DNA of 32,084 nucleotides. It comes from an uncultured Chromatium sp. (GTDB taxonomy: Bacteria; Pseudomonadota; Gammaproteobacteria; Chromatiales; Chromatiaceae). The notes under the pieces were generated by a model, which worked only from the letters and a program-made list of their open reading frames with translations, ran no database searches and was not told where the DNA came from. A program made the translations under genes and the position numbers. Location of the stretch: positions 1-32,084 of the forward strand of contig CAIUAY010000236.1 of assembly GCA_903897335.1 (NCBI GenBank), given 5' to 3'. Below, piece by piece: positions 1 to 32,084 of this stretch (positions within the stretch are counted from its first letter, which is position 1; every line of letters begins with the position of its first letter).

Positions 1-2
1 CA

Positions 3-113
3 CCCACACCGCTTTTCGAGCAACTGTTGGAACGAATGCCGATGCCTCCATCCCCGGCACGTCGACGACCCCGGCCTCCGAAACCGATCTACCTTCTACC
101 CATTGCCGTGTAG
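3..113 (+). CDS. C-terminal end of an unidentified protein (partial, 5' end outside window)
   Basis: An open frame runs from the window edge to a TAG at 111-113. The last 36 residues read as a plausible protein tail: a short amphipathic stretch (PLFEQLLERM) followed by a Pro/Arg-rich basic tail ending LLPIAV. I do not recognise the family. A basic, proline-rich tail is seen at the end of some transposases, but that is only a guess. The frame is open because it is short, so it could also be chance. The next gene starts 190 bases downstream on the same strand. Confidence 0.35.
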   Translation, partial: PTPLFEQLLERMPMPPSPARRRPRPPKPIYLLPIAV

Positions 114-303
114 GGGGTGGCCGGAACGATGATCAAGGCCAGCAATCCATTTGGCGCGATTTGTCATTTTGGAAACAGCATTTCTTTATATGCACCAACG
201 TTCATCGCCATGCCCGGTGCTGCAACACGCTATTCTGTCTACCCAATCACCAAGGAGGATGCGAGCCCCGCGCCTTTCCGGCGAGGTTTCTCGCGCAAGA
301 CTG

Positions 304-1083
304 ATGAGCGACAGCGTCAACCTTGATCCCATCGGCATCATCCGTTCGCCCTATGCCGACAAGTTTGGCATTCCGCGTCAACCCGGTCTGGTGACGGCGG
401 CAGAGGCGCGTCTGGAACTGCTGCCGCCATTTGCCCGCGAAGAAGCCTTCAAGGGCATTGACGGCTTTTCGCATGTCTGGATCATCTTTGTGTTCCATGC
501 CGACTGTCTTGATGCCGGCTGGCGTCCAACGGTGCGCCCGCCGCGTCTGGGTGGACGCGAGACGGTCGGGGTCTTTGCCAGCCGTGCGCCTTATCGACCC
601 AATCCAATTGGTCTGTCGGCGGTCGAGCACCTGGGGCTGATCCGCGATCAACGCGGCCTAGCATTGAGATTGCGCGGGATCGATCTGCTGGATGGTACGC
701 CGGTACTCGACATCAAACCCTATGTGCCCTATGCCGATGCTATCGCAGATGCACGCGGTGGCTTTGCCACGCCGCCACAGATCACGCGGCTGCCTGTCGT
801 CTTCAGCGATGCAGCCCGCCGTGACATGGCTTTGGCAGACCCGCAGGGCGAGCGCAATCTGGCGTGCCTGATCGAGCAGATTTTGGCTCAGGACCCGCGA
901 CCGGGTTACATGGATCGTTACCCGGAACGGCGTGAATTCGGGATGCAGATCTATGATCTGAATGTGCGCTGGCGCATCGAGTCAGACGCGCTCAGGGTGA
1001 TGCGGGTTGAGCCGGTTTTGGCAGCCGCAGCGCCAGCGCGCCCAGGATCAGGGTTGCTCCCAGCAGAAACAGATGCAGATTGA
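304..1083 (+). CDS. trmO: tRNA (N6-threonylcarbamoyladenosine(37)-N6)-methyltransferase TrmO (TsaA/UPF0066 family)
   Basis: This cytoplasmic SAM-dependent enzyme methylates t6A37 in some ANN-decoding tRNAs. The 259-residue protein shows the family hallmarks: GIIRSPYADKFGIPRQPG near the N-terminus, then DGFSHVWIIFVFHAD, GVFASRAPYRPNPIGLS and LDGTPVLDIKPYVPYAD, which form the TsaA beta-barrel and SAM site. A C-terminal half with DPRPGYMDRYPERREFG matches the proteobacterial two-domain form. I chose the ATG at 304 because homology starts just after it (DPIGII); the open frame extends upstream to 151, but that part looks random. The gene stands alone on + and its last 92 bases overlap the end of the convergent membrane-protein gene. 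Confidence 0.93.
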   Translation: MSDSVNLDPIGIIRSPYADKFGIPRQPGLVTAAEARLELLPPFAREEAFKGIDGFSHVWIIFVFHADCLDAGWRPTVRPPRLGGRETVGVFASRAPYRPNPIGLSAVEHLGLIRDQRGLALRLRGIDLLDGTPVLDIKPYVPYADAIADARGGFATPPQITRLPVVFSDAARRDMALADPQGERNLACLIEQILAQDPRPGYMDRYPERREFGMQIYDLNVRWRIESDALRVMRVEPVLAAAAPARPGSGLLPAETDAD

Positions 1084-1960
1084 CGGCGCCGGCGAGCGCA
1101 AGCCTGGGATCGACACCCAGCGGTACCAGCGCGGCGACGGCGGCCAGTTCGTAGCTGCCCGCGCCCGCAATGCCGTGAAAGGGCAGGACGGTGGAGAGTT
1201 CGGCACCCATGACCCCGGCCAGCAACCGCCAGACATCACTGTGCAAGAAATCACTCAGCAGACTGGTGAAAGCGGCGAATTTGAGGCCCCAGATCAGCAC
1301 TGTCCAGATGTAGATCCGCAGGATTAGTCGCGGATGGCGCGGCGCGGACACCAGGACTCGGCAGATCACTGAGCGCAGCCTGCCATCGCCGTTCAAAATG
1401 GCCATCTGGCTCAGGCCACCAATCACCGGGATCAGTCCCAGCCCGGCAATCCAGAGCAAGGCCAGCAGCCACCAGAGCAGAGATGGCTGACTGAGATGGG
1501 CGATCAGTAGCGCGATCAGCACCAGACAGTGCAGATCAAACAGCCGTAGCCACAGTAGCGCGGCAGCCGACTCCAGCAGCCCCTGACCGAAATAGCGACG
1601 CATCAGCCAGGGAAAGACCAGCTCGCCGGTGCGCATCGGCAGCAGGTTGTTGGCGGTGTTATGGAGGATGGTTAGACGCAGCATCAACAGAAATCGACCG
1701 GCAAAGCGCGGACTGAAATAGTCACTGACCCGTACCGCCCGCAATGCATAACTGGATGCCGTCAGCAGCAGCAGCCAGGCGAGCAGCCAGGGCGAGAGAT
1801 CGCGCCAGGGCGCGAGCAGCGACCGCCAGCCAACCGTCCACTGGACAGCGACCAGCAGTGTTGCCAGCAGCAGCCCGCCAATGATCCAGTCGCGCAGACG
1901 TCCAAAACGCGGAACCAAGACGTCGCGTTCAGGTCGTAACTCAGAATGCTGACGATTCAT
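992..1960 (-). CDS. Polytopic inner-membrane protein, flippase-like (UPF0104 / lysylphosphatidylglycerol synthase TM-domain type)
   Basis: This 322-residue protein is almost entirely hydrophobic, with about eight predicted membrane segments starting near residue 27. It has the charged pattern of the UPF0104/COG0392 family, such as the conserved NLLPMRTGEL segment after the third helix. Relatives include the membrane half of MprF and AglD-type proteins, linked to lipid or polyprenyl-sugar translocation; substrate and direction are unknown here. The start ATG (1960) overlaps the stop of the upstream acyltransferase as ATGA, implying translational coupling. It is the last gene of the tamA-tamB-acyltransferase run, so a role in outer-envelope lipid handling is likely but inferred. 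Its 3' end overlaps trmO convergently. Confidence 0.8.
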   Translation of the reverse strand: MNRQHSELRPERDVLVPRFGRLRDWIIGGLLLATLLVAVQWTVGWRSLLAPWRDLSPWLLAWLLLLTASSYALRAVRVSDYFSPRFAGRFLLMLRLTILHNTANNLLPMRTGELVFPWLMRRYFGQGLLESAAALLWLRLFDLHCLVLIALLIAHLSQPSLLWWLLALLWIAGLGLIPVIGGLSQMAILNGDGRLRSVICRVLVSAPRHPRLILRIYIWTVLIWGLKFAAFTSLLSDFLHSDVWRLLAGVMGAELSTVLPFHGIAGAGSYELAAVAALVPLGVDPRLALAGAVNLHLFLLGATLILGALALRLPKPAQPASP

Positions 1961-2874
1961 TGGCGATGCCTGCGCTTTGGCGGATAGATCGGTGGCGCGT
2001 CGGGTGGACGGGTTTTGAAGCGACGATGCACCCAGAAATACTGTTCGGGCATGGTGTGAATGTGCGCCTCGATGACCTGATTCATCTGTGTCGTATCGCG
2101 CAGCGGATCGCCGCTCGGAAAATCGGCCAGCGGTGGATCGAAGCTCAGTTCCAACCCGCGACCCCAGGGTAGGAAGCGGGCAAAAGTCGGGATGACCACG
2201 GCATCGGTCATCGCGGCAAAACGTCCGAGCATGGGTACGGTCGCGGCGGCAATGCCACAGAATGGAACGAAGATGCCACGGCGTCCGGCATCCTGATCGG
2301 GCAGATAGAAAAAGGGCGTGCCGCGTTTGATCTCGCGGATCAGTCCGCGCAGATCGTCCTGACGTTCGATGGAGACGCTGCCGTATTGACGGCGTGCGCG
2401 GCAGATCTGATGGTCAACGACTGGATTGCGAATCCGCTGGTACATATAGACGCCCGAATGCACCAGCGCGGTGAACGCGGCACCGCCGAGTTCGAGTCCG
2501 ACAAAATGCGGTACCAGCACGATGACTGGACGACCTTCAGCGAGATAACCGTCGATGATATCGCGATGGCGAATTTGCACCAGACGCGCCAACCGTGTCC
2601 GTGAAACACCCCAGCCGACGCCCTGAGTCAGCGCCGCAACCCCCAGCCAGCCAAAATGACGACGCAACAGTCGTGCGCGGGCGGCGTCACTCAGATGCGA
2701 CAGACAGATCTCCAGATTGCGCCGTGCCACCATCCGGTGGGAGGCGTCCAGCAGATACGCCAGCCGACCCAGCAGGCTGCCGAATGCCCAGAGAACGGGG
2801 AACGGCAGGCGTCCCAGACCATAGATCAGCGCCACGCCAATCCAGCTTGCCCAGTGGCGCGGATGCCAGAGCAC
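1957..2874 (-). CDS. Lysophospholipid acyltransferase family protein (LpxL/HtrB-type lipid A acyltransferase-like)
   Basis: This is a predicted inner-membrane acyltransferase of the LpxL/LpxM superfamily, which acylates lipid A or related lipids from acyl-ACP. The HX4E catalytic motif is visible as HFVGLE, followed downstream by PDQDAGRRGIFVPFCG, which is diagnostic of the family, and an N-terminal hydrophobic anchor. I set the start at GTG 2874. The open frame continues upstream to 3060, but that part lies inside tamB antiparallel-free coding sequence in another frame and carries no homology. GTG 2874 comes 4 bases after the tamB stop and gives 305 residues, the normal family length. The exact acceptor (lipid A, ornithine lipid or another lipid) cannot be told from sequence. 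Confidence 0.85.
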   Translation of the reverse strand: MLWHPRHWASWIGVALIYGLGRLPFPVLWAFGSLLGRLAYLLDASHRMVARRNLEICLSHLSDAARARLLRRHFGWLGVAALTQGVGWGVSRTRLARLVQIRHRDIIDGYLAEGRPVIVLVPHFVGLELGGAAFTALVHSGVYMYQRIRNPVVDHQICRARRQYGSVSIERQDDLRGLIREIKRGTPFFYLPDQDAGRRGIFVPFCGIAAATVPMLGRFAAMTDAVVIPTFARFLPWGRGLELSFDPPLADFPSGDPLRDTTQMNQVIEAHIHTMPEQYFWVHRRFKTRPPDAPPIYPPKRRHRQ

Positions 2875-2878
2875 GGGT

Positions 2879-5800
2879 TCAGTTCTCGAATTTAAAGTAG
2901 ATATCGCCACCCTGTTGCTCGCCGGTTTCGGTTTGAAGTTCGATATGACGGGAGAGTTCATAGCGCAGTTTAACGGCATTGCCGGTACTGCCCAGCCCGG
3001 TTTCATATTCCAGGTAGGTCTTCGGTGCGATATAGGTGCCCACTGCCAGTCCAGTCGCATTCGCCTGACTAGAACCCGTTGGAGGGATGCCGGTCATCAG
3101 ATATTTGGTGATCTCGGCCTGGGTCAGGTTGGGATCGGATTCGGAAAAAAAGGCGAGTTTGGGACGGCGTAGCGTCCCCAGTACCCGTACCCCGGCGCTG
3201 GTTGAACTGCCCTCGCGTTCGGCCTGAAGCAGCAGGCCAGGATTACCAACCGGCGTTTTAGCGAACACCAGACGCCCCTGGGTGATGGTCAGGGGCGCAC
3301 CCAGTTCGGCGACAACCCCGAAACCGCCCGAAAAACGGTACTGGCCATCGCGGATCTGGAGCTGGCCATCGCCCAGTAGTTCCTTTCCCGGCGCCTGCGT
3401 CACCGCCAGATTGCCCGCCAGCCGACCCGTCACGCCGAAGGCATCGAGACTGACCTCATCACCAAGCAGCAAACGCAGATCCAGCGCCACCGGATAGATG
3501 GGTCGCGGCTGGCCTGATGCCGAACCAGCGGTCTGCACGATCACATCTGGCGAGGGCGAGACCGTCCCGGCGGGAATTTTGCGTGGGCGGATCCGTGCTT
3601 CGGGGACGCGAATCTCGCCACGCACGACGGCACCCTGAGCCGTCGCTTCCAGTGCGATGCGCGGCGAGACGATGGCGAAATATTCTTTGGTATTGGCAAC
3701 CTTGAGCCGCTCGCCGGAGATCTGGACGCGGGCGCTGAAACCATCCGCGCTGATCCGGCTGTCGCCGGAAACATCCAGCCGACCGCCGCCGATGCTGGCC
3801 GTTCCAATCAGTTCCAGACGTTCAGGCGTTGACGCATGTGCCGTCAGATTGAAGTTCTGCACAGTCATTGCGATCAGCGGCACCTTTAGATTGACATTCC
3901 TGATTCCAACCTGCCCACTGACGCCCGGTTTTGCCAGCGTTCCGCCGAGCGTGACATCCGCATCCAGACGGCCGGTCAGTCTACTGAGATCTGGCACCAG
4001 ATGAGCAAACCGCGCCAATCCGGGAATTTCGGCCTGAATGCGCCCAGTCAAAGGCTGGCCGGGACGCGCCGGAGCGTCCAGACGCCAGCCAGGTAGGCTC
4101 AGGCTGGCCGAGATCCGACCCAGATCATGCAGCGGCAGACTCAGCGCGGCGGACAGTGCGCGGCCGTTCGCATCCAGCGTGAGCCGGGTCTGCGATAGAT
4201 CGATGATTTCCGGTTGTCCTCTATCGGGTCGGATCAGCAAACGCCCTTTCGGAATTGCGGCGGTTGCCGTGCCGCTCAACACGGCCTGTTTTCCTTGAAA
4301 ACGCGCCGTGATCTGCGCCGCGCCCTCGGCGCTCAGGCGCTTTGGAAACCATCCGGACAGCAGACTGAAATCAAGTTTGTCCAGATCGGCGCTGGCGTTC
4401 CAGTCTCCGGGCGCGGTCTGCTCGAATGACAGACAACCGCCTGCACCCTGAGCATGACGGATGCAGACAGGTCCCACGGCAATCCTGGGCTGTGCCAGAT
4501 TGAGCAGCAGCGGACGTTGCAGACGCCAGACGCCAGACTGTGCCGTTTCCAGATCCAGTGTCGTAACCCGTCCCTGATAGTGACCATCCGTCGCCAGTTG
4601 TCCGGTCGCCGCGAGTTTGACCGCCAGCGGTTCGCCGGTCAGCGTCGCCGTGAGCCGATGCTCCGGCATGGTGCCATCGCCGCGCACGGTCAGCGCCGTC
4701 CAGCGCATCTCGCCTGTAGCAAGGTTTTTGCCGTCGAGTTGAATGGCGAAACGCCCCGGCATGGCCAGATCGACATCAGCCGTGCCGGATAGACGCTCGA
4801 TCCACTGCCCGGCCACCGCCGCATCCCGGGCATCGAGTTTCAGGTTAATTCGGGGAGTCTTGCGCGATCCCTGTAGCGTGCCGCTGGCCGTCAAGCGCCC
4901 TTTCGCCTGTGGCAGCAGGGTTGCCAGATCTGGCGAGTCCAGCGCGAAGGCTAAATCCAGCGCGTCATTGATCACGCCATCGACACGCGCTCTGCTGGAG
5001 CCAGACTCAGCCCGTAAACCGGTGAGGCGGAGCGTCTGGCCAGTCATGACCAGCGCACCAGCGGCGGCAACCGGATTATTCCGCAAGGTTCCGGTGAGCT
5101 TCTCGATGACAGCGGTCAGGGTTAGTCCGTCCGCGCCCAGCGTGCCCTGGCTGTTGAGCTGACCGGCAAGACGACCCGGCCACTCCGGTGCAATGACCCC
5201 AGGATTGATATCAGTCAGCGTGAGATGGGCATCCCAGGCCAGGCGCGGAGTAAGCTTGACTTTCGCCTGTGCGTCGAGCTGGCCATCCAGCGCGTCCAGA
5301 TGCAGCGCTGTCACCTCAGCCTGACGCTGTCCAGCGGTCTCGGTCAGCCTGCCGTTCAGAGTCAGTGAAACCGGCGACAGCAACGCATCGGGGATAGCGG
5401 CAAGCAACCGATAATCCAGCGCCGCCGGACGACCCGATAGCGCCAGCTCTAGCGTCAGATGTCCGAGATCAGGGCGATCAGGGACAGCCGCAGCAATGTT
5501 GCCGGTGAACGTCAGATCATCCCGCGTCCCGTGCGTAGCGAGGCTGGCGCTGGCGTCGAGTTCCGGCAGATCGGATCGAAATGCCGGAAGATCAACCCGG
5601 CTGAGTTCAACCTGACCATCCCAGCGCGGTTGTTGCAGAATATCCTGAAGCTGCGCACTGAGTGTTCCTTCGACCGCGCCGGCGAGCTGAACGGCGACCG
5701 TCAGGCGTTGCAGATCGCCGCTGAACTGAGCCGCGCCAGACATCTGAGCGGCAGGCAACGTGGTCAGCCGCCAGTCGAGCGTCAGATTGAGTGGATAGTC

Positions 5801-6487
5801 GTCGGTCAGATTGACCTGACCCTGCGCCGAAGCCGTCAGACTGGGGTTTGGCAGTTGTGCGGTTAGGCGCTTCAGTCTGAGTTCGCTGCCCAGTAGGGTG
5901 GCCGACAGGCTGGCGGTGTCCAGCACAAAGACCGGTTCGCGTGTCTCAGTCTGAAGGATGCGCAGATGTTCCAGAACCGCCTCGCCAAGTTCGAGCGACA
6001 ACGGCAGATGGATCGCCGGAAGCGTCAGTGGCGAGGACTCTGCCGAACCGGGCGGCAGCACCAGATCCAGATCGCGCAGCGCGAGCCGCTGGATGGCCAG
6101 AACGCCAGACAGTAGTTGTGCGGGCGACCAGTCGAGATCGCATTCACCCAGACTGAGCGCCAGCCCGGACGGCAGATGCAACCGCAACCCACGCAGATGC
6201 AACGTGCCCAGAATTCGCCCATCAATCTGGTCAATGCTGACCATTCCAGGCAGGAGATCTTCAGCCAGCGTCACGGCAGTGCGCAGACCCTGCTGTGTCC
6301 CCAGCATCAGCGCCAGCAGTAGCAACGGCAACAGCAAGAACTGGAACACCAGCCCCGGCAGACCGAGCCACAGCCGCCGACGGCGCGGCAGAACGGTCGC
6401 GGATGCCGCCGTTTCCTGAACGGATGGCGCTGTCGCGGCAGGATCATCCGGCGGCGCATCCCCCGCTGTCGTGCTGACCGGGGTCAC
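2879..6487 (-). CDS. tamB: Translocation and assembly module protein TamB (DUF490/AsmA-like)
   Basis: TamB is an inner-membrane-anchored periplasmic bridge protein that pairs with outer-membrane TamA. The family serves outer-membrane protein insertion and, as bridge-like lipid-transfer proteins, phospholipid transport. The 1202-residue length is typical. One N-terminal membrane segment lies at about residues 39-64 after an Arg cluster. A long region of amphipathic beta repeats follows, and the C-terminal DUF490 domain covers roughly the last 350 residues, ending with the usual aromatic-rich FKFEN. The start is GTG 6487, which overlaps the tamA stop as GTGA; no other good start lies before the membrane segment. 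It continues into the acyltransferase gene after 4 bases. Confidence 0.93.
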   Translation of the reverse strand: MTPVSTTAGDAPPDDPAATAPSVQETAASATVLPRRRRLWLGLPGLVFQFLLLPLLLLALMLGTQQGLRTAVTLAEDLLPGMVSIDQIDGRILGTLHLRGLRLHLPSGLALSLGECDLDWSPAQLLSGVLAIQRLALRDLDLVLPPGSAESSPLTLPAIHLPLSLELGEAVLEHLRILQTETREPVFVLDTASLSATLLGSELRLKRLTAQLPNPSLTASAQGQVNLTDDYPLNLTLDWRLTTLPAAQMSGAAQFSGDLQRLTVAVQLAGAVEGTLSAQLQDILQQPRWDGQVELSRVDLPAFRSDLPELDASASLATHGTRDDLTFTGNIAAAVPDRPDLGHLTLELALSGRPAALDYRLLAAIPDALLSPVSLTLNGRLTETAGQRQAEVTALHLDALDGQLDAQAKVKLTPRLAWDAHLTLTDINPGVIAPEWPGRLAGQLNSQGTLGADGLTLTAVIEKLTGTLRNNPVAAAGALVMTGQTLRLTGLRAESGSSRARVDGVINDALDLAFALDSPDLATLLPQAKGRLTASGTLQGSRKTPRINLKLDARDAAVAGQWIERLSGTADVDLAMPGRFAIQLDGKNLATGEMRWTALTVRGDGTMPEHRLTATLTGEPLAVKLAATGQLATDGHYQGRVTTLDLETAQSGVWRLQRPLLLNLAQPRIAVGPVCIRHAQGAGGCLSFEQTAPGDWNASADLDKLDFSLLSGWFPKRLSAEGAAQITARFQGKQAVLSGTATAAIPKGRLLIRPDRGQPEIIDLSQTRLTLDANGRALSAALSLPLHDLGRISASLSLPGWRLDAPARPGQPLTGRIQAEIPGLARFAHLVPDLSRLTGRLDADVTLGGTLAKPGVSGQVGIRNVNLKVPLIAMTVQNFNLTAHASTPERLELIGTASIGGGRLDVSGDSRISADGFSARVQISGERLKVANTKEYFAIVSPRIALEATAQGAVVRGEIRVPEARIRPRKIPAGTVSPSPDVIVQTAGSASGQPRPIYPVALDLRLLLGDEVSLDAFGVTGRLAGNLAVTQAPGKELLGDGQLQIRDGQYRFSGGFGVVAELGAPLTITQGRLVFAKTPVGNPGLLLQAEREGSSTSAGVRVLGTLRRPKLAFFSESDPNLTQAEITKYLMTGIPPTGSSQANATGLAVGTYIAPKTYLEYETGLGSTGNAVKLRYELSRHIELQTETGEQQGGDIYFKFEN

Positions 6488-8262
6488 AGATCCGGTCCGA
6501 TCACGAGATGCAACCGCACGGGCGGCAGACCGCTGCTGTCCTGTTCCTGATCCTTGGTCAGCGCGAAGGCCAGATCACAACGCACCTGACCGATGGGCGA
6601 GGCCCAGCGCAAACCAAAGCCGACACTCTGCTGGATGCCCTGCGCATCATCCAGGTCAAAGGCATTGCCAAAATCGCTAAAGACCGCGACGCTCCAGGGG
6701 CCTGCGATCTGACGTTCCAGTTCCAGACTGCCGACGGCGAGATAACGCCCGCCAATGGTCACACCGTTCGGATCTTGTGGGCCGAGCGTTCCGTATCCCC
6801 AGCCACGGATTGACTGATCGCCACCGGCATAGAAACGGCGGCTGACCGGCAGATCCCCGGCGCTTCCGGCCAGGGTCGCGCCCAGATCGGCGCGGGTGAT
6901 GAAGCGGTAACGCTCGGCAAAGCGCCTGATCCATTTGAACTGGAACTGACCACTGAGATAGGACGTCGGCGACACCAGCCCTGCGACCGCGCCCAGCAGG
7001 GTGTATTTAATGCGATAGCCGCGACTGGTGTTGATCGGATCGTCAGAGACGGTCTTTGACCAGGAAACGTTGGGCACCAGTTCGCTGGTCGCGCCGATTG
7101 AGTTGATGCCGTCATCCAGGTCTTCATAACGATAATCCAGACCGAGATTGCGTCGCCAGCCATCTGGCGTCAGCGTGGAATGCGCAATCTGTAACGTGTG
7201 CTGCCAGCCTTTGCTGGTCGCTGTATCTGAATAGACCGACTGCGGCTTGATAATGAGATAGTCGCGGGTGGGATCGTGCAGCGGAATCCGGTAATCCAGC
7301 GCCAGACTCGACAGCGCCGGGGACAGGCTGAGTTCAGTGCGCAGCCGGTGTCCCCAACGGTTGAGATAGCGACGCTGCCAGTCCATGCTCAGGCGCGGCC
7401 CGACATCAGTCGCAAAGCCCACGCCAATGCGGTACTTGTTCGGCATGTTACGAGTGGCAATGACGTCGACCGGCACCTCATGGTCGGCACTCGCCTGATC
7501 CAGGCGCGGGACAATCTCGACCGCGCTGTAATACTCGCTACCGAGCAGCCGCCCTTGTAGACCCAGCAGCAGATCCGGGTCATAGACGACGCCGGGCTTG
7601 AAGTCGACATAACGCCGCAGCAGCGTCTCGTCGAGCAAATCCTGACTAAAACTAACCTGGCCGATGCGGTATTGCGGCCCGGTATCCAGATGGAACTGAA
7701 TCCGGGCGTTATTGGCAACCGGATCGACCAGCACCTGATGCTGCACCAGCCGTGCATCCAGATAGCCTTGAGCGGATGCCGTATCGCGGAGTTCGGATTT
7801 TGCCTTTTCGTAGGCGGAATGCAGCAGAACATCGCCGACCTGCATCGGAAATGCGCGGGGAAAGGCGGAATTGTCAGCACCGGCACCGACTATCTGATAG
7901 TCCACCACGCCAATCTTGACCGGTTCGCCGGGGGTGACGCGATAGGTCGCCCGCCAGGGCGAAGTTGCGTCATCGGGTTCCTCAAGCTGATCGGCAATGC
8001 TGACCTGATAGAAGCCGAAGGGTGCCAGTGCTTCCCGGATTTGCTCCGGTGCCAGACGGTGCAGGAGCGCCAGACGTTCTGTTGTCAGGCTCTCATCGTT
8101 GCGTTCCTGATGGATGTCCAGCAGACCCAGAACATTCGACAGTAACGCACCATCCAGACCCTCGATCCGCACGTCGAGCCTGAGCGCCATGGCCAGCCGT
8201 GGCGACAGCAGAATGCCAATCAGCAGCAGGCCGGGCAGCAGCGATTCATGCCGACATCGCAT
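6484..8262 (-). CDS. tamA: Autotransporter assembly complex outer-membrane protein TamA (Omp85/BamA family)
   Basis: This is the outer-membrane Omp85 partner of TamB. A signal peptide covers roughly residues 1-26 with a likely cleavage after AMA. About three POTRA repeats follow (to about residue 265), then a 16-strand beta-barrel. The loop-6 signature is present as YAGGDQSIRGWGYG, matching the conserved (V/I)RG(F/Y) motif. The end reads LHLVIGPDL. I prefer the ATG at 8262; a GTG one codon upstream (8265) is equally in frame. Either start lies only 4-7 bases after the glk stop. tamB follows with a 4-base overlap, so the two partners are co-translated, as in most proteobacteria. Confidence 0.93.
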   Translation of the reverse strand: MRCRHESLLPGLLLIGILLSPRLAMALRLDVRIEGLDGALLSNVLGLLDIHQERNDESLTTERLALLHRLAPEQIREALAPFGFYQVSIADQLEEPDDATSPWRATYRVTPGEPVKIGVVDYQIVGAGADNSAFPRAFPMQVGDVLLHSAYEKAKSELRDTASAQGYLDARLVQHQVLVDPVANNARIQFHLDTGPQYRIGQVSFSQDLLDETLLRRYVDFKPGVVYDPDLLLGLQGRLLGSEYYSAVEIVPRLDQASADHEVPVDVIATRNMPNKYRIGVGFATDVGPRLSMDWQRRYLNRWGHRLRTELSLSPALSSLALDYRIPLHDPTRDYLIIKPQSVYSDTATSKGWQHTLQIAHSTLTPDGWRRNLGLDYRYEDLDDGINSIGATSELVPNVSWSKTVSDDPINTSRGYRIKYTLLGAVAGLVSPTSYLSGQFQFKWIRRFAERYRFITRADLGATLAGSAGDLPVSRRFYAGGDQSIRGWGYGTLGPQDPNGVTIGGRYLAVGSLELERQIAGPWSVAVFSDFGNAFDLDDAQGIQQSVGFGLRWASPIGQVRCDLAFALTKDQEQDSSGLPPVRLHLVIGPDL

Positions 8263-8269
8263 CACTCAT

Positions 8270-9259
8270 TCATTGCAGGGCGACAAAACGCGCTGCTCCA
8301 AGCAAGGGCGTCTGGGGCTGAAGGATGACCTGCACCGACATCTGGCGCAGCAGTGGCGTCATCCGGCCTTTATCGAAAAATCCGTCCAGAAACAGGCCAT
8401 GCTGCATGGCCGCAAGATTTTTCAGGGCAATGCCGCCGCCCAGAAACACGCCACCGACGGCCATGTGTTTCAAAGCCATGTTGCCCGCTTCGCGCCCATA
8501 AAGACGCAGAAAGCACTGCATGGTCTCGATGCAGATCGGGCAGCGTTGATCAGCTGCCGCCTGTGCAATGGCGGCAGCGGCATCGCCACCATCCTCAATA
8601 GCCTTTTTCAGCCAGACCGGCGTGACGCTGCAACGGTGGATCAACAGGAACTCATAGAGATTGACAATTCCCATCCCTGACACGACGCGCTCCCAACTCA
8701 CCCGTCCGAAGCGGGTTTGCAAGTGCTTCAGTAGCGCGAATTCAAGCTCGTCGGTCGGTGCAAAATCGGCATGACCGCCCTCGGTCGCAAAGGGATGATG
8801 CCGCAAACCATCCCAGTACAGTCCGGCCTGTCCCAGCCCCGTACCAGCAGCCACCACGCAGGCATTGCCAATGCCCGCTCCTGCTCCGGGATGCAGGACT
8901 GCCAGATCATCCGGTTTAAGAGCCGCCAGTCCCCAGGCCACCGCTTCCAGATCGTTGAGCAGATAAACCCCAGAAAAACCAAAAGATGTTTCCAGGTTAT
9001 CGGCATTCATCACCCAAGGCAGATTGGTAATCTCGCAAGATCGCTCCTGAATCGGGCCGGCCACCGCGAACGACGCAAAATGACAGCTCGCCCCGGTATC
9101 TTCGCAATAGCGATGCAGGAGCTGTTCGAGTGAATCGAATGCCGAGTTTGAGTAATACCGAAACGCCGTGATTGTTACGGTCTCACCATCGGTCTGGGCG
9201 ATGCCCAGCGCTGTTTTTGTCCCGCCAATATCACCGACCAGTAAGCGCATCATGTTCAT
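8270..9259 (-). CDS. glk: Glucokinase (Glk, PF02685 type)
   Basis: This cytoplasmic enzyme phosphorylates glucose with ATP to glucose-6-phosphate. At 329 residues it has the normal length. Visible motifs are the phosphate-binding GDIGGTKTALG (residues 9-19), LLNDLEA with the catalytic Asp near residue 103, the adenosine loop AAGTGLGQAG (137-146), and the sugar-contact EGGHADFAP. Three in-frame ATGs sit together at 9259, 9253 and 9250; no ribosome binding site decides between them, so I kept the first. The gene is 72 bases after the IMPase gene and 4-7 bases before tamA, placing sugar phosphorylation in the same transcript as envelope assembly. Confidence 0.93.
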   Translation of the reverse strand: MNMMRLLVGDIGGTKTALGIAQTDGETVTITAFRYYSNSAFDSLEQLLHRYCEDTGASCHFASFAVAGPIQERSCEITNLPWVMNADNLETSFGFSGVYLLNDLEAVAWGLAALKPDDLAVLHPGAGAGIGNACVVAAGTGLGQAGLYWDGLRHHPFATEGGHADFAPTDELEFALLKHLQTRFGRVSWERVVSGMGIVNLYEFLLIHRCSVTPVWLKKAIEDGGDAAAAIAQAAADQRCPICIETMQCFLRLYGREAGNMALKHMAVGGVFLGGGIALKNLAAMQHGLFLDGFFDKGRMTPLLRQMSVQVILQPQTPLLGAARFVALQ

Positions 9260-9331
9260 CCATTCAGCAGAGGATCGGGCGCGGCTGATGCCCCGGCGAC
9301 CATAGAGACAAGAATCATAGCAAGATGTCGT

Positions 9332-10180
9332 TCAGACGGCGTCATGCTGATGCAGACCGGGAACGCAGCCTGTTTCCAGGCGCGGCAGATCCACAAAGTC
9401 CAGCCAGCGATCCAGCAGCACATCATTCGCGGCAGCGATGGCAAGCCGGGGTTCCAGGGTCAGTCCATCCGTCGGCCTGAGTCCAGGCTGTCGATACTGA
9501 CGCCAGGCTACGCCAGCCTCGTCGGCGATTAGACGACCGGCGGCATAGTCCCACAGCCGCTGGCCACCATGCAGATAAAGCTGAAAACGCCCGCTGGCCA
9601 GCCAGCACCAGTCTAGCGCGACCGAACCGAGATTCCGCTGAGAGCGGAAGCCACCGGGACGGAACAGCGTCGCAAGCGATGCTGGCGGCAGGCGCTTGAA
9701 GTCGATCATAGCCAGGCAGTCGCCAAGCGCCGCACTCGGTGCGAAGGTATGAATGGGTTTGCCATTCAGAAACGCGCCCTGACCCCGGGCGGCGGTGAAA
9801 CACTCATCGCGCACTGGATCGAGAATCGCGCCGAGGACGACCTGACCCTGTTCAATCCGTGCCAGCGAAATCGAAAATCCCGGAAAACCACAGGCATAGT
9901 TACTGGTTCCATCCAGTGGGTCGAGCACCCAGACGCGACGGTCGACGGCAGCAATCCGGCTTTCCTGTTCGGTGGCACTCATTTCTTCACCCAACAGTGG
10001 GATATCAGGGAAGGCCGTGGCCAGTGCGTCCGTCAGATGGCGCTGGACGGCCAGATCAGTCGCCGTGACCAGACTGCCATCGGCCTTGCATTCAGCGCGA
10101 ATCTGATGCCAGCGCGGCAGAATGTCGGTGACAGCGGTCTCGCGCAGTCGCTGCGCCAGCCATTTGAGTTCAGCGTGCAT
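9332..10180 (-). CDS. Inositol monophosphatase family phosphatase
   Basis: This is a Mg-dependent phosphatase of the IMPase/FBPase superfamily. The metal-site motifs are GEE (residues 64-66), DPLDGTSNY (87-95) and a C-terminal WDYAAGRLIADEAG. The family includes SuhB, CysQ and histidinol-phosphate phosphatase HisN. The sequence does not decide the substrate, and there is no his or cys gene nearby. At 282 residues it is the usual length; the ATG at 10180 starts directly with MHAELKWLAQRLRE, the expected N-terminal helix. It is divergent from manC (88-base intergenic region), and its neighbours are sugar-phosphate genes, so a sugar-phosphate substrate is possible. Confidence 0.85.
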   Translation of the reverse strand: MHAELKWLAQRLRETAVTDILPRWHQIRAECKADGSLVTATDLAVQRHLTDALATAFPDIPLLGEEMSATEQESRIAAVDRRVWVLDPLDGTSNYACGFPGFSISLARIEQGQVVLGAILDPVRDECFTAARGQGAFLNGKPIHTFAPSAALGDCLAMIDFKRLPPASLATLFRPGGFRSQRNLGSVALDWCWLASGRFQLYLHGGQRLWDYAAGRLIADEAGVAWRQYRQPGLRPTDGLTLEPRLAIAAANDVLLDRWLDFVDLPRLETGCVPGLHQHDAV

Positions 10181-10204
10181 CGCGTTCAGCCTCTTTTCGT
10201 GTAT

Positions 10205-10233
10205 TTGACCGCAATGGCGTCGGTTGTTCTAAT
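10205..10233 (+). promoter_or_regulatory. Sigma70-type promoter for manC
   Basis: A -35 TTGACC (10205-10210) and a -10 TCTAAT (10228-10233) are separated by exactly 17 bases. Each hexamer matches consensus at five of six positions. It lies in the 88-base divergent gap and would start transcription near 10240, about 29 bases before the manC ATG. Confidence 0.65.
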
Positions 10234-10268
10234 CTGCCGTTCACTTCCACGGATCAGGTCATCCGCTG

Positions 10269-11759
10269 ATGCCTCTGCAACCTGTCATTCTCTCCGGCGG
10301 CTCTGGAACCCGGCTGTGGCCGCTGTCCCGTGAAGCCTATCCCAAACAGTTTCTGCCGCTAACCAGCAAGCACACCATGCTCCAGGATACGGTGCGGCGT
10401 CTCGACGGACTGGATGTGGAACATCCGCGCACCGTGATCGGGGTGAGTGCGCCGCTGGTCGTCTGTAACGAATCGCACCGTTTTCTGGTCGCCGAACAGA
10501 TGCGGGTCATCGGACGCCAGCCTGCGGCAATCATCCTCGAACCCCATGGCCGCAACACTGCTCCGGCTCTGACGTTGGCCGCGTTTGCAGCGACTCAGTC
10601 AGGGGCTGATCCGGTTCTACTCGTGATGCCAGCCGATCACTGCATCCGCGATGAGTCTGGTTTCCGTGCCGCTGTCGCCGATGCCTGTCTCATCGCCAAA
10701 GCCGGTGCCGTAGTGACATTTGGCATCATGCCAGACAAACCCGAAACCGGTTATGGCTATCTCCGTCAAGGTCAACCCTACGCGCTAGAGGGCGTGACCG
10801 GTCGTGCCGATGCGCTGGCTGGATTCGTCGAGAAACCCGATCTTGACACCGCGCAGGGTTATCTGGCATCCGGCGACTATCTTTGGAACAGCGGTATCTT
10901 TGTGCTTCATGCATCACTTTGGATGCGCCTGATCAAGCATTTTCGCCCTGATATCGCCCAGGCTGTTCGCGATGCCTTCGCTGCCGCCAGAGCTGACGGC
11001 GCTTTCCTGCGCATCGACGCAGAACACTTTGCCGCCTGTCCCAGCGACTCCATCGACTACGCCGTGATGGAGCATCTGTCAGACGCTACCGCCACCGATC
11101 TGCCGCCAGCGGTCGTGGTGCCGCTCGATGTCGGCTGGTCTGATGTCGGTGCCTGGTCGGCGCTCTGGGAGGTACGCAAGCAGGATGCCGCAGGCAATGT
11201 CATCGATGGCGATGCCTTCGTGCATGATGCCCATAACAATCTGCTGATCGCTCAGCATCGCATGGTGGCCGCCATCGGCGTCAACGATCTGATCGTGGTC
11301 GAAACGCCTGATGCCGTGCTGGTCGCCACCAAAGACAGTGCCCAGGATGTGAAGGCTGTGACACAGTTCCTACAACGCGAACAGCGTAATGAATGCCGTC
11401 ACCATCAGCAGGTTCATCGTCCCTGGGGCTCCTACGAATCCATCGGACAGGGCTCGCGCTATCAGGTCAAGCGTCTGATCGTTAAACCCGGCGAATCGCT
11501 ATCGCTCCAGATGCATCATCACCGCGCCGAGCATTGGATCGTGGTTTCCGGCACCGCTCGCGTGACCTGTGATGACCGATCATTTCTGCTCACTGAAAAC
11601 CAGTCCACCTACATCCCGGTTGGCAGCACCCACCGTCTCGAAAATCCCGGCAGCATTGTGCTGGAGCTGATCGAGGTGCAGTCGGGCAGTTATCTTGGAG
11701 AAGATGACATCGTGCGCTTCGAGGATCGTTACAACCGCGACCCCACCGAAACCCGCTGA
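10269..11759 (+). CDS. manC: Mannose-1-phosphate guanylyltransferase / mannose-6-phosphate isomerase (type II PMI, bifunctional)
   Basis: This cytoplasmic bifunctional enzyme (ManC/AlgA/CpsB family) makes GDP-mannose: the isomerase interconverts Fru-6-P and Man-6-P, and the guanylyltransferase converts Man-1-P plus GTP. The pyrophosphorylase signature SGGSGTRLWPLSR is at residues 9-21, followed by FVEKPD and WNSGIF in the catalytic domain (to about residue 290). A C-terminal cupin-type isomerase domain carries RPWGSYESI and the metal motif QMHHHRAEHW. At 496 residues it is full length. It is preceded by a strong candidate promoter and followed by a GC-rich hairpin, so it is probably a single-gene unit. 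GDP-mannose feeds capsule, O-antigen or exopolysaccharide. Confidence 0.94.
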   Translation: MPLQPVILSGGSGTRLWPLSREAYPKQFLPLTSKHTMLQDTVRRLDGLDVEHPRTVIGVSAPLVVCNESHRFLVAEQMRVIGRQPAAIILEPHGRNTAPALTLAAFAATQSGADPVLLVMPADHCIRDESGFRAAVADACLIAKAGAVVTFGIMPDKPETGYGYLRQGQPYALEGVTGRADALAGFVEKPDLDTAQGYLASGDYLWNSGIFVLHASLWMRLIKHFRPDIAQAVRDAFAAARADGAFLRIDAEHFAACPSDSIDYAVMEHLSDATATDLPPAVVVPLDVGWSDVGAWSALWEVRKQDAAGNVIDGDAFVHDAHNNLLIAQHRMVAAIGVNDLIVVETPDAVLVATKDSAQDVKAVTQFLQREQRNECRHHQQVHRPWGSYESIGQGSRYQVKRLIVKPGESLSLQMHHHRAEHWIVVSGTARVTCDDRSFLLTENQSTYIPVGSTHRLENPGSIVLELIEVQSGSYLGEDDIVRFEDRYNRDPTETR

Positions 11760-11783
11760 CCCGGCTCATCTGCAAGACCGCTT

Positions 11784-11814
11784 GGCATGGCGCCCACTCT
11801 GGCCGCGCCATGCC
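11784..11814 (+). terminator. Hairpin downstream of manC, possible terminator without a U tract
   Basis: Perfect 10-base arms (GGCATGGCGC at 11784-11793, GCGCCATGCC at 11805-11814) enclose an 11-base loop, 25 bases after the manC stop. The following bases are not T-rich, so intrinsic termination is uncertain; it may instead protect the 3' end. Confidence 0.4.
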
Positions 11815-11865
11815 GACTCGCAGGACACTATGCTAACATTGCGCAATTGAACGATTTTCTAGGAT

Positions 11866-11884
11866 CGGCGCAGTTCGTGCGCCG
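11866..11884 (+). promoter_or_regulatory. Short 5'-leader hairpin before the lipoprotein gene
   Basis: Perfect 7-base arms CGGCGCA / TGCGCCG flank a 5-base loop (GTTCG), ending about 17 bases before the GAGG ribosome binding site of the next gene. It could influence mRNA stability or translation; no known regulator is recognised. Confidence 0.3.
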
Positions 11885-11914
11885 CTAATCCGTTATCTGT
11901 GCGAGGAATTTTTG

Positions 11915-13207
11915 GTGAAGGTGCGTCTGCTTGTCACAATCTGCTGTTCGCTCGCGGTCAGCTCGATGCTGGAAGGGTGTGCGGGAAATACCACGCGAAA
12001 TGACGAACCGGCGAACGTGGTCGATTCACGTCATGCGGCTGATTCACGCAATCTTGACGCGCTACCACAGATGTTCTTCCCTGGTGCCATGCGTTCAGAG
12101 GTCAAGTCGTTTGCCATGGGCGCGGCGCGTAGCAAAGGCTGGACGATTCAGCAGTCGTCCCAGGATCAGCTTGTTGTCAGTCGCCCAATCGATGCCAGCC
12201 TGTCATCTGGAATTCAGGGCGCGGCTGCCGGTTCGCGGCTTGAAGTCACGTCCTATTTCATCGAGCAGTCCGGCGGGGTCAATGTCGCCACCAGGTCTGA
12301 ACTCGTGACGCCTGCGGCTGGCGGCAAATCACCGACACGCACCGATAACACGGACACTTTCCGCGATTCGCTGACACAGTCACTGGCATCACTGCGCGAC
12401 GGCTGGTCGGAAAATCGTGGCCGGGTCGCCCGCGCAACCCCGCCTGATGGCGGCTGGGATGATGCCTGGAGCAAGAACCCTGTCAGCCCGGCCAGCGCGA
12501 CTGAAACCACGGTTTTCGCCGCGAAGCCCGACGCAACGCCTAGCGTCACACCCCCGTTGGCACCACGTAGCGTCGCGCCAGTGGTCAAACCAGAAGCACC
12601 AAAGGTCGTCGTACAGGCCACGCCACCAACGCCTCCTGCAAAAACCGCCGCCGTCGCACAAACGACAACGCCCACAAAACCAGCCACTGCCCAAACGACA
12701 GCGCCTACCAAAGCCACCAAACCAGCGACGGCGACCGCCCAAACGACAACGCCAGCCAAGGCCACCAAACCAGCGACGGCGATTGCCCAAACGACAACGC
12801 CAGCCAAGGCCACCAAACCAGCCACGACAGCGACCGCCCAAACGACAACGCCAGCCAAGACCACCAAACCAGCCACGGCGCAAACGACAGCGCCCGCCAA
12901 GGCCATCAAGGTCGCGGAACCGGCAAAAACCGCAAAACCGGCTGACCCCAAGGCGAGTAAGACGGCCACCACCGCAAAACAGGACAACATGATGGCGCTT
13001 CCAACTGCCAGCAGTCCGGTCTCTGGTTCTGTCAGTTGGGCGGCTCAAGCAGAAAAATACGCACGTCAGAATGGCTGCAAGATTGGCAGCAAAGGAACTC
13101 AATTGATCGAGTCACGCAAAGATGGCGAAATCCACAAAGTGCCCTGCATAGGTGCTGACAGCATTCTGGTCAAATGCCAGAAAGGCACCTGTCGCAGTCT
13201 GTTGTAA
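11915..13207 (+). CDS. Predicted lipoprotein with a Thr/Ala/Pro/Lys-rich repeat linker, function unknown
   Basis: This is a 430-residue protein. The N-terminus is a lipoprotein signal with the lipobox LEGC (about residue 22), implying lipid anchoring in the envelope. Residues about 45-165 form a folded-looking domain of unknown family. From about 200 to 350 comes a low-complexity linker dominated by imperfect 16-residue repeats (TTPAKATKPATA type). The last 60 residues form a second small domain with three spaced cysteines, ending CQKGTCRSLL. I chose GTG 11915 because GAGG lies 9 bases upstream; TTG 11912 is the alternative. The architecture suggests a tether that reaches through the periplasm or peptidoglycan. 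No homologue is recognised by eye. Confidence 0.8.
   Translation: MKVRLLVTICCSLAVSSMLEGCAGNTTRNDEPANVVDSRHAADSRNLDALPQMFFPGAMRSEVKSFAMGAARSKGWTIQQSSQDQLVVSRPIDASLSSGIQGAAAGSRLEVTSYFIEQSGGVNVATRSELVTPAAGGKSPTRTDNTDTFRDSLTQSLASLRDGWSENRGRVARATPPDGGWDDAWSKNPVSPASATETTVFAAKPDATPSVTPPLAPRSVAPVVKPEAPKVVVQATPPTPPAKTAAVAQTTTPTKPATAQTTAPTKATKPATATAQTTTPAKATKPATAIAQTTTPAKATKPATTATAQTTTPAKTTKPATAQTTAPAKAIKVAEPAKTAKPADPKASKTATTAKQDNMMALPTASSPVSGSVSWAAQAEKYARQNGCKIGSKGTQLIESRKDGEIHKVPCIGADSILVKCQKGTCRSLL
12659..12905 (+). repeat. In-frame tandem repeat, unit about 48 bases
   Basis: Four to five imperfect copies of a 48-base unit (beginning AAACGACAACGCCAGCCAAG), with 51- and 42-base variants, encode the Thr/Ala/Lys/Pro linker of the lipoprotein. 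All length variants are multiples of three, so the frame is kept. Near-identical neighbouring copies suggest recent expansion by slippage or recombination. Confidence 0.85.
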
Positions 13208-13219
13208 CAGTGCACTGAC

Positions 13220-13573
13220 ATGCGCCCTGCCCTCACCGGCAACCTGTTTGCCGAACTCCCCGTCCTGGAGACTGGCGAATCCTTTGAGGATCTGCTGTGG
13301 TGTCGCAATCTCCAGATCGAGCGCATCGTCAGCACTGACCGCCCCGATTCCCGATGTTATGACCAGGCGCAGGATGAATGGGTGTGCCTGCTCCAGGGCG
13401 AGGCGACGCTCTGGATTGCAGGTGCAACCGTGCGCCTGACCGCCGGGGATTACCGCTTCATCCCCGCCCACACCCCCCATCGGGTCATGCAGACCTCGCG
13501 TGAACCACCGTGTCTGTGGCTGGCGGTGCATCTGCATCCCGTAACCGGACAGGCGTTCTTAACTGATACTTGA
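13220..13573 (+). CDS. Small cupin-domain protein
   Basis: This 117-residue protein is a single cupin barrel. The first cupin motif is visible around DEWVCLLQGEATLWIAG, with the usual first His pair missing or replaced. The second motif is GDYRFIPAHTPHRV. Such proteins are metal-binding or ligand-binding and often small-molecule isomerases or sensors; the activity cannot be assigned. The ATG at 13220 is 12 bases after the lipoprotein stop, so the two may be co-transcribed. It is convergent with the glycan island, which ends at 13663. Confidence 0.8.
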   Translation: MRPALTGNLFAELPVLETGESFEDLLWCRNLQIERIVSTDRPDSRCYDQAQDEWVCLLQGEATLWIAGATVRLTAGDYRFIPAHTPHRVMQTSREPPCLWLAVHLHPVTGQAFLTDT

Positions 13574-13602
13574 TTTAAAGATCCGATTTGACTTGCTTGA
13601 TA

Positions 13603-13633
13603 TGACGCTCGCGTCAATCCAGAAATGTCTGGA
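13603..13633. terminator. Two small hairpins between convergent genes
   Basis: TGACG/CGTCA (13603-13616) and TCCAGA/TCTGGA (13618-13633, 4-base loop) lie in the 89-base gap between the cupin gene (+) and the membrane-protein gene (-). They sit where a bidirectional terminator is expected, but neither has a T tract, so the assignment is weak. Confidence 0.3.
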
Positions 13634-13662
13634 CTACCCAGCCGACAATCCAGGATCAATCA

Positions 13663-15465
13663 TCAATCGCTCGCAACGCCAGACCGGCGATGGCGATACA
13701 GCGCCGACGCAGGCCAGATCACACCCAGAAACATCACCAAAAGCAACAGACTGATCAGCGTGATGTGATCCGCCCAGTGTTGCGCCGTGCTTTTCACAAA
13801 AGGAAAAGGATGATAGGAGACAAACGCCTCCGCTTTGGCGCGATCCTCGACGCGGAAATGATCGCCCGGCACACAGCCGTTCTCTTCTGGAAACACATAA
13901 CACGCCGGATTCTTGATGTTGAGATACCCATCGCTCTCCCACATCACATCGCCCAGCGCCAACCGTCCACGCGGGAATTTTTCCAGTCGATAGCCGAACG
14001 CCGGGTTGTAACACAGTGCTTGCGAAACCCCATCGACGATCACGTCGTTCCGATCCACGCTCCCGTATAGCCCTTCGTTTTCGGTGGCGGGTTTAATCCC
14101 AACGAAACTGATCCGATGCTGTCGTGCCGCGCCCGCCGCAAGTTGCTGGTAGCCTGCTAAAAGTACGCTCGGATCATAAGGTTGATCGCGGTAATACAAC
14201 CGTGGATCGGCAAATTGCAGCCCGATAAGCAGCAGCGTGCCAGCGACAGCGAGCCGCCAATGATCGCCCGTCCAATACTGTGCCGCCATGGCGATCAACA
14301 GTGGCAGAACGGCCAGATAAATCACCATCCAGCGCATCGGCCACGCCGTCGCGCCAATCAGCGGCACCTGCTTGAGCCAGACGTTGAACGCTGGCGTATA
14401 GACCATCAAGACTAGCGGAATCAGCGCCAAGGCGATCATTGCGACGGTTGGCCAACGCACGTCAGCGAGTCGAAGCCCTGGCACATCGCGCCGACGCAGA
14501 AGAAAGGCAATGAGCAGGCAGATCAAGGGCGCCATGCTAAAACTGTAAGCCCATTCGTGAGGAAGCACGCTCCACTGGACATTCGACAGCGTGGCGAAGG
14601 CGTTTCGAGCTGCCGCTTCACTCGTGCCGAACAAAGCAAGCAAAGTGGTTTTGATCAGTGCCCAGGGATCTGAAAAACCGGGCAATAGATACTGGGTGCG
14701 CTCGAAACGTCCATAAAACGCCAGACTGGCGACCAGCTTACTGGCGGAGACAACGATGCTCACGGCAACTGCCAAGATCATGCGCACCAGCAGATCCCTC
14801 GGCCAAGGATGCACGAGACGCCACGCGAGCAGCACGAACGCAACGCCAAGCGCGGCGGGCAGCATCAGTGTCGTCAAGCCGGATTGCAGCCAATAGGCGG
14901 CGATCAGGCCAGCAAGGAATGCACATCCCACTTTCCCGATACGGCTCGCAGCCGGTCGAACCAGAAACCAGGCCAGCCAAGGCACTAACGTCAGACCGTG
15001 ATAGCCATATTCGCCAAGGATCGTGCGATAAGGTTGAAAGGTATTGAAAAAAAAGAGCGCCGCAGCAAAGATCGACCAGACCAGAGAGAGTCCAAACGCC
15101 CGCCTGGCCAGCACGTACATCCCGAAGTAACCCAGTGATGCGAACAGCAGCAAAGTCAGGTAAGCGGCTGTCAGTGGATCGACCACAAAACTCAGCCATT
15201 GGGGCACGGAGTAATAGCCAGACTGCGGATCAGCGAACAGCGGAATGCCGGCGCAAAATGAAGGCGTAAACCACGGAACCTCAAATAAACCGTTTTTTGC
15301 GAACCAGATAAAACCATCCGTGCAGCCTGATAGGGCAAGACCGAAATCATGTCCTAACGTGCCACGTTCAGTTGGGAAAAAGCCGTGATAAAGAAAGTGG
15401 AAAACGGAAAGGAACAGACCCCAGGCGGCAAAGGCATAAATGCGGTCGTTGACTTTAATTTTCAT
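13663..15465 (-). CDS. Large polytopic membrane protein, putative GT-C-type glycosyltransferase (gtr cassette position)
   Basis: This 600-residue protein has around ten or more hydrophobic segments through the first 420 residues and a more polar C-terminal periplasmic-looking region, ending in one last membrane segment. The first extracytoplasmic loop after helix 1 carries acidic residues (GHDFGLALSGCTDG) and the aromatic/Pro-rich FTPSFCAGIPLFADPQSG, as in GT-C enzymes and YfhO-like membrane proteins. It is 16 bases downstream of GtrA and follows a GtrB-like gene, the place held by the specific transferase in three-gene gtr cassettes. I infer that it moves a sugar from polyprenyl phosphate to an acceptor glycan on the periplasmic face. 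An AGGTAA precedes the ATG. Confidence 0.7.
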   Translation of the reverse strand: MKIKVNDRIYAFAAWGLFLSVFHFLYHGFFPTERGTLGHDFGLALSGCTDGFIWFAKNGLFEVPWFTPSFCAGIPLFADPQSGYYSVPQWLSFVVDPLTAAYLTLLLFASLGYFGMYVLARRAFGLSLVWSIFAAALFFFNTFQPYRTILGEYGYHGLTLVPWLAWFLVRPAASRIGKVGCAFLAGLIAAYWLQSGLTTLMLPAALGVAFVLLAWRLVHPWPRDLLVRMILAVAVSIVVSASKLVASLAFYGRFERTQYLLPGFSDPWALIKTTLLALFGTSEAAARNAFATLSNVQWSVLPHEWAYSFSMAPLICLLIAFLLRRRDVPGLRLADVRWPTVAMIALALIPLVLMVYTPAFNVWLKQVPLIGATAWPMRWMVIYLAVLPLLIAMAAQYWTGDHWRLAVAGTLLLIGLQFADPRLYYRDQPYDPSVLLAGYQQLAAGAARQHRISFVGIKPATENEGLYGSVDRNDVIVDGVSQALCYNPAFGYRLEKFPRGRLALGDVMWESDGYLNIKNPACYVFPEENGCVPGDHFRVEDRAKAEAFVSYHPFPFVKSTAQHWADHITLISLLLLVMFLGVIWPASALYRHRRSGVASD

Positions 15466-15481
15466 GATGACGCTTTACCTG

Positions 15482-15988
15482 TCAGTGTCGATCCCAAGGC
15501 GTATTGCACGCTATTTCAGTTGAGTCCGCAGAATTGCCTTTGAACGTAAAGGTTTTATGCCCAAGAAAGCTCAAAATCACTTGAATCCCCATGAGCACGG
15601 CACCCGCAAGATAGGGCGCGGCAGTCGGATTGTGCGTCAGGATGGTCACGATCAACACCGATGGCGGCAGTAATGCCAGTCCCAATAGAATGCCTCCGCT
15701 GTAAACAACCATGCAGCGCATCCATTCGCGCAGATAGTTTCCCTTTGTTTTGAAAACAAACCATTTATATCCAAGAAATGAGACGGTGATATTTAAAATG
15801 CTGGACAGGAGGCTTGCCGCCAGATAGCTGGCTGGAATATAGCGGTTTAAAAACGCAGTCAGCAACGCGAACGTACTGTAACCAAATGCGGTATTCCAGA
15901 TTCCGACAATGAGATAACGCCAGAGCTGATCAGGCGGGATATGCGAGGTCAGCGAGGACAGGAATGAACGAATTTTTTGCAATATCAC
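15482..15988 (-). CDS. gtrA: GtrA-family membrane protein (polyprenyl-phosphate sugar flippase-like)
   Basis: This 168-residue protein has four predicted membrane helices and the GtrA signature: RYLIVGIWNTAFGY near residue 24, SFLGYKWFVF in the middle, and SFLGHKTFTF near the end. Family members are thought to flip polyprenyl-phosphate-linked sugars made by a GtrB partner. The start is a GTG (15988) with AAGGA about 12 bases upstream; no in-frame ATG precedes the first helix. It lies between a GtrB-like gene and a large GT-C-like gene, which fits a complete gtr-type cassette. Confidence 0.88.
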   Translation of the reverse strand: MILQKIRSFLSSLTSHIPPDQLWRYLIVGIWNTAFGYSTFALLTAFLNRYIPASYLAASLLSSILNITVSFLGYKWFVFKTKGNYLREWMRCMVVYSGGILLGLALLPPSVLIVTILTHNPTAAPYLAGAVLMGIQVILSFLGHKTFTFKGNSADSTEIACNTPWDRH

Positions 15989-16057
15989 ATCTATTCTAAG
16001 TCCTTTTCAACCACACACTTGATCAAGCGGATCGCAGCCTAAAACTTGTCCGATGCA

Positions 16058-16993
16058 TCAGTCAAAGTTGATTCGCTCCTTCTCGATCACCAAAGGGCGT
16101 CGCAGTACTTGCGTGTGAATCGAGCCAATATATTCTCCTAAAATACCCAAAAAAACAAGTTGAACTGCGCCAATAAAAAACATGCCGATTACCAATGGTG
16201 CTGTCCCAACCTGAAAGCTATTCCAATATAATAATTTATAAATCAAGTACCCAAATCCAAACAAAAAGCTAAATGCTGCGACTCCGAGTCCAATAAATGT
16301 TGCTAGCCTCAGTGGAACTTTAGAGTGGTTGGTAATTCCAAGCATTCCCATTTCCCAAAGAGTGTAGAAATTGTTTTTTGTAAATCCGCGCTTTCGTGCG
16401 GGTTGAATGAATGGTATCAGCGCACGATCATATCCAAGGTCACAGATTAAACCACGAAAGTAGGGATAAGGATCATTGATCTTACGGATATCTTCGATCA
16501 CCTGCCGGTCGTATAAACCAAATCCGGTAGCATTCTCTACTAGCTCAATTTCGGAGAGATGATTGATACTATTGTAGTAAAACTTTCTGGCTAGGAAAAA
16601 AATTGGAGATTCTTCAGAGTTTGTCTTTTGCGCAAGAACTATTTTGTAATTTTCACGCCATTTTTTCACGAACTGAGGAATCATCTCTGGAGGGTCTTGA
16701 AGGTCAGAGACAAGAAGAATAACTGCTTCTCCTTTTGCCTGAAAGAATGCATGGTAACCTGATCGAATTTGGCCAAAATTTCTGTTATTAACAATAATCT
16801 TCACTCGCTTGTCATTAGCAGCAATGTTTTTGAGAATTGCAACTGTTTTATCTGTCGAGGCATTGTCAATAAATATTAGTTCAAACGTATACTCTCGAAG
16901 CTCTTCTGCAAATATCTTACAAATTCGATCATATAATTCATATACGTTACCTTCTTCATTGTAGCAACCCGTAACAACACTCAGAAAGGTCAT
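16058..16993 (-). CDS. Glycosyltransferase family 2, GtrB/DPM1-like polyprenyl-phosphate glycosyltransferase
   Basis: This enzyme transfers a sugar from a nucleotide donor to polyprenyl phosphate at the cytoplasmic face of the inner membrane. The 311 residues show the GT2 fold: VVTGCYNEEGN at the N-terminus, FIDNASTDKT (41-50) and the SDLQDPP metal motif (96-102). Two membrane helices follow near 233-258 and 266-290, the classic GtrB/ArnC layout. The donor sugar is unknown; it could be glucose or the product of the upstream island. Its base composition is visibly more AT-rich than the flanks, suggesting a separate origin. It lies 9 bases after the FkbM gene and 69 bases before gtrA. Confidence 0.88.
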   Translation of the reverse strand: MTFLSVVTGCYNEEGNVYELYDRICKIFAEELREYTFELIFIDNASTDKTVAILKNIAANDKRVKIIVNNRNFGQIRSGYHAFFQAKGEAVILLVSDLQDPPEMIPQFVKKWRENYKIVLAQKTNSEESPIFFLARKFYYNSINHLSEIELVENATGFGLYDRQVIEDIRKINDPYPYFRGLICDLGYDRALIPFIQPARKRGFTKNNFYTLWEMGMLGITNHSKVPLRLATFIGLGVAAFSFLFGFGYLIYKLLYWNSFQVGTAPLVIGMFFIGAVQLVFLGILGEYIGSIHTQVLRRPLVIEKERINFD

Positions 16994-17002
16994 TTTAGCT
17001 CT

Positions 17003-18136
17003 CTACTGTTTTTTCAAAAAAAAAATAATCGTATCATCAAAGCAATCGCTATAGTGAGCAACGTGAAAGTCGAAATTAGTCCTGACATAGCCGGCATTTT
17101 CAAGAAAGTCGGGGATTTGAACCAGATCATCAGGTCGGTGATATGCCGCAATAGCAAGGTCAGGGCCAGTTTTCAAAATACGCCGACATCCCTCTAATGC
17201 TCGTATCTCTGCGCCCTCAATATCCATCTTTATAAGATCAACACGCTCGTGAACGCCTTCATCGATCGGACTAGCATCCAGCTCGCCATCATCCGCCTCA
17301 GAAACGGAAATCATCCCGCCTCTAACCTCAGAAAAATGAAGGCGACATTTATGGGACCAAGCCGCATGAGGCATGATCTGAATCCCATTTTCATAGAATC
17401 TCGCGACGTTCTTGATCGAATCGAATAAGGAAATGTTCGCTTCCACTGCAATTCCACGGTTGACCGATAGCCTATGTTGAGCTTGCAGTAACGTGTCGCC
17501 ATCATATGCGCCTACATCGAGAAAGGTTGCATAGTTCCGTTGTGAATGGTGTTCAGGCACGTCGAACCACATATCCGTATTTTTATTCTTACTGGGAATG
17601 AGGTCATGCGGGTCAAGCGACAGTCTAAAGCGCAAGATATTCGTAAGAGTTTCTCGCGATTCCGGGTGAATTGATATATAAATTTCATAAATCGCTTCCA
17701 TATTGCAAGAAATCCAGATAGAAAAATCTCGCGCCTTGTTTGCTAGATGTGCGACATCAAATAGATACGCCGCCTCTTGATAGAAAACATGATTATTTTG
17801 CACAAGAGCGGCCTGCTCCAATTGCGCTTGGCAGGCTCCGAGAATCACCCCATATTCGGTTTGGCGAAGCTCGTCCAAATAACTTAGGGTTTGGAAGCCA
17901 TCCTTCGCAGCCAGATCTCTTGCCTTAGGACTAGAATCATAGACCGTGACCTTGATATCTGAGCCACTTGCAATCTGCCAGGCTAACGTCCTGCCTTTGC
18001 CGCCGTAGCCAAAGAGATAAAAGCGATTGGCTGCTACCAGCTTCTCTAGGGTGTCGAGTCTCTTATGGAAGCGGTCTTGGGCAAAAACCAGAGTGTTCTC
18101 GAACTCATCGAAAGACAAGAACTTTGCAGATACCAT
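17003..18136 (-). CDS. FkbM-family methyltransferase with an N-terminal Rossmann-like domain
   Basis: This 377-residue protein has two parts. Residues about 35-110 hold a nucleotide-binding-like segment (FGYGGKGRT at 42-50, then VYDSSPKA). Residues about 200-377 are an FkbM SAM-dependent methyltransferase with motif I DVGAYDGD (207-214), VEAN (231-234) and KMDIEGAE (303-310). FkbM enzymes usually O-methylate sugars or polyketides, so it likely caps or modifies the glycan made here; the target is inferred. GAGG lies 8 bases before the ATG. It begins after a 302-base gap from the SDR genes, so it may have its own promoter, and it runs directly into the glycosyltransferase gene. Confidence 0.82.
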   Translation of the reverse strand: MVSAKFLSFDEFENTLVFAQDRFHKRLDTLEKLVAANRFYLFGYGGKGRTLAWQIASGSDIKVTVYDSSPKARDLAAKDGFQTLSYLDELRQTEYGVILGACQAQLEQAALVQNNHVFYQEAAYLFDVAHLANKARDFSIWISCNMEAIYEIYISIHPESRETLTNILRFRLSLDPHDLIPSKNKNTDMWFDVPEHHSQRNYATFLDVGAYDGDTLLQAQHRLSVNRGIAVEANISLFDSIKNVARFYENGIQIMPHAAWSHKCRLHFSEVRGGMISVSEADDGELDASPIDEGVHERVDLIKMDIEGAEIRALEGCRRILKTGPDLAIAAYHRPDDLVQIPDFLENAGYVRTNFDFHVAHYSDCFDDTIIFFLKKQ

Positions 18137-18438
18137 CTAGATATCCTCATGAGTTGTAGCGCTGAAAGCGTACCAACATTGACTTTTCGGATTAGCACAT
18201 CAGATTCGGTAGCGCACAGGCAGCGCCCCAGAAACGTGCAAGCGCAAGAAGAGTCGATGCACCGCAGCCCCGAAATAATCTTAAACGCAATAAACCACAG
18301 AGTGCATGTGGTGAGCGTTTTTAAATGAGAACACTCATGTATCCAGGCTCGCAAAAAACATTGAGGCGGAATAAATCATTTGATGGGATGATAAAATTTG
18401 CCACGATGGCTCACTGTAATCTATACGTGCTGCAGGCT
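18137..18438. other. 302-base intergenic region, no gene supported
   Basis: The region separates the nine-gene biosynthetic block from the FkbM/gtr block. It is AT-richer in its middle part and holds no ORF with protein-like composition; short frames on both strands look random. A promoter for the FkbM gene probably lies here, but no convincing -35/-10 pair is visible. It may mark a junction between two transferred modules. Confidence 0.6.
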
Positions 18439-19275
18439 CTACCAAACGGAACGCCCGCCATCCATGACGATATTCTGGCCGGTCATATAGGCGGAAGCGT
18501 CAGAACAGAGGAACTGGACGGCTGCCCGATATTCGCTAGCTTGAGCCATTCGCTTGAGCGGTATGAGCGAGGTTAGCCGCTGCACGAATTCATCGCCTTG
18601 ACCATTGAATACGCCGCCCGGGGATAACGCATTCGATCTAACGTTCTTATCCGCCCAGTAGGTCGCTAGGTAGCGATTGAGCCCAAGAATGCCTGTCTTG
18701 ATGACTGAATAGGTAACCGGTTTAACGGGTTGACGATCGTTAGACAATCCATCCTGTCGATAGATACGTTGATCTGGGGCAAAAACTGAAAGATCGGAAG
18801 CAATATTTAGAATGACACCGCCACCAGCGGCCGCCATTTTTGACCCGAATACCTTCGAGCACAAGAATGCGCCCGTCAGGCCGACCTCCAACTGGAAATG
18901 CCACTGTTCCAACGGAAAATGCTCAAACCGAGAGTTTTCTACCAACCCATCGGAATGGACTTTAGGGTCGATTGCCGCGTTGTTAACGAGAATATGAATT
19001 GTGCCGACCTCCCGGGAAAGCCGTTCGGCGAGGGCTCGAACGCTAGATTCCTGGGACACGTCTATCAATCCTGCGAGTGCCTTTCCGGCATAACCGCACC
19101 GATTTACCTCAGAAGCTGCGGACTGGGCCGTACCCTCATTGATGTCAGCGAGAACAACCGTCGCTCCCGCTTCCGCAAGGGCATGGCCGTGCTCCACGCC
19201 GAGCAAACCACCACCACCCGTAACAACAGCGGTGCGACCAGTTAGATCGAAAGCTTGCAGCATGACGCGTGTCAT
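18439..19275 (-). CDS. SDR-family NAD(P)-dependent oxidoreductase (third SDR of the island)
   Basis: This classical short-chain dehydrogenase/reductase has 278 residues. The cofactor motif TGGGGLLG is at 19-26, NNAA at 98-101, catalytic Ser at 160 and YSVIK at 189-193, so Tyr and Lys are intact. An insert of about 15 residues precedes the catalytic Tyr (around APDQRIYRQDGLSND), which is longer than usual and may shape the substrate pocket. It ends in the family-typical IVMDGGRSVW. The open frame extends up to 19455, but I chose ATG 19275 because it overlaps the upstream SDR stop as ATGA and homology begins just after it. A role in ketone/alcohol conversion on the island's sugar is inferred. 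Confidence 0.87.
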   Translation of the reverse strand: MTRVMLQAFDLTGRTAVVTGGGGLLGVEHGHALAEAGATVVLADINEGTAQSAASEVNRCGYAGKALAGLIDVSQESSVRALAERLSREVGTIHILVNNAAIDPKVHSDGLVENSRFEHFPLEQWHFQLEVGLTGAFLCSKVFGSKMAAAGGGVILNIASDLSVFAPDQRIYRQDGLSNDRQPVKPVTYSVIKTGILGLNRYLATYWADKNVRSNALSPGGVFNGQGDEFVQRLTSLIPLKRMAQASEYRAAVQFLCSDASAYMTGQNIVMDGGRSVW

Positions 19276-20024
19276 GATTGTATTTGGCCCCCATCGACGA
19301 CGAATATTTCTCCGGTCACGAAGCTTGACCGAGGCGAAGCGAGAAATGCAACGCAGTTTGAAATCTCCTCCGGAGAGCCGAACCTCCCAAGCGAGACTTC
19401 TCGTCTTAGCATCTCCTCCACTCGCGCAGGATCCTCTAAAATCTTTTGCTCCCATGTCGAACCGGGGAAATTGACGTTACCTGGAGCCACGGCATTAATG
19501 CGAATGCCGCGCTTCGCGAGCGGTCGCGCTGCACCACGCACATAGCTGTTCAGCGCCGCCTTTGCTGCCGCGTAGGCAAGAGGACACCCTAATGCTTCCA
19601 GTCCGCAAATCGACGAGATGCATACGATGGCACCTTTGCTTTTCTCCAGGAGTGGAATGGCGGCACGGATAACAAATACGGCCGAGAGCAAATTGAGTCG
19701 CAGCATCCTTTCCCAATCAGAAACGGTCTCTTCTATCGCAGGCAGTGACTGACCGTTGCCGACGTTGCAGACCAGGATATCGAGCTTACCAAATTTCGCT
19801 TCAATCTGGCTGACAAGGCTTTTCGCCCCAGTCTCCGTCGATACGTCCGCAGACAGCGCCGCCAACGCCCCGATAGAAGTAGCTGCCGCCTGAAGACGCT
19901 CAGGATCCCGCGCATTGATTACGACGTCGCAACCTTCATCAGTCATTGTCCGGGCAACTGCCTTACCAATACCAGATGAAGCACCGGTGACCAAGGCCAA
20001 CGACCCGTGGAATTTCAGGTCCAA
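19272..20024 (-). CDS. SDR-family oxidoreductase (second SDR of the island)
   Basis: This classical SDR has 250 residues, with cofactor motif TGASSGIG (13-20), a NNAG equivalent written CNVGNG, catalytic Ser near 137 and YAAAK (151-155). It ends FVVDGGQIQS. The start codon is TTG at 20024: GGAG sits 6 bases before it, and no ATG gives the complete first beta strand. It resembles FabG-type reductases in general shape, but its place between a sugar isomerase and another SDR argues for a carbohydrate substrate. It is 9 bases from the upstream isomerase and overlaps the next SDR by 4. Confidence 0.87.
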   Translation of the reverse strand: MDLKFHGSLALVTGASSGIGKAVARTMTDEGCDVVINARDPERLQAAATSIGALAALSADVSTETGAKSLVSQIEAKFGKLDILVCNVGNGQSLPAIEETVSDWERMLRLNLLSAVFVIRAAIPLLEKSKGAIVCISSICGLEALGCPLAYAAAKAALNSYVRGAARPLAKRGIRINAVAPGNVNFPGSTWEQKILEDPARVEEMLRREVSLGRFGSPEEISNCVAFLASPRSSFVTGEIFVVDGGQIQS

Positions 20025-20033
20025 GAGGATCTC

Positions 20034-20870
20034 CTATAAGCCGCTCGCGGCGATCCAGCCACGCACCATGTCCCGATAACGGACAAGCACATCCAAGTGG
20101 CCGCCGTCAGTCGCCCGGGCGGTTTGAAGGATGAAATCGCCGCGATACCCCGAATGCGCCAATTCATTGAAAATGATCGAAAAATTTGCGGCGCCGGTTC
20201 TTAGAGGAACCGTGCCACCACCGACAAGGCGATCCTTGACGTGAACATTCCGGATCCGATGACCATATGCACGAATTTCGGTTCGAGGATCAAACCCTAG
20301 CGACGCACTATTGCCGATATCGTAGTTGATTCCAAATGATGACTGAGGAAAAACCGCTATCAGTTCCTCCAGGCAGTCAGGTTCGAAATCCGATTCGAAC
20401 AAAATTACAATCCCATGTTCGCTGAGCCAGCGTGTATGCGGTAGCAACCCATCGAGTAGTGATTCTCGCTGAGCATCGTCTTCCAGACGCCCGTTGTCCA
20501 CTAGCGGCACTACAACATAACTGATACCGATCGTAGCGCAAGCTTTCAGAATGCATTCGAAATCCAGAAGCAAAGAGCGGCGTTGAGTCTCCGAAGCCTT
20601 CCAAAATGGGACCTGCATGAAGCAGTCACCAGTCAGTGACAAGACATCGATACCAGAAGATCTTTTTAATTCGCGTATGCGGTGTTGCCCGGATTCGAGC
20701 AGCAGAGGATTCTCGTGCAACCTATCCGCATCCAAAGTCCACTCAATGAGTTCGAAATTAGATTTGGCACCAACAAAGAATTCTGTTTCCCAAAATCGCC
20801 ATGGAAAAGCTTGGATCTTGCCATCGATCTGAGGCGATAATCTTCCTTGCATAAACCCGACGCGATTCAT
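20034..20870 (-). CDS. Sugar phosphate isomerase/epimerase family protein (xylose-isomerase-like TIM barrel)
   Basis: This 278-residue TIM-barrel protein is of the AP-endonuclease-2/xylose-isomerase-like superfamily. Metal-site candidates are FESDFE (Glu), INYDIGNS (Asp) and VHVKDRL (His), in the expected order along the barrel. Family members are isomerases, epimerases, dehydratases or endonucleases; sugar context favours isomerase or epimerase. The start is the ATG at 20870, whose A is also the last base of the upstream SDR stop (TGATG), giving tight coupling. The open frame reaches 20891 upstream, but those seven codons overlap the SDR and lack support. A second domain of the same superfamily is fused to the NeuB-like protein in this operon. 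Confidence 0.83.
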   Translation of the reverse strand: MNRVGFMQGRLSPQIDGKIQAFPWRFWETEFFVGAKSNFELIEWTLDADRLHENPLLLESGQHRIRELKRSSGIDVLSLTGDCFMQVPFWKASETQRRSLLLDFECILKACATIGISYVVVPLVDNGRLEDDAQRESLLDGLLPHTRWLSEHGIVILFESDFEPDCLEELIAVFPQSSFGINYDIGNSASLGFDPRTEIRAYGHRIRNVHVKDRLVGGGTVPLRTGAANFSIIFNELAHSGYRGDFILQTARATDGGHLDVLVRYRDMVRGWIAASGL

Positions 20871-21619
20871 CAGAGCCCCTTGGCGGTCCAACCGCCATCA
20901 ACAAATAGATCCTGTCCTGTAACGTAGCTTGAGGCATCGGACACGAGAAATATAGCCGCACCAACCAGATCGCCTGGCTCACCCCACCGCCCTAAAATAG
21001 TACGTGCGGTTCGAGCTACGCGTTGGTCAACATTTCCATAGCTCGAGGCGGTCATCTCTGTTCGAATATAGCCAGGCGCCAAGGCGTTAACCCGAATCCC
21101 GCGTGGCCCCATGTCGAGTGCGAGTGCCTTCGTCAACTGCCGCAAGCCACCTTTTGCGGCCACATAAGCAGGGTTACCAGGAAAGCCAAGAACCGAATTA
21201 ATGCTTGTGACAAACACAATTGAAGATGGCCCACGCATCCACTGCGCAGCAATAATCGCCGTCTGATACGCAGACGTGAGATTTACCGAGATCGTCTGGG
21301 CAAAATCATCGGGACTTTGGATCGAAGATGCCGATGGGAACGTTACTCCCGCCGAGAATACGAAGGCATCGATCCGTTTTGAAATCCCGGCTGCCCTCAG
21401 ACATAGCCCCTCAAAACCGGCACCATCCGTCACATCACACCGGCAGTAGGCTACACCATCGGTCGGTTCTAGGGGGACCATTGAACGGCCGCACGAATAG
21501 ACGGACGCCCCAGCACCGGCCAAACCGGCAGCGATCGCGGCACCGATCCCCCTCGATGCACCCGCGACAACTACCGTTCGTCCGGCAAGGCTGAAAAGAG
21601 ACAGTGGATCGGGTGTCAT
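20870..21619 (-). CDS. SDR-family oxidoreductase (first SDR of the island)
   Basis: This classical SDR has 249 residues, with cofactor motif AGASRGIG (19-26), FSAGV in place of NNAG, catalytic Ser in TSINS and YVAAK (152-156), and a C-terminal LFVDGGWTAKGL. The substrate is not evident. It starts 83 bases after the ThDP-enzyme gene, the widest gap within the nine-gene block, and shares one base with the next gene. Three SDRs in one block imply at least two or three separate redox steps on the product. Confidence 0.87.
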   Translation of the reverse strand: MTPDPLSLFSLAGRTVVVAGASRGIGAAIAAGLAGAGASVYSCGRSMVPLEPTDGVAYCRCDVTDGAGFEGLCLRAAGISKRIDAFVFSAGVTFPSASSIQSPDDFAQTISVNLTSAYQTAIIAAQWMRGPSSIVFVTSINSVLGFPGNPAYVAAKGGLRQLTKALALDMGPRGIRVNALAPGYIRTEMTASSYGNVDQRVARTARTILGRWGEPGDLVGAAIFLVSDASSYVTGQDLFVDGGWTAKGL

Positions 21620-21702
21620 AGCTATTGCCGTGAGAACTGCTTATCACCACCACAAGTCAGTTTGTACGATATACCTAAATTTCATTGTCGGTTTTACCTC
21701 TG

Positions 21703-23469
21703 TCAACCTGGAGTCTTCCAGGAAACGTCTTCGATATCTGAAGAATAGGGAGTTCCATCCGGATGAAATTTCGTTACTATGGCTGGACCTCGATAATCGT
21801 CGTCCTCCATATTGATGTCGACGATGAGTCGACTCCTGCCTGCATCAATCTCACCAAGAACATCCTTGAGCTCCAGACAAGTCATCACTCTCACATAGTC
21901 AAGCCCAAATGTCTCCGCCAATGCAAAAATATCCGGTGAACCTAGGCCAGACGTTACGGAAGCCCCGAATTCCTTGCCAAACGCTCTGCTTTGCGATCTG
22001 CTGATCGAGATATAGCCCGCGTTGTTGAATACGATCAAAGCGAGCTTGATGTCGGAATTTGCATTAATGGTGAGCAGTTCCTGGACGTTGAGCATGATTC
22101 CACCATCACCTTCAAGACCGATGACCGACCCAATGTTCGCGGCAGCCGCTCCAATGGCTGCTGGAAGCCCCATGCCCATCGAGCCTAAACTATGTCCTGC
22201 ATAAAAAAGACGATTACCGTGCGTGGGGGCGAAAAACCTCGCGAAGCCTTCAATCGCATAACCTGATCCGGTCGCTACAAGTGTTTTACCCGTGACGTTG
22301 TCCGCAAAGATTTTCGCCACATTTCTCGCGTTCAGAGAGCAACTATCGCCAAAGGATCTTGCTTCGAGTACCGCGTCCTCATCCCTCAATTTAGCGCAAC
22401 GGACGAGCCAATCACTGTGCCGTAAATCCAAGTCATTCTGGCCGACAAGCCAATCGACAGTGGGCCGAAGGTTGCTGAGAACCAAGTGCGTACCCGGAGC
22501 CTTTGAGAGCTTTTCCAGTTCGGCAGGATCGATGTCAACGACGATGCGCACCGCGCGCTTGCCAAAGAGGTCAGGATTGAATCCTGTGGTCAACAGATCA
22601 ATTCGAGCCCCGAGAAACAATATGAGGTCCGCATTTTGGATAATTCGGTTGCTATGAGTAGGCGCGAGCCCACCGGGACTGCCGAAATGCAGATGATGTT
22701 GTGCGTCCAATAGATCGGTACTTGGCCATGTCGTCAAAACCGGCGCACCCAGATGCTCTACTAAATTCAGGAGTTGCTCGCGCGAAATCCCTGCGATTCG
22801 ATTCCCATTGCCAAGAAAAAGTACAGGGCGCTTCGCATTTCGACAGGCATTTTTAATCATAGCCTGATGATCGCCAGCAAGAGGGACGGCAATTTTGGTC
22901 AGCGACGCTATTTTTTCGAGTATGGCAAGAATACGCTCTTCGCCAGCGACTACCTTCAATGGTTGTGCATCCAGTGGAACTTCAATAAATACTGGCCCTT
23001 TTCTCGCTGATATGGCTGACGCAAAAAGCTCTGCCAGTCGCTCGTCATCGATATTCGTCGGGCTATATCTTAGAGCGTCCTTGACAATCGGCCTCACCAG
23101 ATCAAGCGACGGAACTTCCTGTGCTCCGTAGCTTCGAACACCGTATCGGTTGATATCAGCAGATTTGACTTGGCCTGCTATCACAATGATCGGAACGGAA
23201 TCATGATAGGCAGAAGCAAGCGCAGTCATGACGTTTGTGACGCCGGGGCCAGAAGTCACAACTGCCAATCCAGGCACCAAGTATTCGTGCATTTTTGCAT
23301 AGCCATCCGCAGCGGACACGCATGCCTGCTCGTGGTTGCAATAAATTACTCTGAGGCTAGACATACCGACTGCACAATTGATATGCGTCGCCATTCCTCC
23401 GGTAAGTGAGAAGGCAGCGTCTGTACCCAAGCGCTGGACAATAGCTATCAGGAATTCGGCTACATTCAT
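21703..23469 (-). CDS. Thiamine diphosphate-dependent enzyme, acetolactate-synthase-like
   Basis: This 588-residue protein has the three-domain layout of the acetohydroxyacid synthase/pyruvate decarboxylase superfamily. The catalytic Glu is E47 in YCNHEQA. The N-terminal pyrimidine domain continues with VTSGPGVTNVMTALASAY. The ThDP/Mg motif starts at EGDGG (453-457) and closes at NNAGY (482-486). The housekeeping small subunit is not nearby. Within sugar loci, relatives of this family (for example YerE in yersiniose synthesis) ligate two-carbon units onto keto-sugars, or decarboxylate 2-keto acids; either would fit beside a NeuB-like gene. The start overlaps the NeuB-fusion stop as ATGA. The specific reaction is not known. 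Confidence 0.88.
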   Translation of the reverse strand: MNVAEFLIAIVQRLGTDAAFSLTGGMATHINCAVGMSSLRVIYCNHEQACVSAADGYAKMHEYLVPGLAVVTSGPGVTNVMTALASAYHDSVPIIVIAGQVKSADINRYGVRSYGAQEVPSLDLVRPIVKDALRYSPTNIDDERLAELFASAISARKGPVFIEVPLDAQPLKVVAGEERILAILEKIASLTKIAVPLAGDHQAMIKNACRNAKRPVLFLGNGNRIAGISREQLLNLVEHLGAPVLTTWPSTDLLDAQHHLHFGSPGGLAPTHSNRIIQNADLILFLGARIDLLTTGFNPDLFGKRAVRIVVDIDPAELEKLSKAPGTHLVLSNLRPTVDWLVGQNDLDLRHSDWLVRCAKLRDEDAVLEARSFGDSCSLNARNVAKIFADNVTGKTLVATGSGYAIEGFARFFAPTHGNRLFYAGHSLGSMGMGLPAAIGAAAANIGSVIGLEGDGGIMLNVQELLTINANSDIKLALIVFNNAGYISISRSQSRAFGKEFGASVTSGLGSPDIFALAETFGLDYVRVMTCLELKDVLGEIDAGRSRLIVDINMEDDDYRGPAIVTKFHPDGTPYSSDIEDVSWKTPG

Positions 23470-25394
23470 GAGTTCGACTCAATTTTGGCAAGAAATGATA
23501 ATGCATCCCAAAATCCAGCGCCATGATCCTTATGACCCTGCCACACTTCGGGAATAAAACCGATGTTCGGGTATCGGCAGATCTGACGCCAGGACGCAGG
23601 CCAGTCGATATCCCCCGTGCCCATCAAAACACCTTCGCCATTCGTGCCTTTGGCATCGGCTACATGCAGGTGCGCGGTGCGCGGTAGTAGTCGCGCCAGC
23701 GCATCCTGGAAATCAAGACCAAAATAGCTACAGGTCATTTGTAAATGAGACAGATCCAGACAGATTCGCATGTCTAATTCAAGCGTTTTGGCGGCGAGTT
23801 CATCAGGCATCATGAAGATGTTCTGATGTCGTTGCCCCCCGAAGTGCCAAGGAAATGGTGCCATATTCTGTGGAATCAATTCAGTTCGGCCAAAATCAAT
23901 CTGTTCGCAGGCCATGTGAAACCGTTCGTACAGGATTGTTCGCAAAGCGGGCGCGAAAGGTTGATCAGCGGAAAATCCGCCGACGTTTGCGACAATCAGC
24001 AATGAATCGGCTTGTGGAAAAAACTCTCCGATGACCTCCGCTGCCTCAACAACACGTTTTAAATTTTCGATGGAGCGACGACGATAGGCGTCATCTTCAG
24101 CCGCTAAATCGAGCAATTCGCTGTGCTCGAAAAGCTCAGGCGCGTGGACGACAAGGCGCGAGCAGGCTGTCGGTTCCAGATACGGTCTAGGGTTGATGCC
24201 AAGATCACGATAGGACAGATGAAATTCAAACAGATCCGGGTTGATCCACGCACTGTATTGCCTGAAATCATGATAACGAACCGGGACGCCCCATTTCACG
24301 GGAAACTGATAAACGCGATCAATGATCGTTTGATCTTTGAGGTCGCTTTCAAACAGAAAATCTCCACGCTGAATGAAGCGCACTGCTTTCCTGCCGATCA
24401 GTTCGTTGAGTCTGTAGGGCGGAAGTCCCTGGCCAGGACTCGCTACACGCAATGCCGTTTCGCTGAAGCATTCGCCTGGTGCGATATTGCGGGCAGCAAC
24501 CACGCTTTTTCCGAGATTTTCACGATTCAACAGTTCGCCTTGGCTGACATGCCGTTCTGACCCTCCCCACGGCAGCGCTTTCTCGACCTGGCGAATGCCG
24601 TCAACCAGAGCCCGGAATTCGATGGGATCGAGACTCGCCAAATGATCAGGGCCTTCCATGTTGCGGTCGAGGGTGATGTGACGTTCGATGATTTTCGCCC
24701 CCAATGCTACGGCGGCAATCGTGATCGCGGTGCCACGTTCATGCCCAGAATAGCCAATGATGGGATGCAATTCGGCTAGTCGCGCCAGATAGCCGAGCTG
24801 GATGTCTGTTTCCGGTGCAGGGTAAGTACTGTTGCAATGAAGCAGAGCAAATGGAATCCCTAACATCTTGAGTTGGGAGACGGCACGGATGATTTCGTGC
24901 TCGAAGGACATCCCGGTCGAAAGGATCAGCGGCTTGCCCAAGGAAGCAGCTTTCTTGATGAGATAGGGGTTGCACAGATCCGCTGAGGCAATTTTTAGCG
25001 CCGCCACGTCAAACGTGGCCAATACGTCAACGCTCGGCTCATCCCACGGTGTGCAAAGATAGACGATTCCACGATCCTTGCAGTACTGCCTGATCACCCG
25101 GTGCTCTGCCAAAGTCAGCTCGACTTTATTCAGAAGATCTTGAATATACTCAACCCCCAGATCCTCGGCGAGCGATTCATCAGCACGAAAGCGGTAAAGC
25201 GCCTCGCGATTCCTCATCTGGAATTTAACGCAATTGGCACCTATCTCGATTGCGGCATCGACTAATTTTTTGGCTAATTTGATCGAGCCATTATGGTTAT
25301 TGCCAATTTCAGCAATGATAAATACGCTTGAGCCACTAATGGTCAATCCATCGATAGCGAATGCGTTGAGATTTATATCAATTTTGTTCGCCAT
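23466..25394 (-). CDS. NeuB-like ulosonic acid synthase fused to SAF domain and C-terminal sugar-isomerase TIM barrel
   Basis: This 642-residue fusion has three parts. Residues 20-270 are a NeuB/PseI-type synthase that would condense phosphoenolpyruvate with an aldose: AEIGNNHNG (28-36), KFQ (57-59), STGMS, HCNSTYPAP, GYSGHERG and ERHITLDRNMEGPDH (237-251) are all present. Residues about 295-352 are the SAF/antifreeze-like domain (VVAARNIAPG, SPGQGLPPYRL). Residues about 362-642 are a xylose-isomerase-like TIM barrel with candidate metal residues in CLDLSH, HLHVADA and IPEVWQGHKD. Standard NeuB stops near residue 350. AAAGG lies 9 bases before the ATG, which overlaps the upstream kinase by 22 bases. 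Substrate and product are unknown. Confidence 0.9.
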   Translation of the reverse strand: MANKIDINLNAFAIDGLTISGSSVFIIAEIGNNHNGSIKLAKKLVDAAIEIGANCVKFQMRNREALYRFRADESLAEDLGVEYIQDLLNKVELTLAEHRVIRQYCKDRGIVYLCTPWDEPSVDVLATFDVAALKIASADLCNPYLIKKAASLGKPLILSTGMSFEHEIIRAVSQLKMLGIPFALLHCNSTYPAPETDIQLGYLARLAELHPIIGYSGHERGTAITIAAVALGAKIIERHITLDRNMEGPDHLASLDPIEFRALVDGIRQVEKALPWGGSERHVSQGELLNRENLGKSVVAARNIAPGECFSETALRVASPGQGLPPYRLNELIGRKAVRFIQRGDFLFESDLKDQTIIDRVYQFPVKWGVPVRYHDFRQYSAWINPDLFEFHLSYRDLGINPRPYLEPTACSRLVVHAPELFEHSELLDLAAEDDAYRRRSIENLKRVVEAAEVIGEFFPQADSLLIVANVGGFSADQPFAPALRTILYERFHMACEQIDFGRTELIPQNMAPFPWHFGGQRHQNIFMMPDELAAKTLELDMRICLDLSHLQMTCSYFGLDFQDALARLLPRTAHLHVADAKGTNGEGVLMGTGDIDWPASWRQICRYPNIGFIPEVWQGHKDHGAGFWDALSFLAKIESNS

Positions 25395-26749
25395 GACACA
25401 ATACCTTTTGACTCGAAGCGGAATGCGGAAAGTTGGCAGCCAGCATTTTTAAGGCTGTCAGTGACCGCCTTGCGGAAGCGGGGCTGCACGAAAAACAGAA
25501 AAAATCCGCCACCTCCCGCACCAAGCAATTTTCCACCAAGTGCGCCTGCGCTCATAGCCGCAGAGTAAATGTCATCGACGCGATGATTGCTCACAGACGA
25601 TGAAAGTCCCCGTTTCAATTGCCATCCAGCATGTAAGGATCGCCCGAAATCCGCCAATTCACCCCGAATCAGATGATGATGCATCTTCCGGCATAGGTTC
25701 ACCGCATCCTTAAGCTCGGTCGCTTTTTGACCGCTGTCGAAATCGCGGCGCTGTGCCTGGTGGATCGTGCCCGATTCATGAGGCATTTGCGTGTCACACA
25801 GAATGAGACATTCTTCCAATTCATTGACGATGGATTCTTCCAGGCGGATAGGATGCACGAGATTACGTGTCCCATCGAATTCGATCAGATTGAATCCACC
25901 GAAAGCCGATGCATACTGATCCTGCCATCCTCCCGCCACACCAAAACACAACCGTTCGGCCTGAAAACAGACTTCAGCAATTTCGTAGGTCGTCCAGCGA
26001 TCAAGGCGTAATTCGTTAAATGCCGCAACGATAGCCGTTGTGACCGCAGATGATCCGCCTAGTCCAGAGCCAACCGGGAAATCGGAGCGCACGTACAGGT
26101 TGAAGCCGGATAATGGACGGATGACAGAAACCGTCGCTGCAAGCAGGCTGTTACAATCCAAACGGACTTGCAGATCAGAGATCGATTTATAGTGCTGAAC
26201 GGTATCGAGATCTTCCGAATGAATATGAATTTCAGTATCGGTTCTTGGGATCAGCGTAACGTGACAGAACAGTGAGATTGTCGTGCTCAGCACGGCACCT
26301 GGATGATCGACGAAAAAATATGTTAGGTCAGAACCGCCCCCACCAAAACTAACCCGAACTGGCGCACGCGACCGGACAAGAATAGGCGCTTCGGGCACGG
26401 TCGGAAGACTGTCAGGCGTAATGACATCGAGAAGCTGCCCGTCGGTGTCAATTCGGGGAATGGCATTGAATCCGAGGTCGAGCAGCTTAAGCAGGTCTTC
26501 ACGCAGCGCGTCGGCAGGTGCGGAGCGAAAGTTGCGGTTCATGCAACGGCGAACGCTATCGCTGGTTTGACCGCCCTCCAGCAGAAAACGTCTGATGTCG
26601 CCATTGGTCACGACGCCAACCAAATGGTTCGCTGTATCCAGCACAAATGCAATCTGGATGCGACCTGACTCAAGCCGGTTAATCGCCTGAAGAACGGATT
26701 CTTCATCCAGCAGACACATTTCCCTGATTCTGTGGTTCAGGATCGTCAC
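25373..26749 (-). CDS. CBS-domain pair fused to a GHMP-family sugar kinase (HddA-like)
   Basis: Residues about 1-115 form a CBS pair (VGVVTNGDIRRFLLEGG in the first repeat, AIPRIDTDGQLLDVI in the second), a nucleotide-sensing module. Residues 120-458 are a GHMP kinase closest in feel to D-glycero-D-manno-heptose-7-phosphate kinases: RSRAPVRVSFGGGGSD (127-142), the ATP loop PVGSGLGGSSA (225-235) and GGKLLGAGGGG (405-415). It would phosphorylate a sugar or sugar phosphate at the anomeric position. The start is GTG 26749, overlapping the nucleotidyltransferase stop as GTGA. The fused CBS pair suggests allosteric control by an adenine nucleotide or by the pathway product. No GmhA or GmhB is in the window, so the heptose assignment is only by family. 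Confidence 0.87.
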   Translation of the reverse strand: MTILNHRIREMCLLDEESVLQAINRLESGRIQIAFVLDTANHLVGVVTNGDIRRFLLEGGQTSDSVRRCMNRNFRSAPADALREDLLKLLDLGFNAIPRIDTDGQLLDVITPDSLPTVPEAPILVRSRAPVRVSFGGGGSDLTYFFVDHPGAVLSTTISLFCHVTLIPRTDTEIHIHSEDLDTVQHYKSISDLQVRLDCNSLLAATVSVIRPLSGFNLYVRSDFPVGSGLGGSSAVTTAIVAAFNELRLDRWTTYEIAEVCFQAERLCFGVAGGWQDQYASAFGGFNLIEFDGTRNLVHPIRLEESIVNELEECLILCDTQMPHESGTIHQAQRRDFDSGQKATELKDAVNLCRKMHHHLIRGELADFGRSLHAGWQLKRGLSSSVSNHRVDDIYSAAMSAGALGGKLLGAGGGGFFLFFVQPRFRKAVTDSLKNAGCQLSAFRFESKGIVSWRTKLI

Positions 26750-27441
26750 AACATGATCTCCGCTAATTCTAATTTGGCTCGCGCATAATCTTCTGGTATG
26801 CCAATATCGATAAACTTTCCTCGGCTCACAAAAAATTGAATCGATGATCGAGTCACGGCTTTTGCCAGAAAATCATTTTCCAGAGAAAATGATTCTTTCA
26901 TTGGAAATTCCGACTCAATGCCTCTTGGAAAAACGTAAACCCCAGCATTGATAAGACCACGACCGGAAACGCCTTTTTCCTCAAATCTGATGATCCAATC
27001 TCCTTCGGTGTCAATGCGCCCGTATCGCATGGTATCTGGCACATCCCTGGAAACAATGATCGGAAGCCGGTTTTTCTGCCATTGCGTTTCAATCTCATCA
27101 ACTTCAAGATCAAGGTAAGTATCGCCATTTAATATGAATACATGATCTGATCGACACCGCGCAAGCGCCTGACGCAACGCGCCTCCTGTGCCAAGAGGCT
27201 TTCGTTCGATTTCGTAAACTAAATCCATGCCAGCGAAGCAATCACCAAAGTGATTAACCACGCATTCAGCTCTGTATCCGAGAGAGAGAATCACGCGGCG
27301 ACACTGTTTTTGCGCGAGGGTGACAAGGAGCATTTCGAGAAACGGACGACCGGAAATCGGCGCCATGGGTTTAGGTAAATCAGGCACGATTTCTCGTAGT
27401 CGCGTTCCGAATCCGCCTGCAAGAATGATCGCTTCAATCAT
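26746..27441 (-). CDS. Sugar-1-phosphate nucleotidyltransferase (HddC/RmlA-like)
   Basis: This 231-residue nucleotidyltransferase activates a sugar-1-phosphate to an NDP-sugar. Motifs are LAGGFGTRLRE (7-17), LPKPMAPISGRPFLE (22-36) and LNGDTYLD. The short single-domain form resembles the guanylyltransferase HddC more than two-domain enzymes, but base and sugar specificity cannot be read by eye. I chose ATG 27441: it overlaps the upstream epimerase stop as ATGA and begins exactly at the conserved strand, while the longer open frame to 27606 adds unrelated residues. The next gene, the CBS-kinase, would supply its substrate. Confidence 0.9.
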   Translation of the reverse strand: MIEAIILAGGFGTRLREIVPDLPKPMAPISGRPFLEMLLVTLAQKQCRRVILSLGYRAECVVNHFGDCFAGMDLVYEIERKPLGTGGALRQALARCRSDHVFILNGDTYLDLEVDEIETQWQKNRLPIIVSRDVPDTMRYGRIDTEGDWIIRFEEKGVSGRGLINAGVYVFPRGIESEFPMKESFSLENDFLAKAVTRSSIQFFVSRGKFIDIGIPEDYARAKLELAEIML

Positions 27442-28475
27442 GCCACACCACTCCCAGTAACACGCGCCCAGCGCAGTGTGCGCTGCAATGCCTGGTCGAG
27501 CGACGTCCAGACATCTAGGCCCAATTCGTCGCGTGCCCGTGCAATTGATGGAACATAACGTTGCGGCGGTTGCGCGGATGGCGTGCCGTGAATCCGTATC
27601 GGACATCCACCTGCTGCGTCTGCGACCGCATGAGCCAGTTCAGCAATGCTCACCGCACGATCCGAACCAACGTTATAGGGGCGATGTGGCTGGCCGTCGA
27701 GCAGAATCGTCAGCAGCCATACCACAAGGTCTGATGCATAGAGATAAGAACGAAGCGGTGTGCCATCGCCGCGAATCTCGATGGGCTGATGATGCTGTGC
27801 ATCGCGGATAAAGTTACCCACGGCAAAATGGACATCCAGCGGTAAAAACGCGCCAACGAATGCGAAGCCGCGCGCGATTTTCACCGGCAGGCCAGACGCC
27901 GCGCACAGGAATTCAGCCGCACGTTTGCCTTCGCCATAAGCAGAGGTTGGCGAGTTGGGATCGGGAGCGCCCGGATAGTTTTCGGTCAGGCGTTTTGTCT
28001 GCGCAGGCTGTGCGCCATAAACCGCGCCCGAACTTGTCAGCAGCATGGCGGTACATCCGGCACGATCTGCAAATTCCAGGACACGGCGCGTCCCGCTGAT
28101 GATGGTGTCGAACATCAATAAGGGTTGTGTGCGGTTGAGCTGTTCGCTGGCGGCGGTCGCGGCATGGATCACGAACGGAAAGCTGCCGAGTGGCGCAGTG
28201 AAATCACGCACGTCACCACGACACCAGTCGAGCGCCGGATGCGCCGCCAGTGCCCCGGCATGGTGTGCAAACACATCGGGTGCGCGGCTCAGTACCGTGA
28301 TGCGCAAGCGCAGATCGAGTCGGTCATTTGCCCAGGTTAAGGCTTCGAGCAGCCAGCGACCGAAAAAACCCGTGCCGCCAGTGATGAAAAGCCGCTCGCC
28401 AGCAAGTCGACGCAGCAGCAGCTCGGCACGACACAGGATGTCGTTGAGGTCGTCGGCGAGTGGGTTAGGCGGCAT
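27438..28475 (-). CDS. NAD-dependent epimerase/dehydratase (extended SDR)
   Basis: This 345-residue extended SDR acts on nucleotide sugars. The cofactor motif GGTGFFG is at 33-39, followed by HAATAAS, SSGAVYG (148-154) and the catalytic YGEGK (180-184). C-terminal features (RGDGTPLRSYLYASDLV, YNVGSDRAVSI) match the RmlB/GalE/Gmd class. Epimerase, 4,6-dehydratase or reductase activity cannot be separated without alignment. It is the first gene of the minus-strand island. Upstream lies a REP-like palindromic region, so the island promoter should sit between about 28480 and 28600, but no clear -35/-10 pair is visible. Composition is GC-rich, like the chromosome. Confidence 0.88.
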   Translation of the reverse strand: MPPNPLADDLNDILCRAELLLRRLAGERLFITGGTGFFGRWLLEALTWANDRLDLRLRITVLSRAPDVFAHHAGALAAHPALDWCRGDVRDFTAPLGSFPFVIHAATAASEQLNRTQPLLMFDTIISGTRRVLEFADRAGCTAMLLTSSGAVYGAQPAQTKRLTENYPGAPDPNSPTSAYGEGKRAAEFLCAASGLPVKIARGFAFVGAFLPLDVHFAVGNFIRDAQHHQPIEIRGDGTPLRSYLYASDLVVWLLTILLDGQPHRPYNVGSDRAVSIAELAHAVADAAGGCPIRIHGTPSAQPPQRYVPSIARARDELGLDVWTSLDQALQRTLRWARVTGSGVA

Positions 28476-28528
28476 CGATTCTTTGCCTGTACCGAAAAAT
28501 TCGTTTGGCGACGAACCCGCGTCGTAGA

Positions 28529-28554
28529 TTGGGTTGCCGCTGTTGGCAGCCCAA
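28529..28554. repeat. REP-like palindromic unit 1
   Basis: Arms TTGGGTTGCC and GGCAGCCCAA pair with one G-T wobble around a 6-base loop. The TTGGGTT core is the kind found in dispersed palindromic repeats of GC-rich gammaproteobacteria. It sits 54 bases upstream of the epimerase start. Confidence 0.5.
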
Positions 28555-28589
28555 CATTTGCGTCAAACATCCTGCTTCAGCGGTGACGT

Positions 28590-28610
28590 TGGGTTGATTG
28601 CATCAACCCA
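28590..28610. repeat. REP-like palindromic unit 2
   Basis: Perfect 8-base arms TGGGTTGA / TCAACCCA surround a 5-base loop. It shares the TGGGTTG core with unit 1, 36 bases away. Together they form a pair like those of bacterial interspersed palindromic elements. The gene fragment downstream begins right at its right edge. Confidence 0.5.
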
Positions 28611-28625
28611 TCTACGCGCTTCGGT

Positions 28626-28787
28626 CTACCCAATGGCACGGGCAAAGTCGTGATCAGAATCAACTACAACGAGAACATTCGCCAAGGCGGGAACCGCTCG
28701 CGGATCACGGCCAATTTTATCCGCACGGGCGGGATTATTGAGCCGCACAATTTAGAAGAAAGCCGATATGTCAAGTTGGCGCGGTAA
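28626..28787 (+). pseudogene. C-terminal remnant of an unidentified gene
   Basis: Read in the frame ending at TAA 28785-28787, this gives about 53 residues of protein-like sequence (for example TGKVVIRINYNENIRQGG and SRITANFIRTGGIIEPHN) with a balanced, soluble composition. The frame has no proper start: upstream it reads into the REP-like palindrome and a stop at 28584-28586. I interpret it as the tail of a gene whose 5' part was lost where the palindromic element now lies. The family is not recognised. It could instead be chance. Confidence 0.4.
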
Positions 28788-28863
28788 GAGTCGGTGCCGG
28801 ATTCGAACCGGATCATACGCGCGGTATCCGCTCGCAACCATTCCCATTGGAAACAACCGACTC
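28788..28863 (-). other. Degenerate tRNA-like element (possible tRNA remnant or attachment site)
   Basis: Read on the minus strand, this 76-base segment has a 7-base closed acceptor-like stem (GAGTCGG / CCGACTC, extendable to 10 perfect pairs from 28786 to 28865) and a T-arm CCGG-TTCGAAT-CCGG. It also has a GG in the D-loop position, and an anticodon-like arm with GAT in the loop, 4 of 5 stem pairs and G instead of U33. The D stem does not pair well, and no CCA is encoded. A functional tRNA is therefore unlikely. A decayed tRNA gene, perhaps carried by or marking insertion of the neighbouring phage DNA, fits better. Confidence 0.4.
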
Positions 28864-28881
28864 TTGCGAAGAGCGTAGCAC

Positions 28882-29067
28882 ATGACCATCCCCGACACCG
28901 ACCCCTGTCACGGCTGCCGCGAGCTGATCTGTCCGGCTACGGGTGCGCCACGCTGCGCCCACGAGACCGAGTATGGGCAACCCGGCTGCATTCGCCGTGC
29001 CGCTTCACCTGCACCAGCGCCCCGCCAAGACCGCCGCCAGACCAGCCCCGGACACCACCAACCATGA
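28882..29067 (+). CDS. Small Cys-rich ORF, probably phage-derived
   Basis: This 61-residue ORF has five cysteines in the first 36 residues (CHGCRELICPATGAPRC then GC), spaced like a small zinc-binding knuckle, followed by a Pro/Arg-rich tail. Its stop overlaps the ATG of the phage gpG-like gene as ATGA, the strongest argument that it is real. No family is recognised. The ribosome binding site (GAAGAG region) is weak. Confidence 0.45.
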   Translation: MTIPDTDPCHGCRELICPATGAPRCAHETEYGQPGCIRRAASPAPAPRQDRRQTSPGHHQP

Positions 29068-29522
29068 GCGGCGCTCGCGTCACCATCACCGTTGACGATG
29101 CCGCCGTGCGTGCCCAGTTGGAGCGGCTGTTGGAACAGGTTCAGCGCCCGACCGACGCCCTGCGCGAGATCGGCGAAGTGCTCCAGCAATCCACCCAACG
29201 GCGCTTTGCGACCGAGACTGCACCCGATGGGTCGCGCTGGGCGCCCAACTCGCCGGTCACGCTGACCCGCAAAACCAGCCGCCAGATCCTCACTGAGCAC
29301 GGCTTTCTCGGCGACACCATCCGCTATCAACTGACCGCAGATCGGCAGGGCGTGGCGGTAGGCTCGAACCGGGTCTATGCGGCAATGCAGCAGTTCGGTG
29401 GAACCAAAGCCGACCACCCGCACCTGTGGGGCGACATTCCAGCCCGTCAGTTTCTAGGCGTGTCGGCGGCGGATCGGACGACTATTCTGGATATTTTCAC
29501 CGACTATCTGGGATCAGCGTGA
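29064..29522 (+). CDS. Phage virion morphogenesis protein (Mu gpG / Phage_tail_S-like)
   Basis: This 152-residue protein resembles the Mu gpG-type virion morphogenesis family. It starts with a beta strand (ARVTITVDD), then a helix with TDALREIGEVLQQSTQRRF, the characteristic PDGSRWAPNSPVT, an LTEHGFLGDTIRYQ segment, and a C-terminal HLWGDIPARQFLGVS. In Mu-like phages this protein acts in tail or head completion. The ATG at 29064 overlaps the preceding small ORF; a longer open frame to 28794 reads through the tRNA-like element and is not supported. No other structural phage genes are present, so it is an isolated remnant of a prophage. It is convergent with the next gene, overlapping 9 bases. 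Confidence 0.75.
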   Translation: MSGARVTITVDDAAVRAQLERLLEQVQRPTDALREIGEVLQQSTQRRFATETAPDGSRWAPNSPVTLTRKTSRQILTEHGFLGDTIRYQLTADRQGVAVGSNRVYAAMQQFGGTKADHPHLWGDIPARQFLGVSAADRTTILDIFTDYLGSA

Positions 29523-29894
29523 GGCAATCCGTGCCAAATGACACGCAAAACCCGCCGTGTGACGCCCCGCTCCCTCTGGGAGAGGGGTTGGGGTGAGGGA
29601 TCGCCCGTGTCCAGGCGTTAAAAAACCCCGCGACCGGGCGGGCGCGGGGTTGGCGTGGGGCGGGTGACGCTCAGGCGCAGACGCGCAGCGGTTCCGGCGT
29701 TGCTGGATCAGGTGCTCTAGGGCGGTGCGCTGCACGGTGCCGAGGAGGTGCAACAGGGTCGAGAGCCGCTCGCGCTCGGTCTCGTGGATGACCACGCCCG
29801 ACAGCAGGTCATCAATGGCGGCGTAGGCGTCGCTGATGATCCCCAGCTCGTCGAGAATGTTGTTGCCGTGCGTTAACTCAATGGTGAGTTGCAT
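29514..29894 (-). CDS. Small hypothetical protein, probably phage-associated; 3' part disturbed by repeat and terminator
   Basis: GGAG lies 8 bases before the ATG at 29894. The first about 75 residues are helical and protein-like (LDELGIISDAYAAIDDLL, then a helix containing LSTLLHLLGTVQRTALEHL). From about residue 76 the frame reads through an intrinsic terminator and a REP-like element, giving a low-complexity tail up to the stop at 29514. I think the true ancestral protein ended near residue 75-80 and the tail is a read-through product of inserted repeat DNA. No family is recognised; its neighbours suggest phage accessory origin. Confidence 0.5.
   Translation of the reverse strand: MQLTIELTHGNNILDELGIISDAYAAIDDLLSGVVIHETERERLSTLLHLLGTVQRTALEHLIQQRRNRCASAPERHPPHANPAPARSRGFLTPGHGRSLTPTPLPEGAGRHTAGFACHLARIASR
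29565..29600. repeat. REP-like GC-rich palindrome with a CCCTCACCCCAACCCC-type flank
   Basis: Arms CCCCGCTCCC (29565-29574) and GGGAGAGGGG (29578-29587) pair with one mismatch around TCT. The adjoining sequence (minus strand CCCTCACCCCAACCCC) is typical of a dispersed repeat seen in many GC-rich proteobacterial genomes. It lies inside the open frame of the small minus-strand gene. Confidence 0.5.
29620..29651 (-). terminator. Intrinsic terminator on the minus strand
   Basis: Perfect 9-base arms AACCCCGCG / CGCGGGGTT with a 10-base loop are followed on the minus strand by a run of six T. This is the best intrinsic terminator in the window. It would stop transcription of the small minus-strand gene before its stop codon at 29514. 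Confidence 0.75.
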
Positions 29895-30002
29895 CGTGGA
29901 TCTCCGTGGTCGTGCGGACGGGGCAGTAGTCTGTGGCCGAGGCCGGTTGAGCGTCAATGCGCCGTCTCGGTGAAGAGGTCGAGCTGACTGGCGCGAGCGG
30001 CA

Positions 30003-30016
30003 TTGATCTGGATCAA
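30003..30016. promoter_or_regulatory. FNR/Anr-type box (TTGAT-N4-ATCAA)
   Basis: TTGATCTGGATCAA matches the FNR/Crp-family consensus exactly; the perfect dyad extends one base further on each side (30002-30017). It overlaps the stop codon of the upstream HTH-like gene and is about 109 bases upstream of the small gene that starts at 29894. No clear -10 is seen at the class II distance, so it may be coincidental or act at another distance. Confidence 0.35.
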
Positions 30017-30306
30017 TCCACAGGCGACCATCCGCGCACGGTGGACGCGTTGCAGTTGAGCAGACGCCCGATCTCGTGGTTGTTGAGACCGAGGGCGTGG
30101 TAGCGCGCCAACTTCTCCCAGTTGCGCCGCACGGCGTAGAACTCCGACAGCAAGGCGTGATAGTGGGCGGTGCTGACGGATGGTGCCTGCTGCCGCACCG
30201 CCAGCGCCTCCTTGGCAAAAGCGCGGAAGCGTTTGGCGTTGGGGGTGCTGGCGAAGAAACCGACGTTGTTACAGCCGGTGTCGCTGAAGATGCGGATTTC
30301 GCGCAT
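30013..30306 (-). CDS. Small DNA-binding-like protein with C-terminal HTH, probably phage regulatory, possibly truncated
   Basis: This 97-residue protein starts at ATG 30306 with GGG 5 bases upstream. The first half (FFASTPNAKRFRAFAKEAL) recalls the end of BRO/antirepressor-type phage regulators. The last 30 residues (ARYHALGLNNHEIGRLLN followed by NASTVRGW) look like a helix-turn-helix with a resolvase or LuxR-like recognition helix. The open frame continues up to 30759, but that part is antisense to tnpB. The TnpB remnant abuts its start, so the original N-terminus may be lost. Function assignment is tentative. Confidence 0.5.
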   Translation of the reverse strand: MREIRIFSDTGCNNVGFFASTPNAKRFRAFAKEALAVRQQAPSVSTAHYHALLSEFYAVRRNWEKLARYHALGLNNHEIGRLLNCNASTVRGWSPVD

Positions 30307-30319
30307 CTGACCCTGCGTC

Positions 30320-31258
30320 ACCGACTGATTGAGTTTCCGTGGTATGCGGAAGTCTCCAGCCGCGTCACGCGCAATGCCATCGACGATCTGGATGCCGCCT
30401 TCAAGGGCTTCTTTCGGCGCGTGCAGAGCGGCTCCAAGACACCCGGCTAACCGCAGTTCAAGAAAAAGGATGTCAACGATTCCTTCGCCCTGCGCGAACC
30501 ATCCAAGTTCGATGTGGACGGGCGCACCCTGCGCATTGAGCGGCTCAAAACACGGATCGCGATGCGCCAACCCCTGCGGTTCACCGGCCAAACCAAGCAG
30601 GTGACGATCAGCAAGAAGGCCAGTCAATTCTTCGCATCCATCCTGATCGACACCGACGACTACAACCCACATGCGCCAGAACAGGCGTCCGTTGGCGTGG
30701 ATTTCGGGATCAAGGATCTGGCCGTGCTCAGTACCGGCGCGGTTATTCCGGCCAACCACACACTCAAAAAAAACCTGAAGTTGTTAAAGCGCCGACAACG
30801 GAATCTGTCGCGCAAGCAGAAAGGCAGTCACCGCAGAGCGAAAGCCAAGCTCAGGTTAGCCAAGCTGCATCAGCGGATCAGCAACCAACGTCAGGCCGTT
30901 CTGCATGAACTCTCGGACAAACTGACCCGCCAATATAAAGTCATCACCATCGAAGACCTAAATGTCTCCGGGAATGACGAAGAACCGCCGTCTTGCCCGC
31001 GCCGTCTCCGATGCCGGCTTTGGCGAGTTACGGCGGCAGATCGAATACAAGGCCGCCTGGCGCGGCGTAACCGTCATCATCGCGGATCGGTTCTTTCCAT
31101 CCAGCAAGATGTGCCACGTTTGCGGTCAGCTCCACGACATGCCCTTGTCGCAACGCACCATGATCTGCGACTGCGGCAACGTGATCGACCGCGACCTCAA
31201 CGCGGCCTTGAACTTAAACCAGTACGGTCGCAACGCGCTCAAGCGGGACCTTAGACGG
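30320..31258 (+). pseudogene. TnpB (IS200/IS605-type OrfB) pseudogene
   Basis: The gene is a decayed RNA-guided nuclease of the IS605 accessory type. The N-terminal about 60-70 residues are missing; homology-like sequence begins near EFPWYAEVSSRVTRNAIDDL. An in-frame TAA at 30448-30450 interrupts GSKTPG/PQFKKKD where Tyr is expected. One extra A at 30973-30974 shifts the frame between EDLNVSG and MTKNRRLARA. All RuvC residues would otherwise be present: GVDFGIKDLAVLS, ITIEDLNVSG and IDRDLNAALN, plus the four-Cys zinc ribbon CHVCG / CDCG. The 3' end runs into IS630 sequence, so the right end and any omega RNA are probably lost. No TnpA Y1 transposase is nearby. Confidence 0.88.
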
Positions 31259-31915
31259 GTCTCAATGGCGTCGCGCACCCCCGCGACCGCATGGACGGAG
31301 AGGTTGTCCCAGATGACGAGGTCGCCGGGTGCCAAGGTGGGGCAGCGCAATTCCCTCACATCGGCCAAGAACAACGGCTCATTCATGGCTCCGGCGGTCA
31401 CCATTGGCGCCATCAGCCCGGCTTGACGCACGGCCAACACCAGCGTGGTGGTCTCCCCATGACCTTGCGGCACCGTGCCCAGTACGCGCTCACCACATGA
31501 CCCCTAGCCCCACTTACGGATCATCGCCGTGTTCAGCCCGGTTTCATCCACGAACACCAGGTGCGCCGGATCCCAGCGCGGTTGCAGCGCTTGCCAGTAC
31601 GTGCGTTCCAGGCTCACGTCCGGGCGTCCCTGTTCGGCGGCCGTCAGGGGGTTTTTTGAACGTCAGGCCCAAACGCCGGAGGTGATACCACCAGGTCGAC
31701 AGCGACACCGACAGCCCCGGCGCCTCGCGCAGTTTTTGGAGAGCGGTGTCCGGCCTGGCCTGCAACTGGGCACGGATCCGCTCGCTCTGCGCCGCCAGGA
31801 GCGGCTGACGACCCAGCAGGGGGGGCGCCGCCACCGTGCCACGCGCACGGCGGCGCTGTTTGAGTTTTTCAATCAACCTAAAAAGAGCAGTTCGACCTTG
31901 CGCTGCATAATGTAA
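31258..31915 (-). pseudogene. IS630-family transposase pseudogene (truncated, frameshifted)
   Basis: This is a DDE transposase remnant. The 5' part (LSTWWYHLRRLGLTFKK) is in one frame. An extra base in the G5T6 run at 31647-31657 moves the frame to the continuation RPDVSLERTYWQALQPRWD and FVDETGLNTAMIRKWG (first catalytic Asp). Next comes an in-frame TAG at 31504-31506. The rest (VIWDNLSVHAVAGVRDAIE) contains the second Asp, then the sequence ends at the junction with tnpB before the third catalytic residue. The N-terminus is cut near 31915 by the IS1380-like element. It cannot make an active transposase. Confidence 0.85.
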
Positions 31916-32084
31916 CCTGCTGAAATTTCGGCGCAAGGAGGGTCTATGAACAACCTGATCCTTCACCCTGTGGGTGAGACCGAAACCGGCGCGCTGGTGC
32001 CGTTCGCCGGCCCGGTGGCCGTGGATACCTTCGGGGGCAGAGTCCACGTCGAGTGGGATCCCCAGGCGGCCGTCACCCCGCTCG
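31916..32084 (+). mobile_element. Left end of an IS1380-like insertion sequence (continues past the window)
   Basis: The sequence from CCTGCTGAAATTTCGGC (31916) onward is not part of the IS630 remnant and leads directly into the transposase gene. Its CC start and short leader resemble an IS1380 terminal repeat. The exact edge is uncertain because the right end lies outside the window. Confidence 0.5.
31946..32084 (+). CDS. IS1380-family transposase, N-terminal part (partial)
   Basis: The strong ribosome binding site AAGGAGGG is 5 bases before the ATG at 31946. The 46 visible residues (VPFAGPVAVDTFGGRVHVEW, then QAAVTPL) match the start of IS1380-type DDE transposases, which carry this beta strand before the helical domain. 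The frame is open to the window end with no lesion, so this is the only possibly active insertion sequence here. It inserted into, or beside, the IS630 remnant. Confidence 0.7.
   Translation, partial: MNNLILHPVGETETGALVPFAGPVAVDTFGGRVHVEWDPQAAVTPL

Follow-up and report, generated by a model that had tools for sequence, protein, structure and literature searches.

A recurring bacterial operon with a NeuB-TIM-barrel fusion and a YerE-like ThDP enzyme as a candidate route to a long C-4-branched surface sugar

The window, i.e. the whole stretch of 32,084 nucleotides that was analysed (contig CAIUAY010000236.1 of an uncultured Chromatium sp.), carries nine linked genes on its minus strand at positions 18439-28475, as delimited by open reading frames and domain searches. 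Read 5' to 3' on that strand, their order is g9, g8, g7, g6, g5, g4, g3, g2 and g1, and from g9 on they are joined by overlaps of 4, 4, 22 and 4 bases, a gap of 83 bases (g5/g4), an overlap of 22 bases and gaps of 9 and 8 bases, in agreement with the layout given in an earlier note on this DNA. The overlap between g4 and g3 is reduced to 1 base if g3 begins at the ATG at 20870. The mechanically derived reading frames of g8 (to 27606) and g1 (to 19455) begin too far upstream, and their starts were hence placed at the onset of homology (residues 56 and 65; positions 27441 and 19263, respectively). The GC content of the operon is 0.527, compared to 0.486 for the next stretch downstream (13660-18136), 0.608 for positions 1-13200 and 0.62 for positions 28476-32084.

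The largest gene product, g6 (23466-25394; 642 aa), is a fusion of NeuB (PF03102; 251 bits, 1.4e-74), SAF (PF08666; 39.5 bits, 8.7e-10) and AP_endonuc_2 (2.1e-16), the last being a xylose-isomerase-like TIM barrel. The first two domains place it in the NeuB family, and with 312.8 bits against TIGR03569 (NnaB, N-acetylneuraminate synthase; cut-off 399.65) and 230.1 bits against the model of the pseudaminic acid synthase PseI (cut-off 340.25) it stays below both thresholds. We predict that g6 makes a 3-deoxy-2-ulosonic acid and that its fused domain processes the precursor. The predicted structure of the TIM domain (pLDDT 91.7) aligns with 2zvr on the isomerase side (Z 22.4, rmsd 3.1, 244 aligned) and with 5zhz on the endonuclease IV side (Z 21.1, rmsd 2.9, 236 aligned); Foldseek ranks endonuclease IV first and UlaE second, and the modelled fold is not clearly nearer to either epimerases or endonuclease IV.

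Upstream of g6 lie g7 (25373-26749; 458 aa), a CBS domain (5e-10) joined to an HddA-like GHMP sugar kinase (GHMP_kinases_N, 8.8e-19), and g8 (26746-27441; 231 aa), an HddC-like sugar-1-phosphate nucleotidyltransferase (NTP_transferase, 4.5e-23). The resemblance to NeuB-type and heptose-activation loci that the earlier note had seen is borne out by the family matches, although g7 and g8 score far below the curated cut-offs of NCBIfam HddA (236.7 bits vs. 600) and HddC (193 bits vs. 300). The first gene of the operon, g9 (27438-28475; 345 aa), encodes an extended SDR of the NAD-dependent epimerase/dehydratase family (Epimerase, PF01370; 1.8e-30) and is a candidate reductase or epimerase of an NDP-sugar.

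Downstream of g6, g5 (21703-23469; 588 aa) encodes a putative YerE/JanthE-like, ThDP-dependent carboligase with three TPP_enzyme domains (N, M and C), in which a pattern search found the GDG...NN cofactor motif. The enzyme had been described as acetolactate-synthase-like; the ThDP class stands, but the nearest solved structure is the carboligase JanthE (8rph, 219.7 bits) and not any acetolactate synthase (at best 186.6 bits), with a margin over the plant acetolactate synthase of just 33 bits. The score against 5ahk, which we take to be the YerE-like PpYerE, lies below both (159.3 bits). JanthE is also the best match among solved structures for the Pseudomonas-type ThDP enzyme of a related locus, L051 (365.8 vs. 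257.1 bits). YerE is reported to act on CDP-3,6-dideoxy-4-keto-glucose with pyruvate as donor, and ErwE favours functionalised 2-keto acids, among them 4-hydroxy-2-oxobutanoate, -pentanoate and -hexanoate, and is described as not using pyruvate (PMC12247030). JanthE takes 4-hydroxy-2-oxovalerate together with benzaldehyde, and its physiological substrates are reported as unidentified (PMC12188165). By analogy, g5 is predicted to move a decarboxylated ulosonic-acid chain onto a CDP-4-keto sugar.

Behind the gap of 83 bases follow the classical SDRs g4 (20870-21619; 249 aa; adh_short_C2, 1e-53), g2 (19272-20024; 250 aa, TTG start; 3.7e-59) and g1 (18439-19263; 274 aa; 6.7e-41), and the UlaE-like TIM barrel g3 (20034-20891; 285 aa from a TTG start or 278 aa from the ATG mentioned above). 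Together, these SDRs and the barrel have the appearance of an optional tailoring module. The profile of g3 matches UlaE 3cqh (4.2e-24) and its model (pLDDT 95.6) has the UlaE fold, as judged from the VIA-align superposition on 3cqi (Z 29.4, rmsd 2.6, 264 aligned). UlaE-type ketose 3-epimerases carry a catalytic, metal-binding Glu pair on strands 5 and 8. In an alignment of 35 rows, the strand-5 Glu159 of g3 is invariant and the UlaE beta-8 Glu is matched by Gln249, which is itself invariant (35/35), so that g3 does not have the full Glu pair. The idea of two TIM-barrel isomerases holds for the fold; the Gln in g3 and a fused barrel that is not clearly set apart from endonuclease IV qualify the isomerase part.

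Other genomes have these genes side by side as well, and the operon is hence more than a chance arrangement. Within our sample of 81 loci (the window and 80 relatives), a CBS-GHMP kinase is present in 74, and in 74/74 it adjoins the NeuB-TIM fusion on the same strand. A search for the fusion, the ThDP enzyme and the kinase in other genomes, as had been proposed, thus confirmed their co-conservation, and dozens of bacteria share the core genes. All nine genes occur together in just four of the 81 loci, and the set is a mosaic in which g1 and g3 are not tied to the ThDP enzyme.

A quick tree of the fusion, computed with long-branch warnings, has two sides, A (51 rows, window included, many of them close Pseudomonas) and B. 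A ThDP enzyme occurs in 49 of the 51 side-A genomes and the gene is absent from all 30 side-B loci; because a single long branch parts the two sides, this presence and absence amounts to two changes and two pairs that are independent of each other (p = 0.5 in a sign test, with three short loci omitted), and some two events in evolution would account for the whole ThDP pattern. The g8-type nucleotidyltransferase is found in 43/51 loci of side A and 24/30 of side B, g1 in 22/51 and 23/30, g9 in 33/51 and 1/30, g4 in 8/51 and 4/30, and g2 in 8/51 and 20/30 loci, respectively. Among loci of at least 18 kb, g1 occurs in 19 of 35 with ThDP vs. 17 of 19 without (p = 0.014) and g3 in 19/35 vs. 15/19; both are untied to the ThDP gene and commoner in loci that lack it.

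RfbH is a 3,6-dideoxyhexose enzyme, and it is found in 45 of the 49 ThDP-positive side-A genomes, host included, of which 38 carry it in the locus (tblastn, at least 300 bits) and seven elsewhere in the genome (above the family cut-off). The four genomes in which it was not found (L039, L045, L063 and L065) are all MAGs. On side B, two of 29 genomes encode RfbH (L070 and L087), and within the class it is present in 11 of 369 genomes, again counting the host. In the host genome RfbH (728.9 bits), RfbG (483.7 bits) and RfbF (470.5 bits) each score above their family cut-offs and lie on two other contigs, unlinked to the operon. The missing partners of the pathway would thus be RfbF, RfbG and RfbH, encoded elsewhere in the host. 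In L054, a MAG, RfbH adjoins the kinase, and a search restricted to an L058-type query found no close ThDP relative there.

Regarding the precursor, GmhA-like genes are present in 31 and GmhB-like genes in seven of the 81 loci, and one locus (L020) has the row GmhA, nucleotidyltransferase, GmhB, kinase, NeuB-TIM, one further gene and ThDP. The GmhA-like protein of the host scores 147.6 bits (cut-off 209.45), and its GmhB lies above the cut-off of PRK08942 (225.1 vs. 178 bits) and below that of TIGR00213 (93.8 vs. 149.6 bits).

From these enzyme classes and their co-occurrence we infer a donor, a precursor and a product, and give about even chances to the operon making a long C-4-branched 3,6-dideoxy sugar of a surface glycan with the NeuB product as acyl donor. 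Judged by their families, g7 and g8 would first convert a sugar phosphate into an NDP-sugar; the sugar is probably a heptose, by analogy with the HddA/HddC route. An aldose might then be set free or remodelled, a step for which the TIM barrel of g6 may, to judge by its fold, take the place of the absent NeuC-type enzyme, and the NeuB domain would condense it with PEP to a 3-deoxy-2-ulosonic acid, which is a 4-hydroxy-2-keto acid. By analogy to YerE and ErwE, g5 could decarboxylate this acid and attach what is left of it at C-4 of CDP-4-keto-3,6-dideoxyglucose, an acceptor that the RfbF, RfbG and RfbH proteins would supply. Finally, g9 may reduce the new ketone or epimerise the ring. The polyol chain may be oxidised, epimerised and reduced by the g4-g3-g2-g1 module where it is present. 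A donor derived from a hexose would lead to a 14-carbon sugar and one derived from a heptose to a 15-carbon sugar, and in either case a 2'-deoxy branch is expected, like that of caryophyllose. The caryophyllose branch is 1,3,4,5-tetrahydroxyhexyl (PMC5706390) and 2'-deoxy, which is what a 3-deoxy-2-ulosonic acid donor would leave.

One could also imagine that the cluster serves two sugars, with the ThDP enzyme joining pyruvate and CDP-4-keto-3,6-dideoxyglucose to a yersiniose-like sugar with a short branch, and the NeuB-TIM fusion, kinase and nucleotidyltransferase making a separate ulosonic acid or heptose-derived sugar. RfbF, RfbG and RfbH together with a ThDP enzyme and an SDR would suffice for yersiniose. 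Moreover, the donor need not derive from NeuB since YerE itself uses pyruvate (PMC12247030), and donors vary among YerE-like enzymes, so that homology does not fix the donor. We nevertheless consider this reading less likely than the long-branched sugar fed by NeuB, which the following observations favour. A NeuA- or SpsF-like gene occurs in none of the 47 ThDP-positive loci, compared to 25 of the 34 loci without ThDP, and the only full-length protein in a CTP_transf_3 search of the host is KdsB, the other match, GlmU, being weak; nothing obvious would thus CMP-activate the NeuB product. In addition, 42 of the 47 loci have the ThDP gene downstream of the NeuB-TIM gene, in the same orientation and within 1.6 kb, and two very divergent ThDP families swap seven times on the best NeuB tree with the ThDP gene being retained. 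The full-length side-A locus L052 lacks ThDP and has NeuA, and its genome is without RfbH and holds distant ThDP relatives only (≤34% identical).

It is more likely that the ulosonic acid is the acyl-donor intermediate of the C-4-branched sugar rather than a final sugar; the earlier suggestion of a branched or chain-extended sugar pointed in the right direction. On side B, a CMP-sugar-synthetase-like gene is present in 24 of 30 loci. We give somewhat less than even chances to a more specific notion, in which a NeuB-family enzyme that once served a surface ulosonic acid now provides the acyl donor of a ThDP carboligase. One branched monosaccharide of 14 or 15 carbons would then be assembled from PEP, a CDP-4-keto-3,6-dideoxyhexose and an aldose, which may be a heptose, and the NeuB-TIM/kinase core would have two fates, with its product CMP-activated on side B and decarboxylated and grafted on side A.

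It appears distinctly improbable that the product is a nonulosonic acid which the ThDP enzyme extends by two carbons, either on the ulosonic acid itself or on its NDP-sugar precursor, prior to reduction by the SDRs. Such a reaction may occur in the Shewanella sfm operon, where sfmA (NeuB domain), sfmB (ThDP) and sfmC (SDR) are co-operonic and deletions shift the flagellin mass, but SfmA, reported at 290 aa, is too short for a NeuB-TIM fusion (PMC3765264). Furthermore, transfer of a nonulosonic acid normally calls for a CMP-transferase, which the ThDP-positive loci do not have, and the RfbF, RfbG and RfbH genes that accompany most of them would be superfluous. Catabolism of carbohydrates or inositol, with an IolD-like ThDP enzyme and IolE- or IolI-like barrels, is very improbable, as despite overlapping fold families (IolE is a weak match of g3 and IolI a PDB match of its profile) and an IolG-like gene in some relatives, NeuB, the kinase/nucleotidyltransferase pair and the RfbF/G/H neighbours are biosynthetic, IolD is not among the best 25 of the 54 families matched by g5, and glycosyltransferase, GtrA-like and FkbM genes come after the operon.

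If the C-4-branched sugar is indeed the product, condensation with PEP by NeuB and YerE-type ThDP branching would be merged in a route to some of the largest known monosaccharides, with a possible source of long hydroxylated donors for JanthE-like enzymes. The signature of NeuB-TIM, ThDP and RfbH would then predict a surface sugar of this type in Pseudomonas, Burkholderia, Paraburkholderia, Herbaspirillum and Thiorhodococcus. In line with the claim that the pathway is undescribed, our searches of open-licence PMC papers found no description of it, no assay of any of these proteins and no case of YerE-type branching with a donor made by NeuB.

The closest known systems are the YerE-type pathways to yersiniose, erwiniose and caryophyllose, which resemble the operon in the probably YerE-like ThDP enzyme, the presumed surface glycan and, for yersiniose and erwiniose, the proposed acceptor CDP-4-keto-3,6-dideoxyglucose (PMC12247030); here, in contrast, the genes for a nucleotidyltransferase, a CBS-GHMP kinase and a NeuB-TIM fusion precede the ThDP gene in one operon. 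JanthE of Janthinobacterium sp. HH01, the closest solved structure to both g5 and the L051 enzyme, has the motif CDG (PMC12188165) where g5 has GDG. The sfmABCDE operon of Shewanella oneidensis likewise unites a NeuB domain, a ThDP enzyme and an SDR, but its five genes comprise, besides the short SfmA, a methyltransferase and an ATP-grasp protein and no kinase or nucleotidyltransferase, and the target of the operon is flagellin (PMC3765264). The Neu5Ac, Pse and Leg pathways share the NeuB family synthase with SAF, whereas domain and family searches of the nine genes confirmed that they include no aminotransferase, no NeuC/PseG/LegG hydrolase and no NeuA, and g6 stays below the NnaB and PseI cut-offs. 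Lastly, g7 and g8 recall HddA and HddC of the GDP-D-glycero-D-manno-heptose pathway (GmhA-HddA-GmhB-HddC), and GmhA- and GmhB-like genes are interleaved in some relatives, but both proteins remain below the respective cut-offs, and the kinase has an additional CBS domain and is tied to NeuB.

The nine linked minus-strand genes that the earlier note had described at 18439-28475 were recovered as such, with overlaps of 4-22 bases, a single gap of 83 bases and otherwise short gaps, and their domain content agrees with that first reading throughout: in 5' to 3' order an extended SDR (g9), a nucleotidyltransferase (g8), a CBS-GHMP kinase (g7), a NeuB-SAF-AP_endonuc_2 fusion (g6, hereafter NeuB-TIM), a ThDP enzyme (g5), an SDR (g4), an AP_endonuc_2 barrel (g3) and two further SDRs (g2 and g1). 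The starts of g1 and g8 were set to 19263 and 27441, respectively. The GC content of the operon (0.527) and of the stretch downstream of it (13663-18136; 0.486) lies below that of the outer flanks (0.608 and 0.62), which fits horizontal acquisition, and a phage virion morphogenesis gene (Phage_tail_S) together with an IS605 OrfB-type transposase gene upstream of the operon (28794-31254) fits a mobile region. On the same strand as the operon, the downstream stretch encodes an FkbM-type methyltransferase, a family-2 glycosyltransferase, a GtrA-like protein and a 600-residue protein, the last without a match in the Pfam search; this set provides candidates for sugar transfer or decoration. The Pfam search also gave no match for an open reading frame with long Thr/Lys/Pro/Ala-rich repeats at 11912-13207.

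The core of the operon is real and recurrent. With the aligned sequences of the fused TIM domain as query, one genome per species (84,980 species) was scanned, which yielded 363 relatives; the best 80, top-scoring and rich in Pseudomonas, were kept and form with the window a set of 81 loci. Among these 81 (the window and the best 80 of 363), the CBS-GHMP kinase occurs in 74 and in all 74 adjoins NeuB-TIM on the same strand. Eight of the genes (all but g9) are found in 8/81 loci and the full set of nine in four, namely the window, Paraburkholderia fungorum (L035), Burkholderia sp. (L059) and Pseudomonas sp. (L069). The nearest g6, g7 and g8 among these loci are those of Thiorhodococcus mannitoliphagus, with 82, 80 and 71% identity. 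Among 54 near relatives, a whole-length match to NeuB-TIM was found only in the genome of the window and in genome G010. In Ensifer canadensis (L013:13611-15965) and in G010 (L015:2649-4898) a CBS domain is fused onto NeuB-TIM itself, and these two loci of 30 and 5 kb gave no match to a GHMP kinase; the CBS regulatory domain seems to move between the kinase and NeuB-TIM.

In the NeuB-TIM tree, an unrooted quick tree with long-branch warnings, the relatives fall on two sides across one long branch with full support: side A with 51 rows including the window, and side B with 30 loci and, in addition, the fusions from Ensifer and G010. For the window and the best 80 of 363, a ThDP gene is present in 47/51 side-A but 0/30 side-B loci. 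Two of the side-A loci without it (L062 and L065) lie on short contigs, and in their genomes a close ThDP relative (84 and 86% identical to the L061 enzyme) is encoded outside the locus, so that 49 of the 51 side-A genomes possess the enzyme. For L054, a MAG with RfbH, no close relative was found with the L058 type alone as query. L052, a side-A locus of 20.8 kb, carries NeuA and no ThDP gene; RfbH was not found in its genome, and the ThDP proteins there are at most 34% identical to two queries and may be ordinary acetolactate synthases.

The distribution of NeuA- or SpsF-like (CMP-sugar-synthetase-like) genes is the reverse, as they occur in 0/47 loci with ThDP versus 25/34 loci without it, the other nine being three side-A loci of at most 14.5 kb (L054, L062 and L065) and six of side B. 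Outside the 80, six more loci (five fusions, and L016 with only the CBS-NeuB part) show a NeuA-like match in five cases and a ThDP match in none, in line with CMP-activation being ancestral, although the tree is unrooted. From our point of view, one NeuB-TIM core thus seems to have met two fates, with sides A and B differing in ThDP versus CMP-transferase. Fisher tests such as that for ThDP and RfbH (p 3.6e-12; 54 loci, each 18 kb or longer, with gene presence called by hand-set bit-score thresholds) overstate the evidence because the rows share kinship, and a kinship-aware test has just two independent pairs, which puts significance out of reach; the ThDP/RfbH/NeuA pattern depends on a single deep split and on L052. 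The side-B loci L066-L096 except L069 (e.g., L081:6302-17170 and L070:6868-17147) have the order nucleotidyltransferase, kinase, NeuB-TIM, GmhA, NeuA, aminotransferase, TIM barrel, SDR and SDR, with variants, and this order occurs in Bacteroidota, Chlorobium, Nitrospinales, SAR86 and others. By their gene content they look like a CMP-ulosonic acid pathway from a heptose, perhaps to a ten-carbon ulosonic acid.

RfbF, RfbG and RfbH are the enzymes producing CDP-4-keto-3,6-dideoxyglucose. By gene clustering, many side-A loci share three upstream genes; representatives of these score above the curated RfbF, RfbG and RfbH cut-offs, and all three occur together in 35/47 loci with ThDP. When the loci were joined with genome searches for RfbH (42 genomes of 43 loci that were short or in which RfbH or ThDP was missing, plus the host), RfbH was present in 45 of the 49 ThDP-bearing side-A genomes and not found in four, all MAGs (L039, L045, L063 and L065), compared with 2/29 side-B genomes (L070 and L087). 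Within the class, RfbH occurs in 15/369 genomes at E 1e-100 and in 11/369 above the cut-off (host included), counts that serve as a baseline only since the fused TIM domain is found in just 4/369, too few for a correlation. In the host, RfbF and RfbH are separated by about 1.1 kb at one end of contig C89, and RfbG is located on C246; the cell is therefore probably able to make this acceptor, even though the window does not code for it.

Among solved structures, g5 matches 8rph (JanthE) best, with 219.7 bits, versus 186.6 bits for acetolactate synthases, and for the Pseudomonas-type enzyme of L051 the scores are 365.8 and 257.1. In the parts of PMC12188165 cited here, JanthE is a YerE-like carboligase that takes long 2-keto acids and also 4-hydroxy-2-oxovalerate with benzaldehyde, its physiological substrates being reported there as unidentified. 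As described in a part of PMC12247030, YerE uses CDP-3,6-dideoxy-4-keto-glucose as the acceptor for activated acetaldehyde, and ErwE links a sugar of this kind to a hydroxylated 2-keto acid, pyruvate not being a substrate of ErwE. The side-A ThDP enzymes form two very divergent families (tree of 46/47 proteins with long-branch warnings; the fragment L049 was assigned to the window's family by BLAST identity). The family label (8 versus 39 rows) changes seven times on the best quick NeuB tree, partly at weakly supported forks, and the gene therefore seems to have been swapped repeatedly while its slot remained filled. The genome of L062 (G065) contains, besides its 84% relative, a second JanthE-like ThDP gene (44% identical to the L061 query) near RfbH (C32:8606-10390 and C32:13804-15108), possibly reflecting two branched sugars in one organism.

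The genes g1 and g3 do not track with ThDP (in loci of at least 18 kb, by the hand-set thresholds, g1 in 19/35 with versus 17/19 without ThDP, g3 in 19/35 versus 15/19), and the operon thus represents a core plus an optional module. Parts of g4-g3-g2-g1 are found on both sides, and this module probably tailors a portion common to both products. In 14 side-A loci (L022, L028, L030, L031, L036, L037, L038, L040, L041, L042, L044, L055, L057 and L060), the full module is replaced by a TIM barrel, a Gfo/Idh/MocA dehydrogenase (IolG-like) and an SDR, which is another oxidise-epimerise-reduce set. Although g3 is UlaE-like (Z 29.4, rmsd 2.6, 264 aligned; profile 4.2e-24), Gln replaces the UlaE strand-8 Glu in 35/35 rows, which makes plain 3-epimerase chemistry doubtful. 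The NeuB-fused domain (model pLDDT 91.7) is about as close to ketose 3-epimerases (Z 22.4, rmsd 3.1, 244 aligned) as it is to endonuclease IV (Z 21.1, rmsd 2.9, 236 aligned), the latter being ranked first by Foldseek. NeuB requires its aldose in free form, and the nine genes include no NeuC-type hydrolase; one could therefore speculate that the fused barrel is a metal-dependent NDP-sugar hydrolase. An inositol-ring link (bradyrhizose), prompted by that C10 sugar and the IolE/IolD-like folds, was set aside.

Products of the NeuB family are 3-deoxy-2-keto acids bearing a 4-hydroxyl. This is the type of donor that ErwE uses, and NeuB is hence proposed as the donor source. The fusion g6 scores under the NnaB and PseI cut-offs, and g7 and g8 are HddA/HddC-like with scores under the cut-offs. 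GmhA-like genes in 31/81 and GmhB-like genes in 7/81 loci (window and best 80 of 363), as well as L020, where GmhA, nucleotidyltransferase, GmhB, kinase and NeuB-TIM are consecutive and a single gene separates them from ThDP, point to a heptose as candidate precursor. The host GmhB passes one of two models and its GmhA-like protein none. A CMP-transferase for the NeuB product is not evident in the host, where CTP_transf_3 finds KdsB and, weakly, GlmU.

Among known systems, PtmA, a 254-aa protein, and PtmF, an oxidoreductase of 326 aa, of the Leg pathway in Plesiomonas (in part of PMC4481668) may correspond to the SDR and the Gfo/Idh gene that some relatives carry. The caryophyllose branch, given in an excerpt of PMC5706390 as 1,3,4,5-tetrahydroxyhexyl and unsubstituted at C-2', is what would remain after a 3-deoxy-2-ulosonic acid had been transferred with decarboxylation. 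Given this pattern and the ErwE-like donor type, NeuB would supply the donor, RfbF, RfbG and RfbH the acceptor, and g5 would join the two. We propose from gene content that the operon would direct YerE-type branched-sugar biosynthesis. The Shewanella sfm operon, in which a NeuB domain, a ThDP enzyme and an SDR occur together (part of PMC3765264), is a partial precedent, so that the pairing of NeuB with a ThDP enzyme is by itself no novelty; the new and testable claim of the proposed reading is that the donor comes from NeuB.
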